Source: a bacterium
GTDB taxonomy: Bacteria; Patescibacteriota; Gracilibacteria; Peribacterales; Peribacteraceae
Length of the DNA stretch: 64,000 nucleotides
Reading direction: 5' to 3'
Assembly: GCA_029558515.1 (NCBI GenBank)
Contig: JAKQEM010000042.1
Location: 62,001-126,000, forward strand
This document shows, piece after piece, positions 1 through 64,000 of this stretch (the stretch's first letter is position 1; each line of letters starts with the position of its first letter). The position numbers were made by a program, and so were the translations under genes. The notes beneath the pieces were generated by a model, which ran no database searches, was not told the origin of the DNA, and saw only the letters and a program-made list of their open reading frames with translations.

Positions 1-730
1 GGACGATGAGCGTTCCCTCGCTCTTCTTCAGACAGAGTTCCACGGAATCGGCCAGTCGCGTGCGTTGCGGGTTGACACCCCCTTCCACCGCCTGCAGGTC
101 GTGGATCACCATGCGGTCGACCACGATCGCGATGGAGTGCGCCTTCTTCGGGTCCAGGGTGATTTCCTCATCCGTCGTCATGATCTGTCCGTCGACGCGC
201 ACGCGCACGAATCCCTCCCGCTTCACGGCGTCCAGAATTTTGATGTGCTCGCCCTTGCGCCCCTCGATGAGCGGTGCCAGGAGGTAAATCTTCCGTCCTT
301 CCGGCAATCCCGCGATGGTCTCCACCATCTGGCTGGCGGACTGCCGCTGCAGGATCGTTCCGCATATCGTGCAGTGAACGCGACCGACCTTGGCCCAGAG
401 CAGACGCATGTAGTCGTAGATTTCCGTCACCGTGCCCACGGTGGAGCGCGGGTTTCTTGGCGCAGTTTTTTGATCAATGGAAATGGCTGGAGAAAGCCCT
501 TCGATCGACTCCACCTCCGGTTTTTCCATTTGCGCGATGAACTGCCGTGCATAGGCCGACAAGCTCTCCACGTACCGCCTCTGCCCCTCCGCGAAGATCG
601 TATCGAACGCCAGCGTCGATTTGCCCGACCCCGAGACGCCCGTGATCACTGTCAGTTTGTTTCTGGGAATGGTGACGTCGATATTCTGCAGATTGTGCAT
701 TTTGGCTCCTTTGACGATGATATGGTCCAT
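1..730 (-). CDS. uvrA: Excinuclease ABC subunit A, N-terminal part (runs off window edge)
   Basis: Reverse-strand translation from ATG at 730 reads [64 protein letters not shown]..., the UvrA N-terminus with Walker A; no stop before position 1. Confidence 0.95.
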
Positions 731-864
731 AGAGGAGGGCAGAAAGGGAAGAAAAGGCAGGAAGGGCGGCAACGTACTCATCACTCATGACTCAACACCC
801 ATCACTACAGAAAAACGCCCCGCCGGGCGCGGGCGCGAGCACCGAGCTTACTGATTTTTAGGCT

Positions 865-1506
865 TTGTGTAAAGGGTTGAGGTGGGGAAGTTGGACAGCA
901 ATAGTATGCAACTATACGATTCTCTTCGTGCAGTCGCCCCTCTCTCAACATAATGCCCGCGTACGCTTTTCCTTCCCATTATTTATAGTAATGATGATAG
1001 CTGGACTATTGCCTGCTTTGGTTTTTTCAGTATTTGGATATCTTCTGTATGCTCTGGCGATTGCACCGATTTTTGGATTTTCGGCTCCATTGGAAGGGGC
1101 CATTCCATCCATGCAGCAGGTTTGGAATGTCGTGCTATGTATTCTGGCGGTGGATGTGCTTTTCGTCGTGAAGTCTCTGATGGCCGTTCGGCGCAATGGC
1201 ATCTTACTGCACGCTGATCATTTGGTGTTGCGTAGGGGCATAGGAGTGACATTCGGATGTAAGGTTTCCTATCGTTCGATTTTGTATAAAGATATTTTGC
1301 GCATGCGTATTCGTACATGGAAGATGGTCCATCCGGCGCACTGCGCTGAGGTGAGATTTCTCGTTCAAAGAAAAAATGGATCATTTGAACGTTTGACTAT
1401 CGATAATATCGAACATCCTACGGAACTGAAGCGATGGATTGAAGAAAAACGCAAGCAATGCAACGCTGCATCCGACGGCGTGACGGATCTGGATTTCATG
1501 CGGTAG
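865..1506 (+). CDS. Membrane protein, possibly bacterial PH-like domain
   Basis: ORF with two hydrophobic segments then a basic beta-rich region (HADHLVLRRGIGVTFGCKVSYRSILYKDILRM); exact start uncertain. Confidence 0.4.
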   Translation: MCKGLRWGSWTAIVCNYTILFVQSPLSQHNARVRFSFPLFIVMMIAGLLPALVFSVFGYLLYALAIAPIFGFSAPLEGAIPSMQQVWNVVLCILAVDVLFVVKSLMAVRRNGILLHADHLVLRRGIGVTFGCKVSYRSILYKDILRMRIRTWKMVHPAHCAEVRFLVQRKNGSFERLTIDNIEHPTELKRWIEEKRKQCNAASDGVTDLDFMR

Positions 1507-1779
1507 AGAGGAAAATCGGATCACCGCTCCGTCAGCACCGCCTTACTGCTCATGCAATGAGAAGCTCGCCCAGTGTTCGAGTGACGATGCGTTGGAATTG
1601 TCCGAAGAGAAAGCGGATGTGTGCTTGGGTGAGGAACAGTGTCACCTTCGGATTGAGGACGTTGGTCAGGAAGCTCATTCCAATTACAGCAGGCAAGACA
1701 ATATCTCTACCCTGATGTCGTTCTTGCAGTTGCAGAGAAGACGAGAGTGATGTGTGCCAAAGGTATGGTCGCGGCAATG

Positions 1780-2454
1780 TTACGAAATACTGTGTTCTCC
1801 GGTTTCTTCCATATATTCAAGCCTTGTTTTGTCCTCCTTTATAAGAGTCACAATTTGCAGAGCCAGTGCTTCCGGAGCGATCATGCGTTGTTCCTTTTCT
1901 TTGAGCGCCGCTCCCTTGACGCCGTGGCGGGCGAGCGGTGTATCGGTGGGGCCGGGGTAGAGACGTTTGACGGCGTACTGCGGATACCGTTGTGCAAAGA
2001 AATCCAACATGCGATCGGCGCAGATTTTGGCAAGCGCGTAGAGCGCGGGATCCTCCGGCGGCGTGAGCGCGTGGCGCGAGAGCATCTGGACGACGGTGGT
2101 ATGCGGCGCGAAGCGGGGGAGCGTGTGCTTCAGCATCAACCAGGAACCTTTCACATGGACGTTCATCAGCGCGTCGAACTCTTCGGGGGTGGAATCAAAG
2201 AGAGTGCCGCGTCGCATGAGGCCCGCGTTATTGATCAGCATATCGATGGGTGCGTCGATGTGCGCGAGCGCATGATCGATGGATCGCGCATCGGTGATGT
2301 CTGCTTGGATCGTCGTGACGCCGGGACGAGAATCGGCCGGACGCAGGTCAAGTCCGAAGACATGCGCCCCCTCCGCTGCAAGCAGTGTTGCGAGCGCCGA
2401 TCCGATGCCGCTGCCGCTGCCGGTGAGGAGGATGGTTTTCCCCCGCAGTTCCAT
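1780..2454 (-). CDS. Short-chain dehydrogenase/reductase (SDR) family protein
   Basis: TGSGSGIG cofactor motif and NNAG motif. Confidence 0.9.
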   Translation of the reverse strand: MELRGKTILLTGSGSGIGSALATLLAAEGAHVFGLDLRPADSRPGVTTIQADITDARSIDHALAHIDAPIDMLINNAGLMRRGTLFDSTPEEFDALMNVHVKGSWLMLKHTLPRFAPHTTVVQMLSRHALTPPEDPALYALAKICADRMLDFFAQRYPQYAVKRLYPGPTDTPLARHGVKGAALKEKEQRMIAPEALALQIVTLIKEDKTRLEYMEETGEHSIS

Positions 2455-2592
2455 GGTCGGAAGTATACGCGCCGTTTCCGGTCATGCCAGCGGGATACCT
2501 GAGGCGCCGCATGGGGAAGGAAGATGCCTTTCTGGCTTCTTGCCAAGTTGAAAGAGTATGCTTGCGTCCACGTCTCATTCTGTACATTGCTT

Positions 2593-3105
2593 ATGATGAT
2601 CGAACTCTCAGAAGAGGAATTCCAAAGCCTGCTCGCGCTCGTTTCCATCGGGGAGCGGGTGATGAACGATTGGACGCCGGAACAGCAGTGGAGCTCCGAG
2701 CAGCGCCGCAGCGCTCAGTTGCTCGTGGACCTCTGCGAACGGGCGCCTTCCGGTCGCGCCGCGCATCTGGTGGCGCAGGAACCGGATACGGGTGAGTGGG
2801 TGCCGTCACGCAGGCTGGAAGACGAGACCGACCGGGTGCTTGGCTACTATGATGAGGAGATTTTTTGGGATCAGCTCGTCACGCGATTCGCGCGCAGAGA
2901 TCTGCTGGCGGAGTACGGGGAGGAAGCGTTGAGCCGTCTTGCTTCCGGGCATCGTCGACAGGCGGAGGAAGCGATGATCGAGTACTACGAGCGTGAAGTG
3001 GACCGCCACGGCATCGCCCGCATGATCGTTGCGGAGGAGAAGCGCCCCGCCATGGGATCGCAGCAATGGCACAATCCGCCCGCCGCATCCAGCGAAAAAG
3101 TGTAA
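2593..3105 (+). CDS. Hypothetical protein
   Basis: ORF, internal ATG chosen (MIELSEEEFQSLLALV...); no family recognised. Confidence 0.5.
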   Translation: MMIELSEEEFQSLLALVSIGERVMNDWTPEQQWSSEQRRSAQLLVDLCERAPSGRAAHLVAQEPDTGEWVPSRRLEDETDRVLGYYDEEIFWDQLVTRFARRDLLAEYGEEALSRLASGHRRQAEEAMIEYYEREVDRHGIARMIVAEEKRPAMGSQQWHNPPAASSEKV

Positions 3106-3163
3106 CGGACTCTTGAGGTGTGCGCAGAGCTTTGTAGCATCGGGGGGTTCCCCCCTTTGTTCC

Positions 3164-4507
3164 ATGCGCTCCGTCCGTTTCGCTACTTCGATGGTTCTTG
3201 CTCTGCTGATGATCGCCCCTGCGCAAGCGGCGCTCTTTTCCGATGTGCCGGCAGACTTTCCCTTCGCGCCGCACATCGAGGCACTTGCGCAGCGCACCAT
3301 CGTTCGGGGGAATCCGGATCGAACGTTCCGTCCTGCGTCGGCCGTGAATCGCGCAGAGATGCTGACGCTCCTCTACCGTGCGACGGAGCGTTCACCTGTG
3401 GATACGGAGACCGGTTGTTTCAAAGATGTGGAGCGGGGAAGCTGGTATGAAACGGTGGTGTGTGACGCCGCTCTGCAGGGGTATGTCTCCGGGTATCCGG
3501 ACAAGACGTTTCGTCCTGAGCAGAGCGTCAACCGCATGGAGGCATTGAAGATGTTGCATACGGTGCTGGGGTTTGATCACCCCACGGACATTCCGCCCGC
3601 CATCGGAGCAAGGTACGCTGATATTGATTTGAGTGCCTGGTACGCGCCGTACGTCGCGAGTGCTTTTTTGCGCCGGGTGATTCCCATCGCCGGACAGGAG
3701 GGGCCGCACTTCGAACCCGGTCTGCCGCTCACGCGCGGGGAGGCGGCCGCCTACATCGCACACGCACTGCAGGTGCCGTTGCCCGACGGGCAAACGGACG
3801 AATCATCCGCCGCGAGTGAGGGCACGAGCACATCGTCCGTGACGGGACAATCGTCCTCCGGTCCGTCGACGGGCACGGCAGAACTTTCCTTCCCTTTTCG
3901 CGACGCGGGGACGTTCATCGGACGGACTGCGCGCATCATTCGATTCACGTTGCGGCGGCCGGTGGTGACGGAGTTGCGAGCGACGGTGGAACCGGGGCGC
4001 GGCAAGCCGGGTCTGACATGCAGACTCTTTCGCATGGGCGGGAGTACCGACTTTTCCAGCGAGTACTACCGGGGATACGTTGCCGGCAATGTCTGCGTCA
4101 TCCGCGCGTCGCTCGACGCCTCGGACTATCAATTGGAAATCCGACCGAATGAAGAAAATGCATCGTTCGAGATCACGGGAACAACGGTGAGCGGCGATGG
4201 CAACGATGGGTTTCGCGAGGCACGCGCCATCGGTGTCGGTGCGTCTCAAAGCGGCGTCATCGAGGCGGAAGACATTGCGGACTGGTACGCGTTCACGCTG
4301 AATCGTCCGCAGACGCTCACTGTGAAAATGGCTGAGGAAAGCGACGTATCTTGCATCGTGTACGCGATGGAAGACGTCGACCTCTTCGGATTTGTCGAGC
4401 CGCGATGCGACAGTGCGTACGACTATCCGCGCGGGCGCTACGTCATCGGCGTGCAGCGCAAGGACGGACGAGACGGAGTGCGAACGTATGGTATCGGTCT
4501 TCGCTGA
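3164..4507 (+). CDS. Secreted S-layer homology (SLH) domain protein with PPC-like C-terminal region
   Basis: Signal peptide MRSVRFATSMVLALLMIAPAQA; SLH repeats (FSDVPADFPFAPHIEALAQRTIVRGNPDRTFRPASAVNRAEML; CDAALQGYVSGYPDKTFRPEQSVNRMEALKML); C-term GVIEAEDIADWYAFTL. Confidence 0.85.
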   Translation: MRSVRFATSMVLALLMIAPAQAALFSDVPADFPFAPHIEALAQRTIVRGNPDRTFRPASAVNRAEMLTLLYRATERSPVDTETGCFKDVERGSWYETVVCDAALQGYVSGYPDKTFRPEQSVNRMEALKMLHTVLGFDHPTDIPPAIGARYADIDLSAWYAPYVASAFLRRVIPIAGQEGPHFEPGLPLTRGEAAAYIAHALQVPLPDGQTDESSAASEGTSTSSVTGQSSSGPSTGTAELSFPFRDAGTFIGRTARIIRFTLRRPVVTELRATVEPGRGKPGLTCRLFRMGGSTDFSSEYYRGYVAGNVCVIRASLDASDYQLEIRPNEENASFEITGTTVSGDGNDGFREARAIGVGASQSGVIEAEDIADWYAFTLNRPQTLTVKMAEESDVSCIVYAMEDVDLFGFVEPRCDSAYDYPRGRYVIGVQRKDGRDGVRTYGIGLR

Positions 4508-4638
4508 GCGTCGTTTTCTGAACACATGCGATGTTCATCACATCACATTTCGAGACGAAAATCTTTACCATTCACTTTCCATACAATGCAAATCACTTAC
4601 AATGATTTCCATATCTTATTTCTTTCCCAACCATTCCC

Positions 4639-4761
4639 ATGGTCAAGAAGAAGAAAACAGTGAAGAAGGCTGCGAGGAAGCCGGCGAAGAGGACGGCGAA
4701 GAAGGCTGCGAGGAAGCCGGCCGCCCGCAAGGCGAAGAAGACGGCGAAGAGAAGGAAGTAA
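4639..4761 (+). CDS. Small Lys/Ala/Arg-rich histone-H1-like peptide (40 aa)
   Basis: ATG...TAA reading MVKKKKTVKKAARKPAKRTAKKAARKPAARKAKKTAKRRK; below the ORF-track cutoff; followed by a rho-independent terminator. Confidence 0.65.
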   Translation: MVKKKKTVKKAARKPAKRTAKKAARKPAARKAKKTAKRRK

Positions 4762-4785
4762 ATCAGTGAGCTCACTGGAAGACGG

Positions 4786-4816
4786 CGCCCCCAAGTGGGG
4801 GCGTTGTTTTTTTGCT
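4786..4816 (+). terminator. Rho-independent terminator
   Basis: CGCCCCC aagt GGGGGCG stem followed by ttgtttttttt. Confidence 0.75.
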
Positions 4817-4889
4817 GCGCGGTTCGCCATGCTCATTCTGTTTATCAGTGGCAGATGCGCATCGACAGATCTATCGGAATTGGCTTATC

Positions 4890-7502
4890 CTAGCTCTTTC
4901 TCCCGGATGAGACCCCCTTCCTCTTTCTCTCGTTGCTCTTGCGCGCAATGGTCATGTCGCCGTTCGATGCATCGATGCAAACGTGATCACCCTCCGCAAT
5001 GTTTCCTGCGATGATTTGCAGAGAGAGCTCATCCAGTATCAGTTCCTGTATGACGCGCTTGAGGGGGCGTGCGCCGTAGTCCGGATCGTAGCCGCGGGTC
5101 GCAAGCAGACTGTGCGCGGCGGGCGTGAGATCGATGGTGATAGATTTTTCCGCCAGCCGACGAGTGAGACGCGCGACTTGCAGCGTGACGATCTCAGCGA
5201 TGTCTTCCTGCGAGAGCGGCTGGAAGATGATGACGTCATCGATGCGGTTGAGAAACTCGGGATGGAACGTCCGCCGTAGCAGCGTGTCCACCGCTTCCGT
5301 CTGCAGCACTTTCTGTCCCGCGAGTTTCGCGATGTCGCCGCTCCCCAGGTTGCTCGTCATGATGAAGATCGTGTTCTTGCAATCGACGGTGCGTCCCTTG
5401 CCGTCCGTGAGGCGGCCTTCATCCAGTACCTGCAGGAGAATGTGAAAGACGTCCGGATGCGCTTTCTCGATTTCATCCAGCAGAATCACCGAGTATGGGT
5501 GTCGCCGGATGGCTTCCGTCAGCTGTCCTCCTTCTTCATACCCCACGTACCCCGGCGGAGCGCCCAGAAGGCGTGCGACCGCGTGACGTTCCATGTACTC
5601 GGACATGTCGATGCGGATCATGAGACGTTCGTCATTGAAGAGGAACTCGGCGAGCGCCTTGGCCAGTTCCGTTTTTCCCACCCCCGTCGGTCCCAGAAAG
5701 AGGAAGGATCCGATGGGGCGGCCTTCTTCCTGGATGCCTGCGCGCGATCTGCGCACGGCGCTGCTCACCGCTTTGATCGCTTCGCACTGTCCCACCACCC
5801 GCTCCGAAAGATGTTTCTCCAAATCCGCGAGTTTGCTGCGCTCTTCCGTGAGGAGTCTGGTCACGGGAATGCCGGTCCAGCGGGCGACCCTGCGCGCGAT
5901 ATCCTCCTCCGTTACTTCTTCGGTCAGGAAACGGCTCGTCTTCTGCAGTGCGTCCAGTTCCTCCTTGGCCTTCTGCACGCTCTTCTCTTGTTCGGGGATG
6001 AGTCCGTAGCGGATCTCCGCCACCCGCTGGAAGTCGCCCGTGCGTTCGGCTTGCTGCGCTTCTTCCTTCAAACGATCGATCTCCGCATGCGTCGATTTGA
6101 GCGCATCGATGACGCTCTTCTCGCTGTTCCATTGCAATTCCATGCGGCGATGCCGTTCTTCGAGATCGGACAATTCCTTCTCACCGTCCTCCAGACGTTT
6201 CTTCGACGCCTCATCCTGTTCCTTCTTCAGCGCTTCCCGTTCGACCGTCAGTTGGCGGATATGGCGTTCCAATTGATCGAGCTCCGTCGGTTTGCTGTCC
6301 ATTTCGATGCGCAGCGCGGAGGCCGCCTCGTCCATGAGATCGATTGCCTTGTCCGGCAAAAAACGATCGCCGATGTATCGGTCGGAAAGAGTGACCGCTG
6401 CCACGACCGCAGCGTCGCGAATGCGCACACCGTGATGGACTTCGTACTTCTCCTTGATGCCGCGCAGAATCGAGATCGCGTCCTTCACGGACGGCTCGTC
6501 CACCTGCACCGGTTGGAAACGGCGTTCAAAAGCCGCGTCTTTCTCGATGTGCAGGCGGTACTCCTTCAGCGTCGTGGCGCCGATGGTACGGAGTTGTCCT
6601 CTGGCCAGCGCAGGCTTCAGAAGATTGCCCGCATCGACCGCCCCTTCCGCGCCACCCGCACCGACGATGGTATGCAGTTCGTCGATGAACAGAATGATGG
6701 ACCCCGCCGACGTTTCGACTTCCTTGATGAGCGCCTTCAAGCGATCTTCAAATTCACCGCGGTACTTTGCCCCCGCGATCATCGCGCCCAAATCAAGCCC
6801 CAGGATGCGTTTGCCCTTGAGTGTTTCGGGGACGTCTCCCTCGATGATCTTGCGCGCGAGTCCTTCCACGATGGCGGTCTTTCCCACGCCGGGCTCACCC
6901 ACCAGGACCGGATTATTCTTCGTGCGGCGTGAGAGAATCTGCATGATGCGTCGGATTTCCTCGTCGCGCCCGATCACAGGATCCGTTTTACCGTCGCGAG
7001 CCATTTGGGTGAAATCAATCGTGTACTTCTGCAGCGTCTGGTACTTTCCCTCGGGATTCGGATCGGTGACATGTTGGCTTCCGCGGAGAGTGCGGAGCGC
7101 GCCCAGCACGTCTTTCCCCCCGATCTGCAGCAGGTCCCGCACGGTCGCAATCGTCAGCAATCCCAGGAACAGATGTTCCGCGGAAACGTACGCGTCCTCC
7201 ATCTTCTTCGCTTCCTTCTCCGCGCGGTCGAGCGCGTCCTTCAGTTCCGGCGCGAGGTAGGGTTGCCCGCCGCCTCCCTCCACGGAAGGAAGAGCGGCTA
7301 TTTTCTCCCGCGTCGATCGAAGCGCCGCCGCCGGGTCTACTTGGAGTTGCGTCAGCAGCGCCGGAACGATGCCGTCTGCTTGGGAGAGGAGCGCTGCAAG
7401 GAGGTGAAGCGGCGAGAGCGCCTGTTGCCCGCGGGACTTTGCGATGTCGAGAGCGTCCTGCATGCCCTCTGCGGCTTTGGTGGTGAATCGATCCACATTC
7501 AT
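4890..7502 (-). CDS. clpB: ATP-dependent chaperone ClpB
   Basis: Two AAA+ domains ([34 protein letters not shown]), ClpN domain, coiled-coil M domain. Confidence 0.98.
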
Positions 7503-7597
7503 GGAGTTTCTTGGAAATTATCACTCGGAAGTATAGAGTGATAGAATGGATGCGTCAATGTATCTATGATGCGGGTTTGGCTATACTGGCTTTGCCC

Positions 7598-7673
7598 GCC
7601 CGCGTAGCTCAGTGGATAGAGCGACTGGCTTCGAACCAGTAGGCCGTGGGTTCAATTCCTGCCGCGGGCACCA
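7598..7673 (+). tRNA. tRNA-Arg (anticodon TCG)
   Basis: Cloverleaf: acceptor GCCCGCG/CGCGGGC, anticodon loop CTTCGAA, T-arm GGTTCAATTCC, encoded CCA. Confidence 0.95.
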
Positions 7674-7839
7674 TTCGATTCGCTCCTCACTTCGTTCGTC
7701 GCTCACTCTTGGTACACCACGGTAAAAACTGCATGCGAATCGAATGAAAGCGAGCAAAGCGCCGCAGCGCGAGAGGATCCAAGAATAGGGAGGAAGGCAT
7801 GGTTATGTGTGATCACTTTCGTGTATACTGGCGTCTCCC

Positions 7840-8211
7840 ATGCGGTTTACGCTTCTCGTCACCCTCGGCCTGTACGCCACGCTCGGTTCGCTCTGCCCCA
7901 TGCACATGGAAGCTGCGACGCTGCAACGGGAATCACACATTGCGGTGAGAACGGCGATGGATCATGCGGCCGTCATGCACGGAGAGTCGGCTGCCGCGCA
8001 CACGGATTGCGGGGAGGAGGATCACTGTACGCTGGGGGAAAGAGTGGATGGTGCACACTCGTACGCCGCGGAGGAGACATCGGTCGTTTGCATGGATGTC
8101 GCTGCAAGCGACACTGCAATCGTCGTGCCTTGGTTTGAAGAGGAGAGAATGAGAAAAGGAGAGCGTCCGCCACCGCTTCCGGCGTTAACGACAGTGGTCC
8201 TGCGGCTGTAG
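7840..8211 (+). CDS. Small putative secreted His/Cys-containing protein
   Basis: N-terminal hydrophobic signal-like segment; directly upstream of copper genes; no family recognised. Confidence 0.5.
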   Translation: MRFTLLVTLGLYATLGSLCPMHMEAATLQRESHIAVRTAMDHAAVMHGESAAAHTDCGEEDHCTLGERVDGAHSYAAEETSVVCMDVAASDTAIVVPWFEEERMRKGERPPPLPALTTVVLRL

Positions 8212-8282
8212 AGAGTGCGAGACGGTCTCGCAGTCGGATGTGTTCCGATTTGCATATTTTTGCATTCTTCCCACTCTCATCC

Positions 8283-9644
8283 ATGTCACATTCTTCCTCC
8301 GATTGTCACGCTTCCCTGCGGATCGCGGGGATGACGTGCGGCAGCTGCGAGCTGCTCTTAGAGCGCAAGCTCAAAACCATCCCCGGTATTCTGTCCGTGA
8401 ACGTCAATCACAAGACGGGCAAAGCAACGTTCAGGGCGGACCCGCGGAACCTGCCTTCCGAAGACGCCATTGTCTCCGTCATCCGCGCAGCGGGATATGC
8501 CATCGCGGAAGAGGATGCTCCCACCGTTGCGAGTGTCGCTCCCGCCCAACGCAAGTGGATGGAGATCGGTGCATCGCTGCTCATCATCTATGCCCTCTAC
8601 ACCATTTTGAAAGCGTACGACGTGGTATCACTCGCTCCGTCCACGACGGACGCGTTGTCCTGGGGCGGTGTGCTTCTCATCGGACTCATCGCCGGCACCA
8701 GCAGTTGTCTCGCTGTTACGGGCGGATTACTCCTTTCCATGGCCGCCAAGTATAATGAAGTTTATCAAGGGGAAAATGCCTGGCAGAAATTTGTGCCGCT
8801 CCTGCAGTTCAATATCGGGCGCCTCGTTTCGTACTTCGTTCTTGGGGGATTCGTGGGATTGCTGGGTTCGTCCATTGCGCTGAGCACGAAAGCAACCGGC
8901 TACATGAGCATCGTCGTGGCGCTCATCATGCTGTACCTCGCCCTCACCATTCTCAATATTGTGCCAAAGGGCAGCCTGCCGATTCATCCGCCGAAAAAGC
9001 TGTCTCACTGGATTGCAGGTCTGTCCGAGAGTCGTCATCCCGCCGCGCCGTTTGCATTGGGTGCGATGACCTTCTTTCTGCCGTGCGGATTCACGCAATC
9101 ATTGCAACTTGCCGCTTTGGCATCAGGCAGTTTCCTCACCGGCGCACTTACCATGGGAATCTTCGCATTGGGCACGCTGCCCGCATTGCTTGGGATCAGC
9201 GCCATATCGTCCACGGCGCGCGGTTCATTCTCTCGTCTCTTCCTTCACTTTTCAGGGACGCTGGTCCTGGTGCTGGCTCTGTTCAATTTGCAGAGTGGCA
9301 TCGCGCTCGCGGGCATTGATTTCTCCGCGATTCTCTCCGGACCGCCGCAAGTGGCAGGATCCGCTCCCGACATTGTTAGCGGCGTGCAGGAAGTGGCCAT
9401 GAAGGTCAGTGCGTACGGCTACGAGCCGAGTAATCTCACCATTCAAGCAGGTGTACCCGTCCGTTGGGTCGTCGACGGTTCCAACGCCAGTGGCTGCACC
9501 AGTTCCATCGTCATCCCCGATCTGCGCATTTCCAAGATCCTCACCCGCGGCGAGAATATCATTGAGTTCACCGCGCCGAAGAAAGGGAACCTTGCCTTCA
9601 GCTGCGGCATGGGCATGGTGCGCGGACGATTTACCGTCCTCTGA
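8283..9644 (+). CDS. Heavy-metal-associated (HMA) domain + SafE/DsbD-like membrane domain + cupredoxin-like domain fusion
   Basis: GMTCGSCE HMA motif; multi-TM region with FFLPCGFTQSLQL; C-terminal beta domain ending FSCGMGMVRGRFTVL. Confidence 0.85.
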   Translation: MSHSSSDCHASLRIAGMTCGSCELLLERKLKTIPGILSVNVNHKTGKATFRADPRNLPSEDAIVSVIRAAGYAIAEEDAPTVASVAPAQRKWMEIGASLLIIYALYTILKAYDVVSLAPSTTDALSWGGVLLIGLIAGTSSCLAVTGGLLLSMAAKYNEVYQGENAWQKFVPLLQFNIGRLVSYFVLGGFVGLLGSSIALSTKATGYMSIVVALIMLYLALTILNIVPKGSLPIHPPKKLSHWIAGLSESRHPAAPFALGAMTFFLPCGFTQSLQLAALASGSFLTGALTMGIFALGTLPALLGISAISSTARGSFSRLFLHFSGTLVLVLALFNLQSGIALAGIDFSAILSGPPQVAGSAPDIVSGVQEVAMKVSAYGYEPSNLTIQAGVPVRWVVDGSNASGCTSSIVIPDLRISKILTRGENIIEFTAPKKGNLAFSCGMGMVRGRFTVL

Positions 9645-9699
9645 CACCGGACACGGTGTATCGTGTCCTTACAGTTACTTCTTTCCCTCCTCCTCCATC

Positions 9700-9858
9700 A
9701 TGGCTTCACTTGAATGGCGGTCCGATGCGACCGAAAAACAGCAACAGCATCCTTCGCCGACGCATCATTCGATTGCATCGGCCAAGACGGGTGATCCGTG
9801 GTTCCCTGCTGCGATGGGATTACTCGGATTGGTCATAGGGTATTTGATCGGATCTTGA
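9700..9858 (+). CDS. Small single-TM protein
   Basis: 52-aa ORF ending WFPAAMGLLGLVIGYLIGS, between copper genes. Confidence 0.4.
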   Translation: MASLEWRSDATEKQQQHPSPTHHSIASAKTGDPWFPAAMGLLGLVIGYLIGS

Positions 9859-9917
9859 AAAAATCATGTACGTGGGGCCGTGACAGTGTCGCGGCTCCAC
9901 AAAAAATCACATTGGTC

Positions 9918-9946
9918 TTGACCTATACCCTAGGTATAGGTATAAT
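9918..9946 (+). promoter_or_regulatory. csoR promoter with inverted-repeat operator in the spacer
   Basis: TTGACC (9918-9923), 17-bp spacer, TATAAT (9941-9946); CTATACC-cta-GGTATAG at 9923-9939. Confidence 0.7.
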
Positions 9947-9980
9947 GGTCAGGAATTCACATTTTCTCCCCCAATATTCT

Positions 9981-10253
9981 ATGAATCCCTCTCGCGAAAA
10001 ATCCCGCATTGCCGTCAAAAAGGCGACCAGTCTCCTGCAGAAGATTCAACACATGATTGAGGATGATCAGTACTGCATCGACATCATGCAGCAGAATCTG
10101 GCAGTCATCGGCTTACTCAAATCCGCGCACCAGTCCCTCATGGAGGGACATGTCGATCACTGCGTCAAAGCTGCGCTCGAAACGGGCAGTACTGCCAAGA
10201 AACAGCAGATGATCGATGAGATTCTGCGTGTATCGAAACTGGCGAATAAGTGA
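9981..10253 (+). CDS. csoR: CsoR/RcnR-family metal-sensing transcriptional repressor
   Basis: All-helical ~90 aa, KKATSLLQKIQHMIEDDQYCIDIMQQ ... VDHCVKAALETG; Cys/His/Cys ligand pattern; adjacent to copA. Confidence 0.9.
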   Translation: MNPSREKSRIAVKKATSLLQKIQHMIEDDQYCIDIMQQNLAVIGLLKSAHQSLMEGHVDHCVKAALETGSTAKKQQMIDEILRVSKLANK

Positions 10254-10321
10254 GAAAGACGTAAGACAAAAGACATAAGACAAACGATCAGTATCCGGTA
10301 TCCATTTTCCCCCTTCCCCCT

Positions 10322-13321
10322 ATGAAAACACTGCGATTCACCGTCACCGGCATGCACTGCGCATCATGTGAGAAGCTCGTCAAAATGAATGTTTCGGATG
10401 TCGCGGGCGTCCAGGAAGTTTCGGTCAACGTGCAGACCGGAGAAACGCTCGTGAAGACCGACGGCAACGCATCCACTTCCGCCATCATCGCCGCCATCAA
10501 AGAGGCGGGCTACGATGCCCAAGCGGAAGAAGCAGCCGACGAGGATGATGAAGAAGATGCGCACCATTCGTCGGATCGTCCGCCTCCATTGGCATTGAAA
10601 GTAAAAACGGTAGCTGCGGGAAAACCTGTGAAGTTGACACTCACATCCAACGTGGAAGCGCAGGGCATGATGCGGCAAGACGCAGAGGGCAGGCCGTACT
10701 TTGACGGAACGTTGAAGAATACACGCAATGCTGAGATTGTCATCCCGCGGTCCGATCCCTCTGCGAAGGAATACTTGGAACAGTTCGTACGATCCGTGAA
10801 TATATCTTCGCTTTTTGATGCCGTGAGCGGCCGGACGGAGATTTCAGACGGTGTGACGAATACATCCTTTCCGACGAGGAGTGAGGATCCGTCTCCCGCG
10901 AATGCGAAACAGTCTGATCAACCGTCGATGCAAACTTTCCATCTGCGCGGCATGCATTGTGCTTCCTGTGCGGGTCTCATTGAAAAGTCCATTCGGAAGC
11001 TTCCCGGTATCAAACAGGCGAACGTGAATTTTGCATCGGAGAAGGCGACCGTGGTGACGGAACCCGGGACGATCACGCAGGAGCAGATCATGCGGGCGGT
11101 GAAGCGTGCGGGCTATGAAGCGATCCCCGTCGATCAACAGGATCGCGAGTATGAGCGCAGGCGCAGAGGTGAGGAGATTCGATCCTACCGGAACAAGTTT
11201 GTCGTCGGTGCCGTCCTCAGTGCGCCGATGCTGTACTTTATGTTGCTGGATTTTTTCCCGATGTTGCCGGGAAGCGCGTTGCTGCCGCCGTACGTCGGCA
11301 TCGTGTCTCTCTTCTTGACCGCGCCCGTGCAGTTTGTGTTGGGATGGGGATTCTACAAGGGCATGTGGTCGAGTCTGCGCATGAAGACGTTCAATATGGA
11401 CAGTCTCATCGCCATCGGTACGTCCACTGCGTTTGCGTACAGCTTGGTGAATTACGTTCTGTATGTCGTCTCCAATGCTTCGCTCATCGGCGTGGACGGC
11501 AGGAAAATCCCGGAAATTTACTTTGAGACGGCGGCGTTCCTCATCACGTTCGTACTTCTGGGAAAATGGTTGGAAGCCAAGGCGAAGGGGAATGTATCCA
11601 ATGCCATTCGCGCGCTCATGGGATTGCAGGCGAAGACGGCGCGGGTGATCCGTAACGGCAAGACCGTTGATATTTCCGTGGATGACGTGACGGCGGGAGA
11701 CATCGTCCTCGTGCGCCCGGGAGAGAAGATTCCCGTCGACGGCGTCATCATCAAAGGGAATTCTGCAGTGGATGAATCAATGCTCACGGGTGAGAGTATT
11801 CCCGTGGAGAAACAAATCGGCGACCGTGTCATCGGCGCGACCCTGAACAAAACAGGCAGCTTCGAATTTCGCGCGGATCGCGTCGGCGAGCAGACGACGC
11901 TCGCGCAGATCATCCGTCTCATCGAAGAAGCGCAGGGGAGCAAAGCTCCCATTCAGGGCGTGGCTGATCGTATCTCCGCATGGTTCGTGCCCGCCGTGAT
12001 CCTCCTGGCCATCGCGACATTCGGCGTGTGGTTCTTCGCATTGGGCGCATCGCTATCCTTCTCCCTCATGGCCTTCACGGCAGTCATCGTCATCGCGTGT
12101 CCGTGCGCGCTGGGGCTCGCCACGCCCACCGCCATCATGGTGGGGACAGGCAAGGGGGCGGAACGCGGCATTCTCATCAAAGGCGGCGAACCGCTGGAGG
12201 CGGCCAATAGGATCGACGCCATCGTCTTCGATAAAACCGGAACGCTCACGCACGGCAAGCCCGAGGTGACGGACGTGCTCACAGTAGCCGGAGACGAAGA
12301 AGATATACTGCGCATCGCCGCATCCCTGGAGCGCTCCTCGGAGCATCCCCTGGCAGAAGCCATCGTCGCCTATGCGGAGGAAGAAGGCATCGATCTGGAA
12401 GACGTGGACGGTTTCCGCGCTATTCCCGGCCACGGCATCGAGGGAACGATCGGGAAGCAGACGTACTTTCTGGGCAACCGCGCGTTGGTGACCGATACCA
12501 TCGGCCTTGCGATCGGTCGCACGGAACGCAAGGTGGCGAAGCTCGAGGAGCAGGGAAAGACCGTGATGATTCTCGCGACGAAGGAGGAGGTGCTCGGATG
12601 CATCGCCGTCGCCGACACCATCAAGGAAACCAGCAAAGAAGCGGTTCGACAGCTCATCAAAAAGGGCCTGACCGTGTACATGATCACGGGCGACAATGCG
12701 CGCACAGCCAAAGCCATCGCGTCGCAGATCGGCATCGAGAATGTCCTTGCCGAAGTGCTGCCGCAGGATAAAGCGGCGCAGGTGCGCAAGCTGCAGGAGG
12801 ATGGCAAGAAAGTCGCCATGGTGGGTGATGGCATCAATGACGCTCCGGCGCTCGCGCAGGCAGATCTCGGTATTGCGATGGGTTCCGGGACAGATGTCGC
12901 CATGGAGACCGGCGGTATCGTCATCATCCGCAACGACCTGCTCGACGTGGTAACGGCTTTGGAGCTTTCACGAGAGACGATGCAGAAGATCAAGCAAAAC
13001 ATGTTCTTCGCGCTCTTCTATAATGTCATGGGCATTCCCATCGCCGCGCGCCTCTTCGCGGGGTTCGGTCTCATTCTCAGTCCGGAACTTGCGGGACTCG
13101 CCATGGCGCTGAGTTCCGTGTCGGTGGTCACCAATTCCATCCTCATCCGTTTCTTCCGTCCGCGCAAAATCAATTGGCTCTCCTTTGCCGCTCCCGCAGT
13201 GATGGTCCTCGTCTTCACGGGACTCTTCCTGCAGTTCGCGCGTTTCAGTGCCGCGATGATGGAAGAGAGCGCGAACGCCGCATCCGTGGAAACGGTGGAC
13301 GAATCATCGTCTGCCAATTGA
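10322..13321 (+). CDS. copA: Copper-translocating P1B-type ATPase with two HMA domains
   Basis: GMHCASC x2, [31 protein letters not shown] motifs. Confidence 0.95.
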
Positions 13322-13556
13322 CGGTACGCGCAACGCACCGGTCCGTTCTTTCCTCAGCCGGGGGAGCGGGCCGTTTGTTTGGAAGAGCAGAAAGCTTATG
13401 CCACAGTGAGGCCCGCCGCCCACAGCGACCAAGACATTCGGTTCGGTTTTGTTTTGCCCGCAAGAGTATCGCGGATTTAAAACGATGAGCCGCCGAGGCT
13501 GACACACGCACTGAGGATGACCAACCAGTGAACGGGAAGCATAGGGGGATGGTACA

Positions 13557-14129
13557 TTATTTCCCTCTTCCGCAGCACTTCTTATACTTCCTTCCGCTCT
13601 TGCAGGGACACTCTGCATTGCGAGGAGTGCGTGGTCCTTCATTGCGAACGGTAGCATCGCCCAGGACCGCATTGGCTAATTCCCGGAATTCCCTAACATT
13701 ATTGCCGGTTACTACATTTGGGTTGTTGGCTGATCGTTTGAGTGTTTCCACTCGTTCCGTTACCGTTTGCATTAGAGTATCGTCCATCGCTTTCTCCAAG
13801 GAATCAACGATTGCTTTCTGATCTGCATCGGAAAGTTGCCCCGATATGCACTGATTCAGTTTGGCTGCCAGATCTTTGTGTCCACACATACGGAGGATAA
13901 TGGTGACGACCTGTCGCGACTGAGTATCCGTGCGGAGGAGGTTGAGTATTTCAAGAATAAACTCGGTATCGTTTGCCTGACGGTTTTCTGAAGTGAGGAG
14001 ATGTCGGAGGGCGGGAGGAAGCATCATCGGATCAAAATTTGCACCATAGGGAGCTGGTAGAACAGCAAGGGTCTCTTGATCAACGGTGTCTAATATCGTG
14101 CCGACAGTCGATGGTTCGGTGGTATTCAT
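13557..14129 (-). CDS. SEC-C motif-containing protein
   Basis: C-terminal CPCKSGRKYKKCCGRGK. Confidence 0.7.
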   Translation of the reverse strand: MNTTEPSTVGTILDTVDQETLAVLPAPYGANFDPMMLPPALRHLLTSENRQANDTEFILEILNLLRTDTQSRQVVTIILRMCGHKDLAAKLNQCISGQLSDADQKAIVDSLEKAMDDTLMQTVTERVETLKRSANNPNVVTGNNVREFRELANAVLGDATVRNEGPRTPRNAECPCKSGRKYKKCCGRGK

Positions 14130-14207
14130 GATGCTATTATTATATATGATTAATGAATGTCAATGACTGGTCATGATGGTTCGCGCTTGCTAGCATGCGG
14201 TAACCGT

Positions 14208-14282
14208 TGGGGAGTCGCCAAGTGGTAAGGCACTTGCCTCTGGAGCAAGCATTCGGGGGTTCGAATCCCTCCTCCCCAGCCA
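14208..14282 (+). tRNA. tRNA-Gln (anticodon CTG)
   Basis: Acceptor TGGGGAG/CTCCCCA, anticodon stem CTTGC/GCAAG with loop CTCTGGA, T-loop TTCGAAT, encoded CCA. Confidence 0.93.
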
Positions 14283-14353
14283 AGACGAACAGGTGTTAAT
14301 AGACCCTCCTGCCCCAGCAAGAGGGAATGCGGTAGCGGATAGACCCGCTTGCT

Positions 14354-15184
14354 TTAGGAATCCATTTCTCTGCTATCACGCCATGATTTGTTGAGCGCGG
14401 GCTGTGCAAGCTTATACGCCCACGAAGGTAGTGGTGATGCCTGCCCTACCGCACAATTGTAGGCGATAAATAATGTCATTGCCTGATGCTCCGGTACATC
14501 GCCTACCTTCAGTGCCCCATTACATTCCGCGAGGATCTGTTTCGATTCACCTGAAAGCGATCTGAATTGCATCCACATCGCGGCAAGATCGCCCACGGCC
14601 CACGAAGTGATAGTGAGCGTGACAATTTTTGCGATGATATCTCTGGTTGTGAGCGTTTCGACTGCCTGACTCGTGAACAAAAGGATGGCTAGCGCGGCAA
14701 CTATCAAAGTTAGAATTATCGCCCCAAGCACCATTGAAATGATATTTGTAACTATGTAGGTAAAATGCGCACACTCGGCCGTGATGTCAACGAGGCGACG
14801 CCAACCGGGTTGTTCTGGGGAATCATAATACGGTGAGAGAAAAGCTGGCTCACGATTCTTACCCATGCATGTCCCTGCTGCCGCAAGTTCGATATGAGTA
14901 AACGTCTTGCCGAGGCCATCCTGAATCATGGCCATCCGTCGTATCCCTTCTCCTTCATTCATGCATCTCAGGGCGTACTGTCGTGTAACGAACGCTACGA
15001 TCTGGAATAAGAGTGCAAAGATGGCGACGACGATGAGATGTTCACGCGGAATGGGAAAGATGCTCAGGACACCCAAGACATACACGGCAATTCCAAGCGG
15101 AATGGAAACAAGGTAAAGCAGACGCTTACTCTTGGAAAACTTCACCTGCATTGAGTGGATCAGATCAAATCGTTTCTCTGTCAT
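14354..15184 (-). CDS. Four-TM membrane protein, putative CBASS S-4TM-type effector
   Basis: Four predicted hydrophobic segments; ATGA overlap with upstream CD-NTase gene. Confidence 0.7.
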   Translation of the reverse strand: MTEKRFDLIHSMQVKFSKSKRLLYLVSIPLGIAVYVLGVLSIFPIPREHLIVVAIFALLFQIVAFVTRQYALRCMNEGEGIRRMAMIQDGLGKTFTHIELAAAGTCMGKNREPAFLSPYYDSPEQPGWRRLVDITAECAHFTYIVTNIISMVLGAIILTLIVAALAILLFTSQAVETLTTRDIIAKIVTLTITSWAVGDLAAMWMQFRSLSGESKQILAECNGALKVGDVPEHQAMTLFIAYNCAVGQASPLPSWAYKLAQPALNKSWRDSREMDS

Positions 15185-16422
15185 GCGTCAGTTGTGAAAG
15201 AATCTCCGAACACTGCGTGCCAGTGCTTCGCTGCTTCGTCGATGCTTCCACTTCGCTCCAATTCCACCGCCTTCTCTGCTGTATTACGTGCGACCATGAG
15301 GCGCAAAAGTTCGCCGGGTGGTACCTCGCCACATTTCACTGGGGGCGCACCCTTCACGAAGAGTGACAGCTGATCGCCATTGAAGACGGCAGTCTGCAGA
15401 GCGTCAAAGGCGAGGGCAGTGGCGCGAGATGTGCTACCAAGCGTGGAAAGATCGCTTCGGAGACGAAAAGCTCTCATGATCGCAAGTTCCACGTAATAGG
15501 AGCCGAGCAGGCCGCCGAAGCGTTCCTTATTCCAATACTTCACGAGCTTCACGGCTTTCCGGAAGAGTCCATTGCTTGCCTGGTTCAATTCTTCGTTCAG
15601 CTGCGTGTCAAGACGCGGGTTGGTGTGAATCCAGCCATCCTTACCATCCGGCATGAGATAAAAGAAATTTTCCTGTGGATCATGCGGACGGAGCCGGAAA
15701 CATGGCACGATGTCGAATCCAAGTCCGTTTTCTTCCTCTGTCTCTCCGTAGGACATCTGGATATTCACCGCCTGCTCCGAATCCTTCACGGGTGTGTTGG
15801 GATACTTCCTCCGGAGCACTTTCTCGAATTCACGGATGAGCTTCACCGAAGAAATGAGTGTACCGTCCATCCATCGATTGGGACTCAAGAGAAGAGGGTT
15901 GGTCTGCAGTACTCCATCCGTGACGACAGTGTACGGCTGGGGTACGCCATACCAAAGATAATTGAGGCCCAGACCGTCTAGCGGGACAAAAATGTCGATA
16001 TCATCCAATGGCCAGCCTTTCGTATGACGGGCGAATGAGCCTCCAAGAAAATCGCTATCCGCGTTCTGGAGGACTCGGGGAAAGGTGGAATCACGGTCTA
16101 TCTCCGTTGCAAGGAACTCTCGCAGATGCTTCTGGCTCGTGCTTGCCTGTCCACGCGCTCCCGGTGGAATGCCAATCTGGGTAGATATGAAGTTCTCGAA
16201 TGCAGATTCCATCATCCGCGCAGCAATGAGTTGCATGCGGACGTGCAGGATTGGAGACGGCGCAGCGGCCTCTCCTCTGATCCGCGCTAATCGGTCATAG
16301 GCAATTGGGGCTGGTTTCTGGCCTCTGATTCGGGATATATCATCGTTTTGCACGTTCGGAGCGGTCGTTGGTTGCCACAGTAGGCCTCTAGGATGTAGAC
16401 TGTCAATACCTTTCCATTTCAT
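15181..16422 (-). CDS. CD-NTase (SMODS-type nucleotidyltransferase), CBASS
   Basis: LGGSFARHT...DDIDIFVPL nucleotidyltransferase core and third Asp in GLGFDIVPCF; start could be 16236 or 16215 instead. Confidence 0.85.
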   Translation of the reverse strand: MKWKGIDSLHPRGLLWQPTTAPNVQNDDISRIRGQKPAPIAYDRLARIRGEAAAPSPILHVRMQLIAARMMESAFENFISTQIGIPPGARGQASTSQKHLREFLATEIDRDSTFPRVLQNADSDFLGGSFARHTKGWPLDDIDIFVPLDGLGLNYLWYGVPQPYTVVTDGVLQTNPLLLSPNRWMDGTLISSVKLIREFEKVLRRKYPNTPVKDSEQAVNIQMSYGETEEENGLGFDIVPCFRLRPHDPQENFFYLMPDGKDGWIHTNPRLDTQLNEELNQASNGLFRKAVKLVKYWNKERFGGLLGSYYVELAIMRAFRLRSDLSTLGSTSRATALAFDALQTAVFNGDQLSLFVKGAPPVKCGEVPPGELLRLMVARNTAEKAVELERSGSIDEAAKHWHAVFGDSFTTDA

Positions 16423-16431
16423 TCGATTTCC

Positions 16432-17031
16432 ATGCTCCGGAATCTTACTGCTGCGCAGCAGCGCATCCTCCACTTCTACCGTTCCTACATTGAGAAAAAT
16501 GGTCATGCACCGAGTTATCCGGAGGCTGGACGGAAGCTCGATTTGAGTCCGAGCGTTGTGCATTACCATGTAAAACACCTTGAGAGTGCTGGATTCCTTG
16601 CGAAGAGTGGACGTACCCGTGGCGTTCAACTCGTTGGAACAGATACACAGACCATACCTCTGCTCGGCCTTGTGGCAGGAGGTGAGCCGATCACAATTTT
16701 CGAAGAATGTGATGAGTATGTGGAAGCTCCTGCAACAATGCTCAAAGGTGGCGGAAGTTTTTTTGCATTAAGAGTTCGTGGAATGAGCATGAAGAATGCG
16801 GGAATCGTAGATGGCGATGTCGTGCTTATCAGAAAACAGGAAGATGTGGATGATGGAGATATTGCTGTGGTTGCCATAGGAGAAATTCCATTCGAGGCCG
16901 CTACTTTGAAGCGGGTTTTTCATCAGCCAGCGTCTTTACTTTTAAAACCAGAAAATGATGATTTTGAACCGACTGTTGTGAAAAAAGGATCGATACGTGG
17001 AAAGTTAAGTGGTGTTATTCGTAGTTATTAA
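16432..17031 (+). CDS. lexA: LexA-type S24 self-cleaving repressor
   Basis: N-terminal winged HTH, Ala-Gly cleavage site in GLVAGGEP, catalytic Ser in RGMSM and Lys in ATLKRV. Confidence 0.88.
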   Translation: MLRNLTAAQQRILHFYRSYIEKNGHAPSYPEAGRKLDLSPSVVHYHVKHLESAGFLAKSGRTRGVQLVGTDTQTIPLLGLVAGGEPITIFEECDEYVEAPATMLKGGGSFFALRVRGMSMKNAGIVDGDVVLIRKQEDVDDGDIAVVAIGEIPFEAATLKRVFHQPASLLLKPENDDFEPTVVKKGSIRGKLSGVIRSY

Positions 17032-17044
17032 TTTTTTAGAGATT

Positions 17045-17644
17045 ATGAAAAAATCAGATGATTATCTTCGGTTGGAAGCAGCGGAAAAAATATGTGACGA
17101 GGTTCGGGAGAACGTATTCACAGATGGCGATAGTATTTCGATGCCCGGTTTTGCCAGTAAGTGGAAAGGATATCCGAATAAGACTCAAGCTATACATTTC
17201 TTCTCCCTTATGAGAAGGACGGAATTAGCATCAGATGCCTTATCTTTCGATAAGCTCTATCAATCATTAGAAAATATTTGCAATAAACTAAAAAAACGCG
17301 GTATCCCCGAGGCATCCAACTTTCTTAAAACCATAGAAATTCTTAAGGACGTTTCTGAAGATAATTTGAATCAAGTTATGCCAATGGGCTATGTCGTAAA
17401 TAAGAAAAAATTAAGCCCCAATGAAGTAATTGAAAATCTATTGTATGGAGAAGTTCTTCACTCGGATATTGGTAAAATTCGTAAGAAGAAAGATAGTGGA
17501 GAATCCGAAGATGTCGCCTTCTTTTATGCATTGTCAAAGTACGTAGGTCACTACACGCAACTTCAGAATGTTGTGCGAGTCTTCGAGGGGCTGAAGCCGT
17601 ACATCAATAAAGTCGAATCAGGAGCGATGATGGCCAAGACTTAG
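17045..17644 (+). CDS. Hypothetical protein downstream of lexA
   Basis: ORF; AT-richer than its surroundings; no family recognised. Confidence 0.55.
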   Translation: MKKSDDYLRLEAAEKICDEVRENVFTDGDSISMPGFASKWKGYPNKTQAIHFFSLMRRTELASDALSFDKLYQSLENICNKLKKRGIPEASNFLKTIEILKDVSEDNLNQVMPMGYVVNKKKLSPNEVIENLLYGEVLHSDIGKIRKKKDSGESEDVAFFYALSKYVGHYTQLQNVVRVFEGLKPYINKVESGAMMAKT

Positions 17645-17653
17645 ATCTTTGAC

Positions 17654-18277
17654 CTACTTATAATCCTGCACACTCATCGTGTACGTCCCAATGGAGTTTG
17701 ACTCGATGTAGTAAGTGCCAGCATTATAGAAGATGCTCTCATCGGTAATCGGTCCCGTGCCGTTCATGATGATTTCGAAGCTGAGGTTGTTGTCGGGTTT
17801 CTTCAGCCATGCTTGGCACAGACTTCCTTTGCAGTCGTATGCGATCTTAAATTTGTCTCCTGTGATCGTGAAAGGCTCGGATTTCTTCGCACCGTTTCCC
17901 TTGAAGGCGAAGACTTCCTGATAGGATTTTGCTGCAGCTGGTTCCTGAGCCTCCGTTGTTTGAGTGTCAGTCGGCTGTGCAGCCTCTTCCCTTGTCGCAA
18001 GCTGACTCCGATCCATTGTGCCTACTGCTACGCCGAACAGAACGACTACCAGAATGAACTTTACTCCTCCCGATAGATGGAAGTTTCCTTTCTTCTGAAT
18101 GAATGCAAAGACGGGTGGCAAGAGAACTGCTGACGCTGCGAGTAGTGCCAATCCAGTCACGGGCTGCTTTGCGATCATCGAGATAGCTGGCAGTAGGATG
18201 AAAATTCCAAGTACCCAGCCTATGATCAGGCCGAGCGTGATTTTTCGAGGTGCCGATGGTGTTGCCTGAGAAGACAT
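17654..18277 (-). CDS. Hypothetical membrane protein
   Basis: Multiple N-terminal TM segments, C-terminal soluble domain. Confidence 0.5.
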   Translation of the reverse strand: MSSQATPSAPRKITLGLIIGWVLGIFILLPAISMIAKQPVTGLALLAASAVLLPPVFAFIQKKGNFHLSGGVKFILVVVLFGVAVGTMDRSQLATREEAAQPTDTQTTEAQEPAAAKSYQEVFAFKGNGAKKSEPFTITGDKFKIAYDCKGSLCQAWLKKPDNNLSFEIIMNGTGPITDESIFYNAGTYYIESNSIGTYTMSVQDYK

Positions 18278-18294
18278 AAAATTAAGGAAATGAA

Positions 18295-20583
18295 TTAAAT
18301 AAAATTACTGCGAATATCAGCGAGGACATTTGCCATGTTCTCCGCTGTGACCAAGCGGAAGTCATGCCCTTTGCCGCAGACTGATGCCCATATTTGCCCA
18401 ATCTGCTCTTTATAGGTCGTATCTATCGATCCAAGGCGATCTGCGCCTTTGTACTCCAGCACCCACCAAGCCCCTTTCTTCGTTCTCACGATGAAATCCG
18501 GATAGAAGCGTGATGGCCGGAAGCCTTGGATGAAAAATCCGTCCGAATCTTGCACGACATTCCGTAGCCACCACTCGACTTCATCGCAATTATCGATCTG
18601 TTTTGCCAATAACATTTCTTCCCCGTTCAGATCATCACAGCGGTCGAAGAGGTGTTTCTTGAAAGGTTCCTGCTGCGGATGCAGCAATGTCATCTCGGAC
18701 GGCATATGCCAGACATCTTTTTTGCTGGGCGTGATCTTTTTTCGCTCGAGCAACATCTGGAATGTTTGCTCTGCCTGTTTAGAGAGCAACGTTTCTATGA
18801 ATTTCCGCAGACTGTCACGGAGTGAGAACTTTTGTGAGAAGAGTGTTTCCAATGAATGTTTTTTAAGAAGCATCTCAAGAATTCCATCGAGGAATATGTT
18901 CATGTCATCGATGGCAATCGCTTGGTCGCGTACCGTGCGTGAGAGCCACCTAATGAGCGATTCCTTTGTTTCATCTTCGGAAAGAAGCATGAGTTTTAGT
19001 CTCTGTTGTGCTTCCACGGTTACGGCATCTTCTTGAACGTCGATGAGGGTCGTCTGGTTCTCAATCTCTTCAAGGAAAGAAAGCGGCACGTCCTTACCTT
19101 GTAGGGAGAAGGTTTCAGGAATGAGGTCGTAGTAATCTAGAGGCTGCCCCTCTATTGCCAGAAGTGGAAGATTGAACTCAGCATTTGAGACGGTTCGCAT
19201 CGCATCGTAGTCGGTGCGTTGCTCCTGTGAATCGCTCCGTATCACGTCATGCTTCGAATAGCCGTTTTGAGTCAGCCCTTCCACCACTGCTTTGGCCGCA
19301 TCATCGAACCGTCGTGATGAGGTGAAGACGTAGGAACGATTGAGCATTTCTTGTTGTTTTCGTTTGGCATACGGCAGGCGCAGCACTCTTCCAATGATCT
19401 GCTCCACAGAAAGCCGGGTACCCATATTCGAGGCAGAGACAAGCGCATACGCGAACGAGCAATCCCATCCTTCTTTCAGGGCATTGCATGTCACGACGTA
19501 GCGGATAGGGCATTTTCTGCTCAGAAGATCGGGATGCGCACTGAGTTCGTCCTCCTTGCCGGTCTTGATGCCGATCTCTTGTCTTAGGACACCTAATTCT
19601 TCTACCAGAAAATCCACCAAGCGGTGCACATGCACTTTGTCCTCTTTTTCCTGCTCGATTTCCGCTTGCAGCAGGAGAAGAGGGCGTATGTATTCCTTCG
19701 TTTCTTTCTCGCTGCGCTTGGCGATCTGCTCTAGTTCATCGCGCTTCTCTTTCGCTCGGCGCACAGCTTCCTGCCATTGGGTGATGTTCTCCAGATGAAT
19801 CGGGATCTTCACCATCTCTTCCTGTTTGAGTTGTATGGCGGGAATGCTGACAAGGATATTACTGTTCTGCAGTGGCGTTGCGGTAAATTCGACGATGCAC
19901 GATGGAAGAAGATTCCCGATGACATCAACGGAAAGTTCCGTCTGAGCGTTGTGTCCCTCATCCAAAATAATGAGAGGCCGATGCATCCGTATGACATTTG
20001 CCAGCGACTGAATGATGAGGCCGTCCTCAGTTTTGAAGAAATTGCCATCCTCCACACCGCGAAAATGCTCCATGAGTGAGCCGTTTTGGGCATAGAGCTT
20101 CAATCCTTCTGTGTCCTCTCGCCGAATGGAAGCAAGAGTCGTAACGATGATGCAGATATTTTCGCTTACGTCCGAGGGCTTCATGGAACGTGCCTCTACG
20201 ATGTCCATGACGCGTACTCTTGAGGGGAAGAAATTATCTAGTGCTTCCCGGTAAGGATGTGTTCTATTGCGAAGCTGGGCGAGCGTCTGCGAACGGATGG
20301 TATCCGTTGGGACAAGCCATAGTACGAGTCCTTTTTCCTGTTTCTCCAAGAGATAATGCTCGAATGCGAGCGCGACAGCGTGGGAAGCAATGAGTGTTTT
20401 TCCTCCCCCCGTTGGCACTCGGATACAGACGAAAGGCACTTTTGGATCTCCATGCAGATCGCGGTATTTTTCATGCGTTCTCCGGTAGAAGGCAATGTCA
20501 GGATCTCCCTCTGCGCGGGACTCTTTTAAGAACTCCCGAAGCTCCTCGACGCAGTGCCGCTGGTAGTTTTTAAGATCAAGCAT
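18295..20583 (-). CDS. Type III restriction enzyme, Res subunit
   Basis: PTGGGKT Walker A, DEGH box, C-terminal PD-(D/E)xK-like YPDFIVRTKKGAWWVLEYKG. Confidence 0.9.
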   Translation of the reverse strand: MLDLKNYQRHCVEELREFLKESRAEGDPDIAFYRRTHEKYRDLHGDPKVPFVCIRVPTGGGKTLIASHAVALAFEHYLLEKQEKGLVLWLVPTDTIRSQTLAQLRNRTHPYREALDNFFPSRVRVMDIVEARSMKPSDVSENICIIVTTLASIRREDTEGLKLYAQNGSLMEHFRGVEDGNFFKTEDGLIIQSLANVIRMHRPLIILDEGHNAQTELSVDVIGNLLPSCIVEFTATPLQNSNILVSIPAIQLKQEEMVKIPIHLENITQWQEAVRRAKEKRDELEQIAKRSEKETKEYIRPLLLLQAEIEQEKEDKVHVHRLVDFLVEELGVLRQEIGIKTGKEDELSAHPDLLSRKCPIRYVVTCNALKEGWDCSFAYALVSASNMGTRLSVEQIIGRVLRLPYAKRKQQEMLNRSYVFTSSRRFDDAAKAVVEGLTQNGYSKHDVIRSDSQEQRTDYDAMRTVSNAEFNLPLLAIEGQPLDYYDLIPETFSLQGKDVPLSFLEEIENQTTLIDVQEDAVTVEAQQRLKLMLLSEDETKESLIRWLSRTVRDQAIAIDDMNIFLDGILEMLLKKHSLETLFSQKFSLRDSLRKFIETLLSKQAEQTFQMLLERKKITPSKKDVWHMPSEMTLLHPQQEPFKKHLFDRCDDLNGEEMLLAKQIDNCDEVEWWLRNVVQDSDGFFIQGFRPSRFYPDFIVRTKKGAWWVLEYKGADRLGSIDTTYKEQIGQIWASVCGKGHDFRLVTAENMANVLADIRSNFI

Positions 20584-20585
20584 AA

Positions 20586-22190
20586 TCAGTAGACTTTCAC
20601 TTGGTACGGAATCTGCTTGAAGGTAATCCGTTCCTTTCGGAGCAGAGCATCAGACATGAGGCAGCGATCGGCGTACACCACTCTTTGACCATCGGACTTT
20701 GGCAGTTTTTGCAAATGCTCCCGTGTGAAGGTGTTCTTTCCTCGTTCGGTGAAGAAGAGAAAATAATCGAGATCGCCCTTTGTACCAATGTACGGCTTCT
20801 TCACACTCTTTTCATCAAGATCTTTTCGGGCTTCAGTGAAGAAAATGTATCGCGCTAGATCGAGGTACGTGATAGGCCCAGAGAGCTTGCCGTCCTTATC
20901 GAAGAGCGTCGTATCCAGTCGCATGAATTGGAAGCCGCCGCCTAATCCTTTTTCCTCACCCTCATCCGATGCATAGCCACCGACTACTTTCTTCAGCCTC
21001 TCGGCGGTGATGCCTTTCGCAATCGAATCTTCCATCTCTACTAAAATGAATTTCCGCTTCCCGTTGTCCTCTCTGTTCACTTCCAGAACCGCATGTCCCG
21101 TGGTGCCAGATCCAGCGAAAGAATCGAGTATGACGGCTTCCTTATCATCCTTGGTCATCCACTTCACGATGCGCTTGATGAGATCCACCGATTTCGGCGT
21201 ATCAAAGACTTTCTTCCCAAATACTTGTTTAAGCTGACTGGAGCCATTGGGTTTAATGTCAGTCCAAAGATTGCTGAGCAGCTTTGAGTTCGTTGGCTGA
21301 ATATAGTGCTCCGGCTTCTTATTTTCCGACAATCTGAGCATATCGAATTCTTCACCTGCTTCCTCAACCCGAGCGAGGTACCACGCATCAATGTTTTCCT
21401 GTGTGACTGCTTTTCCTTGCTTCTTAAGATCGCTTAGGAGCTTCTCATAGTTTTGGATAGCTTTTTTGCTTCTCGCTTCTCCCCAACGCCATTGTCCCTC
21501 GGGAGGCGTGATCCCGAAGAGCTTGTAGCGCATCGTTGGCCTATCAGTTCCTCGCCAGTGATTATTCCAGCTCCCCGGCTTTTCTTCCTCCAGTTCCATG
21601 TAGAGCTTTTGGAAGCGATAATCCCTCGATTTGGAATATACGATTATCGATTCGTAGCCGTTATTAAGCGAGTCGATTGTCTCGAATTGCGCCTGTACGT
21701 TTTTCGCTCCTCGCCGGATAACGACGCTGTCTTTAAAGCATCCCTTGAAGATCTCGTTCATCATGCAAATGAGGTGGTGCTGTTCGTTATAATCGATGGA
21801 GATGAAGATCACGCCGTCATCCGCAAGCAGATCCCACAGCAGCTTGAGGCGCGGGTACATCATGCAGAGCCATTTATCATGCCGGCTCAGGTCATCATCT
21901 TCACCCCCGACCACTTTCCCAAGCCATGCGCGGATTTCGGGTGAGTTGACCGCATCGTTATAGACCCAATTCTCCGTTCCTGTGTTATAGGGAGGATCGA
22001 TGTAGATGCACTTCACCTTGCCGACGTAATAGGGCATGAGCGCTTTCAGCGCTTCGAGGTTATCCCCTTTAATGAGAAGGTTCTCTGAATCGCCCAAAGA
22101 CAGCCTTGTGTCCCGTTTCAAGAGTCGAAACGGAACGTCCTTGTCATGGTTCACGACCGCCTGTTTGCCGATCCAATCAAGCGTAGGCAT
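20586..22190 (-). CDS. Type III DNA methyltransferase, Mod subunit
   Basis: IYIDPPYNTG catalytic motif, DSFAGSGTTGHAVLEVN SAM motif; upstream of Res. Confidence 0.9.
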   Translation of the reverse strand: MPTLDWIGKQAVVNHDKDVPFRLLKRDTRLSLGDSENLLIKGDNLEALKALMPYYVGKVKCIYIDPPYNTGTENWVYNDAVNSPEIRAWLGKVVGGEDDDLSRHDKWLCMMYPRLKLLWDLLADDGVIFISIDYNEQHHLICMMNEIFKGCFKDSVVIRRGAKNVQAQFETIDSLNNGYESIIVYSKSRDYRFQKLYMELEEEKPGSWNNHWRGTDRPTMRYKLFGITPPEGQWRWGEARSKKAIQNYEKLLSDLKKQGKAVTQENIDAWYLARVEEAGEEFDMLRLSENKKPEHYIQPTNSKLLSNLWTDIKPNGSSQLKQVFGKKVFDTPKSVDLIKRIVKWMTKDDKEAVILDSFAGSGTTGHAVLEVNREDNGKRKFILVEMEDSIAKGITAERLKKVVGGYASDEGEEKGLGGGFQFMRLDTTLFDKDGKLSGPITYLDLARYIFFTEARKDLDEKSVKKPYIGTKGDLDYFLFFTERGKNTFTREHLQKLPKSDGQRVVYADRCLMSDALLRKERITFKQIPYQVKVY

Positions 22191-22322
22191 GGGCTGTTGG
22201 TGGTGGATTTTGGGTACTTCGCATCGCCCGAACACTACCGCCTACCTTGACATCTATCAAGGTGATAAGTGTCAGCTTCCGCCTTTGGAAGCCGAGAAGT
22301 AGCCTGAAAGATCACAACCACT

Positions 22323-22538
22323 ATGGAACGTCTACCCAAACTAATGGCTATGAGTGATGTGCGCGACTGTCTCGGCGGCCTCTCCCGTCAGCGTGTGCAT
22401 GAGCTTATCCGTAAGAAGGGGCTGCAATTTGAAGAGACATCCGCAGGGCGCATTTTTCTTGCGAGCGAGATCCTCAAACTGAAGCGAGAGATGGAGAAAC
22501 ATCCTCGCTCAAAAGCTCGGACAGCTCGAGATGAATAA
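22323..22538 (+). CDS. Small putative HTH protein
   Basis: 71-aa ORF MERLPKLMAMSDVRDCLGGLSRQRVHELIRKKG... Confidence 0.45.
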   Translation: MERLPKLMAMSDVRDCLGGLSRQRVHELIRKKGLQFEETSAGRIFLASEILKLKREMEKHPRSKARTARDE

Positions 22539-23924
22539 CTAGCAGTCCTTCACACGTTTCTTTTTCTGCTCCAGTTGGATCTCCCCATCCTTCAGGATTA
22601 GCTTGCTCTTGAGGCAGGAAAGCAGCTCATGTTTTTCATCTTTCGTTCCTTCCCGAAGGATGTATTTCGCGTACCGCCGCACATCGAGGCTTTGCACTTC
22701 AGGTGAGGAATTCTGTCCGAGTACACCGGAGCTGAATTTTTTGTAGCGAGCGACTTCTTCCTCAAGCTTGAAACGCATTCCAAGCTCATCGAGGTCTACC
22801 GTATCGATGATTTCCGACAGTTGCTCAATGAGATCTTCTTCGCGGATGGATGCTTCTTTGCATCGGAGGTTTCGTGAGTGTGTGCATCGGTAGTAAATGT
22901 ATTTCCGGATGCTTCCGTCCTTCAGTGGTTTGTTTTTCTCCTCGGCCGTGATGCCCGAAGTGCATCCACCGCAGGAAAACATCCGCGTGAAGTGGAAATT
23001 ATCCATTCTCGAACCCCATTCGCGCTTCGGTCCCAAGTCGAGGAGTTTCTGCACTTCATCAAAGAGTTCTTGTGAGACAAGCGGCTCATAATCTCCTTTG
23101 TAGAAGTTGCCGCTTCCTTGGGGGTACTCAAACTTTCCCGTATAGAAGTGTTGGCGCAGCATCCGGTAAATCATGCTCAGAGTGATGCGCTTGCCCTTCC
23201 GGGTGGTGAAGTTCACCTCTTTGAGCCATTGCTGGAGCACCCGTCCGCTTGCACACTGCTTCGCGGTATGCTCGAACATCTGCCTGATGATCGGTCCACG
23301 TATGGGATCGATGACGACTTTGCCTCTCCCCAAACCTGATTGCTTCTCCAGTAGATAACCAAGTGGCACAAGACAAGGGCGATAACCCATTTCCACTCGT
23401 GTCTTTTGTCCGCGCTTCACGTTGAGTCCTCGGTTGTCGTTCTCGAGCTTCGCCTGACTGCAGAGGATCATCAGCAGGAATTTCTCATTGGGATTGTTGG
23501 TGAATCGTTGCCCGTGAGTACGTATGTCGATGAGAAAACCCTGATCCATAAGGTCGACGACAGAGCCGAGATCTCCGGCGTTTCTCGAGAGTCTATCCGG
23601 TGCCCAGGTTAATATTCCTGTGAACCCACCCCGTCGGATATCCTCGAGGAGTTGCTTGAAGACCGGCCGAGCGCCGGATGCTTTTGCACTATGACTCTCG
23701 CGCCGGATTTCAACGATCTCAAGGTTCTCGCGCTTCGCAACGGCAAGCATTTCTTTAATTTGCGAATCGATACTGAGCGCCTGCCTCTCATCTTCTTCAC
23801 TGGACTTTCTCGCATACAGGCAATAGCGGGGACTAATGATAGTTTTTTCGGGAGGGGCACTGATACGCGCATTGCCAAGCGCAGGTGTGAAGTGATTCTT
23901 TTGGCCTAGTGTGGCTGTTCCCAT
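22539..23924 (-). CDS. Large serine recombinase/integrase
   Basis: Resolvase N-term (YARKSSEEDERQALSIDSQIKEM), recombinase domain, zinc ribbon (CGGCTSG...YYRCTHSRNLRCKE). Confidence 0.92.
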   Translation of the reverse strand: MGTATLGQKNHFTPALGNARISAPPEKTIISPRYCLYARKSSEEDERQALSIDSQIKEMLAVAKRENLEIVEIRRESHSAKASGARPVFKQLLEDIRRGGFTGILTWAPDRLSRNAGDLGSVVDLMDQGFLIDIRTHGQRFTNNPNEKFLLMILCSQAKLENDNRGLNVKRGQKTRVEMGYRPCLVPLGYLLEKQSGLGRGKVVIDPIRGPIIRQMFEHTAKQCASGRVLQQWLKEVNFTTRKGKRITLSMIYRMLRQHFYTGKFEYPQGSGNFYKGDYEPLVSQELFDEVQKLLDLGPKREWGSRMDNFHFTRMFSCGGCTSGITAEEKNKPLKDGSIRKYIYYRCTHSRNLRCKEASIREEDLIEQLSEIIDTVDLDELGMRFKLEEEVARYKKFSSGVLGQNSSPEVQSLDVRRYAKYILREGTKDEKHELLSCLKSKLILKDGEIQLEQKKKRVKDC

Positions 23925-23947
23925 AAAATTGTAAGGGGAAATAGGAA

Positions 23948-24187
23948 TTAAAGTTTTCGTATATGTGGATATTGCTCGGTGAGTGTCCGGTAATTTTTCA
24001 TAATAATGAGAACCTGTTCACGCGATAGGCAGGAGTGCTCGCAGACAATGTGAAGATCAAACATATTCGTGATTCCCGATCTTCTAACCTCCTCGTAGGC
24101 AGCAAACATTTCTTCGGTGATGGTTGAGACGTTCATATTCATGCTGATGGGAGAAATAATTGAGGCTATCGATGGATATCCACGCAC
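23948..24187 (-). CDS. Small hypothetical protein
   Basis: 79-aa ORF just upstream of the recombinase gene. Confidence 0.35.
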   Translation of the reverse strand: MRGYPSIASIISPISMNMNVSTITEEMFAAYEEVRRSGITNMFDLHIVCEHSCLSREQVLIIMKNYRTLTEQYPHIRKL

Positions 24188-24717
24188 ACCACGCGCATAT
24201 CGGGGTGAGCTTTAAGTGCTGCTTTGACTTCTCGAAGCCAGCTGTTGGCTTTCTTTCGTTCCGTTCTCCACTTCATCCATCCTTCGACGATGAATGTTTC
24301 CCATTCATGCCACCAGCCGTTGGGCGTCACCATCGCCGCAGGAAGTATCTCTTTCAGGTTCTTCTTCTCCAGAAGTGCAGCTGTAGCAATAACATGTCCC
24401 GGGAAGCGTTGACACCATCTCCCACCAATCTCATACCAATCCCACTTCGCCTTTGGATTGAATGTCTTAATGGAAAAGATTCCCTTCTGATCCACTCCGC
24501 CTGGGTTCCCTTTCCAATTTTCCATATGTGATACGAGCACCTTTCGATCGGTGCGACGCACCCCATAGTGTTTTGCCATTGCCGCGATTTCTCCTACATC
24601 CAGATATTCCTTGTATGGAGGCACCTCGTGCTCATCACTATAAAGCCGGAGGGCTCTTGCAACGTGTTCCTCGATGTCGCCGTCGCTTGGGATGAAGACG
24701 TAGACGCTGTAGTGCAT
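24166..24717 (-). CDS. Hypothetical protein
   Basis: Internal start MHYSVYVFIPSDGDIEEHVARALRL; same strand as terminase block. Confidence 0.45.
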   Translation of the reverse strand: MHYSVYVFIPSDGDIEEHVARALRLYSDEHEVPPYKEYLDVGEIAAMAKHYGVRRTDRKVLVSHMENWKGNPGGVDQKGIFSIKTFNPKAKWDWYEIGGRWCQRFPGHVIATAALLEKKNLKEILPAAMVTPNGWWHEWETFIVEGWMKWRTERKKANSWLREVKAALKAHPDMRVVCVDIHR

Positions 24718-24818
24718 AGAATTGCTGGAAATGGCTTCTCTACACAGCAATGGCGCTACTCGCACCCAAAGGCTAGGCGAAAGACCCGCCTGCCTTCTCC
24801 TAAACTCCCTCAAATTGC

Positions 24819-26357
24819 TTAATCGTCATCATCATCTCCCGATTCATTGAGATTTCCGCGAATGCTGTCCCATCCGGTCATAGATCCGTCATTCCCGATC
24901 CAGTAGATACCGAAGGACTGCAATTTCTCCTCCAATGCCTTGATAATGAGCAGTGAGAACGCATCGGCCAAATCGTCATGCTTTTCGATGCCGAAGTTCG
25001 TGAGTTGGTTGAGAAGATCCTCGGCTCCCTGTCTTGGAAAGAGCACCTGTCCCGATTGCACCGCATGAGAAGTGAGAGCAAGCCGCGCCCTCTTGTCTTG
25101 CCCCTTCACCTTCACTGGTTCGGCCTCGTAGCCTTGCTCCTTTAAGTGTTCGGCAAGGGATGCCTGATACCCGACATCTTCGATGAAGAGCTTCGATTTT
25201 TTGCTGTCTCCAATCAGGTCAGCCACTTGCTTGGCGCGTTCCAGCGTTTCAAGGGATGTCAGTTTCTCATTTACGGGATTCGGCAGGATATACATCCGCG
25301 TTTTCCCGTCGATGTAATACAGACGCGCTGATACCATCGCCGTGTAGTCGGCGCTGTCGCTCTGGGAGATAGCGAGATCGATTCCCGTGGCTGTATGCAT
25401 GAAGTGGGCTTTGACCCCTCCGCTTGCGGTGGATTGTTCAGTCGGGAACGCATCGTAGTATTGAATCCACGCCGGATGGATCACGCGTTCGGCATTGGAG
25501 AGGATTGTCAGCAAAAACTCCCGATGCCATGCGGCATCGCTTCCGATGCGCGTGCGCTCTTTGTCGATTGCTTCCTGCGTCGGATATTTCCCCGGCCAGA
25601 GAGTTTTTCCCTGCGCATCTAGAAGCGGATATTCCCGATAGAGACCACTCATGGAACCGTCTTGAATGTGCTTCTCGAATTTCTTGAGTAGACAGTCTTC
25701 ATGGAGAAGATTTCCGATCACAAACGTCCGCGTTGTTGGTCCTCCTGCCGGTATTACTTCGCCCATGAGCCACTGGTAGGTCTTGTCGCGTCCGTCCCTT
25801 GTCTTCACGGACTGCAAATCCTCAATATCATCGCAGATGATAAGCTGAGGACGATGAGGGCCATGCCGGATACCGCGAACGCTCGTTTCGGTGGAGGCGG
25901 CGGTGATACGCGCTCCGAGGGACGGTAAAACGATAGAGGAGGAATTCCATTCATCCTCGCGCTCATCGAAGGGTCCGAGATCTTTCCGGAGCAGCGGGTT
26001 GCGTTCGATCTCATCCTTAAGGTTCTTGAGGTGCTGGCGGGCTTGGGATTGTGTTTGCCCGAGAATGAGGACGAACTTGATGCCGAGCTTCCCAAGGATT
26101 GCCCACAGGGGAAAGCTAAGACTGACGATGGTGGACTTTGCCGATCCACGGAAGGCAGTAATCGCTACCAAACCCTGCGATGCATCCTCCGTGAATCCGA
26201 AGATTTCCTTTTGAAACGAAGCCGTGGGACATGTTACATAGTGTCCGAAGTAGACATGGAAAAAGTAGAAGTGGCTTTCACGTGTGAGAGCGCGACGCAC
26301 TTTCTGGTCTTTGATGAGAGTGAGGCGTAGATCCGGAGTGAGGGGGTCGGTGGTCAT
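24819..26357 (-). CDS. Terminase large subunit-like ATPase/nuclease (copy 2)
   Basis: Walker A-like AFRGSAKSTI, Walker B-like LIICDDIEDLQS, RNaseH-fold GIDLAISQSDSADYTAMV and DDLADAFSLLI. Confidence 0.85.
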   Translation of the reverse strand: MTTDPLTPDLRLTLIKDQKVRRALTRESHFYFFHVYFGHYVTCPTASFQKEIFGFTEDASQGLVAITAFRGSAKSTIVSLSFPLWAILGKLGIKFVLILGQTQSQARQHLKNLKDEIERNPLLRKDLGPFDEREDEWNSSSIVLPSLGARITAASTETSVRGIRHGPHRPQLIICDDIEDLQSVKTRDGRDKTYQWLMGEVIPAGGPTTRTFVIGNLLHEDCLLKKFEKHIQDGSMSGLYREYPLLDAQGKTLWPGKYPTQEAIDKERTRIGSDAAWHREFLLTILSNAERVIHPAWIQYYDAFPTEQSTASGGVKAHFMHTATGIDLAISQSDSADYTAMVSARLYYIDGKTRMYILPNPVNEKLTSLETLERAKQVADLIGDSKKSKLFIEDVGYQASLAEHLKEQGYEAEPVKVKGQDKRARLALTSHAVQSGQVLFPRQGAEDLLNQLTNFGIEKHDDLADAFSLLIIKALEEKLQSFGIYWIGNDGSMTGWDSIRGNLNESGDDDDD

Positions 26358-26373
26358 GGGCACAGGGGGAATA

Positions 26374-27954
26374 TTAAAATTGCATGTCGAGAATGTTTCC
26401 AAAGCTGCCGCTACCGCGGTCGTCGCTGTGATCCGGATACATGAACTTCTTCCAGCCCGAACTCATGTCCATATCCGCTTTGGAGAGACCTTTATTGAGT
26501 TCGCCAAGACTCAGGGGCCTGCCCCGTCCCCGCATCTCAAGTAGCGGTAGTATGAGAATGGCAAATGCATCCGCGAGATCGTCGTAGCGCTCATTGCCGA
26601 AGCCCACGAGCTGCTCGATCAGTCGCTCACATCCAGTCATCGGGAACCGCACACGTCCCGATTGAATAAGATGCGATGCCAAAGCGAGGCGCGAACGCTT
26701 GTCTTGCCCTTTCGTCGGCACGCCTGTGGCGGGAAATCGGGCAGCATCCAGCTGTTCGATCAATCCACGCTGGAAGCCAACATCTTCAATGAAGAGGTCT
26801 GTTTTCTCACCGCCGCCGAGCACGAGAGATACAGACTTCGCCCGTTCGATTGTCTCAAGAAAGCTCAAGTGCTCATTGACGGGGTTCGGAAGAATATAGA
26901 TCACCATATCCTCGCCGTAGCCGTACATCCGTCCCGAGACCATCGCGGTATTGTCTGCACCATCTTCCTTCGAGATCGCGGGATCGATGCCGGTTGCGAT
27001 AGTGCGGAATGGCAGCTTGTCTTCGTCATCGGGAAATTTGCCGTAGTACGTGATCCACGAGGGTTGGATAAGCCGCTCCAGATCCGGAATGATCCGAAGC
27101 ATGTACTCCCGCTGCCATGCTGCCTCGCTCCCCACGCGCTGCCGCTCTGTTTCAATGGTGCGTACTGTCGGATATTTTCCTGGCCAGAGGCAGTTACCTT
27201 CGTTATTCAGGATCGGATACTCCCGAAACACGCCCTGCATCGTCCCGCTCGCAATCTCACGCTGTAGCCGCCGGAGCAGACAATCTTCATGCAGAAGGTT
27301 GCCCACGAATACGATGCGCGTGCTTCTGTCACCTGCAGGAATCAGTTCTCCCTTTACCCACGCATATGTCTTGTCCCTACCCTCGCGGGTCTTCACGGAC
27401 TGCAGATCCTCAATATCATCACAAATGATCAAGTCCGGACGGAATTCCTTATGACGTAGTCCTCGAACGGATTGATCGATGCTGACTGCCATGATCTTCG
27501 CGTTGTAGCTCCCGATGACAAGGCAGCTATTGCGCCATTCATCCTCTTCCTCGTGGTACGGCCACAGGTCGTCGTGCAGGAGCTTATTATTCTCCAGTTC
27601 CTCTTTGATGTTTTTCAGGTGCTGCCGCGCCTGAGCCTGTGTCTGGCCGACAAGCAGGATGAATTTCTTCCCCGGCTTTCCCAAGATCGACCAAAGCACG
27701 AACGACATGTTCATGATGGTCGATTTGGCAGATCCACGAAATGCCGTGATGACGATGGTCTGCAGTCCGTCATTCTCAGTTAACCGGAACATGTCTTTCT
27801 GGAATGCTGCCGTCCGGTACTTCACGTAGTGGGAGAAATAGCAGTGGAAGAAAATCTCATGATGTTCCTGCGTGAGCTTGCGCCGAGCTTTCCGGTCACG
27901 CAGCATCAGTGCCACCAGTTGTTCCATCCGTGGAGGGAGGTTGTGGTTGGTCAT
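26374..27954 (-). CDS. Terminase large subunit-like ATPase/nuclease (copy 1)
   Basis: AFRGSAKSTIMNMSF, LIICDDIEDLQS, GIDPAISKEDGADNTAMV, DDLADAFAILI; paralogous to the adjacent ORF. Confidence 0.85.
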   Translation of the reverse strand: MTNHNLPPRMEQLVALMLRDRKARRKLTQEHHEIFFHCYFSHYVKYRTAAFQKDMFRLTENDGLQTIVITAFRGSAKSTIMNMSFVLWSILGKPGKKFILLVGQTQAQARQHLKNIKEELENNKLLHDDLWPYHEEEDEWRNSCLVIGSYNAKIMAVSIDQSVRGLRHKEFRPDLIICDDIEDLQSVKTREGRDKTYAWVKGELIPAGDRSTRIVFVGNLLHEDCLLRRLQREIASGTMQGVFREYPILNNEGNCLWPGKYPTVRTIETERQRVGSEAAWQREYMLRIIPDLERLIQPSWITYYGKFPDDEDKLPFRTIATGIDPAISKEDGADNTAMVSGRMYGYGEDMVIYILPNPVNEHLSFLETIERAKSVSLVLGGGEKTDLFIEDVGFQRGLIEQLDAARFPATGVPTKGQDKRSRLALASHLIQSGRVRFPMTGCERLIEQLVGFGNERYDDLADAFAILILPLLEMRGRGRPLSLGELNKGLSKADMDMSSGWKKFMYPDHSDDRGSGSFGNILDMQF

Positions 27955-28402
27955 GGGAGGAAGTGGAAGATGAAAGAGCGACATCCTCGTCTCCAAGGGA
28001 TGCCATCTTGAGAGCTTCGGTAATTGCAGCTTCCTGTTCGGGCGTCAGTGCATCGTTGTCCTGTTTGATACGCGCAGTCACCTCGAGCTTGTTGTTGTAA
28101 TTGGGGTTACGGTGCTTGAGCCAGTACATGACCGCGCCCAAATTATTGTCGCGGATCGCGGCGAGGAGTTGGCTCTCGGCCATGTCATTGACCAGATGCG
28201 TGCCTTCGGCCAGCGCTTCGTCTGCTGCCTTGGAAAATTCTGCATCCTCCTTTTTCCAGCGGTAGTAGGTCGCCCTCCCTACGCCGGATTTTTCGCAGGC
28301 GATGGAGACGATCGGCACTTTTTTCAGTTGCTCAAGCAGCAAAGCCTGCTCGCGGGCTTTGCGTGCTTCGATAACACCTGATGGCTCTTTCTTATTTGTC
28401 AT
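27896..28402 (-). CDS. Terminase small subunit-like / HTH protein
   Basis: HTH-like IACEKSGVGRATYYRWKKEDAEFSKAADEAL directly upstream of TerL. Confidence 0.65.
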   Translation of the reverse strand: MTNKKEPSGVIEARKAREQALLLEQLKKVPIVSIACEKSGVGRATYYRWKKEDAEFSKAADEALAEGTHLVNDMAESQLLAAIRDNNLGAVMYWLKHRNPNYNNKLEVTARIKQDNDALTPEQEAAITEALKMASLGDEDVALSSSTSSHDQPQPPSTDGTTGGTDAA

Positions 28403-29171
28403 GATGCTTTGGGGAAGGAAGTTTCTGTGCGTCGGTGCCCGTCAGTTTTTCAAAACGGCGAATGATCACCTCGCAGTACTTCGGATCGAGCTCCACGGCG
28501 ATGCACTTGCGCTTCGTCTGCTCGCAGGCGATCAATGTGCTGCCGCTCCCGGCGAATGGTTCGTAGACCGTGTCACCGATCCGTGAGCTATTGAGGATTA
28601 ACTGACGCAGGAGGCCTACAGGCTTCATTGTCGGATGAAGAACGCTTTTTGTGGGCTTCGGATAGACAATGACGCTCTTATCCTTGGATCGACGGAACTC
28701 ATGGACGCCAAGCCATCCATAAGCGATCAGTTCATGCTGAGGGAGATAGTCGAGACGCCCAACGATGGCTTGGGTCTTCACCCACACGAGCAGCTGTGCT
28801 AGATGGCACCCGGCGTCCTGCATGCCGTCCCGCAGCGGGAACACCATCTTGTCGGAATTGAAGATGTAGAGAGCGTTTTTGCGCTGCAGGAAAGGCTTTA
28901 CGGTTTCGATCCATCGGCGGGTAAAGATACGGTACTCGCCGTCGCTCTGCAGATGGTCATTCTTGATCGCCGTATGTGCCGTCTTCGCTTTGCGGAATTC
29001 TTCCTTCCCCTCAACATACGCAATGCCATAGGGAGGGTCGGTCAGGATGAGGGACACTTTCTTCTTGCCGATAACGTTACTCACAAGAGTCGTATCCATG
29101 CAGTCGCCGCAGGCGAGGATATGTTCTCTGAGCACGAATCGGTCGCCGGGTTTAATCGTGAACTTTGTCAT
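28392..29171 (-). CDS. DNA methyltransferase (N6-A/N4-C type)
   Basis: LILTDPPYGIAY and EPFAGSGSTLIACEQTKRKCIAVELDPKY. Confidence 0.88.
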   Translation of the reverse strand: MTKFTIKPGDRFVLREHILACGDCMDTTLVSNVIGKKKVSLILTDPPYGIAYVEGKEEFRKAKTAHTAIKNDHLQSDGEYRIFTRRWIETVKPFLQRKNALYIFNSDKMVFPLRDGMQDAGCHLAQLLVWVKTQAIVGRLDYLPQHELIAYGWLGVHEFRRSKDKSVIVYPKPTKSVLHPTMKPVGLLRQLILNSSRIGDTVYEPFAGSGSTLIACEQTKRKCIAVELDPKYCEVIIRRFEKLTGTDAQKLPSPKHHDK

Positions 29172-30469
29172 GATTTAAGGAGGGAAGCCTTCGTGCCTGT
29201 GAGAGCCTCGAAGCGGCGGATAATGAGGTCGCAAAACACCGGCTCCACTTCCATGAGAAATGCCCGGCGCTTAAGCTGTTCGCAGGCAATGAGGGTGGAA
29301 CCGGAACCGCCGAACAAGTCGAGGACTGTGTCCCCGGGCTTCGTGCAACGGCGCAGAGGTTTTTCGTGAAGGGTTGGCGGTTTTTCTGTTGGATGCTCGT
29401 ACAGGGAATTATGGATGCGCCTCGCCATCCATATGTCGAGCACATCTAAAATATCATCCACGGCGCGGTTACCACTTCCGATCTCCTTATTCAAAATCTC
29501 CGTCATGCTCCGCAGATTTTTATTGAGGTAGGGCTTGCCGCGGATTCCGTAGACACACGGCTCGTAGCATTTGGAGAAAGCGACCTCCAGCGTCACGTTC
29601 ATGTTGTTTTTGATCCACAGACAGGTTCGCTGTGGCTTGAGTCCTATCTCCGCGTAGAGCGTGTGCAGGAGGCCGATGTAACTGTGGTCGCAGTAGCAAA
29701 AGAAATGACAATCCTGTTTTGCGATATCGAGCGCATTTTTGTAGGTACGCAGCAGGAATTCCCGGTATTCCTCATCGGATTTATTGTCCTTCGTCTTGCC
29801 GCCGTAGCGCATGGAGTGACCGACACCCTCGTTATAGTTGAGATTGATGTTGTAGGGCGGGTCGAGATACACCATGTCCGGCTTCACCTTCCCAACGAGC
29901 TTGCGGACATCATCTGGATTTGTGGCATCGCCGCAAAGGAGCCGATGATTTCCGAGCGCAATCATCTGTCCCGGCTTCGTCTTGGGTTTCTTGATGGCTT
30001 CCAGCTCCTTTTCAATATCGAACCCGTCATCCTCCGCTTCCAGCATCCCGTCCCAGATGCTCGAGAGTTCGCTGTCCCCGAACCCCACATCCATGAGCAC
30101 ATCGATCTCAAACGCCTTTAGCTTCTCCCAATCCCATTCTCCCGTCGTGCGGTTGAGTCGGAGATTCAATTCTTTCTCTTCCTTCAGCTTCGGAAGATTG
30201 ATATACACGGTCGGTACCGATTTCATTCCAAGTCTCTTTGCCGCTTCTAGCCGCATGTGGCCGCCAATGACAATGTTCTTTCGTTTTGGTGCGCCATTCA
30301 CGATCACTGGATCGACGAATCCGAACTTCCGGATGCTGTCGGTGAGCCGCTCGAGCGCGGATTCATCCCATTTACGGGGATTGTAGGTCGCAGGGACAAG
30401 ATCATCGATCGGTACCGCCGCGATCCGTAGATCGGGTGGAAGCGTTGTGGTAGCATGTTTGGATGCCAT
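29168..30469 (-). CDS. ParB-like nuclease domain + DNA methyltransferase fusion
   Basis: ParB-like N-term (VPIDDLVPATYNPRKWDESALERLTDSIRKFGFVDPVIVN), DPPYNINLN, DLFGGSGSTLIACEQ. Confidence 0.9.
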   Translation of the reverse strand: MASKHATTTLPPDLRIAAVPIDDLVPATYNPRKWDESALERLTDSIRKFGFVDPVIVNGAPKRKNIVIGGHMRLEAAKRLGMKSVPTVYINLPKLKEEKELNLRLNRTTGEWDWEKLKAFEIDVLMDVGFGDSELSSIWDGMLEAEDDGFDIEKELEAIKKPKTKPGQMIALGNHRLLCGDATNPDDVRKLVGKVKPDMVYLDPPYNINLNYNEGVGHSMRYGGKTKDNKSDEEYREFLLRTYKNALDIAKQDCHFFCYCDHSYIGLLHTLYAEIGLKPQRTCLWIKNNMNVTLEVAFSKCYEPCVYGIRGKPYLNKNLRSMTEILNKEIGSGNRAVDDILDVLDIWMARRIHNSLYEHPTEKPPTLHEKPLRRCTKPGDTVLDLFGGSGSTLIACEQLKRRAFLMEVEPVFCDLIIRRFEALTGTKASLLKS

Positions 30470-30529
30470 AAAGGAAAAGGTGCGGGGAGATAAACACCTT
30501 CCGTTATAGCCATTTCAGACCGGTTTTTT

Positions 30530-31678
30530 TCATGCTTGCCGCATACGTGCCGCTTCTTCGACTTTTGCTCTCCGTTCCAACCTTTTTTGCTTGTTTGTAT
30601 GCTCTTTTATGCAACGAGGTTCCGCACATGTCCACTGTTCCTTTTTGTTCGGACGAGGGACGAAGGGCGTATGGCAAATCTCGCAGTACCGCTGCAACTC
30701 ATTGAGAACATCTTTCACTGAATGTTTCTTAGCTGTAAGTGCATAAAGAAAATCATTGAGGATCATGATCATACGGTTTGTCTCTTCTGCACTAACCAGT
30801 GTTTTCTCCTGTACTTCGATACGGTATTCCTTGATGGATTTTCGAGTGCTCAGAACACTCTGCTTTGCAAGAAATGTCAGCCAAGATCCAATTTCTTCAG
30901 TACTGAACTTATACCGCTTTAGGATGTCTTTTGCTTCTTTCTTCATTGCGGGTAGCTGCTCGCTTGTGAAATCAAGCTGCCATTCTTCTTGAGCATATTT
31001 TTCTCCTACTTCTTTCTGTACTTGGTCGAAGCGTTCGTAACCATACTGAACCCATCGATCGTGCATTTCTTCAGCGGCAAGGTAGAAACCGAGAAAATGA
31101 TAGAGGGGAGCAACTTTATCATTGATGAACGTTTTCACACGACTGCCAGCCAGAGGAGTAAAATCGCTGTAGTAACGTATAGCATCTCGGATGATCCGTA
31201 GAGCGATAATCTGCCGCTTTTCATAAAGCAATTCATATACATTTCCGGCCTTCTCCATATCTGTAATAAAATATGAATGTTGGCGCTTCTGCCATTTAAA
31301 ATACTGTTGTGCAGCTGGAAAGCTCACAAGATTGTGCGGCTCGTACCACTTCATCCAATCATCGCCACCCATCGATAAGGCATTCGTCATGTAGTACGGC
31401 GTATCTTCTACTTTCTCTGGCTTGAACTTATCGATATGTTCCGGGGCTACGAAGCGCCACTCACGTTCACCATTGAAGACGGCATAGATTTTGCGAAACT
31501 CACCGCAGCCAAGATCGACTCTTACTGCTGGATAAAGCAGGCCGATCTGGTGGAACTCTTCCAGATTTTCAATCGTCACATTGATCCCATTCTCTCCACA
31601 ATATTTACAAAAATCATCCTTCGTCAAAAGTGTGCTCTGCCGGAACGGTGATTGAGTTTTGATTGTCGGAATTTCCAT
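30530..31678 (-). CDS. Hypothetical protein with C-terminal zinc-finger-like region
   Basis: CEICHTPF...WTCAEPRCIKEH; TATACT 8 nt upstream of ATG. Confidence 0.6.
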   Translation of the reverse strand: MEIPTIKTQSPFRQSTLLTKDDFCKYCGENGINVTIENLEEFHQIGLLYPAVRVDLGCGEFRKIYAVFNGEREWRFVAPEHIDKFKPEKVEDTPYYMTNALSMGGDDWMKWYEPHNLVSFPAAQQYFKWQKRQHSYFITDMEKAGNVYELLYEKRQIIALRIIRDAIRYYSDFTPLAGSRVKTFINDKVAPLYHFLGFYLAAEEMHDRWVQYGYERFDQVQKEVGEKYAQEEWQLDFTSEQLPAMKKEAKDILKRYKFSTEEIGSWLTFLAKQSVLSTRKSIKEYRIEVQEKTLVSAEETNRMIMILNDFLYALTAKKHSVKDVLNELQRYCEICHTPFVPRPNKKEQWTCAEPRCIKEHTNKQKRLERRAKVEEAARMRQA

Positions 31679-31798
31679 ACAAAAGAAGTATAAGTGTTAT
31701 ATCTATTCATTTACCAATCGTCCTAAAAGGCTTAATTTAAGGCAGTTTGACGTTCAATTTCCTATAGTTTTATGGTATAATAATTAGAGAAATTGTAA

Positions 31799-34705
31799 AT
31801 GCCCATGCCTACTCCACGATCAGGTCCCGGCGATGAACTAGGAGAACAAGATTCTCCAGAGAATCCTCTTTCTAATGCTCCTGAGCGACAAGGGGAAGAA
31901 AGATCCGAACTTATAGACGCTACTCGCGGAACACTTTCTGCTCGCGCAAAGGAAGCAATCGAATTGCCACCGAATCGCACTGTTCTCGATATTCCTATTG
32001 AGTTTGGCAGTGAAGGAAAGAAAATTGAAACGCAAAATAGAAAAGGTACATATGTCGTTCAAATAAATGCCATGCGCTTTCGCAGCCGCGAAGATGCAGA
32101 ACGTGCCGGCATTCTTCAGGCGGCGTACCTTCGTTCTCTCCGCGACCACTTGCAGTCCGAAACAGGTAAGGCATTTGAAGCATTGCAATCATTCGGTACT
32201 GCTGCTCACAACGCTCTACGCTTCAAGGGGCTCAAGATGATGTCGGAGTGGGAAAAGGGAGAGACTTCTCCTGTGACAGCTGCCACTGAAATACCTCTCA
32301 CCCTTGCACAAATCTTTGACCGTAGCATTGAGCACTACGTTCTTACGGGAAGGTTGCCCGAAGCGATTCCGAATGAAGTTCGACAGGCGCTGGAAAAGAT
32401 TCCAGGCCGACAAGGAAAAAGCGCTCTCGATTTCATTGCAGAGAACAGTCGATCACTCCGAAGCAGCGCGAAGCTCTACGAAGAACACATCGCTCCACTC
32501 CGCGAGCGTCTCAAGGAAGAGGATGGCGAGAAGCGGATGACCGAGCGCGACGATTACGTACCGCCTGACGGGAAAGGAGAGCAGGCACCGCTTGATCCGG
32601 AAAGCGTGCGATGGAGAGTAGAGCCATTCGTGGGCGGCTACTACCGTCAGCAATTATTCCGATACGACCCAAGCGCACAAAGAATCGTCGCTGAGCCGAC
32701 AGATAAAACGGAGTTCCGTCTCACGGATGTTCCGGAAAATATCGATGAATTGCAGCGCTACACGTTCCGCGGAGTATTTGTTCCCGGCGAAGAGAACCGC
32801 ATCCCATTCCCCGAAAAGGGACTGCCTCTTCCTGACACTCTTGATCCAAAAGGAACACTCCGGCTCTACAGAAGTTCGGCAGGCATTTTTTCTCTGGAGG
32901 AAAAGCAGGAAGGCACCGTCACTGAACCCATGCAGTATTCTTTTGAGTTCGTTCTTGCCCGTAATAGCGATAACCGTATCAATGACGAACCAACCGAAGC
33001 AGATATGAGAACCATCGAGGGTCCGCTTGATACAACTGCGGAAGATTTACTTTCGGGTTTGAAGCGAAATACTTTCCTCGGCAAAGCAGATCGCGGACGT
33101 GCAATCGTGTTTGCCACACGCAAGCAATTTATGTATCCGAAGGATGAGGAGATGTCTGCAATGGATGAACGATACAGGGTTGCAGGAGCAAGCCTTCATC
33201 CTGAAATGGCCGATCTCAAGCTCGCGGACTGCCATTGGAGCAACATTCGGGCGTCTGATTTGGGGCGCAGATTGGATGTTCCCATGCGCACTCCAAGCGG
33301 CTTTTTCGTCACACGTCATCCCGATGTAGATTTCGCTCCCATTGGAGGCATCGGGCATGCTTGGAGTGAACGATGGGATGAGACATCGCAGCAATGGATT
33401 CGCACTGATGCCACGCCGCCGAAGCAAAATGAGGATGAAGATGAAGAGAATGAGGAAGATCAACCAGCAGCCGCCCCTGCCGCCGCAGGAGAAAGAGAGA
33501 CGAAGGTCGGTGAAAATGACGCAGAGAACGAAGTGGAGGAAACCGGAGTCCTTGAAATGAATGAAGACGAGATCGCAAAGCTGCTGGAACTTGTGACGCA
33601 ATCTGCTCCTTCAGCTCAGGAGGTTGCGGAAGAATTATTCAGGCAGCGCACGAATGTATCGGCGGCTGACTGGAAAAAAGTGGAAGGATTTGTGGAGACG
33701 GTAAATGCCGCTCAAGTCGCACCCGAGGCACAGATTCCTGAAACACCGGAGTTACTGCGCCACTTCCGCGAACGTATTACGGCTCCGAAGGGAACACTAG
33801 AACGAGAGTGGCAGAAGCTTTTCTGCCTTATCTGCACACATCGTGAGGTGCGCCGTCGCAAGTTTCCCGGCAATGTTCGCCAAAGCGAGAGCACAACGGG
33901 ACTCGATAATCCCGTAGATGCCTACATTGATATTATGGCTGACGAAAGCGATCCGATGGGATTTGGCATTGATACACGGAGACCGGAGACCATCCTTGAT
34001 GTGAAAGCGTTCGAGGAGGATGCGCTCGTCGATCTCACATCCTCCATGAACGATACGGATAACTATGGAAACGTGATGCGTGTGGAGCAAAAGAAAATGA
34101 TTCTCTCGCTTCTGTATCATCTCATGGAACTGAACGAGGAACTGAATGATTCCCGTGTGCGCTCCACGCTCCGCACGCCGCTCAAAATTCGTTCCGAGAT
34201 CTATTCCATTCATGGCCAAGGCAAAAAGAACCAAGGACAATTTGCCCGTCTCAAAGCTGCGGATGAAGATATTACGGAAGCAGCGCTCGTCCATCTTGCG
34301 CGCGAACTCGATCAGACCACGCCCGGTGCAGGGGATTTCTTGAGTGCACTTCAGGCTTACAGAAAAGGAATATCTCCCGAAACTCTGCAAAGAATTCGCT
34401 CGGGAGATATGGTCAAACTGCTTACAATCTATTCCGATGGCAACCACTGGTGCTCCAACTGCGGCTCGGAATCCTGCAATGTCCAGATCCATGCAGATCG
34501 CGTTCGCGCAGCGCAGGAGGAAATCGCCAAAATCCGAGAGCTTGGTATCATTGTGCAGGGCATCGGATTCACGAAAAAAGCTGAAGCGATCAGGCTTATG
34601 TGCCATGATCCCAATGAGCCGGGCGGTGCCGTTGTGGTTAATGATGTCTCTCGTGCCGTTTCAGCCAGACATACGATGCTGACCAAGCATTTGCGTAATC
34701 TATAA
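31799..34705 (+). CDS. Transglutaminase-like + vWA-like multidomain protein, DGR-linked
   Basis: TGc-like C/H/D pattern (ADCHWSNIRASDLGRRLDVPMRTPSGFF ... GIGHAWSERWDETSQQWIRTDATPP); vWA-like VDLTSSMND (DxSxS-like) and ...IYSDGNHW...GIIVQGIGFTKKAEAI; extended -10 TGGTATAAT upstream. Confidence 0.72.
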   Translation: MPMPTPRSGPGDELGEQDSPENPLSNAPERQGEERSELIDATRGTLSARAKEAIELPPNRTVLDIPIEFGSEGKKIETQNRKGTYVVQINAMRFRSREDAERAGILQAAYLRSLRDHLQSETGKAFEALQSFGTAAHNALRFKGLKMMSEWEKGETSPVTAATEIPLTLAQIFDRSIEHYVLTGRLPEAIPNEVRQALEKIPGRQGKSALDFIAENSRSLRSSAKLYEEHIAPLRERLKEEDGEKRMTERDDYVPPDGKGEQAPLDPESVRWRVEPFVGGYYRQQLFRYDPSAQRIVAEPTDKTEFRLTDVPENIDELQRYTFRGVFVPGEENRIPFPEKGLPLPDTLDPKGTLRLYRSSAGIFSLEEKQEGTVTEPMQYSFEFVLARNSDNRINDEPTEADMRTIEGPLDTTAEDLLSGLKRNTFLGKADRGRAIVFATRKQFMYPKDEEMSAMDERYRVAGASLHPEMADLKLADCHWSNIRASDLGRRLDVPMRTPSGFFVTRHPDVDFAPIGGIGHAWSERWDETSQQWIRTDATPPKQNEDEDEENEEDQPAAAPAAAGERETKVGENDAENEVEETGVLEMNEDEIAKLLELVTQSAPSAQEVAEELFRQRTNVSAADWKKVEGFVETVNAAQVAPEAQIPETPELLRHFRERITAPKGTLEREWQKLFCLICTHREVRRRKFPGNVRQSESTTGLDNPVDAYIDIMADESDPMGFGIDTRRPETILDVKAFEEDALVDLTSSMNDTDNYGNVMRVEQKKMILSLLYHLMELNEELNDSRVRSTLRTPLKIRSEIYSIHGQGKKNQGQFARLKAADEDITEAALVHLARELDQTTPGAGDFLSALQAYRKGISPETLQRIRSGDMVKLLTIYSDGNHWCSNCGSESCNVQIHADRVRAAQEEIAKIRELGIIVQGIGFTKKAEAIRLMCHDPNEPGGAVVVNDVSRAVSARHTMLTKHLRNL

Positions 34706-34735
34706 ATTAGTGTATAATATTAAGAAAGCTTACCT

Positions 34736-37549
34736 ATGCCTATAAAGAAGATCACTGGCGCACCTCAAGATCCCCCTGAAAGGGAGGATTCTGCCATAGA
34801 AAGTGGGAAAGACGGCACATCAAAGAAAATCAGTATTGTACGAGAGGCCATGCGCCTTGGATTGGATTTGTCTGCCTTGCGCCTCGACCAGTTCGTCCCC
34901 AAAGATGGCGAGCATGCCGGAACAAATGGGGCACCTCTGGGCACAGAGGAGATCAGACGAAAAGCTCTGGAAACGCTTCACCTGCTCGATGAATACAACC
35001 GCGTGAAGCTCGCGCCAAGTAAAGCTTCCCTTGGAAAGAAGGATGATCTATTTGAGGGCATTGAGAGTCTTGATGATTTTATTTCTGCTCTCGATACGGG
35101 CAAAGAGAAAGGGGGTGAGAAGAAAGCTGAGCCGACAGAGAAATTTAGGAGAGAGGAGCTGGCGGATCGCATCAGTGAACTGCTCTCCGAGCCGCAGGTG
35201 TATCAGCTTTTACGCCAGTCGCTAACGAAGGAAACGGAACGCTTTGTTTCCGTTCAGCCGCTTCTTTCACGATTACATAAGTTACGCCAAGTGCAGGACA
35301 TCGCCTTTGAGCGCATCCACACTCTCTCGCTTGAGAGTAAACGCCAGCATGGCAAGATCGTGGGGTCAGTACAGACGACCATTGAAAAGCTCTCGCGCCT
35401 TAGCAAGGAAGCGGAGGAAGAGGAAAGCCGTTTGGAAGAGGAAGCCAGTCCTTTGGAAAAAGGATGGATTGCCTCACAGCGTCTCCTCGAATATAAGCAG
35501 CAACTCAAGAAAGATCGTTTCGTCATGACTCCGAGTCGTCGTGCGATCCTCGATGAGATGATTGCGAAGCTCGGCAGCAAGGGTCGCGTGCTTCTGCTCG
35601 GCTCCAATGGAACAGGAAAGACCGAGCTTGGAGCAAAAGCTCTCAAACTCGTCTCGAATGGATATCACCTTGTTCCGTGGCAGGAAGCTACAACTGGACA
35701 GGATATCTTCGGACGCCAAGAGATTCGCCGTCAGAATGGCCATGTGGAAAGCGGCCTTCGTCCGGGTCCTATGACTCGTGCCATCGAAGCAAAAGAAGGA
35801 GAACCAGCCGGTGTGCTGCACGATGAATTGAACCTTGGAAGTCTCCGCACGATTTATCTCTTAAAGAAACTCTGGAACAGCCGCCCGGGGCAGGAAGTGG
35901 ACGTTCCGGTGCTCGATGAGAAGCGTGTCTTGCCTCTCAATTATGCTGAGGTATATACGGCAAACCCGAAGGATGAGCGCACAAGCAACCGCGAGGAGTT
36001 CGATGCGGGTATCACACGCGTCCTTGGCGGTATGAATGTTCCGTTCCTTGCTCAGAACGAACAGGAGCAGATCATCCTCGCAAAGCTTATTGATGAGAAC
36101 GGCGTATTACATCTCTCAAAGAGTGAAGCACAGACCATCCGCGAACTTGTGGCGGCAGCCGTCATGACGCAACAGTGTTTTGATCGCGCGTTTGCCGATC
36201 TGGGCGATGAGGCTCTTGCAGAGATAAAGAGCATGACGGGTATTTCGGATCTGAGACTCACAAAGAAATTCCTTGATCCAGGTCGGCTCATGGAAATGTT
36301 CGATACCTACGAACAGAAGCGAGCAGAAGGCATGAGTGTTGCGGATTATCTTTCTGCAGAATTGAAGAAGTTCCTCGCGGAATTTGAAGTGGAGGAAGAG
36401 CGAAACATTGCAATTGCCATTCTTAAATTGAAAGGTGTTATTGCTGCGGATAGCACAGCACAAGAGCCGTATGTTCAGGTTCTGAAGAAGCCGGGCGAGA
36501 AGCCATATCTGCTTCCTTCTGAACTTGCATTCGTCGTCTCTTGCGATGATGAATTGGATGATTCGGACATCGAATTTGATCAGCCAGAGGTCAGTTTGGA
36601 GGATGTCATCGCTACGGATGGCGCTGAACTCTTGGAATTGCTCAACCAAGGATCACCGGGTGCAATCCGAGCGAAGACCCGCAAGGGTATTGCCGAAGCG
36701 CTTGGCACATCTCAGAAAGCAATTGATCGTGCTCGGCAGATCATGCTTGAAAAGTGCGGCGAGGGTCACTTCTATGGCCCAAGTGAATTGGAGAAAACTT
36801 TCCCCGGCATGAAAATCGATTTGAAGGACGTTCCTGCTCTGCCTGCCGAGAGTGAGATCCAGCGCCACGCTGCTCTTGGTCAAACGCTTCGTCTTCGCAT
36901 CAGCAAAGCTCCGGATGGGTCGAAGTTAACGATGCAGAAAATGCACCAGCTTCTCCAAGATGAATTCAGCAAGAGCAAAGACGGCAAAGTGCTCTACAGC
37001 GCCGAAGATGAATGGAAATTGAAATCGACATTCTTTACGGACGAAGTGCCGGAGCTTGCGTGGGGATTCACTTCCGATGAAGTGCTGCCGAATTCTACTG
37101 GAAAGAACCACCTGCAGCAGACGCAATTCATGGCTGAATATGCTAAAAACACTCTCTTCAAGGGAGAGCAAATGCCACAGGAATACCGCGAAGCGATGGC
37201 GGAATTGGCTGCTCAGCAGAATGAAATTCAGCAGCTGATGAACAGCGATTGGAAAGCTGCCGCAGACCGATTGGCGAATCTGAAAATCAATAAGCTCATG
37301 CGAGCTACCCCTGTCGAAACTCTCTGCGATCTCCTCGTCACGTTCCGAAATAGCGATCCAAAGAAGCGCAAGCGTCTGCTTGAGAAAAAATTAACGTGGA
37401 CTGCTACTCATAGCTCGGGCGGCGGCCTCGTCTACGTCGGTTACTTCGCTCCGGGCGGCGTGTACGTCAGCCGCTGGGACCCGCGCGGCTCGAGTGACGT
37501 TCTCGGGGTCGTCCTCGCTCGGAAGTTCCCCCGAACCTTGCGCACTTGA
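34736..37549 (+). CDS. MoxR/AAA_5-type ATPase with DGR variable C-terminus (target 1)
   Basis: Walker A GSNGTGKTE, Walker B-like GVLHDELNLG; C-terminus SSGGGLVYVGYFAPGGVYVSRWDPRGSSDVLGVVLARKF is VR1. Confidence 0.87.
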   Translation: MPIKKITGAPQDPPEREDSAIESGKDGTSKKISIVREAMRLGLDLSALRLDQFVPKDGEHAGTNGAPLGTEEIRRKALETLHLLDEYNRVKLAPSKASLGKKDDLFEGIESLDDFISALDTGKEKGGEKKAEPTEKFRREELADRISELLSEPQVYQLLRQSLTKETERFVSVQPLLSRLHKLRQVQDIAFERIHTLSLESKRQHGKIVGSVQTTIEKLSRLSKEAEEEESRLEEEASPLEKGWIASQRLLEYKQQLKKDRFVMTPSRRAILDEMIAKLGSKGRVLLLGSNGTGKTELGAKALKLVSNGYHLVPWQEATTGQDIFGRQEIRRQNGHVESGLRPGPMTRAIEAKEGEPAGVLHDELNLGSLRTIYLLKKLWNSRPGQEVDVPVLDEKRVLPLNYAEVYTANPKDERTSNREEFDAGITRVLGGMNVPFLAQNEQEQIILAKLIDENGVLHLSKSEAQTIRELVAAAVMTQQCFDRAFADLGDEALAEIKSMTGISDLRLTKKFLDPGRLMEMFDTYEQKRAEGMSVADYLSAELKKFLAEFEVEEERNIAIAILKLKGVIAADSTAQEPYVQVLKKPGEKPYLLPSELAFVVSCDDELDDSDIEFDQPEVSLEDVIATDGAELLELLNQGSPGAIRAKTRKGIAEALGTSQKAIDRARQIMLEKCGEGHFYGPSELEKTFPGMKIDLKDVPALPAESEIQRHAALGQTLRLRISKAPDGSKLTMQKMHQLLQDEFSKSKDGKVLYSAEDEWKLKSTFFTDEVPELAWGFTSDEVLPNSTGKNHLQQTQFMAEYAKNTLFKGEQMPQEYREAMAELAAQQNEIQQLMNSDWKAAADRLANLKINKLMRATPVETLCDLLVTFRNSDPKKRKRLLEKKLTWTATHSSGGGLVYVGYFAPGGVYVSRWDPRGSSDVLGVVLARKFPRTLRT
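37411..37529 (+). repeat. DGR variable repeat VR1
   Basis: Aligns gap-free to TR over 119 nt; by eye 18 of 28 TR adenines differ and the only other difference is a terminal C->G (coordinates +/-1). Confidence 0.95.
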
Positions 37550-37630
37550 ATACTTGAACTTCCTCGAATCCTTTTTCCTTGAAGCATCCGCTACTGACGA
37601 ATTTTCACCTTCTGCTGTCTCTCACTCTCA

Positions 37631-38653
37631 ATGCCACGCGAAGCACTCCATATGTTCATCCGGCAACTCAAGGAAAGTACCGCCTACAAAGATCATGTGG
37701 ACGTCCGCACTGTTGTCGATGAGACAGTTCAGAGAATCGCCGCATTGTCGGAGGAAGATGGCGGTCCGCAGCTTCGGGAGGAAATCCGTAGCCTCCATGA
37801 GCGCATTGTCCCTTTCTTGCATGGAACGGGTGCCCCGAAAGGAAAAGAGAAAAAGGGAAATGCGATTAATCCTAAAGAAGCAGAAACTATCATGGGCAGA
37901 GACCGTTTCTTTGGAGCAGAAGCCGTTCGTAAGGCTTTCCCGGGCATCCTGCTTAAGCCGGAACAGATTCCAGCTATACCGTTCTCCAAAGAAGACTTAC
38001 TGCGAGCCAAGGAACTCGGTGATAGCCTCCGTTTGCGTGTGAGCAAAGCTCCGGGCAATGGCAATTTGAATATGGAAAAAATGCAGGAACTGCTGCAGCC
38101 GACCTTCGATCAGAAGAATGAAGGGAAGATTCTGTACGATACCGATTGGTACGAAGGCGAGGATTTCTTCAAGGAAGCACCTGAATTGTGCTGGGTGCTT
38201 ACATCGGATGGAATTATTCCGGATTCAGAGGACAAGGACTATCTACAGCAGACGGAGCATATTGCTTTGTACCTGCGCGAGACGGTCTATAAAGGCAAGA
38301 AACTCCCGCAGCAGTACGCTGATGCAATCAAGGAGATGGAAGCTCAGAAAGATGAAATCCGTCGCCTTATCGATAATGACGATTGGCAGGAAGCAGCTGA
38401 GAAACTTGCGAACCTCAAACTCAACAAACTCACTCGCCGCATCCCTGTTGAAGTGCTCTACGATATGCTTGTAACGTTCCAGAATGGCGATAAGCGTCAT
38501 TTGGAAGATTTCTATGATTGGACATGTGTCCGTAGCTCGGGCGGCTGCCTCGTCGGCGTCGGCGACTTCGATCGTGGCGGCGTGAGCGTCGGCCGCGATC
38601 AGCCTGGCAACTCGGATGGCAACCTCGGGGTCGTCCTCGCTCGGAAGTTCTGA
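37631..38653 (+). CDS. DGR target 2: ATPase-less paralog of the target 1 C-terminal region
   Basis: Shares LRLRxSKAPxxxxLxMxKMxxLLQ...LANLKxNKL...PVExLxDxLVTFxN with target 1 and ends in VR2. Confidence 0.87.
   Translation: MPREALHMFIRQLKESTAYKDHVDVRTVVDETVQRIAALSEEDGGPQLREEIRSLHERIVPFLHGTGAPKGKEKKGNAINPKEAETIMGRDRFFGAEAVRKAFPGILLKPEQIPAIPFSKEDLLRAKELGDSLRLRVSKAPGNGNLNMEKMQELLQPTFDQKNEGKILYDTDWYEGEDFFKEAPELCWVLTSDGIIPDSEDKDYLQQTEHIALYLRETVYKGKKLPQQYADAIKEMEAQKDEIRRLIDNDDWQEAAEKLANLKLNKLTRRIPVEVLYDMLVTFQNGDKRHLEDFYDWTCVRSSGGCLVGVGDFDRGGVSVGRDQPGNSDGNLGVVLARKF
38533..38651 (+). repeat. DGR variable repeat VR2
   Basis: Aligns gap-free to TR over ~119 nt; differs at ~17 TR adenines plus ~10 non-adenine positions plus the terminal C->G. 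Confidence 0.92.
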
Positions 38654-39068
38654 GCCTTGTGACCTTGAAACCTTGATTCTCCTCGAATCCTTTACTCTTG
38701 AAGCATCCGCTACAGGCGATTTTGAGGTATTTTGCTCTGGATACTGACTTCATTTGCATCATAGGATGCATTTGCGGCCCGTTCTTGCAGTCAGGGTTAC
38801 GGCTCTGGCTCACGGTACGCTTCATCTCTGCTACCACTGAAGCGGTCAGCGTAGGTGGAAACTCACCAGAATACCGTGTCTCTACGGAGCACAGTAGCGA
38901 GTGGGCTTAGATGCGAAGGAACTTCTTGCTCATTCTCAGACTCGGTATCGTCTCCCAAGATGATTGCGGGCGAATCAAATTCAGGGGAAAGAGGATATAG
39001 CTCAGTGTTTTTTTGTTTTGCTGAGGGTAAACCTCGATCTCCGGTGTCTCGGACGGGAATGGGCAACA

Positions 39069-39187
39069 TAGCTCGGACGGCAACCTCGTCAACGTCGGTA
39101 ACTTCGATCCGGACGGCGTGAACGTCAACAACTGGAACCCGAACAACTCGAATGACGATCTCGGGGTCGTCCTCGCTCGGAACTTCC
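39069..39187 (+). repeat. DGR template repeat TR
   Basis: A-rich-codon counterpart of VR1/VR2 (SSDGNLVNVGNFDPDGVNVNNWNPNNSNDDLGVVLARNF if translated), upstream of RT, noncoding. Confidence 0.95.
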
Positions 39188-39230
39188 TTCTCGGTAATTC
39201 AAGGGGCTCATATATTCTGGGCCCCTTGGG

Positions 39231-39581
39231 TTATCCCTCGCGTGTTGACTTGATCCATCCTCCGAGCATCCGTCCGATCTCATCAACCATCTCTTCGATG
39301 ATCGCATATTTCTTGAGATCGATCGCCTTCACATCTTTGGCAAGGCGAAGGAAGACGCGCAGAACATTGAGCTTAAGGCTTACGCGTTCAAGCGGCTCCA
39401 GTTTCTGTGTTTTGCGTAGCTGGCTTGCAAGGAGGATTCCCTCCAGAACTTCCAGCACCAGATTCTCACACCGAGGCCAGAGCGCAGTGCGATCTTGTTT
39501 CGATACTGATGCCCGAAACTCATAGAGCTTCTTCGTCAGTTCGTATGCCTTCTTGAAAATCGGAATATCTAATTCTTCCAT
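39231..39581 (-). CDS. avd: DGR accessory variability determinant (Avd-like four-helix bundle), antisense to TR-RT
   Basis: MEELDIPIFKKAYELTKKLYEFR...LLEGI..SQL...LNVLRVFLRLAKD...IIEEMVDEIGRMLGGWIKS matches Avd-type signature EIGxxLGGWIK. Confidence 0.88.
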   Translation of the reverse strand: MEELDIPIFKKAYELTKKLYEFRASVSKQDRTALWPRCENLVLEVLEGILLASQLRKTQKLEPLERVSLKLNVLRVFLRLAKDVKAIDLKKYAIIEEMVDEIGRMLGGWIKSTREG

Positions 39582-39594
39582 AACGACATAAAGC

Positions 39595-40644
39595 ATGAAA
39601 GTACACAAGAATATCTTCGACCGGATTATTACGCCAGAGAACTTGTTCCATGCTTGGGAAGAATTCCGCAGAGGCAAGGGCTCGCGGAAAGATGTGCAGG
39701 CGTTCGAGTGGCAGCTTGAACAGAACATCTTGGCTCTTTGTCGGGATCTCCGCAGTCGGACATACAGACACGGAGAGTATTCGGCTTTTTCGATCTGTGA
39801 TCCGAAGCAACGCCGGATTCACAAGGCAAAAGTACGTGATCGCATCTTGCACCACGCAATTTTCAAGGTGCTCAATCCCATCTTCGAGCCGACGTTCATT
39901 GCACATTCCTATTCCTGTCGTGAGAGGAAAGGAACGCATAGAGCAGTCGATGCGTTGGAAACATGGCTGCGAAAAGTCAGCAAAAACTGTAGGGCACCCT
40001 GTTTTGCTCTCAAGTGTGACATCCACCAGTTCTTTGCCTCAGTCGATCATGCAATCCTGCTTTCTATTCTTAATCGAAGGATTAAAGATCCCGATGCAAT
40101 GTGGCTACTGAAGGAAATTATAGAGAGCTTCAGAACTCCTGGGCAGGAAGATGAACGTCCCAAGGGTATCCCCATCGGAAACCTCACCTCGCAGTTGTTT
40201 GCAAACGTATACTTGAACGAGTTCGATCAATTCATGAAGCATCAAATGCATGTCCGTCATTACGTCCGCTACACGGATGATTTTGTCATCGTCGATTCTG
40301 ATAAATCTGTATTGGAAAATCTGATTCCAGCTATGCAGGAGTTCTTGGGTGGAACTATGAATCTCAAATTGCATCCTCGCAAAATCATTCTCCGCAAATT
40401 CAGTCAGGGCATCGATTTTCTCGGCTATGTCATTTTGCCGCATTATAGAGTGCTACGAACGCGCACGAAGAAGCGAATGTTCCGCAAGCTCAAGCTCCGG
40501 GTGGTGAGTTTCAAGGCGGGAACAGGCAGCGAATCATCTGTCGAATGTTCACTCCAGTCATATCTCGGCGTTCTGTCGCATGCGAATACCGAGCAGCTCA
40601 GCGAAAAACTGAAAAACCAATGCTGGTTCTGGATGTGCGAATAA
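39595..40644 (+). CDS. DGR reverse transcriptase
   Basis: RT motifs FALKCDIHQFFASVDH, IPIGNLTSQLFANVYLNEFD (DGR-type GxxxSQ), VRYTDDFVIV. Confidence 0.97.
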   Translation: MKVHKNIFDRIITPENLFHAWEEFRRGKGSRKDVQAFEWQLEQNILALCRDLRSRTYRHGEYSAFSICDPKQRRIHKAKVRDRILHHAIFKVLNPIFEPTFIAHSYSCRERKGTHRAVDALETWLRKVSKNCRAPCFALKCDIHQFFASVDHAILLSILNRRIKDPDAMWLLKEIIESFRTPGQEDERPKGIPIGNLTSQLFANVYLNEFDQFMKHQMHVRHYVRYTDDFVIVDSDKSVLENLIPAMQEFLGGTMNLKLHPRKIILRKFSQGIDFLGYVILPHYRVLRTRTKKRMFRKLKLRVVSFKAGTGSESSVECSLQSYLGVLSHANTEQLSEKLKNQCWFWMCE

Positions 40645-40791
40645 TATTAAATCTGTAAAGTAGGAGATGTTGACCACGAATAGGTGGAAAGATCGTCGTT
40701 CCAAAATCACTCGAAACTTCACTTGGCAACGCTATTGCCATTTCTTATCCCAATTATATCTTAAGCATCATACTTCTTTTCAATCAACAAC

Positions 40792-41007
40792 ATGACAGTC
40801 ACTCCAAAGTACGCACAGAGAGCTAATCCAGATCGTCTACTTCACATCCTCTGCAGGGATTGTGGCAAAAATGTTATAGGTGAGCTGGATCAGGATTACC
40901 CGGGCAAAGAGGAACTCAAAAAAGCTGAAATGTTTAAGTATGGAGCCAAGTGTTTGCGTTGCGGATATGTCGCTCGTGACAATTACAATTGGTACCGACA
41001 TCGATAG
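40792..41007 (+). CDS. Small zinc-ribbon protein
   Basis: ILCRDCGKNVI ... AKCLRCGYVA, two CxxC knuckles. Confidence 0.5.
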   Translation: MTVTPKYAQRANPDRLLHILCRDCGKNVIGELDQDYPGKEELKKAEMFKYGAKCLRCGYVARDNYNWYRHR

Positions 41008-41060
41008 ATAGATGTAGGAAGAGAACTTTACTCGATTACACCTATTCGTATAATTATGAG

Positions 41061-41738
41061 ATGCGACCTTCTCAGGTAGGCCCACAAAAGCAGAAGACAC
41101 GCAGTACGGAATTCAACTGGGATCATGTCATGGACATGGTCGAGAACATGCAACGCATCCATGAGTTGCTGTTGCCTTTCCAGCAAGAAGAAGATCGCAG
41201 GCAGCGGAAACTCAAGGAATTTCCCGAAGGTTTTCACCTCAACGGCAAAGGCTACTCCTGCGCCATCTGCGGCGGTTCATGCTCGAATGAGGAAACATGG
41301 TACGACCAATACGGAATCAAGTGCATGGACTGTAAAGCGGCGGTTGATCGCGGGGATATTCCCGCGTATTGCGCGGAAGACAAAGAGAAATGGTACTCGC
41401 GATGGGATCTGCAGAGTGCCTTCAATGTGAAGGGTCCGACGATAACCCGATGGCTAAAGGCGGGCATTATCAAAGCCCGTCGCGTAAAGCGCGAAGGACA
41501 TGAGGATGCACTCGTGTTTCTGATCGAGGACAACAAAGATTTTCTGCCGCCGAAGAAGCTCGTCAAGAATTATTCCCACACCGAACGGACGAATGACGAT
41601 GGAACATTCATGGTCCATATTGAGCCGTGGTATCGGCACGTCGATCCGCATGCTCACCTCAAGGGCTACAAAATCATGGATGAACTCCAATTCGTGAACG
41701 GAGAGTTAGGAATCAAGAAGTCTCAGAAAGAGAAATAA
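41061..41738 (+). CDS. Zinc-ribbon + HTH-like protein
   Basis: SCAICGG...IKCMDCKAA; HTH-like WDLQSAFNVKGPTITRWLKAGIIKARRV. Confidence 0.6.
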   Translation: MRPSQVGPQKQKTRSTEFNWDHVMDMVENMQRIHELLLPFQQEEDRRQRKLKEFPEGFHLNGKGYSCAICGGSCSNEETWYDQYGIKCMDCKAAVDRGDIPAYCAEDKEKWYSRWDLQSAFNVKGPTITRWLKAGIIKARRVKREGHEDALVFLIEDNKDFLPPKKLVKNYSHTERTNDDGTFMVHIEPWYRHVDPHAHLKGYKIMDELQFVNGELGIKKSQKEK

Positions 41739-41752
41739 TTCTTTCCAAAACT

Positions 41753-42904
41753 ATGAGCTACCAATACCTCAAAGACCGGTCCCACTACGAAGAGATGTAT
41801 GACAGGTTCACGGTCGAGTGGTGCCGCCGCTTTGAAGAGCCCCGCCCCGTTTCCGATGAGGAACTAGAGGCATCGAAGGAACTCTCCCTCTCGCAGATCC
41901 AGTGGTGCCACGATCTTTCGACAGATTTCCTGCTCTTTCAGGAGGCCGGAAATCGATGGCTACGGAGGGAGGAGACGATCCGGGAATGGATCGAACGGGA
42001 CGAACGGCGGGATCAGATGATAGAACGAGCACAGGTGCCACTCGTTCGCTGTCCATCTTGCGGAAAAGAGATGGAATGCATCTATACCGACGTACGTTCC
42101 GATATCGACAGCGACAGGGAGTGGTTGGAGTTTTTTCTCTGCTGCAAGCCCTGCAAGCAGGGAAAAGATGTCTACGAGAACGGAAGCGAAGTTCCCCGGA
42201 AGCCCGTTCTTTGCGAAAAGTGTAGTCGCGAGGTCGAAACTGACATCAAAAAGAAAGACGGCAAACGCTATTACATCGAAACCTGCAAACACTGTGGGCA
42301 TGTCGAGGAGACGCTGAGCACGATTGACGAAAAGAAGAAAGAACCGACCCAAGAGGAGATTGCTCGCTTCGAGTATGATAAGAAGCGTTTCTGCCTCACC
42401 AATCAGCAAGGGCAGCGCTATCGGGTGTGGCAGGAGCAGATGAAGCGCTTGGATGACGAGGAGAAGGTCCAAGAAGCCAATGCCGAGTTCTACGACAAGC
42501 TCGCTGAGGTGAAGAAAATCAACATCGCAGGCTTGGAAAAATTGCTCAAGCCAGCCTTGAAGAAGGTAGGCTACGCCGATCTACGCTTCACCATGTCGCC
42601 TCCAGCCCAGCAAATTATTTTGAACTTTTCTGTGCGTGATACGGAAGAAAAACGAGAGGACTACGACAGCCGGAAGATGCTTGAGAAAACTATCGAAAAA
42701 ATTTTGGAAGACAAGAATTGGGCGCTTACATCCGAGGGCGTGAGCTATCGACTTGGCATGCTCGATGGACGTATCCGAGGATACGAGTCGGAGGAAGATC
42801 TGCAGCAGCTCACAAAATCGCGCATGAAGAAAAAGGGCAAGCATGTGAAACTGAAGAAGTCGAGAGACTATGCCTCCATGTTTCCAGAGGATGTCGTGCT
42901 ATAA
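41753..42904 (+). CDS. Protein with two zinc-ribbon segments
   Basis: CPSCGKEME...CCKPC; CEKCSREVE...CKHCGHVEE. Confidence 0.62.
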   Translation: MSYQYLKDRSHYEEMYDRFTVEWCRRFEEPRPVSDEELEASKELSLSQIQWCHDLSTDFLLFQEAGNRWLRREETIREWIERDERRDQMIERAQVPLVRCPSCGKEMECIYTDVRSDIDSDREWLEFFLCCKPCKQGKDVYENGSEVPRKPVLCEKCSREVETDIKKKDGKRYYIETCKHCGHVEETLSTIDEKKKEPTQEEIARFEYDKKRFCLTNQQGQRYRVWQEQMKRLDDEEKVQEANAEFYDKLAEVKKINIAGLEKLLKPALKKVGYADLRFTMSPPAQQIILNFSVRDTEEKREDYDSRKMLEKTIEKILEDKNWALTSEGVSYRLGMLDGRIRGYESEEDLQQLTKSRMKKKGKHVKLKKSRDYASMFPEDVVL

Positions 42905-42913
42905 TATCCCGCT

Positions 42914-43159
42914 ATGGCTCGTCGTCGCTATCGATCCAACTATGTTTCGAGAAATGGTCTTACTCCGTCTGAAAATCGCGCACTCGGAAGGCAAGTGTGG
43001 GCTCTGTTCATGCTTCTGCTTATCTGGGGTTCCATTCAGATCTGGGGAACCGACATTTTCCTAAAACCTTGGTTCGATATTTTGCTTTTCATCATTGGCG
43101 AAATTGCGTATCGCAGTACCGGATGGCTACTTCGGTTTTTACGCATCTGGTATTACTAA
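42914..43159 (+). CDS. Small membrane protein
   Basis: Two hydrophobic segments; TATAAT 8 nt upstream of ATG. Confidence 0.5.
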   Translation: MARRRYRSNYVSRNGLTPSENRALGRQVWALFMLLLIWGSIQIWGTDIFLKPWFDILLFIIGEIAYRSTGWLLRFLRIWYY

Positions 43160-43364
43160 AATGTCCACTTTGAGCAAATAATTTGTACGATGAGACACAC
43201 CCCCTTTGTACTGTCTCATTTGTCTCATTTCACTGAGGTGACCCGCTTGCCCTACCCCCCTCAAAACAAGTACCCTCACAACTCCGAAACACCCCCTCAA
43301 AAATGGGTGTCTGACCCGTCCGTCCAGCCAAATAAAAATTTAAGAATTAAGGTAATATGTATAT

Positions 43365-43901
43365 ATGAACGATTATTTTGCTGATTTAGAGCCTGAAGTT
43401 GAAGCAGTTGATAAATGGTTTCGACGAGTCGAAATATGTCTTAAGGAAGGTTATTACTTTGAAGTAATTTCCATTTGCTTTAATCAAATTAACTTCATAC
43501 TTCGCAACTCAATATTGATGATTGCAAAAGAAGGCAATGAGTCGAAATATCTCGAAGAGATTTTTTCACAGTATGACAACCCACTTCTCGGAAAAGTCTC
43601 TGATCGGACATTATATGATGAAGCCTTGAGAATGGGCGTTATTCTCAGGCAAGAACATAAGTGGCTGAATGAAATTCATAACGAAAGAAATGAATTGTTT
43701 CATCGACTATTTCAAAAGCACAATAATGGTTATACCCAGGAAGCCGAATCTGCATTGAAGATATTGGCAGAAAAATATTTTTATACAGCAGATGATCTTT
43801 TAGCCAGTTGGCCCATCTCTCATGATGATTCGTTTCTCAATCAAAAAATGCGCGGATCTTCAGGGGGAGAGGAAACTCTAAAAGGTCAAAACACCGACTA
43901 A
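43365..43901 (+). CDS. Hypothetical helical protein
   Basis: AT-rich ORF, includes NERNELFHRLF; no family assigned. Confidence 0.55.
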   Translation: MNDYFADLEPEVEAVDKWFRRVEICLKEGYYFEVISICFNQINFILRNSILMIAKEGNESKYLEEIFSQYDNPLLGKVSDRTLYDEALRMGVILRQEHKWLNEIHNERNELFHRLFQKHNNGYTQEAESALKILAEKYFYTADDLLASWPISHDDSFLNQKMRGSSGGEETLKGQNTD

Positions 43902-44010
43902 CTTTCCAAAATCATCCACCAGCCCCAGCCAAGACTGCAAAATCTCCAAGTTTAGAGTACTTCATCCAAGGCATTGTGCATAACAATCATTAATGTTATA
44001 ATAACAATAT

Positions 44011-44901
44011 ATGGCCGAAACGGCGAACACACCCAACATTGAGGGATATACAACAAAGGAAGGTGACCAAGCAGCAATGGTTTGTATTAATCACGCAACA
44101 AGCAGCATCCATGCTCATGCTGACGAACTGTTATCTTCCGAGCGCAATAATGCGCGCATTAGGACAATGCGCGAGCGCTTCAAGCAACTAAATGAAGATG
44201 CATATGTCTGGGATGCAGAAACATCCGACATTCCAGATGACTGGAAAACGGAGAATCTTGCAGGAAGTTCATTTGCATATGACCCCATGCGCATAGAAAT
44301 TATCAATGTTCCAATTGTTGATTTTGATACAGATATCCCAAATAAGTTTGACAACGAAAGATCAAGCTGGAGCTATGTTGGTGATACACCCGATTCAGGC
44401 TACATGATTTTCGCACGCCCTCAATTAATCGAATTATCGATCCCTAGGAATGAGGATGTAACTTACACAGTACTGAATGATGAAATGCGCGAACAGGGCA
44501 TGAAAAGCGTTATACAGATTGGAGAGTACCGTGTTTTTCTCATCCCAACACCACTCCATCCCGATGAGATTGAGGCAATATTTGGAGAGGCAATTGACCC
44601 TGAAGATGCTGTGGAGATTTGCATTGTTCGAGGACAACCGAGTGAGGAAGAAAAGAAAGATCTTTTAACGGGGCATCGCAGACGAGAGGGGGCGAGCATC
44701 TCAAATAGCGTTCCCATTGCTACTATGAAGCAAGTACTGGAACAGTTACAGTCCTTGGGGTACAGGGTGGTAACATCAATTCCTTCGGATCAACGCCGTA
44801 AGAGAGTTTATATGAAATTTGGAATGGTGCAGTCGCCAAACAATTCATGTTGGCTTCTCTCTCCAATACCAGAGTTACTACGCACGCTGGAGCGGCGTTA
44901 G
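44011..44901 (+). CDS. Hypothetical protein
   Basis: 296-aa ORF, TATAAT 8 nt upstream of ATG. Confidence 0.55.
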   Translation: MAETANTPNIEGYTTKEGDQAAMVCINHATSSIHAHADELLSSERNNARIRTMRERFKQLNEDAYVWDAETSDIPDDWKTENLAGSSFAYDPMRIEIINVPIVDFDTDIPNKFDNERSSWSYVGDTPDSGYMIFARPQLIELSIPRNEDVTYTVLNDEMREQGMKSVIQIGEYRVFLIPTPLHPDEIEAIFGEAIDPEDAVEICIVRGQPSEEEKKDLLTGHRRREGASISNSVPIATMKQVLEQLQSLGYRVVTSIPSDQRRKRVYMKFGMVQSPNNSCWLLSPIPELLRTLERR

Positions 44902-45085
44902 GGACTGAGTTAAATTATACAAATAATTAGATTACAAACAGTGCGATCGGGATGATGACTGTCCCCCTCAACCATTTTAGAAATCCAATGAGTTGCGAAT
45001 GATGTCGCTGCCGTCGCTTTCCGTGCGGGATGGCACGATGGAGCAAGTGGGAGAGGGGACATGCATTGCATACAACAACTGAGGA

Positions 45086-45505
45086 TTAATCCGTCTCCAT
45101 TGCCATCATTGCGTCGCATTCCGATGCGATGTGATCGATGATCTGTCCGATGAACGGCACTCCTGCATTTTGCAGTATCTGACTGATTTCAACGAGCGAT
45201 TTCGTACCTTTGCTCTCGCTTGGCATGCAACGCTGCGCAATGTCACGAGCGGCGGCAAACGGGTTGTGATTTTTTTCCGGATCCGCGGCATGCAGTGCGT
45301 GCGCGATGAGCCTGCGCAGTCGTCCGATGGCTCTGAACCTTTCCTCCGCAAGGTGCCACGCACGCATGCGGTCAGGAAAGTCGACCATTGATAGTTCACA
45401 ATCCATGAGCGAACTCACGACTGCCGCGATCTCTTCCTCTTTGGGAGGAGAGACCACCGGGGGAACGACGATGCGCTTAGGCGGGTAGGGTACGTACTCG
45501 GGCAT
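45086..45505 (-). CDS. Hypothetical protein
   Basis: ORF with internal start MPEYVPYPPKRIVVPPVVSPP... Confidence 0.5.
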   Translation of the reverse strand: MPEYVPYPPKRIVVPPVVSPPKEEEIAAVVSSLMDCELSMVDFPDRMRAWHLAEERFRAIGRLRRLIAHALHAADPEKNHNPFAAARDIAQRCMPSESKGTKSLVEISQILQNAGVPFIGQIIDHIASECDAMMAMETD

Positions 45506-45697
45506 GGTAGGAAGGGGAAACAAACAAAAACACTCCCCCATTCGTGGGAGAGCGTGGAAGGGTTACCGAGTGTGCGCGTGCTCTACTCCCGGCCGAATGG
45601 GCGGGTGATGGAGGGCAGACAGCAGCAACACGTGAATGTCATCGAGTGCAGTATCGCAGGAAATGAGGGAAATGCAAGCAAGGTCACATGTTACGTT

Positions 45698-46162
45698 TTA
45701 CTGTTTATAAAAGAGAGTGTACATACCATTGCGAATGGCATCACAGGAGTCCGGGATGGGGAGTTCGCGGCAAAGAACATGAGATTGCAGCAGCAGATCG
45801 ACAGTATCCAGTAGTGCACCAAAATATTGTCGCAATTCGAATGTGCTTGCGGTAGCACTGGATTGAGCAATGAGAGCGAGAATCGTATTTTTTGTTATGT
45901 GTAAATGGTTTTTCAGATATGTGAATATGGCGATGTCACAGCGCAGTGCGTTTGTTTCATCAGGATCAAGTGAAGCGCATTGAAGATCTCTTTGCATATC
46001 GCACAGCATGTTTGAAATGGTTGCTTTGGATGTTACCTTCCATCTGTCTTCACACAGTAACCAAACAGTATCACGAAGAGAATGGGGAAGGGATCTGTTT
46101 CTGAGTGCCACCAGTCGGGATTGCAGGAGGACGGGATCCGTGGTTGGCAGGCAAGCATCCAT
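45698..46162 (-). CDS. Hypothetical protein
   Basis: 154-aa ORF, no family recognised. Confidence 0.45.
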   Translation of the reverse strand: MDACLPTTDPVLLQSRLVALRNRSLPHSLRDTVWLLCEDRWKVTSKATISNMLCDMQRDLQCASLDPDETNALRCDIAIFTYLKNHLHITKNTILALIAQSSATASTFELRQYFGALLDTVDLLLQSHVLCRELPIPDSCDAIRNGMYTLFYKQ

Positions 46163-46257
46163 ATTTGTACAGATAATTAATATTAGATATTAAATTATTA
46201 TATTTGTCAATCACATCGTCGTGTGTCTCGATGGTTTGAGAGAAAGACGAACGGTGG

Positions 46258-47919
46258 TCAAAAAGACAGTACCTCGTCCTGTTGTGCTTCCGCCATCATC
46301 ACCAATCGCATGATGCTGAGGTCTTCAAAAGAGACGGAACCGTTTAATGCGTCGTAGACGGGACGCAGACGTTCCAGACCTTCCTCGGAGAAGAGTCCGC
46401 GAATGTGGTCGGCATGAGCGATGCTATCCGCCAGATGACGGATGCTCGGTGCTTGGCCGCTCTTGATCAGTTTCTCGACGTACTTGATGACGGTGGCGGG
46501 AGTCAGGGAACAGGCCGATGCAATGCTGTCGATATCCTTTCCTTCCGCGAGGAGCGCGCGCGTTCGCTCCAATCGCTTGGACGCCGGCGGACGCTTCGGT
46601 TTGCCCTGCTTAGCGGGAGGAGGGACGGGCGGAACGAAGAGCGGGCGGGGTACGTACTTCCGCGCGGTTTCGGCGAGTGCATTGTAGAATGCGGTGACCA
46701 GAGGTTCCGCGCGGATGGATCCGGGGGACCAGCGTTCGATCCGCAGTCCGTCGCCGGAACGCACGCGGCTGAGCGCGACGTACGCCTGCCCCGGTTCCCA
46801 CAGAGCATGCAGATCCACGATCAGACGATCGAGGGAGACGCCCTGCGCTTTGTGGATGGTGGTCGCCCACGCGAGCGTCACGGGGAAATTCCATGCCGAG
46901 GCCACTTCATTGCCATCACCGTCCAGGTACGAAAATTTTTCCGGTCCCGCTTCAACGGTCTCTCCGGAGAGCAGTTTGATCTTCAACAGTTCCTCTCCGA
47001 TGTGCCGGACGATGCCGAGTGAACCGTTGACAAAGCGCGGCGCTTCGCCTTGCTCATTCTTGCGCATCATGATGAGTGCGCCCTCTTTCAGATGCAATCG
47101 GTCCGGTATGGGCATCGCGCGTTTCGCGCTGTCTGCATACTGCGGCGACCCTTCGTAGAGCGTCTGAAATGTGCGCACCGTGCCGGGCAGCGCTTCCAGA
47201 CGCAGATGATTGTACTGGTCGGCCTGCATACGGCGTGGGTACAGGCGCGTTCCTTCGGCATCGTCATCGGAGAAGTCCGTTCGTTCATCCAAAAACGCGC
47301 GGACGCGGTCGTTCACGATGCCTTCGCGAATGAAATTCAGAATGTGCAGAAAGTCGATGTCCTGCGTGCGCATGACGGTGGAGAGGAGCGCCGGCTGAAA
47401 ATCACTCTCTTCCCACAGGGGGTGTCGAAACGCCCAGTCCTTGTTCTGCTGATTGGCGGTCACGGGTGGGAGTTGTGCGAAGTCCCCGACCGCGATGATG
47501 CGCAGTCCTCCCCATGGCGCGCCGTTCCCTCGCGCACGGCGGGCGACGGTTTCCGCCGCTTCCAGCGTGATGCCGGGCAGCATGGAGATTTCATCGATGA
47601 TGACGCAGCAGGCGCGCTGCAGACGTTGGATGACTTTCCGATTGCGGGTCGCGCGGGCGATGGTCGCATCGATGCCGCCTTCCAGAATGCCGATGCCGAA
47701 GAAGCTGTGGAACGTCCGTCCGCCGACGATCACCGCAGCGGCCCCGGTGCTTGCCACGACGGGGAATGCATCGGAAGGTTTGCCGGACAGATAGCGGTCG
47801 AGGAGGTAACTCTTGCCTGTTCCCGCTGCTCCGGTCAGAAACACATTGCCCTCGCGTTCCAAAACGGTCAGTGCTTTTTTCTGGCAGGAGGTCAACCCGG
47901 TGACGACAGCGGAAGGCAT
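46258..47919 (-). CDS. PIF1/RecD-like helicase with C-terminal HTH
   Basis: LTGAAGTGKSYLLDRYL, VVIDEISMLPG-like, WATTIHKAQGVSLDRLIVDL, ALSRVRSGDGL; C-term SIASACSLTPATVIKYVEKLI. Confidence 0.88.
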   Translation of the reverse strand: MPSAVVTGLTSCQKKALTVLEREGNVFLTGAAGTGKSYLLDRYLSGKPSDAFPVVASTGAAAVIVGGRTFHSFFGIGILEGGIDATIARATRNRKVIQRLQRACCVIIDEISMLPGITLEAAETVARRARGNGAPWGGLRIIAVGDFAQLPPVTANQQNKDWAFRHPLWEESDFQPALLSTVMRTQDIDFLHILNFIREGIVNDRVRAFLDERTDFSDDDAEGTRLYPRRMQADQYNHLRLEALPGTVRTFQTLYEGSPQYADSAKRAMPIPDRLHLKEGALIMMRKNEQGEAPRFVNGSLGIVRHIGEELLKIKLLSGETVEAGPEKFSYLDGDGNEVASAWNFPVTLAWATTIHKAQGVSLDRLIVDLHALWEPGQAYVALSRVRSGDGLRIERWSPGSIRAEPLVTAFYNALAETARKYVPRPLFVPPVPPPAKQGKPKRPPASKRLERTRALLAEGKDIDSIASACSLTPATVIKYVEKLIKSGQAPSIRHLADSIAHADHIRGLFSEEGLERLRPVYDALNGSVSFEDLSIMRLVMMAEAQQDEVLSF

Positions 47920-47945
47920 GGGAGGGAAGTGTAGCACGCACTGAA

Positions 47946-47970
47946 AAAGGGACGACCGTGTCGTCCCTTT
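47946..47970 (-). terminator. Rho-independent terminator (stem AAAGGGACGAC/GTCGTCCCTTT)
   Basis: Perfect 11-bp stem, 3-nt loop, T tract on the minus side. Confidence 0.7.
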
Positions 47971-47997
47971 CTTTGTTCCTCAACCAATAGTTGTCGC

Positions 47998-48627
47998 TCA
48001 CTGCTTGTGGAACATTCCGCCACGCATGCCGCCCTTGCCGCCGCGGCCTCCGTGCATGGGCATCTCGATGCCTTTCTCCTCCGCGATCTCCCACGGCGTC
48101 TTGCCGCTTGCGATGGCTGCGTCAAATTCCTCCTGTGTCATGCCGAGTGTTTCGAGCATTTCTTCATGCATGGGGCCGTTGCCCTGGCCAAACCCCGCGC
48201 CGAACATGCCGCCTTTCCAACCGGAACCCATTCCCATTCCCATGCCCGGATGCATCGCAGCGGCGAGATCGGGATTGCTCTCCATGGCGTCTTGCATGGT
48301 TTGGCGCAGTGCGTCGTGCGCGGCGCGGACCGCGTCGTGCCGTGCGGTGGCGTCTTCGAGAGTCAGGGCTTCCTGCAGCGCATCGAGGTGCGCGCGGGTG
48401 GCGTTCTTCCGGATGTCCATGGAGGCGTCGGCATGCGCGAGGAATGCTTCGTCTCGGTCAATCATGGATTGCACGTCTTCCTGCGTGAGATCGCGTTGGA
48501 AGCGAGGGCGCGGGACGGCCGTGTCGTTTTCCGTGCTCTGCGCTCCCGCGATGCCCGCGACAAGCGGGACGGCGACGACGAGCGAGGTGATGCCGGTGAT
48601 GATGCCGAACGTGAATGTCTTGTTCAT
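47998..48627 (-). CDS. Secreted protein with LGMTQEE repeat-like motif
   Basis: Signal peptide MNKTFTFGIITGITSLVVAVPLVAGIAGAQS; LGMTQEEFDAAIASGKTPWEIAEEKGI. Confidence 0.6.
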   Translation of the reverse strand: MNKTFTFGIITGITSLVVAVPLVAGIAGAQSTENDTAVPRPRFQRDLTQEDVQSMIDRDEAFLAHADASMDIRKNATRAHLDALQEALTLEDATARHDAVRAAHDALRQTMQDAMESNPDLAAAMHPGMGMGMGSGWKGGMFGAGFGQGNGPMHEEMLETLGMTQEEFDAAIASGKTPWEIAEEKGIEMPMHGGRGGKGGMRGGMFHKQ

Positions 48628-48702
48628 GGAAGAAAAAATGGAAGGAAATAGATGAGTCCGGAGCGACTGTGTCCAGTATACGAATGACGCCTTAAGAGAG
48701 GA

Positions 48703-49893
48703 TTAAGAGAAACGCACGGTGAAGATCGTGCCCTTCCCTTGAGTACTCTGCGCGTCGATCGTCCAACCGTGCAGTTCCACGATGCGTTTGACGAGTGCCA
48801 GCCCGAGGCCCACGCCGTCCCCCGGTTTGCTGCGCGATGTTTCTTCCTGATAGAACCGGTCGAAAATGTGCGGCAGCGCGGAGGAGGAAATGCCCTTTCC
48901 AGTATCTTCGACGCGCAGTGCATCGTCTGAAAGAGAAACGTGCACCGTTCCGTTTGGTTTGTTGAATTTGATCGCATTGGAAAGGAGATTGGCGACAACC
49001 TGTTTCAGCAGTGACGGATCACCCTGCATGACAACGTTCGGTGCAAGATTGCGTGCGATGTGCACACGTTGTCTTTCCGCGATGGCACGATGCCGATCGA
49101 TGACATCGGTGACGAGCAGTGTCAGATCCACCGGTTCCGTTTGCAGGACGAAAGAATCGAGCCGTGCCAGTTCCAGCAGCCGGTCGATGAGGGCGGACAT
49201 GTCTGCGAGTTCTTTCTTCGCCGTGCGCAAGTGTTTCAGTTGATCCTTCTTCAGCAGTGCGAGATCGATGGATGTGCCGACCGCCGTGAGCGGGGTTTTC
49301 AGTTCGTGACTGGCGTCCTGGGTGAACTGTTCCAGTCGTTCCATCATCTGCCGGGCGGGACGCAGACTGCGCCGTGCGAAGAAGAGTCCGACACCGTACG
49401 TCAGCGCGGAGACGGCGATGCTGATCAGCAGATAGAGCTCGATGCGTCCGGGCAGTGCGCCGTGAGGGAACCGTGCGATGTCCGCGATCTGCACGAATCC
49501 GGCTTGCTGACCGTTGCGCAGCAACGGAGCGGTCAGCACGACGTATTCCGCATTGTCGATCGTGATGCGGGAGAGTGCGCGATTGATCTGCATGGTCGGA
49601 ATGGTGTCAAACAAGGAACCGGAGATGAGCGGTGTTCCTTCCGCATCCAGAATGCGTATCTGTGCCATCATGTGCGGAGGGATGCCGCCGCGCGGCATCA
49701 GGGGAAATGTTTGCATCCCCGGTTCGTAGCGTGCCGCGATCATCTCCGCCATGCGTTCCAGCCGGAATCGCGTTTGGCGTAGCGCATTGCCGCTGTCCGC
49801 GGCGAAGAAGAAGAATCCGTTGATGACGAACAGCAGGAAGACGAATGCCGTGAACTGCAGCGCGATGCGATGGCTGATGCGGCGGAAGAGCAT
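48703..49893 (-). CDS. Sensor histidine kinase
   Basis: DASHELKTPLTAVGTSIDLAL H-box; ATPase domain GKGISSSALPHIFDRFYQ...GLGLALVKRIVE. Confidence 0.93.
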   Translation of the reverse strand: MLFRRISHRIALQFTAFVFLLFVINGFFFFAADSGNALRQTRFRLERMAEMIAARYEPGMQTFPLMPRGGIPPHMMAQIRILDAEGTPLISGSLFDTIPTMQINRALSRITIDNAEYVVLTAPLLRNGQQAGFVQIADIARFPHGALPGRIELYLLISIAVSALTYGVGLFFARRSLRPARQMMERLEQFTQDASHELKTPLTAVGTSIDLALLKKDQLKHLRTAKKELADMSALIDRLLELARLDSFVLQTEPVDLTLLVTDVIDRHRAIAERQRVHIARNLAPNVVMQGDPSLLKQVVANLLSNAIKFNKPNGTVHVSLSDDALRVEDTGKGISSSALPHIFDRFYQEETSRSKPGDGVGLGLALVKRIVELHGWTIDAQSTQGKGTIFTVRFS

Positions 49894-49894
49894 G

Positions 49895-50557
49895 TCAGTC
49901 GACGGGGAGGAGATAGCCTTTGTTGGGAATGGTGCGAATGATCTTCTTGCCCAATTTCCGTCTCAGGAACGCAACGTGCACATCGACGGTGTTGGAAAAC
50001 ATCAACGCATCCGCCTGGCCCCACACGTGCTCGAGAATCGTCGGGCGATCCTGGGTGATTCCCTTCTGACGTGCGAGGAATTCGAGCAGTGCGTATTCTT
50101 TGGGAGACAGGGTGATCTTCTTCCGGCCTTTCCACACCTCTCGCGTATTGGTATCCAGGCGAATGGGTCCCGCAGTGAGGATAGGTACTGTCTTCGTTCC
50201 GCTGCGTCTCAGCAATGCGCGCACCCGCGCGAGCAGCACATCCAGATCGAACGGTTTGGCAAGATAGTCATCCGCACCCAGGTTGAGTCCCTTCACCGTC
50301 TCCTCCTGCTTGCCTCGCGCCGTCAGCATGAGAATCGGCATCGTCTTTCCACGTTGTCGCAACTGCGCACAGACGGTGTATCCGTCCATGCTCGGAAGAT
50401 TGATGTCCAGAATGAGGAGATCGAACGTTTCGGTCATCGCGAGGTCCAACCCCTCCTTTCCGTCATGGGCAACGGACACGACGAAGTCATGCATCGTCAG
50501 GTACGTGCGGATATTGGCTGCGACCGTTTGGTGATCTTCGATAAGGAGGATGCGCAC
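49895..50557 (-). CDS. OmpR-family response regulator (GTG start)
   Basis: MRILLIEDHQ...LLILDINLPSMDG...MLTARGKQEE; winged-helix effector domain. Confidence 0.95.
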   Translation of the reverse strand: MRILLIEDHQTVAANIRTYLTMHDFVVSVAHDGKEGLDLAMTETFDLLILDINLPSMDGYTVCAQLRQRGKTMPILMLTARGKQEETVKGLNLGADDYLAKPFDLDVLLARVRALLRRSGTKTVPILTAGPIRLDTNTREVWKGRKKITLSPKEYALLEFLARQKGITQDRPTILEHVWGQADALMFSNTVDVHVAFLRRKLGKKIIRTIPNKGYLLPVD

Positions 50558-50673
50558 GAAAACATGATACGCGCAGGGAGATGAAAACTGAATGAAAGGC
50601 CTTTGTCTCCCTTTTCATTTAATGCGGATTTAATGTGAGCATTCTATGTTGGACACATCTTTCTTATCATTTT

Positions 50674-50994
50674 ATGAAAACATTGCATGCGTTCTCTTTT
50701 CTCTTGGGGGTAGGTTCCGGTCTTCTGGTGATGGCGGTTGTATGGGGCGTCATGCATATCATGGATCCCGGCGTGCAAGCATTGCCCGAAGACACAGTTA
50801 CTCGGCAAGGAGGATTTCCTGCGCGGCGTTTCGGATCCGGCGGCTTGAATGTTCCTGCGATGGCGGAACGTTTGGGGATGACACAAGAGGAGTTGCAGAA
50901 CGCGCTGGACGAAGGCAAAACCATGCGTGAGCTCATCATCGAGAGGGAGCATGTCATGCGTGGAGCATCCGGATCTTCTCTGGAGCAGCAATGA
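50674..50994 (+). CDS. Small membrane-anchored protein with LGMTQEE motif
   Basis: N-term TM; AERLGMTQEELQNALDEGKTMRELIIE. Confidence 0.55.
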   Translation: MKTLHAFSFLLGVGSGLLVMAVVWGVMHIMDPGVQALPEDTVTRQGGFPARRFGSGGLNVPAMAERLGMTQEELQNALDEGKTMRELIIEREHVMRGASGSSLEQQ

Positions 50995-53003
50995 ACATGC
51001 AAGCGACTGTTTATCATCGGGTGCGACACGTTGCTTCACGCATCGTGTGGCGCAGTTATGCGTTGGGGTGTGTCGTCGGATTGTTTACGGGCATCGGGTA
51101 TGTGTTTTTCTTTCGGAATGAAAGCGCCGTTGATACGGCCATATCGTACAGCACGGTCACGCGCGGGACGATTGTGACAACCGTGAAAGCAACCGGCAAC
51201 GTCGCGTTCGCCAATGAACAGCAATTGCGGTTCAATCAAAAAGGAAAAGTGACGAACGTCGCTGTCCGGGCGGGAGATCGCGTGAAGAAAGGTCAGTTGA
51301 TTGCGCAGCTCGACACATCCGCCATCCAAGCGGATATCCGGCAGGCGCAGCTCTCGCTCCATGCGACGTCGCTCCAACTGCAGCAATTGCAGGGCAGCAA
51401 GGAAAAGGCTTTGTTGGATGCGGAGAATGCGTTGCGTGAATCCGAACGACAGTTTGCGAACGCCCGGAATGCGTTGGAAGTGGCACGGAGCAAACTCCCC
51501 TCGGATGTGGCGAGTGCGAAGCGTGCGGTGCAGGAGCGGGAAGCGGCCGTTGCGCAGGCACAAGCGGCACTCGTGCAAGCGCAAGTGACCACGCTGCAGG
51601 ATCTTGGATCGACGGCGCAGTCCATTCTGACGCGCAGTGAAGATTTGCTGGATACGCTCTACGCCATACTGGTGCAGCGGCCGGATGCGCAGCGGGGCAG
51701 CGAAACGGGCATGATCGAGATCTTTTATCGTCTGTACAATGATTATGGACTCAAAAATGAAACGGAGCGCGCGTACGGCGAAGCCAACCGGGCGGTGGAA
51801 GAGATGCGGCATACGTACGGCGGCACGCTTTCAACCGTGCGGGAGACGGAGGTACTGGCATCGGCGATCGACGATGCGCGTACCGTGGCGCACGGCCTGT
51901 CTGTATTGGCCGATGCGATGTATCGTTTGGTGCAGGGAGCCGTCGATGATTCTGTGGATTTCACGTTGCAGGACATCGCCGCGATCAAGCAGACCATCAT
52001 TGCGGCGCGAACGACGACTGCCGGACTCATGACGGAAGCGGAGAATGCGCAGGCGAGTCTTACGGGCGGGGAGGACGGTGTGACCAGCATCGTGATTCAG
52101 CAGAAGCGTGATGCGCTCGCATCCGCACACAATGCGCTCCTTGCAGCGCAGGAACACCTGAATGTTCTCCAAACACAGACACCGGGGGATTTGCAACAAC
52201 AGGAGGACGCTCTCATGCGAGTACAGGAGGATTTTCAATCCAAACAACTTGCGCGTAAGCAGACTGAGTCGAATGCCGATGTGGATGTGCGCTTGCGTCA
52301 GAACGACATTGCGCAGAAGGCAACCTCGTTGCTAAAGACGCAGACCATTTTGGAGGAGTACCGATTGATCGCTCCGTTTGACGGCGTGATCCGCAGGCTC
52401 GATTACCAAGTGGGCGATAATCTGCTTGATTCCGGAGAAGAAAAATTCGTGGTGCTGGAGAATCCTGAAACACTCATTGTCACCATTCTGCTTGACCAAG
52501 TGGACATCGTTCGCGTGCGCAAAGAAATGGCGGCGCAAGTCGAATTCGATGCGTTGCCGACGTTGCCTTTGCAGGGGGTGATTGATGACATCGATTCCAC
52601 ACCCGTGGAGACATCGGGAGTGGTGTCCTATGAAGTGTCCATTCGTTTGCCGACACCCGCGGATCTCACCATTCTGTCCGGCATGACGGCGACCGTGCAG
52701 ATCGAGACGGCGCGACGGGAGAACGTGCTAGTCGTCCCCAATCTTGCATTGCTCCGCAGGAACGATCGGACGATTGTCCGTATGGCGGACGGGAGCACTC
52801 TCGTCGTGGAGACGGGTGCGACGGACGGACGCGTGACGGAAGTCGTATCCGGTTTACGGGAAGGAGACAGCGTACTGTCGATGAATATCGACAGTAGTCC
52901 AACGACGGAGACGAACATGAACGGTGCGGCACAGATGTTGCGCATGGGCGGAGCAGGCGGGCCGCCGGGCGGAAGAGAGTTTCGAGGGACGGTCGGACGG
53001 TAA
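50991..53003 (+). CDS. Periplasmic adaptor / membrane fusion protein (HlyD/MacA-like)
   Basis: Lipoyl-like VKKGQLIAQLDTSAIQ, long coiled coil, YRLIAPFDGVIRRLDYQVGD. Confidence 0.88.
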   Translation: MNMQATVYHRVRHVASRIVWRSYALGCVVGLFTGIGYVFFFRNESAVDTAISYSTVTRGTIVTTVKATGNVAFANEQQLRFNQKGKVTNVAVRAGDRVKKGQLIAQLDTSAIQADIRQAQLSLHATSLQLQQLQGSKEKALLDAENALRESERQFANARNALEVARSKLPSDVASAKRAVQEREAAVAQAQAALVQAQVTTLQDLGSTAQSILTRSEDLLDTLYAILVQRPDAQRGSETGMIEIFYRLYNDYGLKNETERAYGEANRAVEEMRHTYGGTLSTVRETEVLASAIDDARTVAHGLSVLADAMYRLVQGAVDDSVDFTLQDIAAIKQTIIAARTTTAGLMTEAENAQASLTGGEDGVTSIVIQQKRDALASAHNALLAAQEHLNVLQTQTPGDLQQQEDALMRVQEDFQSKQLARKQTESNADVDVRLRQNDIAQKATSLLKTQTILEEYRLIAPFDGVIRRLDYQVGDNLLDSGEEKFVVLENPETLIVTILLDQVDIVRVRKEMAAQVEFDALPTLPLQGVIDDIDSTPVETSGVVSYEVSIRLPTPADLTILSGMTATVQIETARRENVLVVPNLALLRRNDRTIVRMADGSTLVVETGATDGRVTEVVSGLREGDSVLSMNIDSSPTTETNMNGAAQMLRMGGAGGPPGGREFRGTVGR

Positions 53004-53017
53004 TTTTCCTTATTGCC

Positions 53018-53686
53018 ATGATTCACATGCGGAATATTACGAAGGCTTATCCCTCCGGATCGGAGCGTCTGATCGTCCTGAAAGGCGTCTCCATCCACAT
53101 TGTAGTTGGTGAGTTTGTCGCGATCACGGGGCCATCGGGTTCGGGGAAATCCACTCTCATGAATATCATCGGTCTGCTGGATACGCCTTCGGAAGGATCC
53201 TACGTGCTTGCTCATCAGGAAGTGAGCAGTTTGAACGAGAATGCACAGGCTGACGTGCGCAGCAGGCGGATAGGGTTTGTGTTTCAGTCCTTCAATTTGC
53301 TCCCGCGTATGGATGCATTGCGACAGGTCATGCAGCCCTTGCTGTACCAAGGAGTGCATCGGAAGGAAGCGCACATCCGGGCGCGGGAAGCGCTCATGGC
53401 CGTGGGACTTGCAGAGCGCATGGACCATAAGCCGAGCGAACTCTCCGGCGGACAGCAGCAGCGCGTTGCCATCGCGAGAGCATTGGTCACTGATCCCGAC
53501 ATTATTCTTGCGGATGAACCCACGGGTGCGCTCGATACCAAAACGGGGCAGGAAGTCATGGAGATCCTGACCGCGCTCAATGAAGAGGGAAAAACCATTG
53601 TCATGGTCACGCATGAGCCGAAAGTTGCGATGTGTGCCCATCGCACGATTCATATTCAAGACGGTCGTATCCAAGCATCCCTATGA
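53018..53686 (+). CDS. ABC transporter ATPase (MacB/LolD type)
   Basis: [35 protein letters not shown]. Confidence 0.95.
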
Positions 53687-54906
53687 ATATTGTCGAGAAT
53701 ATCAGAAATGCATTCGAAGCGATCAACGGCAACAAGCTGCGATCATCGCTGACCATGCTCGGCATCATCATCGGTGTGCTGTCCGTGGTGCTGATGATTG
53801 CCATCGGGCAGGGCGCACAACGGAGCGTGACGGAACGTCTGTCGACTCTCGGGACGAATCTTCTGACCGTATCACCGGGCAGCCCCACTCAAACAAATGT
53901 GCGCTTCGCCGGAGGCGGACAGGGGAGCACGGGGCTCCCGGCGGAAGATGTCGCAGCCATTCGAGCATATGTGACCGGATTGAATGGCATTTCACCCGAA
54001 CTCTCCGGTCGTATGCAGGCAATCGTCGGTTCCTTGAATATGAATGCATCGATGCAAGGCGTGACGCCTGACTATCTCACGGTCCGGAATGCCGCGCTTG
54101 CGTTCGGTACGTTCGTCACGGATGAGCACATCAGGACAATGGAGAAAGTTGCCGTCTTGGGATCGCAAGTCGTTTCGACGCTGTTCCCCGATGATCCGAG
54201 TCCTCTTGGTCGCGACATACGCATCCAAAATCACATATTCACCGTGATCGGGGTCATGCAAGCCAAAGGGCAATCGGGATTTCTGAATCTCGATGACACG
54301 ATCTTCATTCCGCTGTCCACCATGCAGACGCGTATCATCGGGCAGCAAACGGTGGGTACCATTGGCATATCCGTAGAGCACCAGGAGGACATGGCCGAAA
54401 AACAGAGGGAAATAACGGCCGTTCTTCTCAATGAACATGGGATTACCGATACTGCGGATCAGGATTTTATGGTACAAAATCAAGCGGATGCCGTGGAAAC
54501 ACTCAATGAAGTCACGGGTATATTCACACTCTTACTCGGTGGTATTGCGGCTATTTCTCTCCTCGTCGGGGGCATCGGAGTGATGAATATCATGTTGGTA
54601 TCCGTCACGGAACGGACCAGAGAAATCGGCATACGCAAAGCAATCGGCGCGAAGAAGAGAGATATTCTTCTGCAGTTTCTCGTGGAATCGATCGTACTGA
54701 GTCTCATGGGCGGGTCCATCGGCATCCTGTTGAGCGTCGGCGCATCCCTCCTCGTGCAAACCTACGCGTCACTCGACGCGAGAATTACTCTTTCTCCCGT
54801 GGTGTTGGCGTTTCTGTTTTCTCTGGGCATCGGCGTCTTCTTCGGGATGTTGCCTGCATACAAAGCGGCGAAACTGCGTCCGATAGAAGCGTTGCGCTAC
54901 GAATGA
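53683..54906 (+). CDS. MacB-like ABC permease (FtsX domain)
   Basis: N-term ALxxNKLRSSLTMLGIIIGV, C-term GIGVMNIMLVSVTERTREIGIRKAIGAKKRDI; ATGA overlap with ATPase. Confidence 0.93.
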   Translation: MNIVENIRNAFEAINGNKLRSSLTMLGIIIGVLSVVLMIAIGQGAQRSVTERLSTLGTNLLTVSPGSPTQTNVRFAGGGQGSTGLPAEDVAAIRAYVTGLNGISPELSGRMQAIVGSLNMNASMQGVTPDYLTVRNAALAFGTFVTDEHIRTMEKVAVLGSQVVSTLFPDDPSPLGRDIRIQNHIFTVIGVMQAKGQSGFLNLDDTIFIPLSTMQTRIIGQQTVGTIGISVEHQEDMAEKQREITAVLLNEHGITDTADQDFMVQNQADAVETLNEVTGIFTLLLGGIAAISLLVGGIGVMNIMLVSVTERTREIGIRKAIGAKKRDILLQFLVESIVLSLMGGSIGILLSVGASLLVQTYASLDARITLSPVVLAFLFSLGIGVFFGMLPAYKAAKLRPIEALRYE

Positions 54907-55058
54907 GCGGAAATGTGGCTGCCTTCCGGACGTACACGCTCTTGCCCAATCCTTTCAAACCGTACTGAAGGTGCAGAGGTCCGGAACGCAGTCGGCAGTT
55001 CATGACGGCGCGCTGCGAAAGATGTGACAGAAACACCGCCGTTTCTTCCGGTCCGCGC

Positions 55059-55358
55059 TCAGACGTTCGTTTTGCCTTTTCCCTGCAGCCATTCCCGATA
55101 CTCCGTAGCGGTCATCAGCAGGAAGACGGCGGGGAGAATGCCGAGCGTATTGAAAACGAGCAGTGCGATGAACCACGGGAGTTTGTTCATTCTGGCCGCC
55201 CGCCACATACCCCAGCCCTTCAGTGCCACATCGACCATTGCCAGGACGACGAGTATGCCGATCATGCCGCTCATCCGGTCCTGCATCCATCCGAGATTGC
55301 CATATTGGATAAAGTTCATCATGACCGGAGCATACGCCAATTTGCTCCTTTTTGGCAA
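55059..55358 (-). CDS. Small membrane protein, DUF5652-like
   Basis: Two TM segments, ALKGWGMWRAARMNKLPWFIALLVFNTLGILPAVFLLM. Confidence 0.55.
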   Translation of the reverse strand: MPKRSKLAYAPVMMNFIQYGNLGWMQDRMSGMIGILVVLAMVDVALKGWGMWRAARMNKLPWFIALLVFNTLGILPAVFLLMTATEYREWLQGKGKTNV

Positions 55359-55476
55359 GAATCCGCCGTGCGAGACATTGCCGAACTATAAAATATCTGT
55401 ACAATCTGCGAACTTCTCGGAGGATCCCGTTGATTGCTCCGCTGAGACAGGTATGAAGATTCGCAATATCGCCATT

Positions 55477-55499
55477 ACCCTTCGACAAGCTCAGGGTGA
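55477..55499. repeat. Short palindromic repeat ACCCTTCGACAAGCTCAGGGTGA
   Basis: Imperfect palindrome between two copies of the typA start coding sequence. Confidence 0.6.
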
Positions 55500-55520
55500 T
55501 TCCATTCCCCTCATGATCAG

Positions 55521-57320
55521 TTGAAAATTCGGAACATTGCAATCATCGCGCACGTCGATCACGGAAAGACGACCCTCGTCGATGCGCTCTTGAAGCAGGG
55601 CGGGGCGTTTGCGGCGCACGAACAGACGGGGGAATTGATGATGGACAGCAATGCGCAGGAGCGTGAGCGCGGCATCACCATCTACGCCAAGAATACGTCC
55701 ATCGTCTACGAAGACTGCAAGATCAACATCGTCGATACGCCGGGTCACGCGGATTTCGGATCCGAGGTGGAGCGCATTCTGCGAACGGTCGACTGCGTGC
55801 TCCTCCTGGTGGATGCGCAGGAAGGACCGATGCCGCAGACAAAATTCGTGCTGAAGAAATCGCTGGAACTGGGACTGAGGCCCATCGTCATCATCAATAA
55901 GATCGACAAGCCGGCCGCCCGCCCCATGCAAGTGGTCGATGAAGTGTTCGATCTCTTCGTCGCGCTCAATGCCACGCACGATCAACTCGATTTTCCGTAT
56001 CTCTTCGCCATTGCGAGAGAGGGGATCGCGAAGCGCGCCATCGAGGATCGCTCGGAGGATCTGACGCCGCTTTTCGAAACCATCATGCGGCACGTCCCGC
56101 AGGCGGATCACAATTTGCAGGCGCCCTTTCGTATGCAGCCAAGCGCCCTGGGGTACGATAATTTTTTGGGAAGACTTGCGATCGGCCGCGTGTACGAGGG
56201 CATTGCACGACCGGGGGACAAGGTCTTCGTGAAGACGCAAGAAGGTGCCGTGCGTCAGGGGAAAATCACCAAAGTGTTCGTGTCCAAAGGATTGCACCGG
56301 GTGGAGGTGACGGAGGCTGATGCGGGCGATATCGTTACTCTTGCGGGCATCCCCGATATTTACGTCGGCGAAACGATTACCACCGATGAGAACGCCGAGT
56401 TGCTGCCGGCCATTCGCATCGATCCGCCGACCATTTCCATGACGTTCCTGGTCAACAATTCTCCCTTTGCGGGCAAGGAGGGCAAACTTGTCACCACCCG
56501 CCACATCAAGGCGCGTTTGGAGAAAGAGCAGGAGACGAACGTCGGACTGCAGGTGGAGGAAATACCCGGCACCGATTCCTACAAGGTATCCGGTCGCGGG
56601 GAACTGCATCTTTCGGTTTTGATCGAAGACATGCGCCGTGAGGGATTCGAACTGCAAGTGTCCCGTCCCGAAGTGATCATGCGTGAAGAGAACGGCGTGC
56701 AGGTGGAGCCGATGGAGCACGTTATCATCGATGTCCCCGAGGAATTTTCCGGAACCGTCATCGAGATGTTGGCCGGACGGAAGGGGGAGATGTTGGACAT
56801 GAAGACGCATGAAGGGCATGCGCGCATCGAGTACAAGGTGCCGACGCGCGGACTGCTTGGTTTTCGCGGTGATTTCATCATCGAGACGCGCGGAGAGGGA
56901 ATTCTCACGCACTCGTTCCTCTGTTACGAATCGCACAAAGGTCCTTTGGCAGATCGCGGTCGCGGGTCCATCGTCTCCATGGAGAACGGCACGGCGGTGG
57001 CGTATGCGCTGTGGACATTGCAGGAGCGCGGGCGGCTCTTCATTACTCCGCAGACCAAGGTGTACGCCGGTATGATCATCGGGGAGAGCGCCAAGAGCGA
57101 GGAGATGGCGGTGAATCCCACCAAGGAGAAGAAACTGACCAATACGCGTTCGTCCGGCAGTGATGAAGCGATCAATTTGGTGCCCGTGAAGCCGATGTCT
57201 TTGGAGCAGGCACTCGAATACATCGAGGATGATGAGCTCGTCGAAGTGACGCCGAAGAGCATCCGCCTGCGCAAGAAGTTCTTGGATGAAACCGAGCGGA
57301 AGAGAGCGGCGAAGAAGTAA
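55521..57320 (+). CDS. typA: Ribosome-associated GTPase TypA/BipA (TTG start)
   Basis: (M)KIRNIAIIAHVDHGKTTLVDALL, RERGITIYAKNTSI, DTPGHADFG, NKIDKP. Confidence 0.96.
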   Translation: MKIRNIAIIAHVDHGKTTLVDALLKQGGAFAAHEQTGELMMDSNAQERERGITIYAKNTSIVYEDCKINIVDTPGHADFGSEVERILRTVDCVLLLVDAQEGPMPQTKFVLKKSLELGLRPIVIINKIDKPAARPMQVVDEVFDLFVALNATHDQLDFPYLFAIAREGIAKRAIEDRSEDLTPLFETIMRHVPQADHNLQAPFRMQPSALGYDNFLGRLAIGRVYEGIARPGDKVFVKTQEGAVRQGKITKVFVSKGLHRVEVTEADAGDIVTLAGIPDIYVGETITTDENAELLPAIRIDPPTISMTFLVNNSPFAGKEGKLVTTRHIKARLEKEQETNVGLQVEEIPGTDSYKVSGRGELHLSVLIEDMRREGFELQVSRPEVIMREENGVQVEPMEHVIIDVPEEFSGTVIEMLAGRKGEMLDMKTHEGHARIEYKVPTRGLLGFRGDFIIETRGEGILTHSFLCYESHKGPLADRGRGSIVSMENGTAVAYALWTLQERGRLFITPQTKVYAGMIIGESAKSEEMAVNPTKEKKLTNTRSSGSDEAINLVPVKPMSLEQALEYIEDDELVEVTPKSIRLRKKFLDETERKRAAKK

Positions 57321-57452
57321 TGAAGAATAACAGAATAACGGAGTAAAGAATAACAGGGATGAGTATTGAATTGTGGGATATGAATTTTGAATTTCGGATC
57401 GCTCACAAAGTATGTACCCAAAATTCATAATTCAATATTCAAAATTCAATCA

Positions 57453-59168
57453 TCAATACACTTCCCGCAAGTAGCATTCCTCGCAATAGACGATCTCCGG
57501 CCTGTCCGGCGCATACGCCGTTTCGATCTCCTTCCCGCACTTCATGCACTCTCGTTTCCACAACTGTCGGGGGGTGCGTTTCTTCATCCGTCCCCTGTGT
57601 CGCTGTTCGAAGCATGTTTGCGGCAGGGGAATGCCCATGTCCCGGTAGAACTTGAGTTCATGCGCCGTGATGCGAAAGGGTTTGCCCGTCACCGCGCACG
57701 TCACCGCCCATTGAGTGATCTCATCGGGGACGTCGGCAATGGAATCGGGAAGCTGCAGTGCGGAAACTATCTTGTCCACCTTCGGCGCTTCGTTGTGCTC
57801 CTCTCTCCACTTCCATCCCAATGATCGGACTTCCGTTTCCCGCATCGGGAAATACTCCTGCGCGACCGTTTCGTTGTACCCGTACGGTGACAATTGCACA
57901 GGGAAGAATTCGCCGTACTCTCCGTGCCGTTGCATGTGCTCGATCAGCTTTGGCACCAACTGCTCGTACTCCTCCTTCGTGTACTGCTTATTGAGAATGC
58001 AATACTCCTTGTGCTGTAGCCCGATGCATCCGAAGAGGTTGGCAGAGCCATTGAGACAGTAGCGGCAGTACAGGAGGTTGTTGACATTCCCCCAACAGGA
58101 CTCCGAGAACAGGACGTTGTAGAAATTCTCGCCCGTCAGGTGATTCTCCAGCCCCAGCTCCCCGGAGATGCCCCATCCATAGCAGTCATAGCAGTTCTTG
58201 CTCTGGTGCATCCACACGCAGTACTTGCAGTCTTCGTCATCGGTGACATCAAAGGACTCAGAGACGTTGCGGCACCCTCTCATGTGATCGCCGGAGACGT
58301 TTTCATTGCTGAATCCGACCATCGATTTGTGAGGAAGAGAAAATGCCAATGCTTCCAGTGCCGATCGTGCCGATGCAAATGCGGAACGACTTGTGAGGAT
58401 TGCATTCCATTCCCTCTCGAATTCGTCCTTCGTGCATGGCTTGTTGCCGATGTGGTAGGACTTATTGACAAGGTTCACGCAGCCGATGCAATGCTGGCAT
58501 CCCTGGCAACTCTCGAGGAACAGCGAGTCACTGCAGTTTCTGCAGTAGATCGACCAGAACAGCCGAGTGCAACTGTTGCAGTCCGTACATTCGTAACACG
58601 ACTCGGAGTCGAAGGTGAAGAAGCAGTCGACCGCACGATGATTGCGGTGTAGGTACGTGCCGTAGTAGCAGTCCTCGTTGTCGTTACTGGCAAAGATTAG
58701 ATAGCAATTCTTATTGCGGGCAGAGAGGTTCGTGTATTCGCTGTTCTCGTTCTGCGTGCGAATGTTGAATGAAGGCAGTGGCGCTGAGAGATGGAGATCA
58801 TTCCACTGGTCGAAGAACGGGCGGTTCCAGTCGATGTCCCGTCCGTACATCAAAGGATCCCAGACGTCGGAATTCCAAACGTCGGAGTCGTAGACGATGA
58901 ACGGCTTGTCGGAGGAGTAGATGGAGAGGATCGGCTTCTTGCTGTAATCGCACGTGCGGCGGTAGAGCGTCATTTCATTGCGCCAGGCGAGGCGTCGTTG
59001 TCTGCGACAGGCGGGGCAGTGCGTCGGCGGGGGGATCATCTGTCGCTCGCCACCGATGAGCGGGGAAACAAGTGCATAGAACTGCAGATCTTCGGTCGGG
59101 ATTTCGAATGCTTGCCGGCAGTGGGAACAGACTTTTTGGTCTTCTCCTTGGCGAAGGTTGGTAGGCAT
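57453..59168 (-). CDS. Cys-rich repeat protein, paralog A
   Basis: CSHCRQAFEI zinc ribbon, many Cx2C/Cx5C spaced repeats, C-term CMKCGKEIETAYAPDRPEIVYCEECYLREVY. Confidence 0.75.
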   Translation of the reverse strand: MPTNLRQGEDQKVCSHCRQAFEIPTEDLQFYALVSPLIGGERQMIPPPTHCPACRRQRRLAWRNEMTLYRRTCDYSKKPILSIYSSDKPFIVYDSDVWNSDVWDPLMYGRDIDWNRPFFDQWNDLHLSAPLPSFNIRTQNENSEYTNLSARNKNCYLIFASNDNEDCYYGTYLHRNHRAVDCFFTFDSESCYECTDCNSCTRLFWSIYCRNCSDSLFLESCQGCQHCIGCVNLVNKSYHIGNKPCTKDEFEREWNAILTSRSAFASARSALEALAFSLPHKSMVGFSNENVSGDHMRGCRNVSESFDVTDDEDCKYCVWMHQSKNCYDCYGWGISGELGLENHLTGENFYNVLFSESCWGNVNNLLYCRYCLNGSANLFGCIGLQHKEYCILNKQYTKEEYEQLVPKLIEHMQRHGEYGEFFPVQLSPYGYNETVAQEYFPMRETEVRSLGWKWREEHNEAPKVDKIVSALQLPDSIADVPDEITQWAVTCAVTGKPFRITAHELKFYRDMGIPLPQTCFEQRHRGRMKKRTPRQLWKRECMKCGKEIETAYAPDRPEIVYCEECYLREVY

Positions 59169-59207
59169 GGTTCTATTGTCTTTGTTTAAAGATTAGTTGG
59201 CAATATA

Positions 59208-59230
59208 CTTTCACACAATATATGTGAAAG
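59208..59230. promoter_or_regulatory. Inverted repeat CTTTCACA-n7-TGTGAAAG, putative operator
   Basis: Perfect 8-bp arms between divergent genes; TATACT at 59236-59241 follows. Confidence 0.6.
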
Positions 59231-59247
59231 TGTGATATACTGAATAC

Positions 59248-59979
59248 ATGATGCAATCCATACTCGAAACGCTCGGCCTCTCCACAATGGAAGCTGAGTG
59301 CTACGAAAAGCTTCTTCCGATGGGAGATGTGCCGATGGCGACGCTGACTGCGGCAATGAAGCGTCATCCGCAGATCATTTATCGTCTCGTCGATCAGCTC
59401 GTTGCGAAGGGATTGGCTGTGACTGAGACACGTCTCCACCGAAAGTATGTTCGTGCAGAGGACCCGAAGATGCTTGAACGCGTGCAACTCGAAAAGCTGA
59501 GGAAAATTCGCGAAGCATTACCCTCACTCCACGCTCTCCAGCATCAGCCGAGTGAGGCGCGCGTGCGAATAGAGAGAGGAGCCGAAGCCGTGCGGAATCT
59601 GCGTAGGCGCGCGTTTCAGGAATTACCGCCGGGGGGCACGTACTATATTCTGGGAGCATCAGGAACCCACTTCTATGAATTCATGGGTGATGAACTTCCT
59701 GCCATCGAGCAGTTCCGTGAGAAACGGAAAGTAAAAAAGAAGATGCTCGCATTCGAGAGTCAACGTTCATTGATGGAGCACGAAGGACTACGGAAGTATT
59801 CCGATCTTCGCTTTCTTCCGGAGACGTATCCTGTGCCGACCAGCACGAACATCTACGGCAATGTTGTGGCCATCCAGATATGGTCCTCGGAACCGATTGT
59901 CATCCTGATCGAGAGCGAAGAGGTTGCAAACGGATACAGGGATTTCTTTGAGACGCTCTGGAAGATGGGAAAGAAGTAG
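59248..59979 (+). CDS. TrmB-like HTH transcriptional regulator
   Basis: MMQSILETLGLSTMEAECYEKLLPMGDVPMATLTAAMKRHPQIIYRLVDQLVAKGLAV winged helix and C-terminal effector-like domain. Confidence 0.75.
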   Translation: MMQSILETLGLSTMEAECYEKLLPMGDVPMATLTAAMKRHPQIIYRLVDQLVAKGLAVTETRLHRKYVRAEDPKMLERVQLEKLRKIREALPSLHALQHQPSEARVRIERGAEAVRNLRRRAFQELPPGGTYYILGASGTHFYEFMGDELPAIEQFREKRKVKKKMLAFESQRSLMEHEGLRKYSDLRFLPETYPVPTSTNIYGNVVAIQIWSSEPIVILIESEEVANGYRDFFETLWKMGKK

Positions 59980-60206
59980 CGAATGAAGAATGAGAAATTC
60001 TCATTGAAAATGGTCATAGGAGAAAGTCTTTTGAAAAGTCATTTGGCATTGAGTCCGCCGAAGCGGACGATCATTTTGTATTCTTAATACACTTCCTGCA
60101 AAGAGCTCTCCTCGCCTCTTGTCTCGCTGCGCTCCGCTCCCACCTTCGATCCTCCGCTGCGTTCGGAGCTACGGCGGGCAGGCAGGGTGAATCCTGCCCA
60201 ATACCA

Positions 60207-61931
60207 TCAATAGACAGAAGCCAAATAGCATGCTTCACAATACACGATCTCCGGCCTCTCCGGTGCGTACGTCGACTGCATTTCCTGACCGCACTTCATA
60301 CAGGGACGGGTCCAGAGATGGCGGGGATTTCGAAGAGCGTGCCGTGCTTTATGGCGCTCTTCGGGGTGTAGGTGGGGAATCGGAAGGCGGAGTTGCCGAT
60401 ACAACGCGAGTTCCGGCTTCGTGATACGGAACGGGCGGCCGGATTGCGCGCTTTTGATCGCCCAGTTCAGAATATCATCCGGAACATCCTCCGACGCATC
60501 GGGAAGATCAGAGGCATGCATCATCCGATCCACGTTGGGGAAATCATCGACGATATCGCGCCATGGCCAATCGCGGCGCACGGCGTCCTCGCGCGCTATC
60601 GGCCAATAGTCCTGGGAAAGCGACTCGTTATAACCAAAAGGCGAGATGGTTATCGGAAAAAATTCGCCATACTCATGCGTACCACGCATGTGTTCGATGA
60701 TTGTTGGCACCAGTCGCTCGTATTCTTCTTTCGGGTACTGTTTGTTCAGGATGCAGAAGCTATCTTTCTTGAGGCCGGTGCAGCCGAACAGGTGATGTGA
60801 CGAAAAACATTCGTAGCTGTACAGTACGTCGCTCGATCCGCCCCAAACGAGTTTGCTGAATAGCACCCGGAACGCTCCGTGACCGATGCCTTCCCCTTCC
60901 AAGAGAAGCTCATTTGTTTCGGAGATGCCGTAATGAGCGACGTCGTAGACATCGCGCGTGTAATGGCAGCAGCTACAGTGCGCGCAATCCTCCAAATCGG
61001 AGCTTTCAAAGCAGTTTCGGACATTCCGGCACCGCATCAGGTAATTCCCCGTGACGTTCTCATTGAGCGTGCCCTCGTAGCAGCGGCGTGGATATGAGAG
61101 CGCAGCTGTCCGGCAACGTTGCGCTTCACGCTCGAACTGTCCATATCGGGAAAGGTGCGTTTCCGCGATCCTGCGCTCATACTCATCTTTGGAAAGCTGT
61201 TCGTTCATATAACAATACTCATTATTGCGAAGATTCGTGCATCCATAGCAGTTCCTGCATCCGGAACAATGGCTGCAGAAGACGCATTCGCTGCAATCCG
61301 TGCAATCCGCGACGCCGATGCACGCGTAACATTTTTCGGAATCGGTGGAATGCGCGCAGAGTTCGCAATTGAGGACATTGTGATTATCGATACAGCTCTT
61401 CGATTTATTGATGAATGACCCGTACATGCAATCTTCGTTGCCGTTGCTCGAAAATAGAAGATAGCAGTTTTTATTGTAAGAAGCGCAGTTCGTGTACTCC
61501 GCATTTATATTTTCTCCTTGCTGCACGCGAGCCATCTTCGGAACGGACTTTAGAAGCGCGTCGAACTGCTCGAAAAACGGCCGATGAGAATCAAATTCCC
61601 GTCCATATTCCCGCCCGTCCCATTCATCGCTCCACCATACCGGATTGTCGTACACCGGGAACGGCGCATCCGGGGTATACACGCTGATCATGCTCCGCCC
61701 AGTCTTGGAACACGTTCGCCGATGGAGACTTCGTTCATTGCGGAATGCGTACCGCCTCTGCATCCGGCAATCGGGGCAGAGCGTCGGCGGGGGAATCAGT
61801 TCCTTCTTGCCATTGCCTGTCCCCAGCGAAGTCGAGGGGAACACGGGCGACACCTTGTCATAGAAGGCGAGGTCATCGGGGGTGATCTCGAAGGCTTGCT
61901 GACACCAATGGTTGCGGCAGATTTTCTGCAC
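60207..61931 (-). CDS. Cys-rich repeat protein, paralog B
   Basis: CQQAFEITPDDLAFYDKVSP...IPPPTLCPDCRMQRR; C-term CMKCGQEMQSTYAPERPEIVYCEACYLASVY; GTG start at 61931 inferred to avoid overlap. Confidence 0.72.
   Translation of the reverse strand: MQKICRNHWCQQAFEITPDDLAFYDKVSPVFPSTSLGTGNGKKELIPPPTLCPDCRMQRRYAFRNERSLHRRTCSKTGRSMISVYTPDAPFPVYDNPVWWSDEWDGREYGREFDSHRPFFEQFDALLKSVPKMARVQQGENINAEYTNCASYNKNCYLLFSSNGNEDCMYGSFINKSKSCIDNHNVLNCELCAHSTDSEKCYACIGVADCTDCSECVFCSHCSGCRNCYGCTNLRNNEYCYMNEQLSKDEYERRIAETHLSRYGQFEREAQRCRTAALSYPRRCYEGTLNENVTGNYLMRCRNVRNCFESSDLEDCAHCSCCHYTRDVYDVAHYGISETNELLLEGEGIGHGAFRVLFSKLVWGGSSDVLYSYECFSSHHLFGCTGLKKDSFCILNKQYPKEEYERLVPTIIEHMRGTHEYGEFFPITISPFGYNESLSQDYWPIAREDAVRRDWPWRDIVDDFPNVDRMMHASDLPDASEDVPDDILNWAIKSAQSGRPFRITKPELALYRQLRLPIPHLHPEERHKARHALRNPRHLWTRPCMKCGQEMQSTYAPERPEIVYCEACYLASVY
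61817..61840. repeat. Short palindromic-type repeat inside the paralog B CDS
   Basis: CTGTCCCCAGCGAAGTCGAGGGGA, encoding FPSTSLGTGN absent from paralog A. Confidence 0.5.
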
Positions 61932-61977
61932 GGGACGAAGGGATAATGGATAATTGATAATGGATAATGCGGGAAGA

Positions 61978-63628
61978 TCAGTACACCGAAGAGAGATAGC
62001 ACTCCTCACAGAGGATCCTTCCATCGTACTCCTCCGGCCAACCGGTGCGCGTCGATTGCTTGCACTTCCCGCACGTCGTCTCCCGCAAAAGGCCGGTGAA
62101 GGGGATGCGGCGGAAGTTGCTTTGGATGCGGGTCATGTAATAGGAAGAAGGGAGGGGTGCGCCGATATCCTGCGCAAAAGCGATGTCCGCGGATTCGATG
62201 CGAAAAGGACGCCGAGATGTCTCATCCCAAAATGTGCGCTTGAGAAGATCATCGTCGAGGGTATTTGTGTGATCGGGAACTGTACTTGCATCGAGCGTAT
62301 CAGCGGGACGCTTGCGTTCCTTGGAAGCAAACCGGAACCCATAGCGTTGCGCAGCAGAGCGATCGAGCGGCCAGTGGAAACCGGACAGCGATTCCTGGTA
62401 CGGTGTAGCGGCGAAGGAACCCGGGAAGAATCGGCCGTACTCTCCCGTCTCGCGCATGGTTGTTCTGATTGTCTCCACCCGCGCTTCGTACTCCGCTTCC
62501 GACACGGGCTGATTGAAGATGTGATACTTCTTCCCGACCAGACCGCAGCATCCGAAGCAGTGTTCGGATTGAAAGCAGTGCGCGCAGTACTCCATCCATT
62601 TGCACTCGATGACGTCGATGCAGAAGCGAATATCGTAGCAGTTCTCCTGCGGGCCCAGCGAGCAGTAGCACAGCTCCGTTTGGAAGGCCATTCCGACGCA
62701 ATCCAGACAGTCCCGTGCCCAACCGCCGCGCAGGCAGTGGATGCCGCCCTCCATTTGTTCGGTCAGAAAGAAGCAATCCTGACAGTCTTTGACGCCTGTC
62801 AGATAGTTGCCGGTGGCATGTTCGCATTGATCAATTTGGAGCGCGCGGTGTAACGCTTGTTCGCGCATCATCGCGTCGAATGTGGTACAACCGCGTTGAT
62901 ACACCTGCCGTGATCGCAGATCCCATTCCTGTCTTCGCGCGCGGTAGGTCACTTCATCCAGTTGCTCATTTTGAAACACAAACCGCTTGTTGCGTAGGTT
63001 GCAGCTGAGGATGCAATCGCTGCAGTTGCGGCAGTCGTAGAGGAATGCCGAGTCCGAGCACTGCCAGCAATTCTGCGCAAAGAGCACGTTGTAACAATTG
63101 TGACAGTTAATAAGGTCGACGCACCGCTCGCTGTCGAAGGAGAAGACGCAGTGCCGGCAGGTGCGCAGCTGGACGGTGCGGTAGCAGTAGCGCAGATCTT
63201 CGCACTCAAATCCCGAGTGGCAGAGATAGCAGTTCTTGCTGTGCCAGAAGTCATCGGTGTACTCGCAGTTCTCGCAGCCAACGCCGACGTTATGCGCGAT
63301 GGGAGATTTGCGGAAAAATTCCCACAGTTGTGGGAAGACCGGTTGTCCGGCTTGGAAATCCGCCCCCGGCGGATCGGTGCCTTTCACCCACTCGTCTTTG
63401 TGCCATACGGGGTACGGACAGTCCAGTGGGTAGACGGAAATGATGGATTGGCCCGTCTTGTCGCAGGTACGTTTGTGCAGAGCCCAGTGCTGCCAGAAGG
63501 CTCCAAGATGCAACAAACGGTAGAGCGGATGCAGGGTTGGTTCACCTTCTACTTTCAGTTTGGCTCTCAGTGCCATCTCCTCAGGCGATGGCTCGAAGGC
63601 TTGGCCGGTGAGGGGGCAGGTGGGCATG
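61978..63628 (-). CDS. Cys-rich repeat protein, paralog C
   Basis: MPTCPLTGQAFEPSPEE start; Cys-spaced repeats; C-term CGKCKQSTRTGWPEEYDGRILCEECYLSSVY. Confidence 0.74.
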
Positions 63629-63821
63629 GGAGTGAATGGATCATAGAGTAGCCATTGCCTGCGGGCTATGGCCGACAGGTAAAAAATGGAGAAGGATGAC
63701 TGCGTTCTATCGGAGGAAAGAACGGGGAAAATGTCTGTAGGAAGAGAAAACTGTGAGAGTGAGGAAAAACATCGCGTCGATGCATTGCTCCGCACGTTGC
63801 AGAAGCCTAGGATGAGGATCC

Positions 63822-64000
63822 ATGGCAGAAGACCAAGACATCACTCCGGCAATTCTCCTTCGCCACATGCAAGCGATGGAATCGCGCATCATGGAACGAT
63901 TCGGGAAGGTCGATGCACGCTTTGCACAGGTCGATGCACGCTTTGCCAAGCTGGAGCATCGTATGGATGTACTTACAACCGGCGTGGATAACATCGACAA
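63822..64000 (+). CDS. Coiled-coil protein, partial
   Basis: MAEDQDITPAILLRHMQAMESRIMERFGKVDARFAQVDARFAKLEHRMDVLTTGVDNID, open at window edge. Confidence 0.55.
   Translation, partial: MAEDQDITPAILLRHMQAMESRIMERFGKVDARFAQVDARFAKLEHRMDVLTTGVDNID

What the first reader, a model, noticed from the sequence alone, without database searches (positions are those of the whole stretch)
31799..40644. DGR that diversifies an AAA+ (MoxR-type) ATPase next to a transglutaminase-vWA partner: candidate undescribed NTP-dependent recognition system
Seen: five linked elements, 968-aa TGc+vWA-like protein, MoxR/AAA_5 ATPase with a VR as its C-terminus, ATPase-less VR paralog, TR, and RT with antisense avd. Established: DGRs (Bordetella phage BPP-1 paradigm) hypermutate ligand-binding termini; MoxR ATPases commonly pair with vWA proteins, some with transglutaminase-like proteins. 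Inference: a programmable binding domain on a MoxR motor may recruit its vWA/TGc partner to variable targets, for example in defence or surface interaction.
Basis: partly seen in the sequence, partly recalled or inferred. Interest (0 to 1): 0.93.

Follow-up and report, generated by a model that had tools for sequence, protein, structure and literature searches.

The report
Self-diversifying ATPase with transglutaminase-vWA partner
A small-genome bacterium of the Patescibacteria carries a gene cassette that keeps rewriting the tip of an ATP-driven motor protein, paired with a transglutaminase-type enzyme and often parked among anti-virus genes, which suggests an internal, self-diversifying recognition system although its function is untested.

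Summary
The cassette is a complete diversity-generating retroelement (DGR): RT, antisense avd, TR, and two VRs. One VR is the C-terminus of an AAA_5 (MoxR-clade) ATPase; the other ends an ATPase-less paralogue. Upstream lies a transglutaminase-core/vWA protein with an intact catalytic triad and MIDAS. The host is Peribacteria-like (Patescibacteria). The same genome holds a second full copy. VR/TR mismatches suggest the two copies templated each other in trans. TGc-vWA next to an AAA gene is conserved across Patescibacteria (32 loci). A DGR is attached in 13. Ten AAA-fused VRs differ from their TRs at 188/294 adenines but only 8/898 other bases. TGc-vWA and RT trees conflict, so DGRs were recruited or swapped more than once. 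The proteins look cytosolic. Several copies ride a serine-recombinase/terminase element without detected capsid genes, beside type III restriction or CBASS genes. AAA-CLec DGR targets in CPR and DGR-diversified MoxR-vWA conflict systems are already published; the TGc-vWA partner, the recurring operon and the defence-island setting were not in what I could read. Best reading: a new variant of MoxR-vWA recognition/effector systems, probably intracellular defence. Defence is inferred, not shown.

The parts
31799..34705 (+). TGc-vWA protein, 968 aa (TGc core about residues 412-545, vWA about 735-930)
   Evidence: Foldseek TgpA and vWA hits; invariant C478/H520/D537 triad and MIDAS residues in 20 homologues; Pfam Transglut_core in relatives
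34736..37549 (+). AAA_5 (MoxR-clade) ATPase, 937 aa, with variable CLec-like C-terminal domain
   Evidence: Pfam AAA_5 4e-9 at residues 285-436; Walker A GSNGTGKT, HDE Walker B and R428 conserved
37409..37529 (+). VR1, C-terminus of the AAA protein
   Evidence: 18 of 29 TR adenines substituted, 1 of 92 other positions
37631..38653 (+). ATPase-less VR protein, 340 aa, paralogue of the AAA protein's C-terminal region
   Evidence: 47% identity to residues 665-937 of the AAA protein; AF2 pLDDT 84
38531..38651 (+). VR2
   Evidence: matches the C35 cassette's TR at 7 of 8 diagnostic non-A sites, local TR at 1
39067..39187 (+). TR; 3' end GAACTTC against GAAGTTC in all four VRs of the genome (IMH*/IMH-like)
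39231..39581 (-). avd (start probably at 39581; ORF listed to 39728), antisense, between TR and RT
   Evidence: bAvd 7.7e-16; PHROG Avd 7.7e-21
39595..40644 (+). DGR reverse transcriptase, 349 aa, motifs IGNLTSQ and YTDD
   Evidence: RVT_1 1.1e-20; motifs in alignment A2
22539..31678 (-). mobility module: large serine recombinase (22539-23924), two TerL (24819-26402, 26374-27996), TerS (27896-28402), MTase (28392-29171), ParB-like/MTase (29168-30469), unknown 382-aa protein (30530-31678)
   Evidence: same module beside the second copy and in G031, L077 and IMG/VR contigs
15181..22235 (-). defence genes: CD-NTase (15181-16629), type III restriction enzyme (18295-20583) and methyltransferase (20586-22235)
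   Evidence: PADLOC hits
40989..42904 (+). two unknown proteins (249 and 383 aa) that travel with the element
   Evidence: 77-80% identical homologues in G031; also matched in L130 and L133

Best explanation
A mobile, cytosolic AAA+/TGc-vWA recognition-and-response system whose sensor is diversified by a DGR. Shown: the adenine-restricted TR/VR signature with RT and Avd at the C-terminal CLec-like domain of the AAA protein and of a solo paralogue; the AAA gene is linked to a TGc-vWA gene across Patescibacteria. Inferred: the AAA protein forms a MoxR-type ring; ligand binding by the variable domains changes the ring's state; the vWA domain couples this to the transglutaminase/protease-like domain, which cleaves or crosslinks targets. 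The most likely purpose is intracellular recognition of invaders such as phages or mobile elements.
For: Ten AAA-fused VRs in ten cassettes differ from their TRs at 188/294 A but 8/898 non-A positions; nine solo VRs 166/274 against 10/820. TGc-vWA lies beside an AAA gene in 32 loci of many Patescibacteria lineages, with or without a DGR. The catalytic triad and MIDAS are invariant or nearly so. Separate DGR recruitments: {L064, L068, L156} group by TGc-vWA (100/99), but L064's RT falls in the other RT clade (100/100), and L057/L059/L068 carry a VR domain without visible similarity to the window's. A DGR-free relative instead has four adjacent LRR proteins. No signal peptide or TM segment by hydropathy. 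Neighbours: type III RM and CD-NTase, CBASS-type genes in G031, type III RM in L125.
Against: No activity, ligand or phenotype is known. AAA-vWA contact is inferred from gene linkage only. Defence neighbours were not tested against a genome-wide background. Some DGR copies lie between ordinary genes (L063, L068). VR fold similarity to CLec proteins is weak (best E 0.46). Only one DGR-bearing contig with this VR domain was found in the viral collection, and it lacks TGc.
Confidence: 0.55

Rival explanations
1. The DGR diversifies proteins for contact between the episymbiotic Patescibacterium and its host cell, the usual proposal for CPR DGRs.
For: Proposed for CPR DGRs in the literature (PMC8867640, PMC10907252); many other DGRs occur in this class (92 of 353 genomes).
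Against: No signal peptide or membrane segment in TGc-vWA, AAA-VR or VR2, and none clear in the relatives tested; an ATP-driven motor needs cytosolic ATP; defence-gene neighbours.
Confidence: 0.2
2. A housekeeping AAA-vWA chaperone/chelatase-like pair that remodels a protein complex, with the DGR as a later and dispensable add-on.
For: The TGc-vWA/AAA pair occurs without DGR in many genomes (L060, L061, L066, L067, L072, L074-L082).
Against: Very patchy: 15 of 380 genomes across the phylum and 32 of 353 in the class; separate DGR recruitments; carried on a mobile element in two copies.
Confidence: 0.15
3. A prophage-borne DGR for phage receptor switching.
For: Terminase and serine recombinase next to the cassette.
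Against: No HK97 capsid or portal match in the 99%-complete genome; targets are AAA ATPases, not tail fibres; several copies lie in ordinary chromosome context.
Confidence: 0.05

Closest known systems
DGR-associated VMAP MoxR-vWA ternary conflict systems (Kaur et al. 2020, PMC7159879; Dore et al. 2024, PMC10907252)
   Same: MoxR-type AAA+, vWA protein, DGR-diversified FGS/CLec domain, peptidase-type effector, often cytosolic targets
   Different: There the variable domain is mostly fused to the vWA protein; here it is on the AAA protein and on a solo paralogue. The candidate effector (TGc) is fused to the vWA. No VMAP domain was detected. Described in multicellular bacteria; Dore et al. [quoted passage not shown]
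CPR DGR targets with AAA-CLec architecture (Paul et al. 2017; read only through PMC10907252 and PMC8867640)
   Same: AAA ATPase fused to variable CLec in CPR bacteria
   Different: In the text I could read there is no TGc-vWA partner, conserved operon or defence-island element; the original paper was not available.
MoxR / vWA-type / transglutaminase operons of bacteria (TgpA-type; from general knowledge)
   Same: The same three domain classes; TgpA is the top structural match
   Different: TgpA is a membrane/periplasmic protein; here TGc is fused to vWA, soluble, and linked to a DGR.

Membership tests
Diversity-generating retroelement | RT with DGR-type [ILV]GxxxSQ and YxDD motifs | tested here: met
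   IGNLTSQ and YTDD; RVT_1 1.1e-20
Diversity-generating retroelement | TR/VR pairs differing almost only at template adenines | tested here: met
   VR1 18/29 A against 1/92 non-A; 10 cassettes pooled 188/294 against 8/898
Diversity-generating retroelement | Accessory protein Avd | tested here: met
   bAvd 7.7e-16
Diversity-generating retroelement | IMH (VR) differing from IMH* (TR) at the 3' end | tested here: met
   All four VRs GAAGTTC, both TRs GAACTTC in the genome
Diversity-generating retroelement | VR in a C-type-lectin-fold domain | tested here: inconclusive
   Most of the best PDB matches are FGE-type, with TvpA and Mtd further down, but E 0.46 at best
Diversity-generating retroelement | Ongoing VR variation in a population | not testable with these tools
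   No reads available
MoxR-vWA ternary conflict system | MoxR-clade AAA+ ATPase gene adjacent to a vWA protein gene | tested here: met
   AAA_5; vWA fold; adjacency in 32 loci
MoxR-vWA ternary conflict system | VMAP (or iSTAND, FtsH, beta-propeller) third component | tested here: not met
   No such family in Pfam scans of the cassette and adjacent proteins; PADLOC gave no hit for the two large proteins
MoxR-vWA ternary conflict system | Variable FGS domain fused to the vWA protein (DGR-bearing VMAP systems) | tested here: not met
   VR is on the AAA protein and on a solo paralogue
Transglutaminase-like (TGc) enzyme | Cys-His-Asp triad in a TGc fold | tested here: met
   C478, H520, D537 invariant in 20 homologues; TgpA fold match 1.2e-8
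Prophage | Capsid and portal genes | tested here: not met
   No PF05065 or PF04860 match in the genome

The most novel reading that the evidence does not exclude
Patescibacteria possess a mobile, anticipatorily diversifying intracellular immune receptor: an AAA+ motor with a DGR-mutated sensor that fires a TGc-vWA effector, spread with type III RM and CBASS on serine-recombinase/terminase islands, and assembled repeatedly by swapping DGR and sensor modules onto one TGc-vWA/AAA chassis.
Probability: 0.35. Interest if true: 0.9.

Novelty: new variant of a known kind. Interest (0 to 1): 0.72.

Why it matters
CPR DGRs are numerous but their targets are unexplained, and Dore et al. [quoted passage not shown] A DGR-diversified AAA/TGc-vWA cassette that recurs across Patescibacteria, was assembled more than once, and sits beside restriction and CBASS genes gives a concrete testable hypothesis: diversified intracellular sensing in small-genome, probably epibiotic bacteria. 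It also shows apparent reciprocal template exchange between two DGR cassettes in one genome, visible without read data.

Tried and rejected
Paul et al. 2017: not held. PDB sequence search with the TGc-vWA profile: mostly calmodulin hits at E above 0.008 on part of the vWA stretch, treated as chance; one TgpA hit at E 0.008. PDB sequence search with the CLec profile: antibody heavy chains, judged chance. BFVD fold search of the VR protein: nothing. Empty integration site through the flanking PIF1 gene: flanks not syntenic in relatives, so element ends are undetermined. Viral contigs encoding TGc-vWA: none. Exact VR-type pattern in viral contigs: none. Prophage reading rejected for lack of capsid and portal. 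Local drift as the cause of VR2's non-A mismatches rejected in favour of trans-templating.

Full report
WHERE IT IS. The window lies on contig 43 (G000:C43:62001-126000) of a 1.31-Mb, 99%-complete genome. Its closest relative with the same cassette is a 'Candidatus Peribacteria' MAG, 78-79% identical in the TGc-vWA protein. Nearly all named records carrying the TGc-vWA family are Patescibacteria/CPR MAGs; a few records are unnamed 'bacterium' bins.

THE CASSETTE. Five linked elements are present at the stated coordinates. VR1 (37409-37529) forms the C-terminus of the 937-aa AAA_5 ATPase and differs from the TR (39067-39187) at 18 of 29 template adenines and 1 of 92 other positions; that one is the C-to-G near the 3' end which all VRs share. 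In frame, most adenines of the TR lie in AAC/AAT, GAC and GAT codons, as in typical DGR templates. The RT has the IGNLTSQ and YTDD motifs. Avd lies antisense between TR and RT, probably starting at 39581 (read from the translation).

DOMAINS. Pfam does not recognise the 968-aa protein. With 20 homologues (alignment A5), C478, H520 and D537 and the D880-G881 pair are invariant, and D745, S749 and M750 nearly so. Foldseek of the AlphaFold model gives TgpA transglutaminase first, then vWA domains including the MIDAS domain of Rea1, a MoxR-clade AAA+ protein. Relatives hit Transglut_core above its cut-off: L064 1e-11, L017 6e-11, L077 2e-6. So TGc plus vWA is secure. The VR domain (AF2 pLDDT 84 in the 340-aa paralogue) has no sequence-based annotation. 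Its PDB fold matches are weak, but most of the best are formylglycine-generating enzymes and TvpA and Mtd also appear, which is what a diverged CLec fold would give.

A SECOND COPY AND RECIPROCAL TEMPLATING. Contig 35 of the same genome holds a full second cassette, about 80% identical at the protein level, with the same terminase/methylase and type III RM genes. The two TRs differ at 15 of 121 positions, 8 of which are non-A in both. The window's VR1 and both C35 VRs match the C43 TR at 8 of 8; the window's VR2 matches the C35 TR at 7 of 8. At one site the C43 TR has a T where the C35 and G031 TRs have C, and both C35 VRs have the T, so drift of the C35 TR alone is not the simplest account. 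The best explanation is template exchange in trans in both directions; gene conversion is not excluded. Trans action itself has precedent (PMC10907252). A genome-wide pattern search finds exactly these six copies and no further remote VR.

CONSERVATION. The TGc-vWA gene lies directly beside an AAA gene, or is separated from it only by a solo CLec gene, in 32 loci where the neighbour is on the contig. L069 is an exception: a CLec-like gene follows instead. A DGR is attached in 13 loci: window, C35, G031, L057, L059, L063, L064, L068, L077, L156, L159, L160, L161; in L156 RT and Avd are present but no VR was found in the AAA gene. In an even sample of the phylum 15 of 380 genomes carry the TGc-vWA protein, 9 of them with the DGR adjacent. 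Over ten AAA-fused VRs the substitution pattern is 188/294 at adenines against 8/898 elsewhere. In L160 the AAA protein has no fused VR domain and two solo VR proteins flank it instead. In L066/L017 the AAA gene is followed by four leucine-rich-repeat proteins and no DGR. In L018/L073 a CLec is fused but the genome (G044) has no DGR RT match. The recognition module is thus swapped on a common chassis. L113 and L125 show a sister arrangement in which a vWA protein without TGc pairs with an AAA-CLec and a DGR.

MODULE SWAPPING. TGc-vWA groups L064 with L068 and L156 (100/99), whereas RT puts L068 and L156 on one side of a 100/100 branch and L064 on the other. TGc-vWA and RT distances are uncorrelated once the close Peribacteria copies are removed (Mantel r 0.07, p 0.30). 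L057, L059 and L068 carry a VR domain without visible similarity to the window's. DGRs were therefore recruited or swapped on this chassis more than once.

MOBILITY AND NEIGHBOURS. A serine recombinase, TerL, TerS and ParB/methylase module flanks the cassette in the window, in C35, in G031 and in a distant Parcubacterium (L077). All or part of the module recurs on IMG/VR contigs L125-L134, whose other genes include type III RM, type I RM-like genes and a DGR. No HK97 capsid or portal match exists in the window's genome. Defence genes are neighbours: CD-NTase and type III RM here, and HNH-SAVED, a CD-NTase-like protein and a ThiF-family protein in G031, which read as type II CBASS. I have no background rate, so this is association only.

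HOW IT PROBABLY WORKS. The cassette proteins have no signal peptide or membrane segment by hydropathy, and the relatives tested have none that is clear. I infer a cytosolic complex: a MoxR-type AAA ring displays variable CLec domains, the solo paralogue may act as a second sensor or decoy, ligand binding alters the ring, and the vWA partner passes this to the TGc enzyme. Defence against invaders is the likeliest purpose (about 0.5); the enzyme's substrate is unknown.

KNOWN VERSUS NEW. Kaur et al. 2020 (PMC7159879) described MoxR-vWA ternary systems with DGR-diversified FGS domains, mostly fused to vWA, and mention transglutaminase-like peptidases only as rare VMAP N-terminal domains. Dore et al. 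2024 (PMC10907252) extended this, cite AAA-CLec as the commonest CPR architecture, and state that clade-5F CPR/DPANN DGRs lack conflict-domain association. Roux et al. 2021 (PMC8144416) found few recognisable domains in CPR targets. Which published RT clade the window's RT belongs to was not tested. The TGc-vWA partner, the recurring operon, the island context and the reciprocal templating are additions to these. Because a defining part (VMAP) was not found, I do not file it as a VMAP system; it works like one.

Noticed in passing
window 38531-38651; L003 10186-10306, 11308-11428, 11827-11947: Apparent reciprocal trans-templating between two DGR cassettes of one genome: VR2 carries the other cassette's TR signature (7/8 sites), and both C35 VRs carry the C43 signature (8/8).
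   Followed up: yes
window 22539-30469; L126-L134: A recurring serine-recombinase/TerL/TerS/ParB-methylase module without detected capsid genes, found on IMG/VR 'viral' contigs and in distant Patescibacteria, often with restriction or other defence cargo; possibly a new class of mobile island or satellite.
   Followed up: partly
L016 3934-8481: Type II CBASS-like operon (HNH-SAVED, CD-NTase-like, ThiF, probable JAB) directly beside the serine recombinase of the G031 cassette.
   Followed up: partly
L017 5802-9554 (= L066 14322-18074): Four tandem leucine-rich-repeat proteins next to a DGR-free TGc-vWA/AAA pair, a possible alternative recognition module.
   Followed up: partly
L113 8672-14351; L125 6454-13928: vWA protein without TGc (CobT_C-like) + about 137-aa protein + AAA-CLec + solo CLec + TR + RT: a related DGR system lacking the transglutaminase.
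   Followed up: partly
L074-L082, L021: A second TGc-vWA subfamily (about 1040 aa) paired with a large (about 1220-1300 aa) upstream AAA protein, DGR-free, mostly in Parcubacteria.
   Followed up: no
L059 15931-16919; L063 16311-16865: RT genes split or truncated although their VRs still show the adenine signature; possibly decaying or misassembled.
   Followed up: no
window 15181-16629: CD-NTase (oligonucleotide cyclase) gene on the left flank without an effector identified next to it.
   Followed up: no
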